Positions 1-64,000 of a DNA stretch of 64,000 bases are shown one piece after another. The number at the start of each line of letters is the position of its first letter. The stretch's first letter is position 1. The notes under the pieces are model-generated. The model did not search any database and was not told the DNA's origin. It worked only from the letters and a program-made list of their open reading frames with translations. The stretch is from Auricularia sp. M13 (Eukaryota > Basidiomycota > Agaricomycetes > Auriculariales > Auriculariaceae), in NCBI GenBank assembly GCA_037042915.1, contig CM073196.1, forward strand, positions 558,001-622,000, given 5' to 3'. A program made the position numbers and the translations under genes.

Positions 1-214
1 CCGCAAAAGTACTTGGGATCCGTGTTGTTCGTCCCGGCGCAGAAGTCGTCCCCGCAGTTTGGGTTGACCGCCTCGCGAATCTGGGGCCCAGTGTTAGTGA
101 AATAGCGCGCGGTTACTTCAAAGGATTCACGCTGACCGCATGCATTGGCGACGCAGCCACAGCTGCGAACGCTCCAGCAGAGGCGAGGGCGAGGAGGGTG
201 CGGAGGAACTGCAT
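1..214 (-). CDS. Secreted small protein, N-terminal part (runs off left edge)
   Basis: The ATG at 214 opens a typical signal peptide (MQFLRTLLALASAGAFAAVA), followed by a short intron that ends at a CTAAC branch point and CCCCAG acceptor near 90. Two in-frame donors are possible. The next exon encodes a segment with three cysteines (CGDDFC, then YFC) and NNT, a possible N-glycosylation site, before the window ends. This suggests a small secreted, Cys-bearing protein. The C-terminal part lies outside the window, so the family cannot be named. The start is chosen because it is the first Met in frame with the hydrophobic core. Confidence 0.55.
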
Positions 215-808
215 GTCAAGGGGAAGCGCGGTGGGCGACGACAGACGGCCGAAGAACTTGCATCCCTTAAGTACGATTTGCAGGTGGTTTGATGGGAACG
301 CTTCCTGTGAAGGGGTGCGCGCTGAGCAGCGCTTGGCAATTCATTCATTCCAGCCATTTTGCATTAAGCGGTGTCGACTACACGTCGTACTAAGTGAAGC
401 CGGCTTCTACGTCGGACTGTTCAGCGCTAATGGGACAGAGAAGTAGGCTGTAGCGTACCTCATAATCACATCGCCCCGCGGATTTTGTATAGCGAAATCA
501 TAGAGTGGTAGTCGGGGAAGCGCCGTTGTCCTCGCAGACATGCTGAGCGGCCCCGGCGGCCGTCCTCTCCGGACGTATACCCCGAATCCCTGAGACGCCG
601 TTTGCTCCGTGTAGATAAACCGGCAAGTCTCGCTTTAGTCCCAGCAGATGTAGACGATAGAAAGATGCGCATAAGCAGCACACGAACCACCAGACTGCTA
701 ATGTGTTGGTCGCCGGAGCGATGAGCAAATGCAGACCCATCCAGCATGCAAGCTGCAAGGGCGGCCTAGTGTGCCCCCTATTTAGCCCCTCCTCTCTTCT
801 ACTTTGCC
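215..808. other. Intergenic, shared upstream region of two divergent secreted-protein genes
   Basis: No convincing coding segment is seen. It is flanked by two divergent start codons and so should hold both promoters. A TTTAG/TATTT stretch lies just before the start at 809 and a TTAAG stretch near 268 lies ahead of the leftward gene, but neither is a clear TATA box. Confidence 0.4.
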
Positions 809-2342
809 ATGTCGCGTCCGGTACGCAGATGCGGCAATCTCGCCTTGATGGCACTCGTCTTCTGCCTCTTCAGCGTTCATTATGCCGAGAACGCGCAGGC
901 GCGTCCCATCGAAGCCTCATTGCTAGGCGGTAGCGCAGGGATCGGGCTCAGCCTGGGGGCGCCTTCAATCGCCCTCGCACCGTTCTTGTCCGACAGCGCG
1001 CAGGAACCAGCGACCGCCGTCGCCGCCGAAGAGGACGGGCAACACGATGCGCAGACACCCTCGACCTCCGCGTCTGTGCCGTCGTCACCGACGCTCATCG
1101 TCTCGAGCAAGCTGCCACTTACAGCGAGCTGGGAGCCACCAGTAGACTTTGTGGATATGTCCTGCTTCGGCGTGAACAAGTTTGCGTATGGCCAGGAGAA
1201 CATTGCCCTCGTCGTTGGCGAGCTGCCTGTCTTGGGCCCTCTGGTTTCTGACCCAGGGGCTGCAGGCGCGTCAGCCGCGGGATCGCCCATATCCGACCCG
1301 ACGATGCCGGGCGAACAAGACGACGATGACCCCGCCGCCGAGCCGCAGGACGATGACGACGGGCCGGAAGAGCAACCAACGCCGTCGTGGTCGTCGCCGA
1401 ATGGGACCATGTTCCAGGTGCGGTACCCCGCTGGATCGATCAACCCAGGAAGCAACCCGCGAGGAGGCGCCGACTTCTACGCCCTTCCTGCCTCGCTCGC
1501 TACCGTACTGCCGGCGGCGCATAACGTGACGCTCGAGTACAGCGTGTATTTTCCAGCCGACTTCGACTGGGTTAAGGGCGGCAAGTTGCCCGGCCTGTAC
1601 GGTGGACACGACACTTGCTCTGGAGGCGACAGCGCGGAGAGTTGCTTCAGCACGCGCATGATGTGGCGTGAAGACGGCGTCGGGGAGCTGTACTTGGTGT
1701 GTCCGAGTCCTTCATCGCCATTTAGCTGCGTGTTAACCCCGTTGAAGTATGCGCCTCGCGACAAGCAGGGGGAGAGCGTATGCAACACGCCGCCCAAGTC
1801 GGTGTGCGAGACCGAGTACGGCATGTCGGTCGGTCGGGGATCCTTCAAATTCGCCCAAGGCGGTTGGACACGTATCAGCCAGACAGTAGTGCTGAACACG
1901 CCAGGCGCTCCCGACGGTAGTCTGGTTCTTGACATCAATGGCCAGCGCGCCATGAGCCTCGATGGCGTGTACTACCGCAACGACCCGACACTGGCAGGCG
2001 ACCAGCAAATGCCCGGAAAGCGGAGTCCCCAAGAATCGACAGCAGGACCGTCGGCCAGCGCTGGAAAGATGGAAGGCGGCGCAGCAGTAAATCAGCAGGC
2101 CGGAGCGGCGACGCCTAAGTGGCAGCCTCCCATCATCGTGTTCGACGCCCCCGCTAGTGACCCCGTTACCAGCCAAGTAGTCGGATTTTCCGGATTATTT
2201 TTTAGGTGAGCGCCGTGCGCGTGTTGAAGCCTTGGCTAAGCCGTCGAATAGCACGTTCTTCGGCGGGCACGATGAAGACTACGCGACTCCGAAGGACCAG
2301 TACTCGTATTTCGGGGACTTTGCGATGACTGTCAATTCGTAG
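809..2342 (+). CDS. Secreted polysaccharide lyase family 14-like protein (glucuronan/alginate lyase fold)
   Basis: Two exons (809-2205, 2252-2342) encode 495 residues. The N-terminus is a signal sequence (LALMALVFCLFSV). A low-complexity acidic Ser/Pro/Asp linker covers roughly residues 165-195. The catalytic jelly-roll follows, with the family-typical run VKGGKLPGLYGG and then SCFSTRMMWR. The 46-nt intron is needed to reach the conserved C-terminus: after splicing, the protein continues as FSTFFGGHDEDYA and ends in YFGDFAMTV, as fungal PL14 proteins do. Without splicing, the frame stops at once. PL14 lyases cleave uronic-acid polymers by beta-elimination; the exact substrate cannot be read from sequence. 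A roughly 40-residue Gln/Ala/Gly-rich insert before the last strand is unusual. The gene converges with the DyP peroxidase gene. Confidence 0.8.
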
Positions 2343-2676
2343 GGTTGTGCAATTTGCCAATACTCATCAGCAGAGTAGCGCGTTTGAGCTATTCAAAGTG
2401 GGAAATACGGAAGATAGCAGAATTGCGCAAGTCGGAGTCCAAGCTTCGGAAGCGGGCTTTCAAAAACGTTGTTCGACTCCACGCTGTTTGAACAATAACG
2501 GCAAGGGAGCTTTGGAGGGCGGGATCTTTCAGGCAGTCAAGCTATTTCCTGAGTGGTGGTATTATTACTAGGCATCTTTGTGCCGATCCCAACACATACA
2601 CAGTTGTGAGTACACTGCATGCCAGAGGTCCGTGTCAATCCAATCACCCGAGAGCAACTATCTGAGAGTATTACAT
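2343..2676. other. Spacer between convergent genes
   Basis: Holds the 3' ends of the PL14 and DyP genes. I see no separate gene and no strong polyadenylation signal. Confidence 0.5.
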
Positions 2677-4650
2677 CTAGGCAGAAAGCCGTCCGCCGAT
2701 GGCAGAAATGGGAGGAGAGAAGAAGTATTCGCCTGGCATCATATCAGTTCCAAGTCGAAAGCTGCAAGGCTAACAGTTACTCACCGCCATGGCTAACGAC
2801 GAACTGAGGAATGCTAAGCGAGGCAGAGGAATTACTCGGAAGCAGGCCGTTGACGACGCGAGGCTGGCCATTGTTCTGCCCGATAATGGGATCGAGGCCG
2901 ACAGTAGCGGGCGTCTTCCCGGGAGGGAAGTTAGCGTTATCGGCCCACGTCTGCTGAAGGAAATGAAATCCTTGACTGAGTTGAGCCTGGTATGCCACAA
3001 ACGCAAGGCCGCGCTCCTGAGTAGTCGTGTTCGATGCAGATTCCGCAGAGGTAACTGGTGAAGTGTAAGATATTTATCCCTCATATGTTAGCTAAACTAA
3101 CCCTCAGGTCCGTAGGGGATGCCGCTTCGCATGATAGAGTTAGCGCCAGCGGACAGATTGGGTGGGGTGAGGCTTCCGCCCAGGTCAGCGCGCGGGCGAG
3201 TCTTCCTGTATAAATGTTAGTGAAAGAGAGATAAATGTGACCCTAAGAAGCGTACCGGATGTGAGCGCTGAAGGGGCAGTGGCTCTGGTCGCTGCCGAGG
3301 TCAAACCCGGTGTGTGAGTAGGTGAAGTTATTGTTCCGCTGCAAGAGACTGAGTGAGATGTTGTGGTAAACAAGGTTTTGATTTGCATACCTGAGCGTCG
3401 GCACCGAGAGCGGGGTCATCCGCGGTAGGTGTCAGATCAATGGGCGCTCCCTGAGAATCATGATTAGTGGCGTGTTTCCCTGGAAGGCAAACCCCATACC
3501 GATTTCCATCGCCCAACCATGCGCGCTCCCAGGAGATCCGCGCGCGCTTGAAGACTGCCGCTTCCAGCAGGAGCGTTATCGAGGAGATACTTGTTGAATT
3601 CCGGGACGAGCTGCTCAAGTTGCCGGAAAGCGAGGAAGGAGCCGCCCACAGCCCAAGACGGGCGCGTGATAGGGTCTATATGAGATTTAGACAGGCATGG
3701 GCACATTCAAGGACCAGCGTACCATTAGTAGCGCCAGTAATGATGACTCCGGCATCGACAATGTTTTGACCAGGCAGAGGAGTGTTAAAACCGTTGATGG
3801 CGGGCTGAGCAATTCCATCAAGGAAGCCGAACACTGCACAAGTGCTTCAGTAAAAGCACACAAAGAAGTGGTAAATGCCCAAACTTTCATGACCAGCTTC
3901 GTTTCCTGGACGGATCGAAGCCGACAACGAGTAGAGCTTCGAGATCGACGAGCCGAAAGTCGACTCAATCGAAGCCACCTGCTGGTCAATGAGGTCGGTC
4001 GTGTCGCTCGCGAGGATGATGACGCCGTGGATCCCAGTGCCAGCAAACTGAGGGACCCATGACGAGGTTGATTCCTTGAAGCTGGTGGCATCTTTGGCCT
4101 GGCCGTTGGCGAAAAGGCTGTCTCCCAAGTTGTCTGTGACGCCCAATGCGAGCAAACCTGTGTTGGAAAAGGCGATATTGAGGGCAACGAGAGGCTGTGT
4201 GGCAACGTTGGAGAGCTGGGTCACCGATGCGACTACGGGAGCGATGTCGGAGGCAAGATGCGTCTTGAATGTTGCGGGGTCGTTGATAGCGAAGAAGTAG
4301 AATAGCTGCTTTTGCTTGTGCATTCCCACGCTGGGGAGGTTGTCAGCGTTTCCAATGATACAAAGAAGTTGGCCCACAGAATGTCGCCTTGAATATCGTC
4401 TGTGTTCAACGATGTGGCTGCGACCTGGGCCGCGGAGGGCACAGGAGGCAGGCCGGCGACGTCTGAAAGTACTGATCAACGACAATTTTCTTCTCGAGGG
4501 CAAGGGCTCACTCTTCAACAGGCTCGTCTTTCTGGTGCCCGTTACGGCAGCAGGACTGTCCGCTACGCGAGGAGCGACAGAACGTGCTAAACCAAGGTCG
4601 GCGGCGAGAAGGCCACTGAGAAGGGCGACAAAAACAGGAGAGAGACGCAT
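2677..4650 (-). CDS. dyp: Secreted dye-decolorizing (DyP-type) heme peroxidase
   Basis: Ten exons join in frame to 509 residues: 4512-4650, 4378-4462, 3885-4330, 3723-3833, 3500-3675, 3391-3450, 3256-3338, 3102-3205, 2785-3054, 2677-2732. All introns are 47-52 nt. The N-terminus is a signal peptide (MRLSPVFVALLSGLLAADLG) plus a propeptide. Family landmarks appear in order: DIQGDIL, KQLFYFFAIND, the distal heme motif GFLDG with its catalytic Asp, RMVGRWKSG, the proximal-His segment CPFSAHIRKTRPR, the distal-Arg segment IMRSGIPYG, and the C-terminal GGEYFFSPPISA. The splice between AGHE and MFGFLDG, which rebuilds the heme motif, strongly supports the model. DyPs oxidise dyes, phenols and lignin model compounds with H2O2. 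The GMC oxidases at 31-37 kb could supply peroxide (inference). Confidence 0.93.
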
Positions 4651-7162
4651 GTTGAGGACTGGGATGGAGAGTAATTCCCACTTTCTCGCCCAGCTTTAAG
4701 CGAAGTGCAGCGTCCAATAGGAGACCACGCATATGGGTGAGACAGGATGATGCCTAAACATCAGGCTGTACCTGTAACTGTAAAACCCGACACCCTCGCG
4801 TGCGTGAGAATGGCAGCCAGTGCTGACGCCGCCCCTAGTCATTCTTACGACAGCTCCCAAACGGGCCGACATGCCGAAAAGCAAGCCGTCAGCGTAGGAG
4901 AGGCTCAAAAAGCAACACTTACAAGAAGTATGATAGCCTATGAAGCTTTTACCGGCATGGTAAGTGTGTCGAACGGCTTCGCACTTTCCCATACCAGGTC
5001 ACCCTCACCTTCGAACAGGCACGATGGGCTCTAATAGAGCAATAGCCGCCATTAATTGTTTACTGTCGGAGTACCTGCACCTAGTTTGGTATACGGACTC
5101 GGAGTTAGGAGGTCAACGGATATTGTCCTATCGCGTTTTGATCCCCCGCGCACATGAACAACAGTGTATGTCTATGTTCTCGCCGATCAAATACGCAGCG
5201 GCACTGTTGAATTGCAGTGCACCTGTGCGGTACAAATGCGGTATGCCGGAATACTTCGTATTGTAGTATGCCGAAGGAAACTAGTAGGGCTGGCTGCTGA
5301 ACGAAGCTGACTTTCCCTGAAGCCACTCGCTGATATCAGGTTAATGAATCAGGCATGAAGCTCTGGAGCACGACCCCGACCAAACGGTTTTGTCGACGCG
5401 AAACGGCCGCAGTTCAGGGCCTCCAAGAACCGCAAACTGCCCGCGATACGATAAATATAGAGTTAGGTAAGGGCGATCAAGGATCTGCAAAGGCGGTGTA
5501 CAGGATAGCACATGCAGCTGGCGAGGACCAGGAGGCTGCTAAGACTATAATACCGACTGGACCCCACATGGCTCATTTGCGGGACGACACAGCTCCGAAA
5601 CCGAAGGGCTGGTACGAGAGCGCTCGACAAGTCCCAGAAGCGCACAAAAGAGGTTCCCCCAGGGAGAGACCTGTGCTGCGCGTCTCGCACGTCGTGGCAC
5701 GTTAACTAGCGACAGAATAGACTGTGAGAAAAGGATGCTGTCGGCGGTGTCGTGGATCGGCGATCCGCAAAAAGCCGAGCGAATTGGACTGTCGCCCGGC
5801 GAACGATGGAGACTACTGTAGTGCTGGTGAAATTGCGTTGCAGTTTGCCGCCCGTCGGATTGACAAGACCACCTGCAGGCCATCGTTGGGAATTCCCCCT
5901 ACTCTGCGTCAGCAAGTCCGATCAACGGGTATCGCTCGGCAGACAACTGCAAAGCCGACGTACTCTGGCTGGGAATGGCAGACGTTACCCAAACTCTCCC
6001 GATTTACAGACATTTGTAAGACGCTTACGGTGGCTCATTGACTCATCTGCGAGTCGTAATCGAAGGGCCATGCCGCTGCGTTCCATGAAGTACGCGTTTG
6101 CCATGGACCGTGTGAGCGAGGGTGGCATGGACCGTGTGAGCGAGGGTGGCCAGGAACGGACGCGCGGATATGCGCACCGCCTGACAGAAGCATGACTGTG
6201 ACTAATCGCTGTTCAGTGATAGCCAAGCAGGTGCCAGATAATGAGTCAGTTCTTAGGGAATAAGTGAAATGAAAGCTCTCCGCCGTTCTTAAAACCTGGA
6301 ATGCACTCGGCGTAGGGTCGGAGGCGGTCGCAATATATCCATATGAGTACTGTGAACCGTGAGGAACGACCTAGGGCACCAGGAGCAGTTCGGCGTCCAC
6401 AGCGTAGTAACCGTTGCGTGTTTGGTCTTCCGAGGCCGGCGGAAAGCCATTCCAAGGAGCACAAGCCGCGTCGGAAATCCGCGAGCTCGGCCAATGAATA
6501 GCTGAAGACTGCGCAGTGTAAATCGAGGCAGGTCACTGACAGACTGCGCAAGTAAGAGAAAATGGAGACTGAGCAGGGACGAGCGCCCAAGACAACCTAG
6601 CGAAAGCTGCACACGGAGTTCAGGAGATGAGTCTCGTCAGAGCTATGCGTATACAAAGCCGAAGCAGCGCAGAGACCGCTGAGGTGGCCTGATGAGCAGT
6701 TTGCTATGGAACACTAGGAAAACTGCCCGGGTTCGTCCAGATCATGCACCGCCGGCCCGGGGAGGCTCGGGAATGCTATTGCCAGACAGAATCGCGTGGA
6801 CCCAGACGCCTACGGCACAGGGAAACAGATATGATCTGTTGCCTATTGGGAGATTGAGCGGGCGTGAGAACTGCTGACAACAAAGCAAAGGCGATGACTG
6901 AGAAGGTTGCGGAGCTCCAAATGAGTCCACACATCTTGTTCTCCTCGTCCCACCTTGAAATCATCCAATCGCACGGCAGCTTATTCATGACCTGAATTCT
7001 ACAGAACTATACATTACGCGTTGTTTCACATTCGATTCGTCTACTGTACACTCGACAATGGCTCGCCAAAAATGAAGTACATCAGCAACGGCTCTTTTAC
7101 ATACCCATTCAACCGCGCGCGCGAGGAGCAAAGTAACGGCTCTACTCGCCATATTGTCTTCA
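4651..7162. other. Gene-poor stretch
   Basis: About 2.5 kb without any frame that shows domain-like sequence or a plausible exon chain. It contains the 24-bp tandem duplication at 6103-6150. Short open frames exist on both strands but have no recognisable motif or consistent splice sites. It may be degenerate repeat or plain intergenic DNA. Confidence 0.4.
6103..6150. repeat. Perfect 24-bp tandem duplication
   Basis: Positions 6103-6126 and 6127-6150 are identical. As a multiple of three it would leave any reading frame intact, but no supported gene covers it. Confidence 0.9.
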
Positions 7163-9578
7163 TCATAACTGTTCGTCAGCGTCGTGTTCTAGTACCTGAA
7201 CCACCAATGGCAGCTTTGGGCCTTTGTTCTCGTGTCCGACAATGTATGGCGTGTTGCTCGGGCCAAGATACCACTCCACCTTCGCGCCAGGGCCGAACCG
7301 AAACCGCCGGATCAGAACGACCAGCAGGACCTCTGAAATGCGGCAGCCAAATCAGTCGACATTCACTGGAAGTTGGCGACACGGGCTCACTCAGTTCAAG
7401 CAGCGCGAATTTGTAGCCGATGCATGCTCGTGGCCCGCCCATGAAGCTCATGATGCCGGCCCACACCCCCGGCAGCGCAATCTCACTCACAGCCTCCTTG
7501 TCAACGAGCCAGCGCTCGGGCTTGAACTCGCGCGCGTCGGGTCCCCATATCTCCGGCACTGTGTTGGCCGTCGCGATCCCCACGCGAATCGTCGTGCCCT
7601 GCGGCACGGCGAGCGCTTCGCCCGACGTGAGCGGCAGCACGATGTCGCGCTGCACGTTCCGGTTCGCAAAGGATATTGTTGAGTATCTGTTTTTTTCGGT
7701 TTCATTGTCTGCGCGACCTCGTGGGCAGGACGTACAGTCTGAGCATTTCGCGAATGACGGCGTCGAGGTAGCGCATCCCGTTCAGCGTGTCCATGCTGAC
7801 GTCCGTGTCCTCAGGCCCAGCCGCGCTGCAGACCTCGGCACGCAGCGCATCCTGCACGTCAGGTCGCTCGGCGAGGACGGCCAGCGTGCGCGACAGGACG
7901 TGCGATACGGTGTCGCGGCCGGCCGTGATGAGTGTCCTGCACTCTCCGTCAGCGATGTCCTCGCGCGCGTCGGCCAGTACGCACGTCATATGCGCGCGCA
8001 GTTCGTCGTCCGGATGCCGCTCGCTGGGCGGAGCGCGCGCGTTGGCCAATACTGCGTCCGCAAGCCGTCAGCTCATCGATTCTTGCCGCAAGATGCGCAC
8101 TGACGCAGCTGGCTAACGATGTCGACGCCCGCGACCTCCTTCTCCGAAGTGTGACCCTGCGTCACGACAGCTTTTTTCCGGTCAAAGATGGTGCGTGTCG
8201 CGTCGTCGAGCACGTCGATGTTGTGCAGCAGCCGGGCTGCTTGCGTGTTGAGCAGCGCAAAACGTCTCGCAGCGATGCGCAGGACACGCGCGCCGAAGAG
8301 AGCGCGGGCGCAGCGGAGCATGGGCCAGTAGTGCACAAACTGGAACATGCTTGGTCTGGGGACCAGGTCAGCGCGTGCACCATATGAAACGCGGAACATC
8401 GAGCAAGGAGTCTGAGGGGCTTGCCCTGGGAGCCACGAGGGTCACGAATGGATATCCGAGTGTCTGAGCACTGAGTGGCAAATAAGAAGCCATGATTCTC
8501 ATCGTCGCGCTCTGAAAGAGGCTGTTTGTGCAAATGCGGGGGCAACGACGATCCCCAGGAACCAGCAGAATTGGCAAGACTTATAAATAGGGTAGGGGAG
8601 GGGACAAGAGCACTTACAATAGGTCTTTGAGCGTCACGCTGAGGGTATAAGGACCCTCAGTGATGAAGGAGTGTCCGAGGCCGCCCTGGCCGATGAGCTC
8701 GAGGGCGGTACGCGACATATGGCCCAATATGTCGACCTCCGCCGCTCGCGTCGCATCTTTCTCCAGCTCCTCTGCTAGCTATCAAAGGCTTTGAGTCGTG
8801 AAGTGAAGAATGTTACTACACGGACCTGCTGAGAGACACGGAAAAATACGGGCACGAGTCTGCGGAGGTTCGCTGCCGAAAAAACCGGATTGAGAAGACG
8901 ACGATGACGCTTGTGCTCCTCGCCTTGAAATGGGTTCGAAATCAAGATTCGACGTGCGTTGGCAAGTGATTGGGCAGGACGGGGGTTTTCATTTCGGGTA
9001 AGCCCGCGCTGCTTCTTGCAATTAGACTACACGGACCAGTCGATGAGAGCAAGCCAGGCCCGTGGATGAGGCGGGTGGTCCTGCAGACGACGTCAGCGCA
9101 AAATTCGAGGGACTGCGAAGCATTGCTCACTCTTGTTGCGTCGAGCCCTGGTCGATGGCTTCCGGGTCTTTGACGAACATGTACTGCAGCGCCTTGGGAT
9201 CGCATATAAACAGGTGGTCGTTCTAGGTGCGTGTTCCTATATTAGCTAACGTGGCTCTGGGCATGTAAACTGATCCTTGCCTTGAAAAATCCTCTCCGGA
9301 TACGCACGACCATGCCGTATTCGCGCACGATGTCATCCTGAAACGTCTGGCCCGTGCGGGGATCGAAGAACGCGCCGTCGCTGCCTAGAACACGGTGCGC
9401 TCAGCGACTTTGAGCGTGAATTGCGACCGAGCTGGCGTAACTAACCACGCCAGAAGGAGCGAGAGGGCGGGCCGGGCACCGAACGGAAGCGTATTCGCCG
9501 CGCGACTCGGTACAAGGCGACGATCGCGACACAGACGAGCACGACCTTCAACGCGGAAATGGGTGCGACAGAGAACAT
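7163..9578 (-). CDS. Cytochrome P450 monooxygenase
   Basis: Ten exons join to 554 residues: 9446-9578, 9281-9384, 9131-9222, 9037-9080, 8826-8923, 8618-8778, 8105-8355, 7736-8051, 7391-7686, 7163-7332. Visible parts: an N-terminal membrane anchor (LKVVLVCVAIVALY), the proline hinge VPGPPS, a helix-C-like GEEHKRHRRLLNPVFS, the I-helix oxygen-binding AGRDT, the K-helix E-x2-R (REMLRL), FKPERW, and the heme-ligand loop FMGGPRACIG with the axial Cys. It is therefore an ER-anchored class II P450 and looks complete and active. Intron 2 uses a GC donor (9223-9280). Intron 6 is 262 nt, against about 50 nt for most of the others. An upstream in-frame Met would add about 23 residues; 9578 was chosen because the anchor follows directly. 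The substrate is unknown. Confidence 0.9.
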
Positions 9579-11588
9579 GTGGGGTGATGACAAGGCACCG
9601 TGCGAACACGAACGCAACACGATACACAACACCGGCAGCTCGGCCAATGAATCAAGCGATAATTCAATAGTCTATCAGCGCGTTCGAGAAGTCGTTCAAG
9701 TTCTTCCAGGAACGTCGCCGCTTTCCCGGTACGTATCCTTGACATGCACATCGGGGCTCTCAGTGGCTCAATATGGCTTTCTTACGCGTCACTGAGCTTC
9801 CTTTCTCATTCGCAGGTTTCTGGAGCCGAAGAACCCTGCAGGCACCGACCGTGCATTGATTAATTGACACCCAACCAGTTGGGTTTACGTGCGTCGATGA
9901 CTAAAAGGCCCAGTTCCAGCGTTTATGTTTGCCTTAAGTATACTGACTGGACTTTGTAGATACTCAGCCTAATAGGGCCGCTGACTAGGGGTATACTGAC
10001 TATACCCCTAGTACTGGCCATACCTCATTTCTTTGCGTCCCTGCAACCAGCCTGCCTCAACTGTCCCGGTCGTCCCTCACTCTTTGCTGGCACTATTATT
10101 ACTTCCAAGCTCGTGCCGGCGCTGTCTTGTGACAGTCTTGGGTTGTCACTCATACCCCCGGCTCTCAGCTGCTCCTCAGCTGCCAGTGGTAAATCCATTC
10201 AGAGCCTTTCTGCGCCGCCGCGGTCCGCTCTTGCTGAGCTTGCGGGCAATGCGATGTTCACCCGACCGCTTCATATCTCAATGGTTCCGTTGCTTCGCGT
10301 GGATCTCGGGCGGCGAGCCGGCCAGCGTTCGCGGGAACATTTGGTATCGAGCGAGAGAAGACGGACAACCTTCTGTCTAGAACCCTGCCCTCGGTCTCAC
10401 CACGGTACTGGGTCTGTTCTCTGATGGAAGTCTAGGCGCTGCCGTCGCTGCAGCGTACGCTTACACTGTGCCTCATATTCCGACGAGATCAGCTCACCGC
10501 TATAGATCATCTCACCAGCCGAATAGCCATCGTCATGTGTCTGAGACGCCGTAATTACTGGTGACCTGATGGGCTGGACGTCGTATACGGCTTCCACAGA
10601 ACGTACATGGGTGCAGTGTCCATGTGCGGCTCGTCACATTTCAAACCCCACAACTACAAGCTTTATATGTGCGACTACTACTCTTCTTCCCTTTTACCGT
10701 CGATATGGCACCGCTCAGTATACCTTTGACGCTCCGCACGGCACTGTACATCGGATAACTCATCAGGTACCTGGTTGCATCGGGATTCGGCTTCCTAAGC
10801 TGGGATGCAGCTCGTCGTTACCCGGCCGGACATTGCTCCTCCAGCTCTCTGGAGGGCGTACGCCCCAGCATCTAGAGATACGACTTTTTCGGGCTGCAGT
10901 AACTGGCGGGTTGACTGTTCTTCTGCGCGATGGTTCCTGATGGCCATCGATTATGACCAACCTCTGACGAGGTAGGCGCCCTATTGTATATCTGCATTTC
11001 CCGCGGCCCCACTCATCTAGAGTCTGCTTTTCGTCAGTCCAGTCAAGCTCTGGGCACAGCAGCAGCCTGCCAGCAGATGTCAACGATGTTCACGTTCGGA
11101 ATTATTCGGAGACATTGCTCATGTCTGCACCAACGTCTAATTTGGGTCTAGCCAATGCAGCCAACGAACGACGACCGGCCCATATCGCAGATATCCACGG
11201 ACTTCAGGTAGTTCCAGGTGTCTGGGCCCAATGCAGCATGTTGGTTCCGGATCGGCTTACGTACGGTGCATCACGTTGCGCAACTCCCAGCCAACCTCTT
11301 GCCCAAAATTCATAGGAAAATACATGGGACAGGTAGAGACATGATTTTGATTGCAGCAATCTCCGAAAGTATTATAGAGTCTAGGATATATGTCTTAGGC
11401 GAGTAACTGCTCTGGGGCGATGGGAATTTCTCTCCGAGGAGTTGGCGGAGCAACCTGCGTTATTTGGTGCCGCGCACCCATCGGAGTTTCCCCACACCCT
11501 CGCTCTCTCTCCCTCCCTCTCTCCCTGCATCTCCCAACGTTTAAGCTACCCTTCGCGCCTCCGAGTATACCCGGGCGTCTCCGACGGA
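9579..11588. other. Intergenic; the right part is the duplicated upstream region of the zinc-finger genes
   Basis: No supported gene. About 10,950-11,580 aligns by eye with 15,455-16,095, ahead of the second zinc-finger paralogue: shared stretches include CGGCTTACGTA, ATCACGTTGCG and CTCTCCGAGGAGTTGGCGGA, then a CT-rich tract. This marks the region as part of one duplication unit and the likely promoter and 5' leader. A perfect inverted repeat lies at 9984-10012. Confidence 0.5.
9984..10012. repeat. Perfect 12-bp inverted repeat with 5-nt loop
   Basis: Arms 9984-9995 (ACTAGGGGTATA) and 10001-10012 are exact reverse complements around CTGAC. It could form a hairpin or be a palindromic binding site. 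No function can be assigned. Confidence 0.8.
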
Positions 11589-13462
11589 ATGCACGGTCCA
11601 CTCTTCTACACCGCTCACAATGGCAGGCCGGCGACGGATGCACATGTTGGTGCGCATATTGCCACAGTTTCGCCACGGGCATGCATAACCTTGACCATTT
11701 GCAGCCGGTTGGCCCATGCCTATCTGGCGCCCAGATTTGCAGATGCCTGCCGCCCCTGCTGGCTTCCCCCGCGCGATCGCGTATCCACCTCAGCCTGTCT
11801 TCCCGTCTGCGTTCACGTTCCAGCCTCCACTTCCGGCGCCAGTGAACCCCGGATGGGGTATTCCACACCACTTTATCCCACTACCGTTTGAAACATATCG
11901 CAGGGGCGTCTTGGCGTCCTCCACGGCAGTTTCTGCAGCAATATCGGCAACCGCGCCGCCGACATTCCCGTCTGTCCACGAAGTCGTGCGCCCCAAGCGG
12001 CGCCAGGGCTGCACAATGTCACCGCTGGAGAATCCGTTCTTTGAGTCTCGCCCGATGAAGCCTACCCCTCCGAGTGCAATGGTCACGACTGGACCGCGCT
12101 GGTTGGACGAACATGAACGTGAGTGCCCCCCAGGCTTGTCTTCGCGACAGATTCTCATTTTCTTTGCCTCTAATTCAGTTAATATATCCTGGTGTGTCAT
12201 TCCAGCGCCAAAGGCGACCTGGCCTACGTGCAGGACGACGGAGCCTGGCGCCAGTCCAAGCATCAACTTCAACGCCGGCGCTTCACCATCGGTGGCCTCG
12301 GAGCAAGATGGCCCTCATCTCATGAGCGTCAGTGACTTCCTGAGTCTAGATTATACACTTGACGCGGCGTCACCTCCCGCTTCCTCGCCCCCGTTCTTGC
12401 CGCCGTCCTCGCCATCTTCCTCGCCGTTGTCGTCCCTTCCCAAGACGCCGAGGATTACTGGCCATCTCCCCCTCGGGCAGCGGCACTCGACGCCTCGCTC
12501 CAGCGCCAACTCGTCGGACGACGAGCCACTCATGGCCACGGTCCGCAAGAAGGTGTCGCTCCCAAGGATTGCGACGCTCAACCTCCCCAAGCCGCCTTTG
12601 GACAGTTCCGCGTCCCCTCCCTCTGCATGCGCCAGACCCATTGCAGGCAGGCGGCCGGTCAATGTCGAGGGTCTCATGAGCGAGAGCTCCTCGGGACAGT
12701 CCACGGGATCAGGTAGTACGTCGTCGAGCAGCATGTCCCCTTTCTCGACTCAGAGTCCGTCGGAGATGGAGGTCGACGAGCTTGCGGACGACGACGACGA
12801 CGACGACGACTACCTGCCCCATTCCGCTTCATCGAGCAAGCGGAAAGCTTCTCCTGAGGTATGCAAGCACCGCGCCCTCTCCATTTCTGACTGAGGTGAA
12901 TAGCATCCTTCTCAGTTGCCAAGGAAGAGAGGTCCCCCGCCAAGGAGTACGTGGTTGTTTAATATCGATACCGTCGTACTGACGCCTGCGGCAATAGATA
13001 CACATCATTGCGACGAGTGCTGGAAAGTCTTCTATTGCGATAAGCATTATAATGTTGGTCGTCTGTATTGCTGCCTTGTTTTGTTGACGTCTTGCGTAGA
13101 GTCACAAGGCCACCCACGCGAGGAAACGAGGAAAGAAAGCCAAAGGTGAGGGAATTAATTTGACGAATGCATGACAAGCTCACCATTCTCTATAGCTTTT
13201 CATTGCCCGGAATGTAATAAAGGCTTTGGGAGGATCTCAGATCTTCGGAGGCATCAAGTTATTCACCTGGAGGAGGAAATGAGTGAGTTGATATCATCAT
13301 ATGGGTCTCGAGGCTACATATAAACCTTTTCTGTCAGTCGTCCCGTGCAACTACTGCGACTGCGTATATACGCGGAAAGACGCACTGGTGCGTCATCTGC
13401 GCATCGCCGGGAACAAAGGCAAACACCCGCCGCCGCCGCCGCCCAAGGCAAGCAGTTCATGA
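11589..13462 (+). CDS. C2H2 zinc-finger protein, paralogue A (three C-terminal fingers)
   Basis: Eight exons join to 499 residues: 11589-11649, 11705-12118, 12179-12858, 12916-12946, 12998-13053, 13100-13145, 13196-13282, 13338-13462. The long N-terminal half is Pro/Ser/Ala-rich and disordered, with a conserved island AMVTTGPRWLDEHE and a conserved IATLNLPKPP. An acidic patch (MEVDELADDDDDDDDY) precedes a Lys/Arg stretch. Three C2H2 fingers follow, starting CDECWKVFYC, CPECNKGFG and CNYCDCVYTRKDALVRH; two of them are split by introns. The start was fixed by comparison with paralogue B, whose first exon is also 61 nt and ends at the same codon phase. It is probably a nuclear DNA-binding regulator, with the disordered half as regulatory domain. 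A proline run (PPPPPP) ends the protein. Confidence 0.85.
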
Positions 13463-16095
13463 CTTAGCTACCGCACATATTGACTGGCTTTTAGAAGCGG
13501 GTGAAGCACGTCAGCGGGCATACAGAATGTCGAGTGGCAGGGATTGTGAAGAATTATTAAGGTTATTATTCAAGTGCACGCAATGGTTCCCGAGAAGACG
13601 AATTTTGTAAGAAGCATGCGGTTTTGAACATGATGGAATGTTCTGTTACCTACCAATTGGCCTGTTTGTATTTCGGATTTGCTAGTTAACACGCTTTTAA
13701 CCCCGACACTTTGCTCATGTCTTCAAAGGTTGTGTCACGTGTCCACTCGTTCTTTCGCCACATGAAAATCCAAGGACAGGGCGACTTCCTTGCTTAATTT
13801 TGCTGAAAGTAGCTCACCTCGTAGAGTTCAAATGCCCCGCGGCTCGTTAGGCCTTCCATGACAGAGGCGAGTGAAAATTTCGGTTGCATGCGCATCGCTA
13901 GGACTCGTTGGCGCGTTGGTACACCCTTCGGCTGTCGTCTTGCTTGTCAAACTCTATGCTTACCAAGGCGCAGTCCCGACAACGCATTCGACAACGACGG
14001 CTCTGCATAGGCCCGCTCCTTTCGTGCCATCTCAGAACAACTGGACAGTGCGACCGTCGGTGCCGCTTAGCCAAATCGCAGACGCTTCACCACTCGCGTA
14101 CAGCGCTTTTCTGCAGCGGGTCAGCGTTCGTAGAGCTCGTGCGCACCAAAATCCAAATGACACTTAGTAGCGGCCCGCCCACTTGAATGCGCGGAAGGCC
14201 TGACGCAACCTGGCCTTTGTGATCTGGTTGGCACCGCAGGAGACGCGGCGACGAGCATCCTCCTGTGATCTGTAGTGCCGGGCTGGATGCCCTGATTCGT
14301 GCAACGGCGCCCGATTCGCGACATAAACCGCTGGGCTTTTCAATATTCACACGCGCTCGACCTCTCTCTTCTGTTACCGCGCTAGGCCCCGTTCTTTTCG
14401 TCGCTGCTGGGCCCGGTTTTAATCGCATTAGCTGCAAAGACCGCGCATCGTGCCGCCCGCGCACGACGTGCTGGAGCACTAGTTCGTCGGGCACACATTC
14501 GAGCAAGCCCTATGACGGTCGCGGCCACTGTCGCAACCAGGGGTATTCCCGTCTTCCAGCTTGTACAAGAGCAACAGGCGGAAGAGCGATATTCTGCTTG
14601 GCGCTGGTGACTGGCGCGGCGACTGGAACGCGACGCCAGGGACGTTTGCGGCAAGCGTTGCGGCACATCATATGTGCTGTCCGCGGCGAACTAACTGGCG
14701 CCCAAGTCGCATCTTCCCTTTCCTGTGGTCGCTATGACCGCTCGCGCAGATTGCGAGCAGCCAGTTCTTCGACTGTCGCCACTCTGCGCTCAACACGCTT
14801 GTCAACTTTGGCGGGTGCATCCAGCGCATATGGGTCCGTGCGCAATCGTCCGCGCTGTCGCCGACGTCAACGCCTCAAAGTTCGCTGTGAGCATCGCGAG
14901 CGCCGTGCGACATCTCATGGGAATAGCCACTCTCCTGTCCTGGCCACGAACACAGGAAGACATGTTGTGACGGTTGATTATCTCAGGGCTCTGCTCTCAA
15001 TGTTCTAGCAAAAGTTGCGAACATTGCACACCGTCGCTTCTTTCTAGTCTTTTAGTCGTCCTGAGTCACAATGGTATGCGCCAGGCCTAATACTTGTGGT
15101 CGGCTTAGATTTGCACTTCACCTCTTTATGTCCAATCAAGTGAGGCTCACGCTGAACTGGCCACTTGTCGTTCTCTCGGTGAGTCAGCCTTCGTCGACTT
15201 CAGTACAACATGACTCTCACAAAAACACCTCCAGAATTGACGTTCCTGTCTGCTTCCTTATAGAGTTATTCATGGCTATGATGCTCTCGCTGGTTGCATG
15301 CCTTGGTGCGTCGTCATTCTTGACACAAACACGATATCTCGGGGGCCCGCTTTTCCCTCTTTGCAGGCACAGCGTCTAGTAGCTGACTCGCGAGCACTTC
15401 AATCGGTGAGGCACGATGCCGGGGGTCCGTTCCTGATAATCCACATCCGCTTCCGATGGTAGGCGCCTGTATGCATGCATTCCCCTACGACACAGCCATC
15501 TAGTCTGCATTCCGTCAATTAGTCAAACGATAACTGTTCCGCGTATCCCGCAGGTGCACCCGTCACTTCTAACGTTCAACATTCTAATCTTGTTCGCGAG
15601 ATCATTTGGTACGTACAGGCAGGTGATCTGGTTTGACGTCTAGGCATTAACCCTGTCAGCATACGGGATACTCATCGATGTCGATCATATTGACATCTAC
15701 GACCTTTGTCTCCCTCTAGATATCTTCGACAGTCGGACAAGGTATAGCCTGCATGTTGATCCCGGCTCGGCTTACGTATAGCGTATCACGTTGCGCCACT
15801 ACCAGCCATTCTGTGGCATAAATTCGCAGGAAAATGCACAGGGCAGTTAGCGACAAGCGCTCACTTGCCCCGAACTCCGACGATATTGGAGAGTATGGAA
15901 TAAAAATATGTGGCTGGTAGCTTTCGCAGGGCGATGGGAATTCCTCTCCGAGGAGTTGGCGGAGCAGACTGCTTTATTAGATCCCGCGCACCAGTCGGCG
16001 TTTTCCCGCAGCTCTCGCTCTCTCTCCCTGCATCCACTTGCATCCCCAGTGGTCCACTTTGCCCCATTTTAACTCCAAGGACCCGTTCCCACGGC
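13463..16095. other. Intergenic between the two zinc-finger paralogues
   Basis: No supported gene. Frames around 13,870-15,010 are open but show no motif and no good splice chain. The last ~640 bases are the diverged copy of the upstream region of paralogue A, so the duplication breakpoint should lie near 15,455 or before it. Confidence 0.4.
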
Positions 16096-17992
16096 ATGCA
16101 CGCTACCTTATCCCTGAACGATGCCTCGAACAGGACGGCGACGATGGGACGTATTGGTGCGTCCATTGCCACAGCGCTCGCACTGGTTTGCGTAGCGCTA
16201 ACCTCGCTAGCAGCTAGTTTCCCCATGGGGATAGGCCCCACAACCTCGCGTGGACCGACCCTACCAAGTATGCTTTCTCCGCGCGGGATCGACCACTCCC
16301 ACGCCTTCAGCTCGTTCGACTTCAAGCCGCCGGCGCTTTCAACGTTGCACAGTGCATGGAGGACTCCACTGCGCGCCGTATCCCCTCCTTATGCAACTGC
16401 AACGCACACCAAGAGCGTCCTAGCGTCATCCGCGCCGTTTTTCGGGGCAAGGGCCCCGACGTTGCCGTCGATTCATAGTCTCGTAAATGCTTCTCATCCA
16501 GAAGGCTGTACCCATCCACCGCATGCAAAGCCGTTCTTCAAGACCCTTCCAATGAAGCGCGTCCCGCCAGGCGCCATGGTCACGACTGGGTCGCGTTGGC
16601 TCGAAGATCCTGAACGTGAGTGATTTCCCATTGCTCGTCGCCATGCGCGGGGAGTGGGAGTATATTCCGCTCTTACACAGGACTCAGCTCACCGTGCTGT
16701 GCTCGGCCGTCCAGTTAATCTCTCCTGGTACATCTTACCCGCGCCCACCTGGCCCACGCGCACGGGAATGGAGCGTGGGATTGGTTCGGCTCCCCATCAA
16801 GAAGGACACTTAGCAGGCGCCCTGCCGTCGGAGGCCGCGGAGCAGGCTCGCCCTCGCCTCATGAGCATCAGTGCTCTCCTCCACGCAGAGCCTTCGGCGC
16901 TCGACGCGACCTCGCCCACCACTGACTCGTCGTCGCCATCTCTCTTCTCGTCACCGCTGTCGTCTGCCCCCAGCACGCCGGACTTTGAACGTCGCCTTCC
17001 CCTCGTGGAGCGTCCTTCCTCGTCGCTCGCCAGCACCTGCTCATCCGACGACGAGCCATTGGGTGTCATGCCCCGCACGAAGGTCCAGCTTCCCGGGATT
17101 GCGACGCTCAACCTTCCTAAGCCACCGACGAAGGGTGTGATGGCTCACCCTCGGGCAGCTACTCGTCCTGTGGCTGGTAGACGACCTACCCCCGTTGTCA
17201 ACTCCGAGAGCGACAGCGAGGGAGCTCGAGCGAGGTCCACGACTCAGCACTCTACATCCAGTAGCTCGTCGCCTCTGTCGAGCCCGGACATGGAGATCGA
17301 CGAACTCGCGGACGACGACGATGTGTATCTTCCTCCGTCAGCATCGTCGAGCAAGCGCAAGTCCCCCCCAGTGGTGGGTGTGGCACAATGAAATTCTCTC
17401 CCGACTAAGTTAACCCCAGAGCCATGACGAACGTCCGCCCAAGAAGAAAGGACCGGGCTCGCCTGCAACTAGTACGTGTAATCCTCTCCTCTACTCCATC
17501 GTGCTCATCACCTCTTTAGGGCGCCACCAGTGCGACGAGTGTCCGCAGGTCTTCTACTATGACTCTCACTACAACGTATGTTGGCTATGTTCACGAAGCA
17601 TCTTTAAGATTCTCACTTTTGTCCCAGAAGCACAAGGTTTTGCACGCGAAGAAGAAGGGCAAGAACGCAAAGCGTAAGTTCAGAGGCGCCAACATAGGCT
17701 TGAAAACTTACCGGCTCTTCAGCATTCTCCTGTGCCCGTTGCAACCAGGGCTTCGGCAGGATCTGGGACCTAGAGAGACATCTTTTCACTCACACGGGAA
17801 AGAAGCGTGCGTTCCCTTAGTTTCTCAAGCACGATTCATTCCGTTGACACCCCTTAAACAGCCTTCCAGTGCAACTACTGCACTCGCGGATACAATCGCC
17901 GCGATGCTCTCCTGCGCCATCTCCGCCAGGGCAAGCCAGGACACCCGAAGCCGAGGCCGAAGGCATGTGCTGCACGATTTCATCTGAGATAG
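16096..17992 (+). CDS. C2H2 zinc-finger protein, paralogue B (three C-terminal fingers)
   Basis: Eight exons join to 496 residues: 16096-16156, 16214-16615, 16715-17373, 17420-17471, 17520-17575, 17628-17673, 17723-17806, 17862-17992. Every intron sits at the same place and phase as in paralogue A. Conserved blocks are AMVTTGSRWLEDPE, SWYILPAPTWPT, IATLNLPKPP and MEIDELADDDDVY. The three fingers begin CDECPQVFYYDSHYNKH, CARCNQGFGRIWDLERH and CNYCTRGYNRRDALLRH. The finger 2-3 linker HTGKKPF is the classic TGEKP type; paralogue A has lost it (HLEEEMI). B is therefore the more canonical DNA binder. The acidic run is half as long as in A. Likely a nuclear regulator; the target is unknown. Confidence 0.87.
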
Positions 17993-18522
17993 ACGCTGAC
18001 ATGCTTCCAGACGCGGTGAACGCAGGTCCTGTCAAAATGTGCGCTGAAAAGGACGCCGCCCGCTCTCGCGACCTCGTAACGAAATCTGTGCTCGAAGAAT
18101 ATCTCAGTATGCTTCCCTTTTCCTCTGTCGGTCCGTTGCCTTCCCCAATGTAAATAGTTGCAGTTCTGGTTGTTGATCTCGTTGATGTATAGGTGACTGC
18201 GATGTCTCTTTTTGTTGTTGGATGCACTGTACTGTACCTTCAGAACCTCTCCACTCTGTTCCCTGTTCTCGATTTCCTGGATCCCAATGGCTCGTTCCTG
18301 TGTGTCTCGCACAATAGCAGTGTATTTACCACATCTCATCATCGGCATGCCGGAGGTTCGCGTCCTTTCATAACATAGCGCGTCAAGTGGCTTTCGCCGA
18401 AGAATCAGATCTGAGCAAAACGTCTGTTACAGTCGAATTAAGTAACACACGGTACAGACAACCACATGCCAACTTCAAGCCGGCGTATCCATGGAGTAAG
18501 AACAGAGACCAGGAGCGCGGCA
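17993..18522. other. Spacer between convergent genes
   Basis: 3' flanks of the zinc-finger gene and the expansin-like gene. AT-rich with no coding signal that I can support. Confidence 0.5.
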
Positions 18523-19325
18523 CTAGTTGCCGACGTTGTGGGCGTTGAGGAGGTTTGCCATGCCAAGGACGGCCTGCTGCAGCGCGGGGACGTTCTGCGG
18601 GGTGGGAGGCACTGTTGGCGTGGGAGTAGGGGTTGAAGTGGATGCCGTAGTCGGATGGGTCGTATGGCTGGAGGAGGAGGTTGGTTTGTGCGAGGACGAG
18701 TGGGTCGAGCTGGGCTTGTGGGTGGAAGTCGAGTGCTTGGTCGACGTCGGCGATGGCTTCTGGGTAGGCTTCGGCTTCGGCTTGGCCGTGGACTTCGGTG
18801 GGTCAGGCTCGCTGTCGCCGTCGATGAATTCCCACGACATGTAGAAGACATCGGTATGCAGCGGCACGAAGTGCGAGAAGAGACCGTTCGTAAGGTCGAG
18901 CATTCCATAGTCACAGCCAGGGCACATGTCGCGGATTTCGGCGACAGCCTGACATGTCGATCTTAGCAAAAACGCGAGAATCAAGCAGACAATTCACGTA
19001 CTGAGATTCCCTTGTAGGATATCCGGATCTTCCTGAAGCAGTTGGGGCCAGGATATCCAGAGCCGAATTGAACGTGGTTGAGGGCAACAATGAAGTCGGC
19101 ACCGGTATTGTATTTGCCGCAGGCACCCAGACCAGCTTCATAGTGCGTCGCGCGGGCATTCGTGAAAGCACGCTTGCTGAGAGACGCGCCATCCGTGGCG
19201 TTGGAAGCCAGCATACGGCGAGCAAGACCTTGGTGCACGCGTGACACGTCGCGCGCTTGGTGCTCAAGGCCGACGATGGCCGAGATCGATAAGACGAGCG
19301 ATAGGAGACCGGACAGGATCCTCAT
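18523..19325 (-). CDS. Secreted expansin-like double-psi beta-barrel protein
   Basis: Two exons (19002-19325, 18523-18948) encode 249 residues. A signal peptide (MRILSGLLSLVLSISAIVG) comes first. The barrel starts at about residue 57 with ATHYEAGLGACGKYN and carries IVALNHVQFG, then, after the splice, EIRDMCPGCDYGMLDLTNG and FSHF. These are hallmarks of the fungal RlpA/expansin-like family (barwin-like fold), including the conserved Asp in DLT. A tail of about 75 residues is very rich in Ser/Thr/Pro/Lys, probably an O-glycosylated cell-wall linker. Such proteins loosen or bind wall polysaccharides. Unlike plant expansins it lacks a second carbohydrate-binding domain. The ATG at 19325 is the first one in frame. 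Confidence 0.85.
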
Positions 19326-19839
19326 CACTGACAAGGAGCGAGCGACTTGGCAAAAGAGCGGAAGGGCTGCACTGCGTCAACGGCGTGAGCGGGGAGGAGG
19401 ACAAGGTCTGATAATATTATCTTCTTGCAAACGATGGTTGCTGCGCAAACTTGAAAGTGATCCGCACTGTCACCGGAAGATTAGAGTATGTCAGCAATTC
19501 TTGATGCCTCGAGCTCAAAGACCGGGGTCCATAAGAGCTGGTACCTTGAGAGCTGGACAGTCAGATTGAATATTTTTGTAATATAAAAAACCAAGCAGCT
19601 CGATTCCCCGCAATTTGGGCAAGATTTGGGTGTGGCAAAGACATACTTAAATTGGGGGAGGGGATAAGTGATTATTATCAAAGACCCGATTGAGGAAGGC
19701 CATCTGCAGACAGTAAGGTACTATGTGCGAGTGAATGGCTCAGCGTCCAGTGTCTAAGTCCTCACGTCCGGACTTGAAAGAACATCGTTTTAAACTCCGG
19801 TCCACGCGTTTTCTCCGACTTCCTTGCTCACCCACGAGC
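19326..19839. other. Divergent upstream region
   Basis: Lies between the starts of the expansin-like gene and the F-box-like gene. An in-frame ATG at 19735 could extend the F-box protein by 35 residues. Nothing else is recognised. Confidence 0.4.
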
Positions 19840-21174
19840 ATGGCTAAAAAGCTTCCCGCCGAGCTGGTTGACATGGTTATTGACCAGCTGCATTATGATG
19901 GATGCGCGCTTCGAGCTTGCGCGTTGGTCGCAAAGACGTGGACGCCTCGCGCTCGAAGTTGGCTTTTTCGCGCCATTCGCATTGGAAGCTTGATTGGGTC
20001 AATGGAGGAACGCCAACGATGGCCAACACTCATCTGCATGCTCAGCGATAGGTTCGGTCGGTATCTCCGGCATGCCCAACATCTCCTCGTACATTTGCGC
20101 CACCTCAGAATCTTCCTCGAGCCGCACGAAGGAGCTTATGCATGGACCTACCTTCTATTCAAAATGCCTGCAGCCAGTAAAATCCGCAATCTGCACATTG
20201 ACGCACGTGACTGCGCCGACATTATCGACCTTGCTTGTGCCTTTCGACCATACATAGCAGCGCTCGACACACTCAGCTTCCGTGCTTGCTCAACGACCGG
20301 CAAACAGTTGACTCAACTGGTCGATCCATACCCTGAACTACGTATGCTTAATATCTCGGCGCTGGTAACCCTAGACGATGGCTATTTGACGCACGACAAT
20401 CTTCCCTACCGGCACTGCATGCCACCTCATCGACCGCAGACGACAGCCCCGGCCCGTACTTTCGTTTTCGGCTATCACCTCGCACACTCGACGTTCTGCT
20501 GGGGTTCATCATATTTCGCTCCACGTGACACGGTGTTTTTGCGACATGTCTTCGTCGCCGGAGATGAACTATTCTCTGCCACGGATACCTTTGCGAATAT
20601 GACACCGTATATTCGCGGCGTGCATATTGACCGATATTCGTATGGTATTCCTTAGCTCGTTCTTTCGGTTGCTTATAAAATTATTCAGTGTCGCTACAAC
20701 CAAATTCCTTCAAACCCTCCCCGAGCTACGCGTTGTCCAGCTCACCTTCGACGATTACGTTGATTGCAATCCTGCGGCAACAGCTTCCCTTCTTCTCCCA
20801 TGTCTCCGTCGCACTGCCACCCGCCTGCACTCTCTCGCCATCGAGATCGTCGGCCGTTCTAAAAGGATGGACAGGCTCTCTCAAGATGACTGGGCGTCAC
20901 TCGACTCGATGCTGGCACAACAAGAATGGATGCATCTGCGAGTATTTGTCTCCATAGCCGTCAACTTCGCGCAGAACTCCGTTACTGGTCGGCTGCACGA
21001 GCTTTTGACCACTGGACTTCCTGCCGCATTCGCGCGCGGCTCACTACGTATATATTGTGACGGTACGTGAAGACTCATCTCTCTCGAGCTAGCCTCACCT
21101 TTGCCATAGAGTCCCCTGGATACCGCCTTCCTCCGCCAATAGACTTCACTTACCTCGCAGGCGCTGATGCCTGA
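19840..21174 (+). CDS. F-box-like domain protein
   Basis: Three exons (19840-20639, 20689-21062, 21110-21174) encode 412 residues. An F-box-like segment lies at the extreme N-terminus: KKLPAELVDMVIDQL, then LRACALVAKTWTPRAR and SWLFRAI, the usual pattern in agaric F-box proteins. The rest is Leu-rich with weakly repeated units (IRNLHID, ELRMLNISAL, ELRVVQLTF), as expected for a degenerate LRR solenoid. The partner would be SKP1 in an SCF ubiquitin ligase, with the LRR part choosing the substrate. The first splice (donor GTATGG) keeps the frame into FLQTLPELRVVQL. These families are large and fast-evolving in Agaricomycetes, so the substrate is unpredictable. The start at 19735 is an alternative (447 residues). 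Confidence 0.75.
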
Positions 21175-21276
21175 TCTGCCAGTGGCATAGCTTCCAGTAA
21201 ATTGAACCGGCACACTGAGCAGTACAGTACAATAAAATACACGAAGTCCATTACCGATAAAGGCGGCTCAGGCCGC

Positions 21277-21634
21277 TCAGCCACCGTACCTATGCATCCC
21301 GCACCACCCCGCCGGCTGTCTCCCGCAAGAGCAGCTCGTCTCGCGGTGCGTTGCGTCAATATGGTTGAGAGCTGCTGTAACGCAGCCGAATTTCGTGCCG
21401 CAGTACCTGCAGGGAGTGGCTGCCAAATTGGTGCGTCAGGCGAAAATCTGAGGACGAAGACTACTAGGCCTAACGACGTACGACGGCCGAAGTTCATGTG
21501 AATTCGTAGCTCCTCAGTGTCCGCAGTGCGTTTGGGGCAATAGGGGCAGGATAAAATTACTGATTGACGTATGTGAGTGCTATGCGAGTGTGCGAAACTT
21601 TGCACGCTGGGAGCGTACTTTCGTTCGCGTTCAT
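21277..21634 (-). CDS. Zinc-finger microprotein, copy 1 (unrecognised family)
   Basis: Three exons (21619-21634, 21482-21559, 21277-21419) encode 78 residues. Exon 1 is 16 nt and encodes MNANE. Exon 2 is 78 nt and holds a first unit C-x2-C-x12-H followed by MNFGRP. Exon 3 holds a regular finger C-x2-C-x12-H-x4-H containing FGC, then a tail C-S-C-x7-C-x2-H. I know no named family with this order. The first unit lacks a classical second His; the invariant Asn-Phe-Gly stands where it would be. It is the outer member of the left, minus-strand pair next to SGO1. A TTTAAA stretch about 70 nt upstream may be its TATA box. The function is unknown; small size and dense Cys/His suggest zinc-dependent protein or nucleic-acid binding. 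Confidence 0.75.
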
Positions 21635-22210
21635 TGATCAGAGTCTGCCTTTAACGGTAGCTGTGAGACTGAGGAAATGGATAGCAGGCGCGACGGCGCA
21701 TTTTAAAGGGCTCGCCGTTGACATGGACCACGCCCAAGACAAGTGGTCGCCGTCGATGAAGGGGGACACTAGCGTCGGGGCCGTAACTCATTGTACCACG
21801 AAACGTGTGGTCGCACCATGACGACTGAGCATATTGACTCCTTCAACGCTGCGCTTCACGGTATATGACCACAGCGACATGGGGTTTATTGTTGTGGAAC
21901 GAGTCTTTGCCAGTGTGAGCGGTTCCGAGCAATGCTTTGCTTTCGTCCAGGGCTTCCGTTGACACAACGCACAGCTTTAAGGCCCAGCTTGGAACCTCAA
22001 TACGGAAGCGGCTTCTTGAAGCCATGTACGCATGTGTACAATAGGCGTCGACGCGTTGACGCACGACGAATCGAAGTTGATTGAGCTTTGGGCGTCGCTC
22101 GCTTTATGAGTTGGTTAGCAATGGGCCGCAGGCTTGGGTACCCTCAATGAGATTCTCAGTACCAAAATTATGTAAAGTAAAAGACATTCTGCGCATGCAG
22201 TTTCTCCATT
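21635..22210. other. Spacer between microprotein copies 1 and 2
   Basis: Upstream of copy 1 and downstream of copy 2. No further coding signal is supported. Confidence 0.4.
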
Positions 22211-22564
22211 TCACACTCGCCCAACGTTATGCACTGCGCACATGTCGTACGAACGGCCGCACGGGCAGCTTCCCACGCGCTTGTGCATCAATTCGATGTG
22301 ATGATTCGCGGCCACAACGCAGCCAAAATGTCTGTTGCAGTACGGGCACACAGTTGCTAGATGCATGAGTGAGCCGGAGGCCTGGCCGCGCGTGAATCGA
22401 ATGGAGGAGGAGCGTACGCTTCCCAAAGTTTGTGTGGAGTTTGAGCTCTTGCTCGTCGAACGTGCCCTTGGTGCAGTGTGGGCATCTAAATAACTCTGTA
22501 GCTTTCCGTTAGTGGGAGAGGAATTGGGTGCGTCTCGGGACGCACGCAGCGTAGCGGAGCTCAT
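22211..22564 (-). CDS. Zinc-finger microprotein, copy 2 (unrecognised family)
   Basis: Three exons (22546-22564, 22418-22495, 22211-22356) encode 80 residues. Exon 1 is 19 nt (MSSATL). Exon 2 is again 78 nt and ends at the same phase as in copy 1. Unit one is CPHC-x12-H followed by TNFGKP. Unit two is CPYC-x3-FGC-x6-H-x4-H. The tail is C-P-C-x6-C-x2-H. Intron 1 has a textbook CTAAC branch site. Compared with copy 1 the proteins differ at most non-ligand positions, so the duplication is old and the Cys/His pattern is under selection (inference from residue conservation). Confidence 0.78.
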   Translation of the reverse strand: MSSATLRASRDAPNSSPTNGKLQSYLDAHTAPRARSTSKSSNSTQTLGSVRSSSIRFTRGQASGSLMHLATVCPYCNRHFGCVVAANHHIELMHKRVGSCPCGRSYDMCAVHNVGRV

Positions 22565-23152
22565 ATTTTCGAGAGTATTGGGTAGCAAGCAGGGCTGAAT
22601 GCGGGATTGGAAAGTCATCGCAGAGCAGAAATCCCTTTTTAATGAGAATATGAACACCACGCCGAACTCTGAGCCGTGAACGTGGTCGAGATCCATCTGG
22701 TAGGCCCACTAGGCCCACACGCGGACGGTACACCACGTAACTATCCTGGTGTGCGTCATGTCAACGACAATATGTAACTTTTACGGAGCACGGAAGCGCT
22801 AATGCTGTGACCGCATCAATTATTGTCTCATGTCTTTGAAGCGGGAAATCATGGTTTGCTCTTGATTCTGGCCGAGTGACGTTGTGCGGCGATTTACCGA
22901 TTGTACAAGGGATTATAGAGTTGATTGGGCTTTTTATGAGATTACTTTCAGCCCGAAGACAAAGAGAATTTTTTGACCGTTGCCACGTGGCGTCTGTGGC
23001 CATGCGGAGTTTGTCACGATCGGTGGTGGAGAGGCTCGGCACGTGACGCGGTTGTGGCCGTACGATTTTGGAGCCGGCCGTTCTTCGTTCATCTCCATCT
23101 CCCATCACCACGACGGCTGCTCACTGGCTGCTTGCCGCAGCCGCCGCCAACG
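22565..23152. other. Divergent upstream region of copy 2 and SGO1
   Basis: AT-rich, about 590 bases between two outward-facing starts, probably a shared promoter region. No gene seen. Confidence 0.45.
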
Positions 23153-24889
23153 ATGAGCACGCGCCGGGACTCGCGCGTGCACCTTGCAGCGCGTCAGAAT
23201 GACGCTCTGCTCGAGTTTGAAAACTGTGCGCAGCTCGCTACTGCCGGTAACTGACCGCTGATATTTCGACACTATTTCACAGTCAAGAAGAAATATTTGC
23301 TAGTCAACAAGCATATTACAAAGTTTGTCAATGCCTTATTAAGATGTTATAAGTTCAACTGACACAATCCAGGCTCAACTCGACGCTGAGCGTCCGCATC
23401 GAAGAATTGAACGCCCAAATTTCCGAGCTCTACGTTGAAAATTTACGCCTACGAGCGAGCGAGATTGCGCTGGGTGCGCAGCTGCAGCGTGAGCGCGAGA
23501 AAACGCGTAGGCTACTGCACGACGCCGAAACCGCCGTGAGTGCCAGTCCTGGTTGCCAGGTCCGTGACATTATTGTTTTAGATTCTAATTTTTCCGAATG
23601 TGCAACAGACTTCCAGCCTTGCGACAAGACTTTCTACTCTGCGCGATGCGTACAATATCCCACCCGGCGTTGAGCCTGCGAAACGTAAGCTCGCTATTGT
23701 GCCTTCATTTTTCATCTGTACTTACGGTTGCACTCCGGAATTAAAGAACAAACGCAACCACCACTTCGCGCCCAGAAGCCGCTCAGGTCGTCGTTTTCGA
23801 CGCCGCCACGCCCGGCTCGTGTATCACGTCCGCCAAATTTTACGCGGATTGCGGAGGATGATGAGGACCTGCAATCTTCGCCAGCTCGCGATATCCCGGA
23901 ACGACCCTCATCGCGCTTAGCTATGACCTTCGAGCGCGAGGAGCAACATCAATACCCTCTGCATCAGCCGACACTTGCTGAAGTGGACTTTTCACACCGA
24001 GCGCCGCGGCGCCGGCAGAGCGGGTTGGTGACAACGCTGATGCGCGGGGATGTTGAAGATGTGACAACACCTGCAACTTTCCGCGAGCCCGAGCCGGAGG
24101 CCGAGCCCGACGTCGGGCACGAGGAGATGGACATCGTCGACCTTGCACCGCCGACGCCAGTACTGCGCAAGACGCGCCGGCTCAGCGGTCCCACGCCGTC
24201 GCCTGCTCCGCGTCTGCCGGACGATGATGAAGATGAGCGCGAGCATAAGGAACAGGTGCGCAAGGAACAGGAGCGCGAAGAACGGGAGCGCAAGGAGAAG
24301 GAACGCGAAGAGCGCAAGGAGAAGGAGCGCGAAGAGCGCGCACGTGAGAAGGCGCGGCTTCGGGCAGAGCGCGAGAAGGAGAAGGAACGGGCGCGTCTTG
24401 CGCTCGAGGAGCAAGAGCGCCAGCAGCAGCAAGAACAGCAGCGACGCCCCTTTGCTGAGCTCCCGCTCAACCCGCCAACGTCCTCGACATCGCCGCCGCC
24501 GCCAAAACATCTGCCTCCAAGCAAATTGCCACAACCTGTAGAAAGAGTCGCGACGCCCGTCGAGGAGCAGCCCGTAGTGGAGGGGCGCGGCGCGCGCGCG
24601 CGGAAGAGCGTGAATTACGCCGAGCCCAAGTTGAACACGTACGTCCAGACTTCCTGTTACTGTCATCGCGATGCTAACAGCCGATTGCAGCAAGATGCGC
24701 AAACCAGATCCGCCAGAAGGCGCTCCTGCACCAGCGCCGCGGCGCAAGAAGAGTTCGACGTCGTGCTCGCGGCGCACTGTGGCGCCCGCAGCGACAGCAG
24801 TTGACGACGCGGGCGATTTCGCCGACGCCGAGGGCGCACAGCAGAGCGCCGCGGCGACGTACGTGCGGCGGCATAGCATCGCTGTATGA
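23153..24889 (+). CDS. SGO1: Shugoshin (centromeric cohesin protector)
   Basis: Six exons (23153-23246, 23283-23322, 23373-23535, 23609-23684, 23747-24638, 24691-24889) encode 487 residues. The N-terminal shugoshin coiled coil appears only after splicing: KKKYLLVNKHITKLNSTLS, VRIEELNAQISELYVENLRL, then a basic helix to about residue 97. It is the dimerisation and PP2A-B' binding module. The C-terminal SGO motif (RARKSVNYAEPKLNTKMRKP) spans the last intron and binds phosphorylated H2A. Between them lies a disordered region with a ~75-residue Glu/Arg/Lys segment of the single-alpha-helix type (about 24,226-24,450). Shugoshin protects centromeric cohesin at meiosis and mitosis. The protein ends in a basic SIAV tail. 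Identification is firm. Confidence 0.93.
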
Positions 24890-25381
24890 TGATGTGCCGA
24901 TCTTTCTTGGTTTATGTTCCGTATACGACCGTCCTCCCTAGTCCATTTACCCACTCCCCTGATGACACCGCCGCTGCTGCCCTCTCCTACCCACCTCGCC
25001 TGATTCCCACATGACGCCCCCTCGACGCCCTATGACGACCCCGCTCGCTTCTTTCCGTCTTGTCCGTTGCGCTCTCACGCTATTATGCTACGCCCGTACG
25101 TCCACTCTCCCTCCATATATTCTGCTTCTTTCCCGGTCGTGTTGTATAGAGTAGCTGTGCGTACGCCGTTGTTTATGCTTTCCTTTCTGCGCGACAACTT
25201 ACAGGTTTGATGCGCTTCGACGCGTCTGGCAGAGTGCGCTCCGACGACTCATTGCGCCTCGACGACCACAACCACCGATATCCAGCTATAAAGGTGCTGT
25301 ACCCTCATTGCATTAGGGCACCACACAAGCGTATCTCTCGTATATTCGCCTCCAACTCTTTTCTGCTTGAAGTTATAGGAC
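24890..25381 (+). promoter_or_regulatory. Upstream region of microprotein copy 3, with TATA-like box at 25287-25292
   Basis: A TATAAA at 25287-25292 sits about 95 bases before the copy 3 start. The left part holds the pyrimidine-rich 3' flank of SGO1. An open frame from the ATG at 25209 runs in phase into a possible intron ending at 25378, so a longer first exon cannot be ruled out. The TATA box inside it argues against that. Confidence 0.45.
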
Positions 25382-25675
25382 ATGTTCTCCTGCGCGTACT
25401 GCGAAACCCGCACGACCGACGCGAAAGCGTTGCAGTTGCACCTGAATTTCGGGAAGCGTACGTCACGCCTTCCCACCATCCACACCTTCCGCTCGTCTCA
25501 TCCCAGATGCTCAGCGACACAGTGCGAGAAATGCGGCAAGACCTTCGGCTGCACCGTCATGGCCGCGCGCCACGACGCCGATTACCACCGTGGCCAGGCC
25601 CGCTGTCGGTGTGTGGGGAAGTGGACGTGCAGCGGGCTTCATGCGACTGGTTGCCCTGCGTACAAGCTTGGCTGA
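25382..25675 (+). CDS. Zinc-finger microprotein, copy 3 (unrecognised family)
   Basis: Two exons (25382-25457, 25515-25675) encode 78 residues. Unit one is CAYC-x12-H followed by LNFGKP. Unit two is CEKC-x3-FGC-x6-H-x4-H. The tail is C-R-C-x5-C-x3-H plus one more Cys. The donor GTACGT lies at the same codon and phase as in copies 1 and 2. The acceptor was placed at 25514 because only this one restores the P-T-Q-C junction seen in the relatives. A separate tiny first exon, present in the other copies, was not found; translation seems to start directly at MFSC. It is the inner member of the right, plus-strand pair. Confidence 0.75.
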   Translation: MFSCAYCETRTTDAKALQLHLNFGKRTSRLPTIHTFRSSHPRCSATQCEKCGKTFGCTVMAARHDADYHRGQARCRCVGKWTCSGLHATGCPAYKLG

Positions 25676-26219
25676 TTGGATGCGGCTGAGGATTGGGACT
25701 TTATCGAATGTGATGCATGCTGTAAAAGTATAATTGCGTTTTGTATCTGGATCACGTGACCCATTTGCGAAAACTCCTCGCGTTTGCCACTGAGGCAAGG
25801 CGTTGCGATGTCGCAGTGGAACCTCGTCCAGAAGGAAGAGCTCCGATACTTCCAAGAGTTGAGCTCCGCCGTTGAGAGTGACACTGGTGAAGAACTGCAG
25901 TATAATAATGGGCCCAGTCCACGTGACCGCGCGCTGCAAACCACGCATTCCGCTTTTGGATGCGACAACAATAAGTGCGATCGCCTCTTCTGTAGCCTAT
26001 AGCTCTTCAACCAATGGGAGTGCTGTTGCCATGACGGGCCCGCGCATGTCGTGGTCGATCACTGATGGAGCTGGCGAGACCAGTATTGTCCTATGAAACC
26101 ACGCCTGTGCTCTACCGAGTACTTACCGCAGCTCCTGCTACTTAAACGGCTCAACACGTCTTTGCCGCACCTCGCTCTCCTGCGCTCTTACTGTCAACAC
26201 CAACATCCCGCGAACCCGA
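25676..26219. other. Spacer between microprotein copies 3 and 4
   Basis: 3' flank of copy 3 and promoter of copy 4. No coding signal is supported. Confidence 0.45.
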
Positions 26220-26597
26220 ATGGAATCGCGATCTGCAATCATGAACGCGAATGACAGTCAGTAGACCCGTCCAGCCGTATCCCTGGGCGCGCATTGATCT
26301 TCCCACTCAGTCCAATTCAACTGCCCTTACTGCCCGAGACAGGTAGAAAACTTGGCCCAGCTCAAGCCCCACACGAATTTTGGCCTGCGTGCGTGCTCCG
26401 TTGTTTCAACTCGTTCATTTTTCCTGAGCTCATTGGCCATCCTGCAAGCATTGCCATGTCCTGCCTGTGGCGAAAATTTCGGCTGCTTCGCAGCTAGATT
26501 GGCTCACGTCGACACGGTCCACGGACACGCTGCCATTTGTCCATGTGTCCGACCGCCGGAGAAGTGTTCCCTGCATACGCTTGCGCGTGTAGGATGA
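26220..26597 (+). CDS. Zinc-finger microprotein, copy 4 (unrecognised family)
   Basis: Three exons (26220-26256, 26311-26388, 26449-26597) encode 87 residues, or 80 if translation starts at the second in-frame ATG (26241). The second start gives MNAND and a 16-nt first exon, matching copy 1 (MNANE, 16 nt), and is therefore likely the ancestral one. Exon 2 is 78 nt. Unit one is CPYC-x12-H followed by TNFGLP. Unit two is CPAC-x3-FGC-x6-H-x4-H. The tail is C-P-C-x6-C-x2-H. All zinc-ligand positions seen in the other copies are kept. Confidence 0.78.
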
Positions 26598-26984
26598 TCA
26601 TTCGCGTGTGGAAGAGGTTGTACCAAAAATGTAAACTGAACTGAGGAATTGTACTCGTAAGTTGCAGTAACTGCTGAGAGACTGCAGATCCGCATAAAAC
26701 TGAGAATCAATTGCGCCGTCGTAAAGCAAGGGCTCATTAGCGCTCAGGTTCGAAGGAGGTGGCTTCTAGGCAGTCAGACGCTATCTCCGCTGCCTCATCT
26801 CACTGGCTCGCCTGTCTATTTCGCTTGGCCGATGCGAAGAGATAGGGAAGTTCATGTCCATGAGAGTTTTCAGTAAGCCATGTATGTCTGAACGGTATGT
26901 ATATGACAGCAACGATCAGTAACAGGGTACGAGTCCAAGAATCGTTAGAGGTCGTAAGGTATCTAGAAGGCAGCAGAGATGATG
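26598..26984. other. Spacer, possible extra 3' exon of the minus-strand C2H2 gene
   Basis: On the minus strand a donor GTACCC at about 27,003 and an acceptor TTCTAG near 26,963 could add about 50 residues, including a hydrophobic stretch, to the C2H2 gene to the right. I do not trust it enough to join it. Confidence 0.25.
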
Positions 26985-27824
26985 TTAAGTAGCAGATGGG
27001 TACCTGCAAATATTCGCCATATGATTCACACGGGCCCTCTCAGAACAGAGTACTTTCGTACAGCCTAAATTTGGGCATGGGAAGGACGGGACAGCGTGTC
27101 CCAGCATGTGGGCACGGTGGGCCTGGGCGTGAACACTAACCGTGCGGCACCCGGGGAAGGTGCAGGTGTAGTTCTTGGGGTCTTTCTCCACGGAGGCCTG
27201 ATAAAGCGCCTCCGCCTCCTCGAGGGACAAGACCTTCTTGAGGCGCGCGCCGGCCGCCTGGTCGTGTGCTGCACGAGGCGAAAGCGCGGGAGGACCCGAG
27301 TAGACGGTCGGCGGAAGATATGGGCGGGGACGCTTGCTAGTCAGGACCTTCTCTTTCTTCGCCGTTAGTGCCCGAGGAGCAGGTGAGACTGTGGCCCCGA
27401 AATAAATTGGGAAGAGAGCCTGTCCACTTGAGGGCAAGGGCACCGGAGCGAAAGAAGGAAAAGGCGCGGGCGTGAATGGAGCGAAAGCCGGCAGCGGGCA
27501 AGGTGGAATATGAGGCTGATTTAGGGCTAGAGGCGATGTGGGAGGAGAAACGGCCATGCGAGTGTCGACGTCGTCATTAGGATTGGCGGACGCGTGTTGG
27601 TCACGGAGGACGGGAGGCGACGACGCAGGGAGATGCCTGAGCAGAACATCATCTGGGGAAACACCGCACTCCTGCCAATGCAGCATGTCCGCGATGAAGG
27701 TGGAGTTGAGTAACTCGTCACTGCGAGTGATACAGGTCAGTATCACCATCGACTTTAGTGCTGGAAAAAGGGAAATGCCTGGTAAGTGTATCTGGTGCCT
27801 GCTGCCCGCGAATGGCAGCTGCAT
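26985..27824 (-). CDS. Pro-rich protein with two C-terminal zinc fingers
   Basis: A single open frame of 279 residues from the ATG at 27824. The middle is rich in Pro, Ala, Phe and Ser (repeats of the FAPFTPAPFPSFAP kind). A basic stretch (KKEKVLTSKRPRPY) precedes two C-terminal fingers. Finger 1, from CTFPGC, is C-x4-C-x12-H-x3-H. Finger 2, from CPNLGC, is C-x4-C-x12-H-x4-C, with Cys as fourth ligand. The first 35 or so residues are doubtful, because another frame from an ATG just upstream also runs here. Probably a nuclear protein; the target is unknown. It is not close to the microproteins beside it: the spacing is x4 rather than x2 and FGC is missing. Confidence 0.55.
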   Translation of the reverse strand: MQLPFAGSRHQIHLPGISLFPALKSMVILTCITRSDELLNSTFIADMLHWQECGVSPDDVLLRHLPASSPPVLRDQHASANPNDDVDTRMAVSPPTSPLALNQPHIPPCPLPAFAPFTPAPFPSFAPVPLPSSGQALFPIYFGATVSPAPRALTAKKEKVLTSKRPRPYLPPTVYSGPPALSPRAAHDQAAGARLKKVLSLEEAEALYQASVEKDPKNYTCTFPGCRTVSVHAQAHRAHMLGHAVPSFPCPNLGCTKVLCSERARVNHMANICRYPSAT

Positions 27825-30572
27825 TCAGGATATCGGCGGGTGTGACGTGGGCGTAAATAACCATGGCAATGAATGACACGAATATGGGCACACAGAGAAG
27901 CTGGCGAATGGGACAGGGCTGCAGCGTTTTATAGTTTCGTGCAGAAGCAGAGTGTGGTTTGAAGCAGTGAAGCGTCAGGCCCAGGTCGATGCGTAGCATT
28001 CCAGAGCCACGGAATGCATTGTGTGTTGTGGTGACATCGCCTCATGCGTTTTTGCAACGACGAAAGGCAAAGCTGACGCCGTAGCCAATACCATCGTTGA
28101 CCACCTACCGTGGTCAAGGCTGAGCGAGCCCACCGTCGCTCTCGAGTGGTTTCTGGCTTCAAATGGCGACTTTAAATCTCACAGAGGTAGAATGGAGAGG
28201 CGCCAGCATTCATAATCCGAGAACGGTGCCAGCAACTTCGCTCAAGGCGACAGGATATAACGGGCAGAGTGCCAACTTGAAGCGCGACTTGTGAAGTGGC
28301 ATCTGCGCTATGATCCATGGCGAAATACGTAAATTTTGGCGTTGCACTTGCAGAGGAACAAATCATGACTGTCGAGACTCGCGGGATGGGACGAAGAGGA
28401 GGAGGGGCATCTACAAGCTCCGATTCAACTTGTCTATTGACCACGCCAAGATCTTCCGCTTGTCTTCAATGCGACGCCACTCTCCCTGTCGAGCTACTCA
28501 TATTGACTTTGAAACATACCACTTTGGTCTGGGCCACGGTGCTCTAGGCGTCGACCGACCGTGGCATTTGTTTGTGGACTGCCTCGCTATTGCTACCTAT
28601 CTGCTCGCATCTCCGGCGCCTGTAAACAAACCGGGAGATTGCCTCCCCCTGTAGTATGCTTTGTGACCTCATCTGCGATGCCGCGGAGTGCTGGTAGGTG
28701 ACGCACTTATCTCGACATTGGCAAAGGCCGGATGGGCACCGCATCATCATCCCGGTCTGGTTTCTATCCTTTCTCAGAACCTCACCGATTATCTCTCAAG
28801 CTAAAAAACACGGTCCACATAGGCATCCGCGTCGGCGTGCTGCTCGTGGACGAAACACCTCGGATGATGCACAACATGACTCCCTCAGCGCTGAGATTGC
28901 AGCTCCACGTCGAACCTATATCGAGGCAAAGTACGCTCGAAATCCATGGTAGCCATCAGATTTGTGACGACCCTGTCAGTGTACTTGCTTAGAGTTCTGC
29001 TTCAGACAGACTGCCAGCGTCCAGCGCTCCTCCGGGTGCTCTGACAATGCGCATGGTTTCTACTGTGTCGCGAAGGGGTCTAGACCAGTCTACAGACGAT
29101 CAAGGGCGAGGAACAGAGCTTTCTTGCTGCCTGCTCATCACTTCCTTGACATCCAGTTACACTTACCTACATTGTTTCGGGATTTGCGAGTCGTAGTCCC
29201 TGGCTCACCTTGGTCCGATGACAGTGCGTCTGGCGAACGCCGCGTGCTGGGTGGATCTTATCTTGGTTGCTTGGACTCAGCGCTAGGATCTATCCTTTCA
29301 ATCGCTGAAACGTGAGAACCGCAGTATTGCAGTCTCCGACTTATCTACAGCACATACACCGTCTTTGTCGCACACTCCCGAGTGCGCCTATGCTCGTGCT
29401 ATGGATGACACGGTACGGCCAACTGAGATCGCGTCGGCGCGCCCGGGAGATGCATGGGTGAGTTTCAGTGAGCCTCTATCAATAAAAGAGCTGCGAGGGC
29501 ATGCAATCAGGTACCAGCAGTTCATCACCCCTCGAACATTTACATCTAATTTCTCTGAGCCTGTTGGCAATGTCCTCAACCGCGCAGGCCAACCAGAAGG
29601 TGAGAAGCCTACTTATTCGCGACCGGCGGTTATCGACAGTCATGCCAACAACTTGTAGAACACTTTCAAGGTCGATACTGCGGCAGAATTCGAGACTGCG
29701 TGCCCTAATGCGATTTTATCAGCTGGGGGAGGTAGTCATTATCAAAGCGGACAAACGGACTGCGCGCTATCAAGGGAATCCAGTCTTTCATGGCTCAGAG
29801 GTCAGGACGTCCGTAATGCTCTGGCTCAGATCTTCTTACGCTACTTTCATTGCAGATCGTGGTTTCTATCCTTGTAGATGGGAGACAAGAGACTGTGCCG
29901 CTTCAAGCGTTGAGCAAGCCCAAGAGAGGCCACCACTAAGACTCATTGCATATACTAGCTCGAGCAGGCCTAAATCTAGATCATACATTTGTTTTCCCAT
30001 CAGACGTCACGTTCAGACGTACCGCGGCCGATTTCAGCCGGATCCTGGATCTGAGCACAGCACTTTCCAGACCTTTTTGCGCCATCGTCAATACCTCTAT
30101 TTTGAAGATAATTGGAGGTTGATGGAAGCGCTAAGATGCTTCATAATTCACACAATCATAGTAGGAGGACAGGGTCATGCAATGCAGTCATTTATACTGG
30201 CAGATGCGCCAAGGACTTCTCCCAATGTCGTCGGCCGAAGTGAAACGCGTAAGCCATGTGCTCCCCTGTCCTGGAAGGAGCTTGCCGCTGTTCTGGGCAT
30301 GCAGCCTTCGAGGCGAGAACGCCGACGACAGGATGATCGCAATCTGATAAGATGGCGTGATATCATATCTGATAAAGCACGAGGCACTTTCCCCTCCCAT
30401 CACTAGTGTGCGGCCTCCATTGGACCAGCGCCGAGGCTTCTTCACATTTCCCGAGCTGACAGCCCTCGTGCCTGCGAACAGATGGTCCCACGCCCAAGAC
30501 TATATAAACCATGCACCTTCCCTCAAGCCCCCTTTGCCTGCCTTCCCACTTGTCAGTCCAAGCCCGTCTGCC
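27825..30572. other. Gene-poor stretch with coding-like islands on the plus strand
   Basis: Islands such as 28,317-28,545 (F-box-like TLPVELLILTLK), 29,124-29,312 (HHFLDIQLHLPTLF) and 29,401-29,655 (SIKELRGHAIRYQQF) look like protein. I could not join them into a continuous spliced frame. It may be a decayed gene or a gene with unusual splicing. A longer frame at 29,501-30,406 has no recognisable motif and is probably spurious. Confidence 0.25.
30501..30508 (+). promoter_or_regulatory. TATA box of the small secreted protein gene
   Basis: TATATAAA lies 65-72 bases upstream of the ATG at 30573, an ordinary distance for a strongly expressed basidiomycete gene. Confidence 0.6.
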
Positions 30573-31043
30573 ATGAAGTTCTTCGCCGTGCTCGCACTCG
30601 CACCTCTTGCTTTGGCAGTAGCTCTGTGCGTTGCTGTGCCGCCTCTCCCAACTATTGTGCTGACCTCTCCCTCAGCCCGGAGCCGGTTGAAGAGCGTGCA
30701 CTCCCCCCCGGCCACCCCATTCTTGGCGCGGATGACTTCCCCGCCAATTACACCTTCGGTCCCGACGTTTGGCCCGAGGGCTTCAAGGCGCCTACGGAGA
30801 CCATCACTGCGTGCGTGGTCATCTATGTTCTTGTCTACGCCCCAGGCTCATGCCCAGCATCTATTCAGTCTGCCCGCTGGGTACTCGCTTGGCCCAGAGG
30901 CCGTTTACGGCCCCGACGGCAAACCCATCACAGAGTTCCCGGAGGCGGCCATCAAGTCCGTCGAGCTCAACGGTGCCTCGCACGCGGCTGCATCGAGCGT
31001 GCTCGCCGTCGTCGTCGCCGCTCTCGGCGTCGCACTCTTCTAG
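30573..31043 (+). CDS. Small secreted, probably GPI-anchored protein
   Basis: Three exons (30573-30625, 30676-30810, 30869-31043) encode 120 residues. A signal peptide (MKFFAVLALAPLALAVA) comes first. The mature part is short and Pro/Gly-rich, with GADDFPANYTFGPDVWPEGF, one N-glycosylation site (NYT) and no Cys. The C-terminus has a small-residue omega region (NGASHAAASS) followed by a hydrophobic tail ending in VALF, a typical GPI signal. The frame only works with the two introns, each with a good donor and acceptor. No known domain. A clear TATA box precedes it. Probably a cell-surface structural or effector-like protein. Confidence 0.72.
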   Translation: MKFFAVLALAPLALAVALCVAVPPLPTIVLTSPSARSRLKSVHSPPATPFLARMTSPPITPSVPTFGPRASRRLRRPSLRAWSSMFLSTPQAHAQHLFSLPAGYSLGPEAVYGPDGKPITEFPEAAIKSVELNGASHAAASSVLAVVVAALGVALF

Positions 31044-31226
31044 ACTTGCCCACTTCTCTCATTGGGATGATGGATGACTGAAACGACCGTCATGCGCCTC
31101 GAGATTCTGCTCATGTAGTCTCGGATGTGCGAAAGGGGTTGAATGCTATTGTTTTGGTTGGGGAAGAAGCAACGACTACATAGTCGTCACATAGTCCAAG
31201 ATAGTTGGATGCAAAAAAAGCCGTTC

Positions 31227-34610
<3,384 letters not shown>

Positions 34611-37095
34611 TCAGCTGACAGCGTCAGCGCGGATGAGCGCCGCAGCCTTCTCGCCCACGCCGTAAAGCGTGCTCTGCAGATGGGCGCTGATCTGCAGCGG
34701 CAGGATGCTCGCGTCCGCGACGCGCAGGTTCGTCGTGTCGTACACGCGCAGACGGCCGTCGACCACACCTGAGTGTCCCATCGTCAGCGAGAGACAATAC
34801 ATCCAGTAACACTCCACGTACCGCCAAGGTTACGCCGCATCATAGCTGCCGTGCCGACGGGATGCGAGACGGTGTTGAAGTTCTGCGTGATCCACGACCT
34901 CCATGCCGCGTCTGTCGCGTTGTTGCCACCGGGCACGGCACCCGCGGGGCTCTTTTCACCTGTCGTCAGGGTGCTACAAATTGCCTGAGTCAGCTTCACA
35001 TAATCTTGCAGGAAGTTCACATACGAGAGTGGCGGGGAGGTGATGATCCGGCGAGCGAGCCGCGAGCCCGCGACTTGCACCTGCAAGTCGAAGTCGACAG
35101 AGAAGAAGTTGACCTTGATCGTCGGCTTCGTGAACGGGTTCGTGGACTGCCGGAACGACGATCAGCCAAGAAGCAGCGGCGGCGGCGGTGGCAAAGGTGG
35201 CAAAGGACGCACATTGATCTTGACCGCGCCGCGGGAGAACGGCAACAGCGTCCACATGAGAAGACCGATATCGCTATGCTCGTTCAGCGCGAGAGCAAAT
35301 ATACTGCAGTCCCAAAGGGACTCACCTCGATGAGGCCGTGTTGGGCAGAGTTTGATAGAACAACTCGATCAACGGCGCTGTATGTCAGGCGCTCTGAGCA
35401 TCGGTCCCAAAGGGAACTGCAGGACAGTGACGAACCGTTATTGTTAAGAATGGCATTTGTTTGCGCTTGCAGGATGGTCTGCAGAGCAGCAGCGTTCAAA
35501 CCGTTGGCCGCTTGCGAGTTAGCCCACGATGGTATCGAGCTTGTCAAGGTCTGGCGTGCGGCGGCAGCTTGGGAGCCGAACAGCTGAACAAAGGCGAAGT
35601 GAGATCGGGCTCCGGACGCGCCGAGGGCGCCGACGGACCTGGTTGAGGTTGGGATATGCAATGACATCGTTCGGACCACGGCCAGTGGGGTTATTGCCGT
35701 TGCCCGTCGCACGGAACTGGGACATCGTCTGCATTTGGTTGAGTGATGACGGCAAACCCGATGCATACGAATGGGCGGACCTGCTCCTGGAGATTCTTCC
35801 CGACTGTAGGGAGGTTGACGACGGTAGAGATGCCGAGGCTATTGAGATGCGCGGGATCGCCGATTCCGGAGAGCTGAAGGAGAGCCGGTGTTTGTATCGC
35901 TCCGGCGGAAAGGATGACCTCCCGACGCGCAAAGGCGGTGAACGTAGAGCCCGTGTTGTCGGACTTCTTGAACTGCACGCCGGTCGCGGTGACGGGAACT
36001 GTAGTGCCGGAGAAGAGCACCTTGGTCACTTGGTACGTCGTAAGAGTCAACCATTTGAGGCGGCGACCTTCCACCGGTGTCAGGTAGGCTGCGGCAGACG
36101 ATGATCGGTGGTCGGAGTCGTGCCAGTTGATGCTCTGAAAAAAAATCTGAGAATCAACGAGGGAGCTGGGTGGAAAACCAGCCTACGTTGGGCACAAATG
36201 AGACGCAGTTTGGCTCGCCACCGTTGAGATCCGGGGAGAGAACGATGCCGGTCAGGTTGGTCACAGTCTGCTGGAAGTACTTCTGGTGCGGGCCGCCGTA
36301 CATCTCGTCGCTGAGAATGGTGACAGTTCAGCTTGGATGTTCTAGCGCGCATGGAGTGCGTACGGGAAAGTGACTTGGACGGGACCGGCTGTCCCGTGGT
36401 AGCTACGTTTTCGACGTGAGCTAGACTTATGCAGATAGAGATCATTGCTACCTTGCGACGGAGTTTGCACCATGCATCCGCTGGACGTCGTTTGGCGCGG
36501 AGAACGTTTCCGCCTGTGGTAAAATGTCAGTCGAACAGCGATTCCGCTGTCAAACCTGAAGGACCCACCCTCTTCATGTAATACGACATATTGGCCCAAT
36601 TCCACCCAAGACTCGCCTCCGAGCTTTCCAGCAGAGTGGCCCAGGAATCGTATTGAGCCGCAGATCCGCGCGTCCATGTAGCGCCGTTGATCGACGAGCC
36701 GCCACCGAGCGTCTTGCCACTAAGCACAAGCAGACGTCGAGTTAACCGCGCGCTCCAAGTCCAACCTCATGGGAAAGTGCGGCGACGAACCCAATGATGC
36801 CGCCCTTCTCCGCCTTCCACTGCCAGTCGAGCTCGCTGCCGAACGCGTCGCCGTAATGGTACATGTCGTACACGCGGGGGTCGTTGCGGTTGTCCGCGCC
36901 GGCCTCGATGAGCAGTATGGACTTGCTCGAGTCCTCCGACAGGCGCGCCGCGACGGTGATGCCGGTCAGCCCGCCGCCCACGACGATGTAGTCGAACGTC
37001 TGGCCCGAGGCCGTGTTCGGGTCCGTAGTCACGCCCGACGCCGCGCGCACGCCGGCCGCTGTTGCTGCGAGAACGAACAGACCCCAGCGCATCAT
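34611..37095 (-). CDS. Secreted GMC oxidoreductase, copy 2
   Basis: About 13 exons read in frame from the double ATG at 37095. A clear signal peptide (MMRWGLFVLAATAAGVRA) is present. FAD site: [19 protein letters not shown] and ILLIEAGADNR. Then [89 protein letters not shown] and ISAHLQSTLYGVGEKAA. All introns match copy 1 in position. The C-terminal half is visibly richer in G and C than in copy 1. A TTATAAG motif at about 37,142-37,149 may be the TATA box. Because of the better secretion signal, this copy is the more likely extracellular H2O2 source. The exact substrate class (aryl alcohol, pyranose, other) cannot be settled from sequence alone. Confidence 0.9.
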
Positions 37096-37857
37096 TATGG
37101 GAGAGAAGGGTGGGCGCTGTGCATGGGCACGCGGCGACTTGCTTATAAGTAAGTTTTCCAGGGGCTCATCATTGTCAACGGAATGAGTCCGCGCAAACAC
37201 CGCACGGATCGACGGCCGTCACGGAAGTCGTAGACTGCGGACGCCCAGGCAAGATTTCGCGTCACCCTTCCCTGCCCCTGGACCCAGTCTGGACTATTCT
37301 CCGCAGCTGCCCACGCTGTTCGGCGGATGTCTGAAGAGGCGCCCGATACAAAATTGTTGCTACGGGCATTGCAAGACTTTTTTTTTTATGAAATGAACGA
37401 CATGATCAGTGAATGCCGTGTTCAACCATGCGTTCCTTCACATCAGTACAGTAATCCACGCCTATCCATGCCAACCACAGATGATGTACGCAATTCAAAA
37501 TTTGAACGAGGCTCTGCACTGCAAGCACCGCGCAAGTATTACCATCGTTCTCATCGCGGCGTCGGGCACATGCGCCATTTGTCAGCTACTGTACAATAAA
37601 TGGCACGGCGTCGAGGTGTAGAGTTGGAATCAGTCTGCTTTTGATGAATCCATCGTCGGAGTCTGAAGCGTGTTTTGTCCGCTCCGTGACGTGTTCTGCT
37701 CCGACTGACAACCAGCCCGTCCAGAAAGACCTTTATAATTGCTCTATCTCCTATATTACTAACTTATTCCTCCTGCTGTAGCGCAGCTAGGCGATATGGG
37801 CGCAACTGCACCAGGGCATGGCACTCAGTTCTCGTTGCGCGCTACTCTCTGCTCTCC

Positions 37858-37992
37858 TCTAGGGGCCCTGCAGTCTGATTATCAACCGCGTCGGCTTCGC
37901 GCATGTGTTCGACGACAGCCAGGAGCCCGGCATGGGCTTGATCGACAAGGACGGCAAGCTCGAGATGCATTTCGAACCCCCCCGGTGTTGAT
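37858..37992 (+). pseudogene. Isolated coding-like fragment
   Basis: One frame reads LIINRVGFAHVFDDSQEPGM and then GLIDKDGKLEMHFEPP before a stop. It has natural-looking composition and follows a GGCCCTGCAG acceptor-like site. No flanking exon could be attached. It is probably the relic of a gene, or a real exon whose partners I did not see. Family unknown. Confidence 0.3.
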
Positions 37993-38526
37993 ACTCGGAA
38001 TCTCCGTCGCATGGGTACTGGATGTAGGAAAAGACTGTAACGTGATGCTCTCATGTGTTTTTCAACTGGAGGGAGTTGGAGCCGTTCACGACGTGCAATG
38101 CAATGCAATCATCACGATATTTGCGCCGGCGGGAACTTGGAATGGAACCCATACAACGCTTTGAAGAGATGGTGATCTCGTGCTGTCTCTACTAGTAGGC
38201 GCCGTGCAGACGAAGGCCGGCCGCTGCATCGTGCGCCTCGTAGCAAAAGACTGGGCGGCCCTGTCCACCGTGACCACCTGCTCTATCCAGGAGGCGAAGG
38301 ACGCGCGCAGAACTACTGCGAGGATAGCTCTCGGCAAACCGGATCGGGATGCGTGCTTCCCACTGGCAGCACCGGCACGTTTCACCGCTCTTCGTTCATT
38401 GAACCCAGCGACAGACAGTGGCACTCCTGTGCCAGACGGGACGCAAGAGAGGCTGGCTCGCGCTCGCGGAGCACGCAAAGCTCGTGCGAACTCTAGGCCC
38501 GCCCGCGCCAGGAGCACCGGCCGAGG

Positions 38527-39066
38527 ATGACGGCGCCGAGAGTCGACTCGGACGCAGATGCCATTTTGCCAGACACCTCTGCCAGGAGGCCCAGGGGCAC
38601 ACGTAATAAAAGCTCGTGCTGCGAACTCAGCAGGCCGCCTAGTCAATCCGCGCGCGACGAGTCGACTCGTGGGCGTCGGCGCCGTTGCCAGTGGGACGGC
38701 GGGCTGAATACTGTATACTCCAGGCTGCGCGGGAATCCATACAACAGAGGAGCACCGGCTTGCAGTATGAATCTGACCGTGACGGCGGCGCATTGAGAGT
38801 CGGACGTCACGGTGGATGTCGATGCCTGGGACCGTATGTATTTCGCCGGACAGTTCTCCGAGTCTGAGGCGCACGCAAAACAAAACTCGTGCTGCGAACT
38901 AAGCCGATGCGCTGCGCGCGCGCACCACGGGGCCTTGCCAATTGGCGTAGGACAGAAGATGCATTTTGAAGAAGTCGGGAATCCGTGTCCCAATGTGACG
39001 GCGGCCAGCACGGCAGGCGAAGGAGCATCTTTCCCGAGCTGGATATGTCAAGGACGCGTACAGTAG
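38527..39066. repeat. Two imperfect direct repeats of about 270 bp
   Basis: The halves share CTCGTGCTGCGAACT at about 38,612 and 38,887, and CGGGAATCC followed by TGACGGCGGC at about 38,730 and 38,980. On the plus strand both encode SCCELSR, then GNP with NVT or NLT. This suggests two diverged copies of one former coding unit. Confidence 0.4.
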
Positions 39067-39447
39067 CGATATCACAAGCGTCAAAGACGGTGACAGTACA
39101 CGTCGACGAGGCCGTACGCGCACGACGCCGGGCTGGAAGACGGTGCAGGCTCCACGGACGTCATAGCAAGCAAGGGCAGGCCGTCGATTCTTTAATTGGC
39201 AATGCTACTCTAGCCGCTTGAGGAGCAACGTAAGGACGCCTAAGCGCAATTCGGGCACTGGCACACACCCGCGAGCGCGTCTGTCGGGGAGCATGCTCAT
39301 CAAGTTTATAGCAAGGCGACAGACGGGGAGGCGAGGACGAGACGCGTTTGTCGGACTTTGGAGCGTGACTCCGGATTTGCGTGTGCGCACTGTCCTGCGA
39401 CGATTCTGTCAGAGCACAAGCACCGTCTCCTCTCTCGCAGACGACTT

Positions 39448-40080
39448 CTATGTTCCCAAGTCCACCGCATCATCACCTCCCTCCCGCTCATCCTCGCGTA
39501 CCAACCAACTCCCATCCAACCCGGCCCCACCCCCACCCCCATCCATCGTTCCCCTCAACGCCCACGCCTCTCTCTCCAAGCTCCTCCGCGCGACAGCACA
39601 GTCCATCCTAATATCATCCACCAGCGCGCGCACGTCGGGGTAGTCGCGCTCCTCCCGGATAAAGCCCAGGACGAGCAGCCGCATGTGCGCGCCGTAAAAC
39701 GTAGTGCCCGAGAAGTCGTGCAGGAGGTGCACCTCGGCCGAGCGCGTCGTGTTGCGGTAGAAGGTGTTGTACCCGATCGACATCACCATCGGGTACACCG
39801 TCCAGCTCGCGGTCGTTGGAGGGTTGGGGTCTGTCGTCGAAGTGTTTGGATGCGAGGACGGCAGACGCAGCGACGCCCAGCCAAAGTACACGCCAGATTT
39901 GGCGCCGCCGATCCACGGCGTCCGTTGTTCGTCGACGGGCAGGTTGGCCGTGGGGATGCCGAGCTCGCGCGAGCCGCGCCCGAAGCCGTGGATGACGGGG
40001 CCCTCCATCCGCAGCGGGTAGGGCGCTGCGGGCCCCGTGGGCGCACCGACGGTGAGCGGGCGTTGCGCGGGGTCGCTCAT
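39448..40080 (-). CDS. FMN1: Riboflavin kinase (flavokinase)
   Basis: A single exon of 210 residues from the ATG at 40080. It converts riboflavin and ATP to FMN. Visible family motifs: HGFGRGSRELGIPTANLP (the nucleotide-binding loop with the Thr/Asn metal ligands), SGVYFGWASL, MSIGYNTFYRN, and EVHLLHDFSGTTFYGAHMRL with the catalytic Glu (first residue) and the flavin pocket. RDYPDVRALVDDIRMDCAVA is the usual C-terminal helix. A Gly-rich tail is extra. Length fits monofunctional eukaryotic riboflavin kinases. FMN and FAD from this pathway would serve the GMC enzymes, but the linkage is probably incidental. Confidence 0.92.
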   Translation of the reverse strand: MSDPAQRPLTVGAPTGPAAPYPLRMEGPVIHGFGRGSRELGIPTANLPVDEQRTPWIGGAKSGVYFGWASLRLPSSHPNTSTTDPNPPTTASWTVYPMVMSIGYNTFYRNTTRSAEVHLLHDFSGTTFYGAHMRLLVLGFIREERDYPDVRALVDDIRMDCAVARRSLEREAWALRGTMDGGGGGAGLDGSWLVREDEREGGDDAVDLGT

Positions 40081-40886
40081 TTCAGCGATGAGCGGGCGGG
40101 GAGAGCCGCTTACATGTGCAAGAAGCGCTGAGCGCTGACTCGCATGCCAATCGCAAGTAGCGAAGTGATCCCGTATGAAGCATTTATTCTCGCCTTCCAT
40201 CGCCCTGCTCTGGACGTCCTAGTGCCGTCACAATACTCGACGCCCTGGAGACAGCATGATGGGACTGTCACGCACACGTCGCCAGCCTTGTCGTCACGCC
40301 CGTCGTGCTTTCGTTACTTCGCTTGGTCAACAGGAGGGCAGAGTCTGTCGTTCCTGGTGCCATGTCGCTGCATATATACTGTACCTTCTCTTGCTGCGAA
40401 ACTGCCGCGTCCAGCACGCTGTATGCAACTGCTGCGGCCCGCGTCCAGCATACTCTACTGCTGTCCGCCCTAGCCCGTTGACGCGCTGAGCCCCGATGGT
40501 GCGCCCTAGTCCGGGCAGCTATGCGGTCGTCACTGCAACGTTGCCATATCCACGGGCTACGGCGCGCGTCGAGGAGCCTGCCCATACGCTGGCTGTGGTT
40601 CTGCCAGTGCAGATTCATGAGGAGCGTCGAACGTCGCTACAAGCTAGTATATGCTGCTGTGCCCCTGCGATGCTCAAAGTCAGATGCGCCTGCCCGTTTC
40701 CAAGTCCCTCCTTGTCCGTCGAATAAGCAGCGATAAATTGGCACAGTGACAACGCAGATTACAACAAGCCAGGCGCGCGTACACGTTACAGGCGCAGGCG
40801 AGCAAGGAGGGACAGAGACGTACATAACTACACACGCACACACAGAGAGCGTCCAGTTGCTTATATACCGCGACCTGGGAGCATCT
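40081..40886. other. Intergenic
   Basis: Between the riboflavin kinase start and the 3' end of the Con-6 gene. No supported gene. Confidence 0.45.
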
Positions 40887-41954
40887 TTAGACGGCCTCGG
40901 CGGTCAGGTCGACCTTCTCCTTTTCCTTCTCATTCTCCTCCGCGCCGTCCTCCTGCGCTGCGGCAGCGGCTTTGCTGGCGGGCTTATTCGCCGCCGCTGC
41001 AGCCTTGCTGGCGGGCTTACTCGTCGCGACCTTGCTCTCGGGTTTCTTCGCCGCCGCTGCCGCTTTGCTCTCAGGCTTCTTCGCTGCCTTGCTAGCCGGC
41101 TTCTCCTTCTCCTTCTCGTCCGCAGCGGGCGCAACATCGTCCTTCATCTCCGCATCCGCCTCCTCGTCCTCGTCCGGCACATCCTCTCCCTAGAGTAGCG
41201 AACGCATCATTCAGCATCCAACATTGCAGCGTCCTAGGCCTCTTAACTCACCAGCTCCCTCAACTTCTCCCTAATCTCGGCCTTGCGCTCCGCGCCCGTA
41301 TGGGGGTTCTTCAGGCTGGCCTTGAGGCCCGCGACGACGCGCTTGGGCGACTTGGTGTCGCCGAGGCCGGTGCCGAGCTCCGTGCGCGCGCGCACGCGGT
41401 CGCCGATCGTCTCGAACGCCTCGTCCTTCGCCTCCTGCGCCTTGTTGCGCTCGCGCCCGCGCACGCGGTCGCCCACCGTCTGGCAGAGCGAGGTCAGCGA
41501 CTAGACCGAGGCAGGCAAGGCGGGTGGATATATGGCGCATGAGGACGGGATATACGGCGCATAACGACGGGATAATACGGCGCATAAGGACGGGATATAC
41601 GAGCAGGCAAGGATCTGGAATATGGCAAATGGGGGCCACGGAACCCGCACGCACCTCGAACTTCTCGTCCTTCTCGATCTGCTCAATCATCTTGCGCGCA
41701 TTGGCCTTGGCCTCCTCCGTGCTCTTCTCGTTCCTACATCCAGCCCATCCAATCAACACCACGCCCCGAAAGAAAAACGATATACCGAGACGAGAAATAC
41801 GCACGCAAGCGTCGCCTTGTACCCCGCAAGCTTGCGCTTCTGCGCCTTCGAGCTACACACCGACACACCAACCCATACATCAGCATCCTCGCCCAACTCA
41901 AACGCAAGCAGGAATAACGCACAAGGAATCGTCAGCTTTAGCAGCCTTGGGCAT
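40887..41954 (-). CDS. Conidiation protein 6 (Con-6)-type protein with two repeats
   Basis: Five exons join to 229 residues from the ATG at 41954 (MPKAAKADDS). Con-6 unit 1 is RKLAGYKATL, then after an intron NEKSTEEAKANARKMIE. Unit 2 is KRVVAGLKASLKNPHTGAER, then KAEIREKLREL. Both fit the G-[YL]-K-A-[ST]-L ... EAK pattern of Con-6. A linker of about 35 residues (TVGDRVRGRERNKAQEAKDE) is highly charged. The C-terminal 100 residues are an acidic start (PDEDEEADAEMKDD) followed by Ala/Lys repeats of the KPASKAAAAA and KPESK kinds. Con-6 proteins are small, disordered and induced on sporulation or stress. The fused Lys/Ala tail resembles linker-histone tails and is unusual. Intron 3 carries the 22-bp minisatellite. 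Confidence 0.8.
41534..41600. repeat. 22-bp minisatellite, three units, inside a Con-6 gene intron
   Basis: Units 41534-41555, 41556-41578 and 41579-41600 each start GGCGCAT and end in GGGATATAC or a near match. The repeat lies between Con-6 exons 3 and 4. Confidence 0.85.
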
Positions 41955-43364
41955 CGTTCGTAGGGTCGGGGTGTAGAGGTGGGGAGGTTGTGCCTAATTG
42001 TCGGGAAATGAATTTTTAGCATGACGATGGTCGGCGCCCCGGCCGGCCGACGTCACCGCCGCGGAGACGGGACGCCACACCTCCGAGTCAGGGACGCACG
42101 GCCCCGGAAAAGTAACTGCAAGGAGGCGAGCAGAGTCGATAATGTTGGCAGCCAGCCACTTGAATATTGCATGTCGAGTACAGTATTGAACCCTCCGACG
42201 AGCGAATGTACTTTAAGTACCACCTATGTACCTACACAGCGCCCGGAATGCGCACGCGTCAGCAGGAAGCAGGACCGAGCAATTTACCAGACCTGAAGCT
42301 GCCAAAGAGCGAGTCACAAGTGCGTTGAAGCGATACTTCATTGAGGACGGGGCGCGGGTTCTTCAAGCCGTATGCTACAGATTACTGCGGGGAAAGCAAG
42401 GGGAGGACGGGTGGTTGTGGATCGGATTGGATGGACGAATTCATCAGAGCGTTGACACCAGCGAGGAAATCTGTACAGTACACGTGTGCGTGCGTGCGTG
42501 TTGATGATACCGTTGAACATTGAAGTCCTGCGGCAGGGCTGGAGGTGCGCAGGCGCGTTGCACAAGGCGCGCGAGTGACGGAGGCAGGCGACGTGCCGCG
42601 GGAGAGTAAAGACCAGCGCGGTGCATAGTGACTCGCTGCCGTCTTTGTCGGGAGCTGCAGCGTCGCCATCTCCGTCTCCGCAAGACCCAAATACTCGCGC
42701 GGGGCAAGCGAGCGTTGCAGCCGGTCGGGGGATGGACAAAAAGACGAGGTCGAGGACCACTGGCGCACGGATCGTAGCGTTGCCCGGTGTCGGTGTCGGC
42801 TCGCGAGGACGCCGGCGGGAGTTGTCAATGTCTGTACACAGGCCTCCTCGTTGTCCAGGGCGTTCGTGAAGGGTGTCCACCGCGGGGTCACACCGGCGGC
42901 CCATGACGATGGTCGGATTGGCCGCGCAGTTCTCGTCGACCAAGGTAGTTGACATTGACTGTTATCCATACTGGAGCACACGATTCAGTCCCGAGTTTTT
43001 CCTGGGCCATGGTCGTAGGAATGTACGGGGCCGATGACGCGAAGAGTCGGCGCGTACAGCAGCCACAGAGTTGTACTCGCAGCCCGCGAGTATGGCCCAA
43101 GTGAGGCTGAACTGGCGTTTGACCGCCGACACAGAGTCGTGCGTAGTGTTCGGCCGTCTGTCCATGAAATAGCGACGTCCCAAGTGCGCGCGGAAGGTGC
43201 TGCCAAGAAGACGGTCGTGGCCAGTCCAAAGATGGATGCCGAGCGATGCTGTCGCCGGGGGCGTGTTCTTCGAATCAAGGCGATCGCCCGAAGGGCAGCG
43301 TGCTTGCTTTGACGGTCGGCACGGTCTACCGGGATCCAATGCGAGTTGAACGCGCGGGCGAGCG
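41955..43364. other. Intergenic
   Basis: About 1.4 kb upstream of the Con-6 gene and downstream of the RRG7-like gene. Open frames on both strands near 42.4-43.3 kb show no motif or splice logic. Nothing supported. Confidence 0.4.
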
Positions 43365-44317
43365 TTAAGACTCCAGTGGCTCGCGGTCCGCATCCTCGTC
43401 GTCAGAGTCTTCCTCGTACTGTTCTTCATCCTCCGATTGTTGTTGCTGCTGCTGCTTCCGTAAGGCCCGCTGCCGCTCTTCCAGCCGTTTCCTACGTTAA
43501 TCCGTCAGCATCAATGTCCGCGAGCGAGATAGGTCAGAACGCACGCAAACGACGCGCTCTTCTTGGCCGTGTCGACATCCGGCAGGCGCATCCCGGCCCA
43601 GTAGAGTGTGGGCACGCTGAACGTGCTCAGAATCTTGAGCGCCTCGCGCCGTCCGTCGCTCTGCTCCTCCTCACGGGCGCCGAGGGCGTCCGGCTCGTCG
43701 GCGACGCGGTCCCAGCCGACGTGCAGGCGCCCGCCGAGCAGCTGCTTGAGCGTGTCGTTCGCGACGCTCGCGCCGCACGCGTAGTCGAGGTCGAGCGCGC
43801 TGTCGACCTTGACGCTGCGCGCGACGGGGCCGGTCGTCAGCAGCGCGCGGTCGTCCGTGGGCAGGTGCAGCAGCAGGAACGGCACGGCGGAGTGCAGCGC
43901 GCGCTGGATGCCCGCGCGCCGGAAGCCGTGCGCGCTGACGAGCACGGCGACCGCGCGCACCGGCCCGCCGCCGCCGTCGGTCGCCGCGCCCTCGAGCGCG
44001 CGCACGGCGCCGGCGTCGACGCGCCGCGGGTCCGTGCACCAGAAGTCCGCGAGCGTCTGCAGCGCCTGGCGCTCCGCGCCGCTGCCGACGACGGGCAGCC
44101 ACCAGAGCCCGTGCAGCCGCGTGCAGTGCGCCGACGGCTGCTCGTCCGACGGCTTGAGGTGCATGCTCAGCCGGTCGCGCAGCACGGCGCGCGCGCGGTC
44201 CAGCGGCGTCAGCTTGTCTGCGGGTCGCTGTGCCAGCCGGGCGCGCGCAGAGTACTGCTCCTTGGCCCGGATGCGCGCGCGTGTCCAGCCCGACAGCCCC
44301 GGGCGCGACGGCCGCAT
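43365..44317 (-). CDS. RRG7-like protein that has lost the nuclease residues
   Basis: Two exons (43545-44317, 43365-43491) encode 299 residues. It aligns without large gaps to the RRG7 homologue at 62 kb. Shared are a Leu-Ser-Met at the start of the core, GLWWLPVV (GWWWLPPT there), AVLVSAHGFRRAGIQRA (ALLVSESGFTRGGLARA), VPFLLLHL and W-x-G-x-RLP. The nuclease motif is not shared: GGID of the partner is HCTR here, and Q-C-K is replaced by a D-F-W stretch. It should be catalytically dead if the fold is kept. The second exon adds a tail KRLEERQRALRKQQQQQQ followed by an acidic run (DEEQYEEDSDDEDAD). GC content is very high. It may be a regulatory or structural derivative. Confidence 0.7.
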
Positions 44318-44719
44318 TGTCCAGCTGTTTTGCAGGTGGCGGGAGGAAGCAAAAGTCTAGGCGCGGAGCGGAGTTTGCGCACCTTGTCCTCCTCATCCTC
44401 GTACTTTCATTGCTTCGCGTCTGATATATGTTCCTTCTGATTCGCTCGCCGAAGAAAAATGCAGTTCTCGGGCGAGCGTGCATATAGCCCCCTCAGGCTT
44501 TCACGTTGAACAGCGATCATCTACGGCCTCGCGCGCATTGACTATCTCCGTATCTTCCTCTGGCAGTCCCTTGTGGTTCTTAGCCTCGCCAATCAACCTA
44601 GCCTATACTACGGCTTCAACTCTACAATCAGTCCTCGACCACTGTCAGTTAGTCTCCTTTTGCAGACTTTACGGTGACGGAATTAAATGTCAGTATTGAA
44701 ATTGCATTTTCAAGCATTA

Positions 44720-45145
44720 GATGTCTTGCGGTGCCGCAACATGTCGGCCGACATGTTGCGGTGAAATTCCGCACGAAATTCTACTTTTGATAAGAAATAT
44801 ATTTTCCTGAGCCAAAGTTAATGCAGGGGGTATACCACTGACCTTAATATGTCCCTCCACAACTTCCCTTGTCAATGCCCCCGCTGGTTGGTGTTCAGTG
44901 AAGCCACATATTGAGAGCCTGATTACGTAAGCAATCGGTGATATCCGATTTGCCGCCGCTCAGCGTTGACCGGACTGTGGAGGCTTTCTCAGGGTCTTTC
45001 TGCAACTTTTAGGCATATTTCACCTCCTAACATGATCTACCTAGGCATTTGAGGCAATTTTTGTTGGAGGATACAAAACCAAAATTTCGTGCGGAATTTC
45101 ACCGCAACATGTTCCGCAACATGTCGGATGTCACCGCAAGACATC
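44720..45145. mobile_element. 426-bp MITE with ~85-bp terminal inverted repeats and TA target duplication
   Basis: The ends are GATGTCTTGCGGTG and its reverse complement CACCGCAAGACATC, each flanked by TA (44718-44719 and 45146-45147). Further inward, about 85 bp of the left end matches the reverse complement of the right end (for example GTGAAATTCCGCACGAAATT on the left). There is no transposase. TIRs plus a TA duplication fit a non-autonomous element mobilised by a Tc1/mariner-type transposase. The left arm contains a perfect 28-bp palindrome (44734-44761); the right arm instead has a direct repeat of CCGCAACATGT. The TIRs are nearly identical, so the insertion looks rather young. Confidence 0.82.
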
Positions 45146-46497
45146 TATTCTTCAATGACGCCCAGTACCTCTCCCTCGCGTCTGAGTCTCCGGAGCGTTT
45201 GTCGCTCGAAGGGCTTGGAGCACATATGTAGGTCAAGTATCAGTAGTGAAGTAGCGCGTGCGCGTTGGGTTGCCCGGTTCAAACTGCTAAGGACCACAGC
45301 GACTCTCTGTGTTCGGAATTCCCGGTTCGCAGTGAGCAGCACCGTGGCCGCAAACCCAATCAACAGTCCACACCGCGCCCAACTCAGAACAGGGATGCTT
45401 GGCGCTATGGGTCGCAGAGGATCTATAGTTCGACAAGGACAAGAAAGCTCGAATAAATTGTAGCGGCATAAAACATACACAGCTAGGACACCTCTACACG
45501 TGGGTGTGAAAGAACGTACCTAGAGACGCCTGAGTCGACCGTTGGCGCAAAATTCTGCAGAAAAGTCAGATACAAAAAAGACGACCGGTGAGCGAAAAAA
45601 GGAAGGTCAGAATAAAAGGCAATATATGGTTATCCGCAGCAGGAGCTCGGTACAGGTCTGAATATGTTGTTCATCTCGTAGAGGAAGGGAAGAGAGTCGG
45701 AAACAGGATAGCGATACGTACGCTCATGAGAGGGGGGTGTAGCGGTCCGTCCAGTGCGAGTGTAACTGCAGAAAATGATCAGCCATTGCCGTCGACGGTG
45801 CAAGAATAGTCGAGAAAAAGGCGCGATCAGTCAGAAATCTCAAGTATGTAGAACAAAGCCTCTTCGAGCCGCATCTTGTGCGACAGCTCGGCATTTTAAC
45901 AGAATAGGATCATCATCCGCGCGATGGGGGCTAGCAATGACGAGCAAGCAACGCAAACTCACCATGGGTAATGAGGCTGCCGCGCGGAGAGGCCTGGATT
46001 ATCTCCAAATATTACGAGCCCTAAGCCAACAACAGCGTCAGCATGCATCCAGAGCGACAAGACGATTGCGAGCGGAATAGAATCAGTCCCGAAAGATGGT
46101 TAATTTGAAGGCAACCTCGCCGAAGCTAGCCATTCAAGGGTGTATAGTATGCATCATGAAGGAGCGGGATGCGGACGGGCAAGACACTCACCATGGCACC
46201 ATGAGCACACGAGGGAAAGAGCGAAAAAATTGTTAGCACTCCGACAGCGGGGTTATATCCTCTTTCGGCTATCCCGCCTGGTCTGTGCGCAAAAGCATAT
46301 TCATCAACGGCTGCAGGGCGTATCGTCCCCTCTTGAAAAGTCCTCAGGTAGCTTAAGCTATTACAGCATAAATTTACGCTTATGTGAGCTTCATTTCAGA
46401 ATCAACTCTTCCAGTGGCAGACAGCATAGGGTTATGGGCACCATGTATTCACCCGCCCGCATTGGCTCGCCATGTTTTTGACATTCTTCTGCGCATC

Positions 46498-46565
46498 TTC
46501 ATTACACGGGCAAGACGGCCGAGCTAGTACGTTCATTACACGGGCAAGACGGCCGAGCTAGTACG
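46498..46565. repeat. Perfect 34-bp tandem duplication
   Basis: 46498-46531 and 46532-46565 are identical. It lies about 500 bp upstream of the kinase-WD40 gene and could duplicate a promoter element. Confidence 0.9.
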
Positions 46566-47063
46566 TTTGTTAATGTTTGATCCTGGGTTTCACCCAGCTC
46601 ACAAAGGCCAGCCTGTGTTCAAGATGGACGGCCTTGGGACAATCGAACTCGTCACTCAGTCTCATCTGCTGCTCTTTAGTTGCCAGCGACGCGCCGGCTC
46701 TGAGCTTTCCAAACTTTCATTCATCACGGCGCGCACTATCTGTAAATGTGTTGTTGGAGACTCGGTTCCGCTGGACTGCAAGGAAGGCGCTTCGCAAACA
46801 CTGGACCCGACCGACTGCAACTTCAGGCATCTCGACGCATCAAAGGCGAGTAAATATCATGCAGATGAACAGCGTCGGGCTCAAGACAGCGGGTGTTGAC
46901 GAATGGCAGGTCTATGCTAAACCTCACAGACATCCAAACCGCGTCTGCAAACAGACCATATACTACTGCGTCCGCGAGCAATTTGTCAGGGAGAAGATGA
47001 AAAAGTCCGTTGGCCGCCTGCGGTACCGCGACCATCACGCAACCTGTCCCCAGTACCACCACG

Positions 47064-49365
47064 ATGGTGAGGCCTCTGAGTCGACGCGCAAATACCATCC
47101 CTCCAGGTACGTTGAACCCCTTGACCGTTTTATCTGCGTACAACAGCGCATTCACCTACAGTGACTGTGGGTGTCAATGCGGGAACGACCATTACGATGT
47201 CGACGTTCACTGGGGGCCAGCGGCTGCCGCTCAGGATTTTATCGTCCATCTCAATCGGCCATGGCGCGTCGGCTGTCATCTACAAAGCCGAGATGAGACT
47301 GCCCAAGATATCGACAAAGAAGCTCGTCGCGTTGAAAGTCTTCCCCCCGTTCCTTCGAGCTCATGAACATGAAGTGCGTCGAATGAAAGGTTTCTCTTCA
47401 TGATTGACATCCGTCATGGCAGATGCTGCGACGTGAGCTCACGGCAGCGTCCAAGATATCGCACGACTACGTTTTGCCGTTCATCGGCACGTCGAAGCTG
47501 GGCGGACGGGCGATCCTCGTTACACCGTTCATGCGGAACGGAAATATGCTGCAGTACCTGAAAGCCGAGCCTGCGGCCGACCGACGGAGGCTGGTGAGCC
47601 CATTATTTCAAGAGATTGAACGCGTCTGCTCAATGACTGTGGCCGACAGGTCATCCAAGTTGCCGAAGCCGTAGATTTCCTCCACTCCGATGCAGGATTG
47701 GTTCATGGTGACCTAAAATGCGTGAGAAGATAAAACCTAGTCGTTACCATGGATCTTATGACTCATTTTGCTCTGCCTAGGAAAATGTGCTTGTATCGAA
47801 TAAGGGGAATGCTCTGGTGGCCGACTTCGGCCTCAGCACGTTGGTCGAAAAGGATGACTCGAGCGCGACGACTCTGACTGGCCTCCGCCTGTGCAATACC
47901 CTTCGATTCGCAGCGCCTGAGATCCTCCTGGGCCAAGATCCTGACAAAACCGCCACCAAGTCCCCAAGCTCTCTCAGACCGCGGTCCAAGACGCAAAAGA
48001 GCGATGTCTACGCATTTGGAATGCTCGTCTTGGAGGTGTGTGTTTTATTGACGCAACTTTAAGCAACTTTATGGCGTACTGAAGACTGCACCAAAGGCAT
48101 TCACTGAGAAGCCGCCGTGGCCGCAGCTGCGCAACGAGGCCGTCATGCTGAAAGTAGTGACAGGTGTGACCCATCCGCGGCCTGGAGAAGAGATCACACA
48201 GCTGGGGTTGACCGACGCATGGTGGGCGGTCTTGCTCAACTGTTGGACGTTTCAGCCACATCTTCGTCCGAATATGCGGCAGATTTGCGATCGGCTGAAG
48301 GTCTGCCCTCCGCAAGCAGACAACACCATGGGTGCCGTCATACCTCATAACCCTGGACAACTCCTGGAATTCTCTAGTTCTTCACGTACGCAGAATCTTT
48401 CTACCAAGGACGCATGATACTGATGCTATGCTGCAGGGTGCTTTGCTGTGCACAAGGATGCGGTCCTCTGCGTCGCCTACGCGACAAACGGAAGCCGCGT
48501 CGTCTCCGGCTGCAGGGATGGAAGTATTCGAATACAAGACGCGACTTCAACTCTGACTCTGGTAGAGGTCACGGCTGCACACAAAAACGGTGTCCGTGCG
48601 TTGGCAATCTCGCCCGACGGCAAGCAAATTGCTTCGTGCGGAAACGACCCCACGATTCGGCGATGGGACGCGCAGTCTGGAGCTCAGCTGGGACCTCCGA
48701 TGCGCGGTCATGCCTACGATGTCGCCTGCATCGCATATTCTCCCGACGGCAGGTGCATCGTATCGGGCTCGTACGACACGACCGTCCGCTTGTGGGATCT
48801 CTCTCGCGGGGGACAGATCGGGGAACCGCTAGGGGGACACCTGCTCGCCGTCAAGTCCGTTGCGTATTCGCCGAACGGCGCTCTCATCGCATCTGGATCG
48901 GGGGACCGAACTATTCGCATCTGGGATGCCGTGACTGGAGAGCCCAACGCGACCCTTCGCGGGCACTACGACCGCGTCTCGTCCGTTTGCTTTATGGCGG
49001 ACAGCACGCTCGTGGTGTCTGCGGCGTGGGACGGCACAGTCCGTCTGTGGAATGTCGGGACGCTGCAGCTCGTGTGCACCATGCACGGATATTCACACCG
49101 GTTCACCTCGATTGCTATCTCGCCTTCAGCAAAGTACATCGCATCCGGATCGGAAGAGAAGACCATTTTGATCTGGGATGCTGAGACTGGCAAGCCTGTT
49201 GGACTGCCATTGACAGGGCACGTAGACTCTGTCACATCAGTATGCTTTACGGACGGGACGACTCTATTATCTGGCTCAGAGGATGCATCTCTTCGCATGT
49301 GGGACATGACTAGTAGGCCATCTGCATCTGCCTTCGACTTGCACCTCCCACTCTTCACATTCTGA
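47064..49365 (+). CDS. Protein kinase-WD40 fusion protein
   Basis: Seven exons (47064-47106, 47162-47373, 47423-47593, 47650-47721, 47781-48035, 48085-48385, 48437-49365) encode 660 residues. The kinase domain covers about residues 20-345: glycine loop IGHGASAVIYKAEM, ATP-binding Lys in LVALKVF, catalytic loop VHGDLKCENVLV, ADFGLST, APEILLG and SDVYAFGMLVLE. All key residues are present; HGD instead of HRD is common in the agaric TKL-like kinases. The last exon carries seven WD40 repeats, each ending in a WD-type dipeptide (IRIWD, VRLWD and similar), enough for a closed propeller. The splice at 48385/48437 joins both parts in frame. It is probably a cytosolic signalling protein, with the propeller binding a partner. 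The start could also be 47196. Confidence 0.85.
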
Positions 49366-51489
49366 TTGTAGTGGTCATCTTAATGTATCCTCCACTCGGC
49401 AAGGACTTTAGCAGCTGCTGTAGAATGCCCCGTGCAGGACTGCTAGTATCATCAATAGCCCATCAGGGCCCGCAAGGACCATGTCACGTCAAGCAGCACA
49501 TTGGGCTCTGAATCTCATGTATTTCGTTGCCAGATGCTACAAGGCACAAATTGCACAATTGGTTTACATCCTCAGTCCTATCGCGCAAAAGAACGGCAGC
49601 GCTCAGCACGAGAGCTTGTTGCACTGCCGGCAGCTGGTGCAGATCCAAAGCCGCAGCTGGTGTGTCCGTCTGTGCCGCACTGCCAGTGGTAGACATCTCC
49701 GCAGGGTTGAGGGGAAGAAATCCACTCATCCTTGCATGTCTCGGCAACGAAAGGCAGCTTGTGTATGAGTTGATTGAGATAGAGACATCGGCTTTCTCTA
49801 CCCTTCAGGCCTTGGTTCGAGGGGTGAACACAAAAAGCTCGCACGACCCTTTGGCGTGTAAGAAGCACAGCAGCCGGGATTGTGAAGTTTGATCGCCACA
49901 GACATAATGCATCCAGCGAACCCGCCGCAGGGACGCGTGAAGATGAGGCATGATCTGCCACAGGTAGCAAGGGCCATCGCGGCGAGCTGAATTCTGAGAT
50001 GTTTAACAGGCGTACAGCAGCGTCTGAGAATCTCGAGCATTGGACTCTGCAAGTGGGCTTCTGCTTGACACGTGCTCCGAGTCCCGTCATCTCCGGAGTC
50101 GATTCTATACAGATGCCGGCGGTGCAGTTCCCCAGGAAAATCCGGGATGATGGTCCGGCGTTACATTCGTGAAATTCAAAAAGACAAAAACGATGGCAAA
50201 TGTTGAGGATAAGGATGCATATATGAAAGTCGCTTGCTTGGGTGGCGGAGAAAACAATCACGCAGCGCGAGACCCCGCAAGGAGTCAGCTTTTATCGCAA
50301 ACTCGGTGAGGCAGACAAATACGCGCCCCGGTCGCGGTGAGGCAGGGCGAGACAAGGCTAAGGCAGAGGGTCCCGCAGAATCAAGACTATTTCCGTTGTA
50401 GTCCGGGTCAGACGAAAGCCCGTAAAAAGCGCATCATCGATCGTCACTATATCGGGAATGCAGGGAGTAGTCGCAGCTGAGTCGCAGTCTGTGTTCCTGA
50501 CAGTAGCTCGTCGGATGAATTGCTGAGAGCCCGGATAATGTATTACGATCGCGTGCGAACCCGGCCGTAACGTGCAAGAGAGCCTGAGGGCAAGCGCTGG
50601 CATGGGCAAGTGTCAAGATTCCCGGTACCCGAAAACCTAGGATCAGAGGCCTTGAGTGGTTCAGTTTAAACATAAAGATCATCACTCAGTGCGCTGCCAA
50701 TTGATGCTGCAACAAGTAGTGCTCGCAGCTCAAGTCGACTGCGGACGCCGGGATAGCCAGTGCATAGCGATGAAGTGGGGAAGCTTAGGAGGCCCGGGTC
50801 AAGCAATAGTGCGAGGAGGTAGAAGAATCGAAACAATTGAGCAACCAAGGCACATTCAGAAGCGTGAATCATGGCCGTTGAAGGCATGAGAAGAAGCACG
50901 ATGCAGCGGGAACGTGTTGAACGCATGGGAGCATAGCATTGGCACCCGGACACAGTGTCAACTCCGTGACTAGGCGGCATCGCAGAACGCGCGTCCACTG
51001 GGCACGGCGGAATCGTCGCGGGGGTCGCGACCTCCTTGGGGACAATCCCGGTGGGCACAGCAGCACGCAGCGACTGGGTCAGAGAGAGGCAGAGAGGCAG
51101 AGATCGGCTTGCACAGCCGCATGCACCGCTCGATGTAGTACGCGTTGTTCACAGGGGTTGTCATGGAGAAATGTTATTTTGTCCGCATCGTAGGTGCCAT
51201 CTGGTCAGAGCCAACTTTACACGGGGGCTGGCGGTGTGAGTTTACCTGGGAGAAAAGCTCAATTGCGAGATGGCGCACAGTGGAAAAGCATGGGAGACAC
51301 GTTATTGGTGCGTGACGTGGGCTTCAGACAGGACCGTATGAATTCCGTCGGGTGAGAGGCCAGTACTTCAGTACCCGGCCAGTGTTCGCTTGTGCGCTGA
51401 GGCGGTTCGGTGCCAGGTTGGTCCGCCAAGAGCCGGCCGACTCCGCAACTTCGCCCAAGCCTCTATCGTTCGTATAAAGCACGGGTCAG
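49366..51489. other. Intergenic
   Basis: About 2.1 kb; only the doubtful minus-strand exon pair at 50666-51214 looks coding. Large open frames at 49.6-50.3 kb on the minus strand are motif-free. Confidence 0.4.
50666..51214 (-). other. Possible small spliced gene, not resolved
   Basis: On the minus strand, an acceptor CTCTGACCAG near 51,205-51,214 opens a frame reading GTYDADKITFLHDNPCEQRV and LHRA. A good intron (donor GTGCAT, branch CTGAC, acceptor ACCCAG) then leads to SLRAAVPTGIVPKEVATPAT and IPPCPVDAR. Composition and splice sites look genuine. I could not find the first exon, and the 3' continuation to 50666 looks unnatural, so the real end may lie at about 50,960. No domain recognised. 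Confidence 0.25.
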
Positions 51490-52380
51490 ATGTCAACCGC
51501 CTCTGCCAGACGCATTGTCATCGAAATCCCCACGCGGCCGCCATCGCCTACGCCCGACCACGACGCCGATATGTGCCTCCCGCAAGCAGCGCCGACGATG
51601 AACACGAATACTCTCATCATCACCCAGCTGCCCATCGAATGCTTCGAACTCGCATATCTGCAGGCCTTGCGAGAAGTCTTTGCTCGCCATGGAGAAATTC
51701 ATACCTGGGCGCCCATACGTGTCTTCAGACGCGCCATTGTCACCTTCTGGCGTCCCGAGGACGCTGAACGCGCAAAGCGCGACCTGGACTGCATCTGGCT
51801 TCCCACAGTGTGAGTAGAGCAGCTCCCATTCATCATGAAAATCTTGGATTTAGTGCTGACGGTGAGACACAGCCCGCCGCAACAAATCCGGGTGTACCGC
51901 GGCATGCACACGCCCGTTGTGCGCCACCCGCAACCGTCCTCGCCCACGGACCCGAACAACCCCAACCCGTACTATCTCGCCCCGCCGCGCCTCGAGAAGA
52001 ATTTCCTCATCTCGCCGCCGGGCTCGCCGCCCGTCGGCTGGGAGCAGATTGTCGAGGACCCGCCGAACGCCGCGCCGCTCGCTGCCGACCTCATCCACGC
52101 GCTCACTCGCCTCCAGCTCGAGCAGCAGGATGGCGTGCGTCGACAGAATAGCGCCGGAGGCGTCGAGATCGTCTACGAAGACGCCGACGGCGGCCGCGGC
52201 ATCACCGTGTCCGTCGTCGACTGCGACATGAGCGACGACGAAGGCGAAGTTTACGAGCGCACGCAGAGCCCGTCCGAGATGGCCGACGTCTGGAATCACG
52301 GCCGCCGCCTGGGCTTTGCAAACTCGGGCGAGAAAGCGCGTTTTGTTCCCACCACCATGCCTCCCATTCGAAGTCATTGA
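51490..52380 (+). CDS. RCN1: Calcipressin (regulator of calcineurin)
   Basis: Two exons (51490-51809, 51873-52380) encode 275 residues. The N-terminal part is an RRM-like fold: NTLIITQLPIECF, ALREVFARHGEIHTW, RAIVTFWRPEDAERAKRDLD. The acceptor at 51872 follows a CTGAC branch site and keeps the frame into IRVYRGMHTPVV. The family signature is LEKNFLISPPGSPPVGW, the Ser-Pro motif that is phosphorylated to switch between inhibiting and activating calcineurin. A less conserved acidic C-terminus follows (DGGRGITVSVVDCDMSDDEG). Calcipressins tune Ca2+/calcineurin signalling in stress and growth. Length and motif order fit fungal family members. Confidence 0.9.
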
Positions 52381-53587
52381 ATTTCTCGGACCATTCCTCG
52401 CATGCGCATTCTCTACTCTGTTGTAGATAAAAGTAAACCACTGGTACGGACTCGGACAGTCATGCCAATTATGTGTACTACTATCATCGTAAATATAGTA
52501 GCCTGTGACAGGTGGACTCCGGTTCACACCTTGTCTTTTACCTTTCATCGACAGCTGCCTCCTCGACGGCGTTGCCGGTACCCAGAGTCCCAGACAGCAT
52601 TCTGAACGCGCCCACGGCGTACTCACAACCCTCGTAATGGGCCGTAGCATCTACGCCTTTTCAAAGTCATAGTAATGAAAGGCCGACGAACATCAATCTG
52701 AACGCTCGAATATGAACACCCGCTGCTCGCTGCTTTCTTTTCGACTGCCCGTCCCGCTCATTTCAAAACCTGGCTACGCGCTGCCAGACATCCACTGCCC
52801 GTTGTGCAGAGCTCGCAGATGGCTTTGGTGGCTGCTGGCCTGTCTTTCTTGCCAACCGCTACCCCGCGTACATACGGCAACTCATTTGCGCGACTTGACA
52901 CCAACGACCGCGCCTGGCTTCACTGCGGTAGGCCCCGGCTGCAGTTGTACGCGACGAACTCGAAGGACTTGCGCACTGCTCGTAGCATGTCGAATGCAGC
53001 CATGCGCGGCCGAAACGTGACAACTTCCAAGCGCTCGCATTCACGAGGAAAATGCGTCACAGCAGCCAACGCGCGAGGCTCTGCGTTCGTGACCCACATG
53101 GCCCTCATGCAGCGCCGTACTCGACCGCGTCGAGCTTCCATTCTCGTCGGCGACGGTCCTGGCTCCACTGTCTTTGGCCTTTCAGGGTTGGACGACTCAA
53201 CGAATTTGAAGTAGCCCAGATGTGTATGTCAGCGTCGTTTTATGGCATGTTGCATTGCTCATGCACATTCAAGACTGCCTGGAAACAGCTGCCGACTTTC
53301 TTCACAGGAGCCCCTATATTGTTTTCCAAGTGCGTTCTGTCAGCTCGAGCCATCCCAGCGCCGTCTGACTGATAGGTTTCTGCAGCGATGGTTGATTATG
53401 GCGCGATATGAGGTTCGAGCAGTTTTAACAGAACTTGTCGCCGTTCGGGGGCACAACTCGGTGCTTGTCTGCTGATGTGCTGACTGATCACTGGATCGAC
53501 TTCCGCACCATGACGTGAGCTAGCGACATCCAGCAGGCCCCTATAAAGGCCCTGCGTCTTCTCCCAGAACCTCCACATCCATCGCTC
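52381..53587. other. Intergenic
   Basis: No supported gene; open frames near 52.8-53.2 kb lack motifs. The last bases carry the promoter of the SDR gene. Confidence 0.4.
53542..53547 (+). promoter_or_regulatory. TATA box of the SDR gene
   Basis: TATAAA in the context CCCCTATAAAGGCCC, 41-46 bases upstream of the ATG at 53588. Confidence 0.6.
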
Positions 53588-54506
53588 ATGTCTTCGTCGA
53601 ACAAGCCCGTCCTCGTTGTTGCTGGTGTCGGAAACGGCCATGGTGAGTTTTGCTCAATGACACGACAACCGCAGGATGCTGAGTATCCTTGATCTTCAGG
53701 CACCGGTGCATCCACCGCACGCGAGTTTACCAAAGCCGGCTACCGCGTCGCTCTCATCGCGCGCAACGCCGAGTCCCTCAACGCGCTCGCGGAGGAAATC
53801 AACAAGTCGGGCGGTGACGCGCAGGCGTTCCCCGTGACGTCGTACGACCACGGCACGCTGCACGCCGCGTTCGCGTCCATCCGCGCGCACTGGCCCGGCG
53901 CGCCAATCCGCGTCGCCGTCTGGAACGCCGGGGACGCCGTCTGGAAGCCGTTCCTTGACATCACGCCCGAGGAGGTGCGCAAGACGGCTGACACGAACGT
54001 CGTCGGCGCCTTCGCGTTCGCGCGCGAGGCCATCCTGGCGTTCAAGGACCTCGGCCTGGACGACGTCGGCAAGCGCGGCGCGCTCATCTTCACCAGCGCC
54101 ACGGCCGCCCTGCGCGGCAACAAGACCACCAGCGCCTTCGCGGCCGGCAAGTTCGCCCTGCGCGCGCTGTCGCAGAGCCTCGCGAAGGAGTTTGGCCCGC
54201 AGAACATCCATGTCTCGACGGCCATCATCGACGGCGGCATCCTGACCGACCGCTCCAAGGCGCGCTCCAACTACGAGGAATGGAGTAAGAACGAGGACGT
54301 GAGGCTCAGCCCAGACTCGATTGCCAAGGTCGGACAACCCTCGTTGAAAATTGCTGTGTTGCTGAACTTGCATTCAGAGCTATCTCTACCTGGCAAACCA
54401 AGACCGCTCGGCCTGGACGTGGGAGCTTGACCGTGAGTGTGCTGTGTGTTCGTTTGGCACTTGCTAATCCTGTCCCCCAGTGCGGCCGGCTCACGAGACT
54501 TGGTGA
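53588..54506 (+). CDS. Short-chain dehydrogenase/reductase-like protein
   Basis: Four exons (53588-53642, 53700-54328, 54378-54432, 54481-54506) encode 254 residues. The first intron interrupts the cofactor loop, which reads GVGNGHGTGASTAREF after splicing (the G-x3-G-x-G type). Then VALIARNAESLNALAEEI, WNAGDAVWKPF (N-A-G), TNVVGAFAFAREAI, and FTSATAAL with the catalytic Ser. The usual Tyr of Y-x3-K is Phe here (SAFAAGKFALRALSQSLA) while the Lys is kept. The C-terminus is spread over two tiny exons and ends in YLANQDRSAWTWELDLRPAH, a tail seen in a conserved fungal SDR group. Enzyme activity is therefore uncertain. A TATA box lies 46 bp upstream. Confidence 0.87.
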
Positions 54507-55683
54507 ACGCTCTCTGTCCTTGTATCACTACGCTGAAGCAATAAATCTCTTGTATCTGTGATTCATGCCGCTGTGACTTGTCTTCTGCGCGCTGTGCTTG
54601 ATGTAGACTGACTTGATATTGTAAACATCACTCACCGTTGTTAGCTAGTATAAATGCGATGTGGAGGCTCTCGTCCTCCGCTGTCAGCCTTGGATGGCGA
54701 GGAAGTCACTGTGAATACTCCCGTAGGCCAGGCGCCGGTGCCATGTTTGTTTCATCGCCTTTCATCTTTCAAGTTTGCCCTCTCACCATCCATGCACTCG
54801 TCTTCAGCCTTGGGCGTTAGCCACGCTGCCGCGCAGTGTATGCTCTTTCGTTCTTCCGCAGCGACGGCACTCTGAGTCCACCGCAGATAAATGCCCGACA
54901 TGTAACTGGACGCACCCCTCCGAGTCCCCGGAGATGCTCCAAGTCCGTGGCTAAGTCGCATCGACAGCCATCTCATGCAATCCCACATCCTCGACATGAA
55001 CAGTTTCACAGGACGCGTGAGTCCCAGTTGACTCGTGCATCGGAATCCTGGCCAGCCTTCTCACAATTGACGACGCTACAGCACTCTCCTGCAAAGCGCC
55101 ATGCATCTTCACCACACGCTGCCTAACCACTTTCACCGCACACCGCGCCAAATTGCACGGCGCAGCGATCCTTATGCGCCCGCTGCCCGGCAATAAAGTC
55201 TGCGCAGGGTGCAGACAGCAGTTCCTCTCAAAAGAACTGGAGGTATGCCGGGCCATCGTCAAGTATCTGTCACCGTCAATGACCGAACATTCTGCTGTAG
55301 AACCACATTACAGCAAGTAGCACGAGCACCTACAGATGCCCGATGGAGCGCTTCGGATGCACAAAGTTCGTCGCGTGCTCGTTCGCCGCGCTCAAGTTGC
55401 ATTCCTGGGAGGTTCACGCCGAGGTGCTCGACGAGCCTGCGTGAGATGATCATGATATACTCTACGGAAAATATGGCCGGGGAGGCAGGAGGCTAGTGGT
55501 GATGATACAATGGGGAGGAAAGTGCGAGTCTACAGAAACAATGATAGAACCTACATATGCAAGAGAAGTGTCGAGTCGTCAATCGTGATACGTGATGATA
55601 AAAGCAGCACCAGAACATCTAGGCCTGTGCATCACGATCAGCTCAACGCTCGCAAACCACAGACAGAAAGCTAACGCACCAGA
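54507..55683. other. Intergenic between convergent genes
   Basis: No supported gene in about 1.2 kb. Open frames around 54.6-55.5 kb have no motif. Confidence 0.4.
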
Positions 55684-58626
55684 TCAACGCGCGCGCGCGC
55701 TCGAGGAGTTGAGCCACTCCCCAAACTCCCACCCATAACACTCCGACTCTGCGCAATCCGCATCTTCCTCGACAGCAGGCGGCACCGCGCCCTGCGGCGT
55801 GCGCCCCTCCCCCTCTCCCTTCCGCCTGCCAAATATCCACTGCACAAACGTCTTGCCGCTGCCGCTGCCGCTGCCGTCGCCGGGCTCGGGCTCCTGCGGC
55901 GCGCCGGTATCCCAGTCCTCCGCGAGCAGCTTGTTGATGATGACGGCAATAAGGTGCGTGCGTACGCTCACACCCCAGTTCCACCTACATGAGCAGTGAG
56001 CTTGAGCAGGGAGACTAGAAACGGTGAAGGAGCAGACGCACCGCCCGACGGTATCATACACGATCTTGCGCCCCAGATGACACTTGCCCTCCATCGCATA
56101 CCCCGCGCTCGCGCACGCGCTCATCACGCCCGTGCACGTGCCCATCGGGATCGGGTCCGCGTTATGGAAGACGTGCGTGATGTGCGAGAGGTCGGGCTAC
56201 AGGTAACAGCACACCGCGAGTGAGCCATACATATGGAGCGTCCAGCGATAGCTTCAGACAAGACGCACCGGCAAAGGCAGATGCAAGCGCGCAGCGGCCA
56301 TGCGCTCCGCGGGCGCCTCGAATGCGACGACGGGCACGCCAAACGTCGCGCCGAGCAGCGCGGCGAGGCTCCCGCCGAGGGAGTGCCCGACGAGCCAGAT
56401 GTCCGCGTTCGGGTAGAGGTAGGTCAGGTTGTTGTACAGGTTCTGCGGGGCATGGGCGCCATCAGCACGGACCAAGAGAATGATTGCGTGGAGTGGGAGT
56501 GGGTGTGGGTGGGAATGGGCGACATAGGAAATGAATGAAAATTTTTGTTCGCGGCGGGCGGCCATCGAACGCAAGACATTATGCCGATGCAGAGTGCATC
56601 GAGAAAAGGTCAACGCAAAGGAAGCGGCAGGACGCAGTGACGCGTAGCAGCGTCTGCGGGGGAGATAAAACAAACGCAAATTTCGAGTTGCGAGCGGACA
56701 ATCAAAGGGACGCAAAGCAAGGACGAGCGTGACCAGGTGGCGACAACTCGCATCGAGGACAATGGACAGCGGACGCGAACGACTGGGTCACATCGGGCTC
56801 CGTGCTCGGCAAATGGAGGGTGGCGTCGAAAGGGGCGCATCGTACATCAGAGGGTGGTGGGCAAGGACCGGGTTGGGGCGCATCCGAGTCGAGCCTGAGG
56901 AACAGGGCGAGGAACAGCGTCCGCCGACACCCTCGGACGGCGTGCGAGGGTGATGACAGCGTTACAGACAGTTATGGAGTGCATGTGGTGACAATGGAGA
57001 TGAAAGCTGCCGCGCCCACGAGGCGCAGGACGTAAGGACGTAGAGGCAAAATCACGTGAAGAAGGGTAAGGTGTAAGATGTAAGCTGCGCGGGGAACAAT
57101 ACTGTCCGGCAGGGAGCGGTGCACAGATAGACATTGCGGGTCTGCAAGGAAGGCGGGTGGCGGACATCGGGACGAACGACGAACGGCGGGAGCGATAGTC
57201 GAAAGACGCAGACCAGGGAAAATGGAACAAACGAGAATATGGGTATGGGGAAGCGAGGGAGCAAAGGGCGAACGGGGGCGCGGTAAATTAGGACGGGGGC
57301 GCAAGGGGGGAAATGGCGCTAGACATGCAGAAGACGAAGCGAAGCGAAAAGGGCGCAAGAGTGGATGATGATGCGATGTGCAACCGTAAAGGCTGCGACT
57401 GGTCAACAGACAGTAGACTGTAGTCATCGTGGCCAGACTGCTGGACGGGGAAGACAGGGAACCTATCGGTCAAAAGGTGGTGTTCGAAGACCAGACTGGA
57501 TGCTAGAAAGAAGGAAAGAAATCACCGGCCAGACTCAGAAGCCAGAATGAACATATCGGGGAGTTTGGAAGGTCGCAGAGATACTGTCAAGCGCTGATAG
57601 TTGGGTATTATGGGGCAGGATGAAGAACGAAGGCCGGGCACTGGGGATGTAAAATAAGAGAGCCTCCACTCACCGTCCCAACAGGATAAAACAGGCTATC
57701 TTCTTCGAGCGCGCGTTGAACGCAGGTGGAATCGCACTTCCAGCCGCCAGCGTGGCATCCACAAACTGGTGTCCATGTCGGACCAATCTTGGCGCAGCAG
57801 CAGGAGAACAGAAGATTGTCGTTGAGCTAACTACGAGTCAGTGTCAAGCAGCGAAGCTTCCCCAACACATCCGCACCTTGTCTTTCCGACCTGTGGGTCC
57901 ACCCCCGCCAACTACGGGTACAGTAGTACCTTTGATGGTGAGGACAACAGTCGAATTATCTGTCAACAGGGCGTTTCGGGTCAGAAATAATTGTAGAAAC
58001 GAAAATAATCCTAGCAAACCTGGGGTGCTGAAGACATGTCCTCGGAATCCGTCTGCGTCAGGCTCCCAGCCAACAGGATAGCTCTGTAAACGCGGGACCT
58101 ATGCAATCAGTACAGACGCCAGAGGAAATGCCGTAGCCACGAGGCCAAAATTCGAGAGCAAACGCACGCCGTTGTTCCAGCCGTCGCCGAGCTCAAACCA
58201 GCCCTTCTCACCGGGGTGCTCGTAGTAGGCGTTTGCTGTCATCTTAGCCAGCAGAAGCAGAGTCTCGCGGTTCGTAATATCGGGCCCAGCAACATCGTGC
58301 TCGTCCCATTGAATACTCTGTCCGTAGCCCAAGCCAGCTCGTCGAGCATTATGGAAAGCCTCGATAGACCGCGGTCGAGTAGCACGCGTTTTCCGAGTCT
58401 GTAGCGCGTAAGAGTGGTCTTGGGCAATGAAGGACGGCTGTGCGGCAGCGTGGGCCCAGAGTATACGCTCCGGGTGGCTGGACGATTGCGCGTGCGCGTG
58501 GCGGAGTGTGAATGTGAGCGTGTTGGGCGCCGACGGCGGCGGCGGCGGGACGAGTTCGGGGCCACGCGCGACGGCGAGCACGCTCGAGAGCGCGCGCTGC
58601 AGCGTGGCAAAGGAAAAGGACAACAT
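55684..58626 (-). CDS. ATG15: Autophagic-body lipase ATG15 homologue
   Basis: Seven exons (58168-58626, 58020-58083, 57877-57959, 57674-57826, 56269-56442, 56042-56196, 55684-55984) encode 462 residues. Landmarks: TRPRSIEAFHNARR, QSIQWDEHDVAGPDITNRET, LLLLAKMTANAYYEH, GWEPDADGFRGHVFST, a Cys-rich loop (NDNLLFSCCCAK ... CGCHAGGWKCDSTC), YNNLTYLYPNADIWLVGHSL ahead of GG (the lipase G-x-S-x-G), VPVVAFEAP, and HITHVFHNADPIPMGTCTGV with the catalytic Asp/His region. ATG15 breaks down autophagic and multivesicular-body membranes in the vacuole. The N-terminal membrane segment is short. The C-terminal tail is Gly/Glu-rich and variable. Intron 4 (56443-57673) is 1231 nt and strongly pyrimidine-rich on the coding strand, far above the local norm of about 50 nt. 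Confidence 0.9.
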
Positions 58627-59535
58627 GTGGCGTGCGGACGTAACCGGCTATTGCCGGAAGAACAACAGGGAAGGCCATAAGCGCCGAGAGGTAGTTGATA
58701 TTTCTGCTTTTCAACGATGGAAATCTGAAGCACTTCTCCTCCAAGATATTATCTACAAAAAATAGTGGAATAACTTAGCCTATGGCTCCTTCCGGTTCAT
58801 GTCAGGCTCTAGCGAGACAACACTGTCCCACGAGGATAGCCCCAGCGACGTGAGGGCGTGGATCTCTGCCACGGGACACCCTAGCAACTATGAAGTGCCT
58901 ATTTCCGCGCGCGTCCCTGCTATGCTTTTACATGCCTCATCTACTGCTCTCTTGTCAGCCTGAGAACGAAGATCTTCATTATATTCCCTGCGTTTGGCTC
59001 ATGTCAGAACGAAGATCTTCATAATATATCTATCCCTTCAACCCGTGTTCTTAGTAGATGTGCCACTAAGGGAAGCTGCAAGCCCCAGCCGCTGCAGGGA
59101 GAGAACTTGAGAGGGAAGACGGGCATGATTTGCATCGGGCGGCCAGCCCTGCACGAAAGGAGGCGAGGGCCTACTCAAATGGTATATCTCAGGCTCGCAT
59201 TCAACGAGTCGCATAGTAATAGGCTATCCACTCAATCGGTATGAGATACGGATGATGTCCTTTACCATGTCATCGAAACAGCTCCCACGATGCTGCTTCT
59301 TCGTTTAAGACCAAGTCAGGGTGGATCGCACTTCAATAAATCTCAGGACACCTCTCAGTGCGGCGGACGCAGTTGGTATCAGCGAAAATAGTGATTGCCG
59401 ATGGCGGAGAAAGGTTGGCAAGCTGCAGAAAAGGCGGTGTTGCAACATGTGTCGCGAGATTATTTGCGTTTCGTGACTGGGGCAGACGAAATTTTGGAAG
59501 TAGTGATCGTGATAAATCGGTGCAGCATGCTCATT
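58627..59535. other. Intergenic
   Basis: Upstream of ATG15 and downstream of the DUF6699 gene. AAGATCTTCATTATAT-like text occurs twice (about 58,969 and 59,014), a short imperfect direct repeat. No gene seen. Confidence 0.4.
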
Positions 59536-60582
59536 CTATCGGACCAGTTCGAGTATAAAGATATTTGGTGCGGTATAACCCAGGCGCGTCTTGCAGTACG
59601 CTTCGTCGCGGCGCAGACCATTGAACATGCATTTTCCGAGCAACCAATCTTCAAACGCACTGATTCAGCCAGCGTCTACACTCATCAGACGGAAATACGC
59701 ACCCGTACGAAACGCCATGACATTCCCCGGCGCCTCTCGTGGCGAGCGACCCCTTCCGGGCGTCACAGCATACGGATCCAGTGGCACCGGCGGTCCGTAT
59801 GGCGAATACCGTTGGCCACCGCCATACATATACGGTGTGGCATATGGGTCGTTCGCCAGTCCCAAAGCGCCGTAGCCAGGAGTTCCCCCTGGCCGGTGCG
59901 GCGAGACGGAGCGCCCGGCGCGTCGTTGCAGTTGATCTTGCTCGCGCACGTTGAGCTGCGCGAATTCCTCGCGTTTTACTTCCACGTCGCAATAGCTACG
60001 TTTAAAACAAATCTGATGAGAGAAGTGAGGGGAAAAGGAAGAGGAAGAGGACACACTCGCGATACAACTGAACGAAGATGTCGGAAAACGTCACGCCACC
60101 TGGATTCCGCACTATTGTGATCCACGGCGATGCGCGGGTAATAAGTATAATTTCCGACAGGCGGGGGAGCGTTGCAGGAAGGTCTGCATATGCGCCGAAG
60201 TCGGCTACCTGGTGCGAATTTGCCACGAAGACCTTAGTATCTCCTGGAAATTTAATGCAATAGTCAAATCCTGCGCATACCGAAATAACGTGGTATACCT
60301 GTCGACATATCATATCGCAACATATGGTCCTGGTCTTCCAGAGCCAGCAGCGGATGAATCTTGGGCTGCACGCCCTCGAAGTTGTACAATTCCGACGGGT
60401 CGAGCACATTGGTGTCTACGCATAGTGATCAGTCTAGATCTGCAGCGTGTATTGCACAGTAGCTCACACCGCGCGGTCTCCCAGGCGAGCGCAGGTGCCT
60501 TGGCCGCAGCGGTGCCCATGGGTGGACAAGTTGAACGGCAAGGACGATCGCGCGCGCCAAACTTTCGGAACCATGTTGCCAT
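59536..60582 (-). CDS. DUF6699 domain protein
   Basis: Five exons read in frame from the ATG at 60582 (MATWFRKFG) to 59536, about 274 residues. The order matches the domain common in Agaricomycetes: IHPLLALEDQDHMLRYDMS, LPATLPRLSEIILI, SPWITIVRNPGGVTFSDIFV and QLYRD. A Pro/Gly/Tyr-rich insert follows (DPYATPYMYGGGQRYSPYGP), with the terminal DWLLGKCMFNGLRRDE at the end. The Tyr/Gly/Pro insert of about 60 residues looks disordered. Family function is unknown. Each intron has good sites, and only the spliced form gives the full domain. The very first exon may be longer. Confidence 0.8.
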
Positions 60583-60862
60583 CGGCAAACCCGGGCCGGA
60601 CTTCTGAGCAGCCGCAATTTTGCTGACTGGGACCCGGGACGAAGACAAAGAGGGGACTTTCTTCACCGTATTCAACGGATGCTCAGAAGCAGAAGGTCGG
60701 TAAGATTGACTACGGATTAGACTCGTCGAATTGACACCACAGGAACGCAGGACAACAAGCAACAAAAGCACGAATTACACTGGATTCAGAAAGCATTTCA
60801 CGGCATAGGAAGAGCATGGAAGGGAACGAGATTGCGAGAGATGGGAAGGAACTGGAGTGGCA

Positions 60863-61481
60863 CTAGTGTTCGGCTGCCATGTGCAAGGCGGTGGCTACGC
60901 TGCACCTGCCGGAGAAGCCGCAAGTGGTGCACCTGAGAGGCGCTGCAGCGTAATCAGCGTCTATCCTCCGCAACACAAACGGAACTCACGCTGACCATAG
61001 TTTCCCTGTGCAACTGGAGGAGCTGATTAGACACACTGCCGAACAGAGGCAGGAAGACATACGTTCAAGCGTACGTCCGAAGGAAAGCCGCCGCCGCAGT
61101 GGTTGCATATCCAGACGTTGCCGGCATCGCGAATATTATGTTGGACCTCGCGGTGTATCCTTAGCACAACGTTGCAGGCCAGTCGAGCACGGCAGCCCGG
61201 GTAGGTGCAGGCAATGGCTGGTACACGACGTCAGAAGCGTGCGACAGAGAATATCGCGCAACTAACGCTGTTTATTGTGCCAGTGAGCCTGAGGACATGT
61301 CAGCACGAGCGTCAAGTATCCCCGCGCTGAAACCTCACCTGCAGGTCGGCGGGGTTGGGTGTGCGAAATTCTTCGCAGAAATAGCAGATGTATTCTGCGG
61401 TCGCGAGTCAGAGCACAGGACATGGAGGCGTATTATGCACGAACGATGTCCCGGGGGAGCTTGACCTTGAGCCTGAGCCAT
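60863..61481 (-). CDS. Extended relative of the zinc-finger microproteins (member 5)
   Basis: Six exons (61466-61481, 61339-61394, 61267-61288, 61075-61217, 60990-61005, 60863-60942) encode 110 residues. Exon 1 is 16 nt (MAQAQ) and exons 2+3 sum to 78 nt (56+22), as in the 21-26 kb family, with an extra intron splitting the 78. Unit one is CYFC-x13-H-x5-P. Unit two is C-x4-C-x12-H-x4-H. A further CNHC leads across another 16-nt exon into GNYGQPPLRC, which echoes the N-F-G-x-P junction. A last finger, C-x2-C-x12-H-x4-H, ends the protein at its second His. The C-x-C tail of the four clustered copies is missing. Function unknown; relationship inferred from exon sizes, phases and the H-x5-P-x2-C spacing. 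Confidence 0.65.
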
Positions 61482-62059
61482 GTCTAGTGCGTCAAGTGTT
61501 GAGATAGCTAAAGTGCGGCGAACTGGAGGTTTAGAGGCTATAGATGGTGCTTATATATACCAGCGCAGGCGTCTTGACCACCACCTTGCCCAGCTCGCGC
61601 ATGTTGCGTGCAGGACCACTGACGCTACGCAAGCATGGACCAGCTGACCGCCACAGTGCCTGAAGAAGCCCGAAATTAAACTCGTAAATGCCTTCTTCGT
61701 TTCCCAGAACAACGATCCGTCGTTTCGCGGAGTCCTCCGCGCGGCCGGATTTGGGCATCCTAGCTCTATACGGGGCGTAGCAAGGGAGGATGTCGGGCGC
61801 GAATCGCCTTGCATACAATCCTGGGTCCATCGATTGCGGTAGATAATACAGATTAATGAGGCTGACGTCGTCCACAGCGCGCGTACCGTCCACAGCGAAC
61901 GTCAGCGAAATATGACGATCCAGTCTCGCGCACCCTGGACGCCCCGGGTTAGCACATGGCCTTCCTATCTGGGACCCTGAGCCGACACGTAGCCGTACCT
62001 TCGCTGAACGCGCAAGCTCCGTCCCTGTACACAAGCGCTAGATTCTCGGGTGCGCAGAG
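61482..62059. other. Spacer; motif-free open frame on the minus strand
   Basis: An open frame at 61531-62034 (minus) would give up to 167 residues, with natural-looking LINLYYLPQSMDPGLYARRF, but without a clear ATG or known domain. It may be a separate small gene or an unspliced 3' extension of RRG7. Confidence 0.25.
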
Positions 62060-62752
62060 TCATCGTGTGCCACCGTCGCAGCCAGGCGCCCAATTAGGCA
62101 GCCTTTTACCGTCCCACCATAGTCCAGGACGGCCAGGCGAGTCAGGGTCGGCGCTGCGCTCCCAGCGCACCTCGAAGGCGGGGCCCAGCAGGTTCGCCAG
62201 CGCGGAATTCCAGATACAGCCGCCAATCGCGTCAGGATGATCCACGCTGAGCCCAGTCGCGGGCAGGTGCATCAGGAAGAACGGAACGCGCGACTGACGC
62301 GCGCGTGCGAGCCCGCCACGCGTAAAGCCGGATTCGGACACGAGCAGGGCAACGGCGTCGGCTGGCGTATCGGACTCGGACTCCGCGAGCAGGCCGTGCA
62401 TGACGCCTTCCATCTCCCGCACGTAATGCGGGCCCAGTTTCAGTCGCTCTGCTTTGCATTGCCCGAGCACTCGTAAGCGGCGGCGTTCAGGATCCGTTTC
62501 ACGACCCGTCGGCAAAGCAGAACCCAGAGAAGACGGCGTAGGAGGCAGCCACCACCAGCCTTGAAGATCAATGCCGCCGTCAGACTTGCCGCCCACACGG
62601 GTCAGCACCATAGACAACTGCGAGCGTAGAATGTGGTGGGACCGCTCTTCAAACTGCATCCCCTGATGCACAGCTGTGAGCCTGGATTTCGTGGAAAGGG
62701 CTTGCTGGAAGCGCGTGTATGTTGAAAAGGCGTTGCGGAAGCCCGGAGGCAT
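62060..62752 (-). CDS. RRG7: RRG7 homologue (restriction-endonuclease-like mitochondrial protein)
   Basis: One exon of 230 residues from the ATG at 62752. The core is a PD-(D/E)xK-type nuclease fold as in the RRG7/DUF2034 family: GGKSDGGIDLQGWWWLP with the metal-binding Asp, then VLGQCKAERLKLGPHYVREM with the Q-x-K part, followed by ALLVSESGFTRGGLARA, VPFFLMHLP and GLWWDGKRLPNW at the C-terminus. In yeast, RRG7 is needed for respiratory growth and the protein is mitochondrial. The first 20 residues (MPPGFRNAFSTYTRFQQALS) are free of acidic residues and Arg-bearing, so they could be part of a targeting signal. An upstream exon is possible. The divergent paralogue at 43-44 kb lacks the catalytic residues. 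Confidence 0.8.
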   Translation of the reverse strand: MPPGFRNAFSTYTRFQQALSTKSRLTAVHQGMQFEERSHHILRSQLSMVLTRVGGKSDGGIDLQGWWWLPPTPSSLGSALPTGRETDPERRRLRVLGQCKAERLKLGPHYVREMEGVMHGLLAESESDTPADAVALLVSESGFTRGGLARARQSRVPFFLMHLPATGLSVDHPDAIGGCIWNSALANLLGPAFEVRWERSADPDSPGRPGLWWDGKRLPNWAPGCDGGTR

Positions 62753-63691
62753 CACTATCCGTCCCAAAGAACCTGAACGGGTCGGGCAGGAGGATAAGGG
62801 ATGCGCCGGTTTTCAAACAGCGACAGGCCACCATACACCTGCTTTTTTTCTCTCAGCGTTTTTTTCAGTCGCACCCCGATCTCAATCACAAATATCTAAT
62901 ATAACTTCATACGAAAGAATAAGCAGAGTCCGTCAAGCGGGTAATGTCCGAAGTACGATGGTCGGCGTGACCTTCAACGGTGAAGCCGGTGAAGTACTGG
63001 ATAATAAAGTTTCCGTGTCATTATCTGAGGCCCCTATTGAGCTAAGACTGAGCTCTAAAGGTGAATCAATGTCGAGCTATCACGGTAGCTAGGCGCTTTC
63101 CAAGATTGCAGCCGTCACAGGCCTATCTCACGCTCTGAGGGCGTCTGTTTGTCAACAGATTGTCAAGCGCTAGGACCCTCTGCGCTCAGGGTCTTCAGCA
63201 ACTAGACGCATGGTCAGTGAAGTTGTAGAGACGCGTGAAACCACTCCCGAGGTTCTCCCGCACGCAGAGTGCATCGCCTCCAACACATGGCAATGGACCC
63301 GGTACGGCTCCCGTACCGCGCGCCATTTGACTGGCACTCCTTCAGGGGCAGCGCACAGCATCGGGTCGTTGACAGGTCACTCTTTACTGCTTTCAGGACG
63401 ATCCAATCGCAAATCTCAGGCAAGTGACGCAGCGTGCATTGAATTGAGTGATTACATGTGAGGGATGAGAAAGGGGAGGGAGAACAAGAGGGCGCAGCGT
63501 GGACTATTGAATGGTACATTTTATCTGAGAGCAGTGCATAGCGAGATGGGAGAGATGCGTCGAAGGAACTGAGAACGGGTCGGGAGAGGATGGCCTAACT
63601 TGACGAATGCCAGTACACACAGTTGCAAGCGCTGACCAACAAACATTAGGTGACGTCGAGGGGCCAGAGCTGTCATACACACCTCGGGTGA
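62753..63691. other. Intergenic
   Basis: No supported gene. Short frames at 62.7-63.5 kb on the plus strand have no motif. Confidence 0.4.
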
Positions 63692-63963
63692 TCAACGACG
63701 GTCCCAATACTCGTCTCCTGGTCTGCGAACATACTCTTTGCGGACGGCGTGGCAGATCATATCGCCATTCTGCGTGCGGTATTCGACGTAGTAGCCCGGC
63801 CCGCCGACCTTCAACGCGGAACGGTCAGCCGAGATGAGATAGGCAAACTGAATAGACTGACGATCATGTTGCCAGTGGTGAGAGTAGTTCGAATGCGACA
63901 GGGGATCCAGGTACCCATGTTGACTTCGGCTGCTTCACCTGGCTGCGACGTGCGATCAGTCAT
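63692..63963 (-). CDS. Uncharacterised 72-residue protein
   Basis: Two exons (63862-63963, 63692-63808) join in phase 0 to 72 residues. The intron has donor GTCAGT, a CTGAC branch point and a TTGAAG acceptor. The protein has MGTWIPCRIRTT, then GGPGYYVEYRTQNGDMICHA and VRKEYVRRPGDEYWD. The GYYVEYRT segment reads like a beta-hairpin. Charged, without a signal peptide or membrane part. No family recognised. The gene lies at the right edge and further upstream exons outside the window are possible. Confidence 0.5.
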
Positions 63964-64000
63964 GGCATGAAATGCACGATATACGCGCATACCCGCAGCT

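Follow-up and report, generated by a model that had tools for sequence, protein, structure and literature searches.

Four very small genes in a mushroom-forming fungus encode predicted tandem C2H2-type zinc-finger proteins with an unmatched Cys/His tail

A 64-kb stretch of Auricularia DNA (hereafter the window; GC content 56%) raised the question of whether four very small neighbouring genes encode a zinc-finger family of their own and, if so, what such proteins would do. Genes this small, with exons of 16–19 nt, are easily missed by annotation. The first-pass annotation had placed four of them within positions 21277–26597, and all four were found there.

The gene models were built by reading splicing from the sequence alone and joining the exons in silico (Table 1). 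They reproduce the 78-nt second exon reported earlier for copies 1, 2 and 4, the 16-nt first exon of copies 1 and 4, and the size range of 78–87 residues, the upper value being that of copy 4 when the ATG at 26220 is taken as its start. An intron interrupts the sequence NFGxP at the same codon in all four copies. It is 57–62 nt long, lies in phase 1, cuts after the first base of the Pro codon, and begins in copies 1–4 with GTACGT, GTACGC, GTACGT and GTGCGT, respectively. An extra phase-1 intron of 50–59 nt follows the first exon (16, 19 and 16 nt) in copies 1, 2 and 4. No coding first exon was seen for copy 3, whose ATG sits within the region equivalent to exon 2 of the other copies. The N-termini accordingly read MNANE (copy 1), MSSATL (copy 2), MFSC (copy 3) and MNAND (copy 4), and inspection by eye revealed no hydrophobic leader at any of them. 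The intron of copy 3 is in frame and free of stops, so that an unspliced stop-to-stop reading frame of 98 codons is also present. Intron retention as a general feature is ruled out by the corresponding introns of copies 1 and 2, which measure 62 and 61 nt. Similarity among the second introns is about 1.5 to 4 SD above base shuffles, a figure that includes the shared intron ends and is given no weight here.

Table 1. Predicted gene structures of the four copies and possible TATA-like elements, in window positions. The TATA-like words, which lie 73–99 nt before each ATG, were noted without a chance estimate.
Feature	Position	Strand	Details
Copy 1	21277..21634	minus	exons 21634-21619 (16 nt), 21559-21482 (78 nt), 21419-21277; 78 aa
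Copy 1 introns			59 + 62 nt; both phase 1
Copy 2	22211..22564	minus	exons 22564-22546 (19 nt), 22495-22418 (78 nt), 22356-22211; 80 aa
Copy 2 introns			50 + 61 nt; both phase 1
Copy 3	25382..25675	plus	exons 25382-25457, 25515-25675; 78 aa
Copy 3 intron			57 nt; in frame, stop-free
Copy 4	26241..26597	plus	exons 26241-26256 (16 nt), 26311-26388 (78 nt), 26449-26597; 80 aa
Copy 4 introns			54 + 60 nt; second one in frame, stop-free
TTTAAA, possible TATA-like element	21702..21707	minus	73 nt upstream of copy 1 ATG
TTAAAA, possible TATA-like element	22637..22642	minus	78 nt upstream of copy 2 ATG
TATAAA, possible TATA-like element	25287..25292	plus	95 nt upstream of copy 3 ATG
TTAAA, possible TATA-like element	26142..26146	plus	99 nt upstream of copy 4 ATG

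Each of the four spliced proteins contains three motifs in the order described by the first-pass annotation. The first motif, C-x2-C-x12-H, has a core Leu and lacks a second His in all copies. The second, C-x2-C-x12-H-x4-H, has a core Phe, and it is followed by a tail, C-x-C-x5-7-C-x2-3-H, without a match to known models. Alignment of the four proteins reveals 18 invariant columns, comprising 11 candidate zinc ligands and seven other residues (numbered as in copy 4: L23, N28, F29, G30, P32, F42 and G43). A twelfth candidate ligand is present in all four copies, namely the third of the tail Cys residues, which is shifted by one column in copy 3. Assigned by spacing, three of the candidate ligands belong to the first finger, four to the second and four to the tail, with the Cys of the sequence FGC as the remaining one. 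Copy 1 holds exactly eight Cys and four His, all of them shared ligand candidates.

We then considered how far these genes depart from chance. In the six-frame translation of the window there are four occurrences of the first motif and four of the second, and in 100 first-order Markov sequences there are none of either. For the tail pattern, six occurrences stand against a Markov mean of 1.12, which makes it weak on its own and not significant. When each copy was held out and scored with a profile built from the remaining three, the values were 98.3, 86.1, 65.3 and 79.5 bits, far above the maxima of 34.3, 38.9, 35.8 and 37.1 bits obtained from 2000 Cys/His-preserving shuffles per copy, which indicates that residues beyond the ligands are also common to the copies. 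Across a core of 49 codons the copies are 37–53% identical. Nonsynonymous differences (pN 0.32–0.49) are reduced relative to codon-shuffled controls (0.73), and pN is smaller than pS in all six pairs. Synonymous differences (pS 0.65–0.84) are no lower than in the controls (0.67–0.74), so that synonymous sites are saturated. Reduced pN at saturated pS points to old duplicates under purifying selection; judged by their coding sequences, the duplicates are old and not datable more closely. The saturated pS, the reduced pN and the held-out profile scores bear out the earlier suggestion that the pattern has been kept over a long time, in a homologous and protein-constrained family.

The possibility that the four copies are chance reading frames, pseudogenes or noncoding relics could draw on the very short first exons, on the in-frame introns of copies 3 and 4, and on the way in which the models were derived. 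It is nevertheless barely credible in view of the identical intron position in four of four copies, the excess of pS over pN in every pair, the absence of stops and frameshifts from the spliced copies, and two motifs that never arose by chance. From these comparisons, the four genes look real.

To which family do they belong? The first-pass annotation had regarded the architecture as that of no named family, a view that holds for the full-length protein in the catalogues searched and needs qualifying for its first two motifs. None of the four spliced proteins reached a Pfam or NCBIfam cut-off. The full-length Pfam match that had been set as a refutation did not appear, nor did one in NCBIfam, all matches at E up to 1 being partial. 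All four copies match zf-C2H2 (PF00096, gathering threshold 25.2) and/or zf-C2H2_4 (PF13894, 27) below the cut-off, with best scores of 22.2 and 25.0 bits among the spliced proteins; the unspliced copy 4 reading frame reached 26.3 bits against the Pfam cut-off of 27. C2H2 fingers follow the consensus spacing C-x2-4-C-x12-H-x3-5-H, which the second finger shows in all four copies and the first, for want of the last His, does not.

Searching the PDB with a profile of the four copies gave 138 sequences with E values of 10 or less, the best at 5.3e-10. Judged by name, almost all of the best 60 among these 138 are C2H2 proteins, and in these 60 the best-matching stretch never extends beyond profile position 65 of 80. 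Relative to the best three PDB alignments, the four-copy family is shorter by one or mostly three residues between the first-finger His and the linker Pro. Taken together, the profile matches and the shortened spacing identify the first motif as a shortened C2H2 finger without a second His. At the level of sequence, motifs one and two form a tandem of C2H2 fingers, and the protein is not an unrelated domain: it represents an atypical branch within the very common C2H2 superfamily, extended by an unmatched tail.

The likeness to zf-C2H2 and zf-C2H2_4 resides in the spacing and core Phe of the second motif and in the C-x2-C-x12-H spacing and core Leu of the first. The four proteins differ from these models in several respects. 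Their first finger has neither a second His nor the core aromatic (replaced by T, T, T and V in copies 1–4), the linker is shortened, Cys occupies helix position −1 of the second finger in every copy, and the tail follows. Membership in zf-CHCC, zf-Di19, Nairovirus NSm and Zn_SUZ12 is ruled out, all of these matches being partial and below cut-off. The zf-CHCC model (PF10276), presumably linked to NDUFS6, resembles residues 25–42 of copy 1 (H...GxPxxCxYCG..F) with 19.4 bits against a cut-off of 27; the match was listed for one of the four copies and covers 18 of 37 profile positions, and in the model obtained here the CxxC hairpin of the second finger is followed by a helix instead. Three unnamed PHROGs families each matched one of the four members (E 0.0009–0.009).

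Going by Pfam, NCBIfam, PHROGs and the PDB, a partial test, the full-length family is not among the catalogued ones; these sources, together with the literature, would not reveal an unnamed fungal protein held in a general database. In the titles and abstract openings of open-access papers, the family was not described among the matches listed. With the four-protein profile, pattern matches numbered 21 in viral contigs and five in prokaryote contigs, and with the exon-3 alignment they numbered 45 in viral contigs, none of them confirmed relatives; being viral and prokaryotic, these collections say little about fungi. Small proteins that act by engaging partners are known in plants as microProteins and mini zinc fingers (MIF), of which MIF bind zinc (PMC5381583, PMC13087070). 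Partner engagement by a small protein is the likeness, one that for our four copies is a proposal only. MIF are related to zinc finger-homeodomain proteins, a different kind of finger. A microProtein is a short relative of a larger protein and enters the complexes of that protein; for the present family, no larger parent that carries the domain was identified here.

The helix positions offer a view of function. DNA-reading C2H2 factors make polar contacts from helix positions −1, 2, 3 and 6 and carry TGEKP-like linkers. In the usual numbering of these positions, the second finger of copies 1–4 carries Cys throughout at −1, T/V/V/A at 2, A/A/M/A at 3 and N/H/R/A at 6, and the first finger has D/D/D/N, E/Q/K/A, E/E/A/Q and I/L/L/P at these positions. 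Two ordinary C2H2 fingers in the same window carry R, S or W, D, and R there. The linker is NFG[KRL]P in all four copies, in place of the usual TGEKP. The contact positions of the second finger, the missing aromatic of the first and the short linker weigh against the reading of bases and favour a role in contact with proteins.

Beyond the sequence-read gene structures, homology, protein constraint, C2H2 nature and 12 candidate ligands, which we regard as established, we propose with a probability of roughly 0.4 that one gene, duplicated long ago into these four, codes for a small intracellular protein with structural zinc, which would hold three zincs and bind a protein partner. The 12 ligands would be divided among the shortened finger, the C2H2 finger and a CCCH knuckle. 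The resulting particle would not read DNA bases by itself and may serve as an adaptor or compete with a larger zinc-finger regulator, and the copies may have been kept through different partners or through use at different times. Several observations count against protein binding, namely the polar side chains that the first finger of most copies has at −1, 2 and 3, the residues N/H/R/A at position 6 of the second, a predicted pI of 7.6–9.0 that is compatible with nucleic-acid binding, and best PDB relatives that are mostly DNA-binding fingers by name, in a database that favours such fingers.

Some of these same features would suit minimal two-finger DNA-binding regulators, similar to the finger pair of yeast Adr1, in which the tail would stabilise the fingers or dimerise and the copies would have come to differ in their targets. 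The second finger has C2H2 spacing in all four copies, the profile matches DNA-binding fingers including ADR1 (E 0.0017), larger C2H2 genes lie close by, and the polar first-finger residues and the pI also count in favour. However, the first finger lacks the fourth ligand at its usual place, the aromatic core and the usual linker in every copy, and positions −1, 2 and 3 of the second are occupied by Cys and by small or hydrophobic residues. We consider DNA-binding regulators unlikely and favour protein binding over them. Less probable again is binding to RNA or ribonucleoproteins, with fingers that act like those of double-stranded RNA-binding C2H2 proteins. The small size of the particle and its mostly basic character would be in line with such a role, and zf-C2H2_jaz, labelled as double-stranded RNA-binding, scored 18.9 bits with copy 2 (cut-off 22.6) and 14.7 bits with copy 4; these matches are, however, one finger long, below cut-off and unlisted for the other two copies, and other C2H2 models score alike. 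The presence of 12 candidate ligands within about 80 residues might also recall zinc buffers or stores that hold labile zinc as metallothioneins do, a role made very improbable by the structural-finger spacing of the second motif and by the residues other than Cys and His that the copies have in common far beyond the Cys/His-preserving shuffles. The probability remaining beyond protein, DNA and RNA binding is spread over minor and unlisted possibilities.

For the preferred protein-binding particle, one arrangement of the zincs can be tentatively put forward, with the odds against it. If all 12 ligands bind, the FGC Cys of the second finger is free to complete the first finger in trans, and the two fingers and the CCCH tail would form one rigid, compact three-zinc domain instead of a chain of separate beads. 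Such interlocking agrees with the ligand count, since three zincs would use all 12 and copy 1 has no others; this is a matter of arithmetic, not of structure. Other ligand pairings may occur, as the zf-CHCC match in one of four copies hints. If correct, the interlocked arrangement would be a new way to build a rigid module from C2H2 fingers, and the four diverged copies would provide a natural test of its partner-binding surface. If it is false, the locus would be just another case in which C2H2-type proteins have expanded locally in a mushroom-forming fungus.

Structure prediction was performed on contiguous translations only. The exon-3 piece, which comprises the second finger and the tail, was folded from an alignment of four rows and shows a minimal strand bridge and a helix, with a pLDDT of 87 in the first two ten-residue blocks. 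The following blocks drop to 63, 56 and 51, leaving the tail without a confident model. A Foldseek search of the PDB with this model returned 93 matches at E up to 10 and none at E ≤ 0.001; by description, the best 50 of the 93 are mostly C2H2 fingers. The most probable match listed is the EEA1 finger that binds Rab5A (probability 0.87, 24 columns, 0.4 Å, E 1.7), a likeness between a predicted model and a protein-binding finger that amounts to no more than a hint. For copy 4 in unspliced form, the model contains two strand-helix units at a mean pLDDT of 55.8, the first finger adopting short strands and a helix (block pLDDT 57–62); owing to the low pLDDT and the retained intron, it is uninformative on how the fingers pack. 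For the proposed three-zinc particle, the second-finger model counts in favour, and this poor model and the tail blocks of 56 and 51 count against.

The four genes flank a central gene at about 23150–24890, with copies 1 and 2 facing left and copies 3 and 4 facing right. The outermost copies, 1 and 4, have a common N-terminus, MNAN[ED]I. The central gene is shugoshin-like, scoring 21.8 bits for Shugoshin_C (cut-off 23.3) and 19.1 bits for Shugoshin_N (cut-off 30). A tblastn search of the 64-kb window with the four proteins found no fifth copy; the next best matches had E values of at least 0.016, one of them within a C2H2 gene at about 17.8 kb. Rfam at gathering thresholds and ARAGORN with the bacterial code gave no matches in the window. 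Elsewhere in the window, a reading frame at 3847–4695 on the minus strand points to Auricularia (Basidiomycota, Agaricomycetes, Auriculariales) as the probable host: it matches the dye-decolorizing peroxidase (DyP) of PDB entry 4w7l, from Auricularia auricula-judae, over 153 residues that are identical except for four of the last five.

The neighborhood of copies 1–4, the four small zinc-finger genes, is rich in zinc-finger genes, comprising a larger C2H2 gene pair, copies 1–4 themselves and a 279-codon ORF. The two tandem copies of the larger gene share 68–73% identity over their best five blastn stretches, and each carries an ordinary C2H2 finger (CPECNKGFGRISDLRRHQVIH; CARCNQGFGRIWDLERHLFTH). 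The 279-codon ORF contains two C-x4-C-x12-H fingers (YTCTFPGCRTVSVHAQAHRAHMLGH; FPCPNLGCTKVLCSERARVNHMANIC), and a Pfam search with it returned no match at E up to 0.1.

In copies 3 and 4, the intron inside NFGx|P has a length divisible by three and contains no stop codon, and the unspliced stop-to-stop ORFs therefore run to 98 and 99 codons, respectively. The introns of copies 1 and 2 lack this property.

Features in the window
Feature	Position	Strand	Basis
Larger gene, two diverged tandem copies	11300–13500; 15800–18100	+	blastn
In-frame, stop-free introns	25458–25514 (copy 3); 26389–26448 (copy 4)	+	lengths divisible by three
ORF, 279 codons, adjoining copy 4	26985–27824	-	open reading frame
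Shugoshin-like gene, flanked by copies 2 and 3	about 23150–24890	+	sub-cut-off Pfam matches; bounds by eye
DyP-type peroxidase fragment	3847–4695	-	identity to PDB 4w7l
RRG7-matching ORF	62060–62812	-	67-bit match

In the shugoshin-like gene, Shugoshin_C scores slightly under the Pfam cut-off and Shugoshin_N far under it. The peroxidase fragment is identical to PDB 4w7l across nearly all of 153 residues; we take this entry to be an Auricularia structure, and the fragment thus points to Auricularia. The RRG7-matching ORF also gives an Mrr_cat match slightly under cut-off. A putative second, diverged copy of it, judged by eye only, lies at about 43511–44356 (-).
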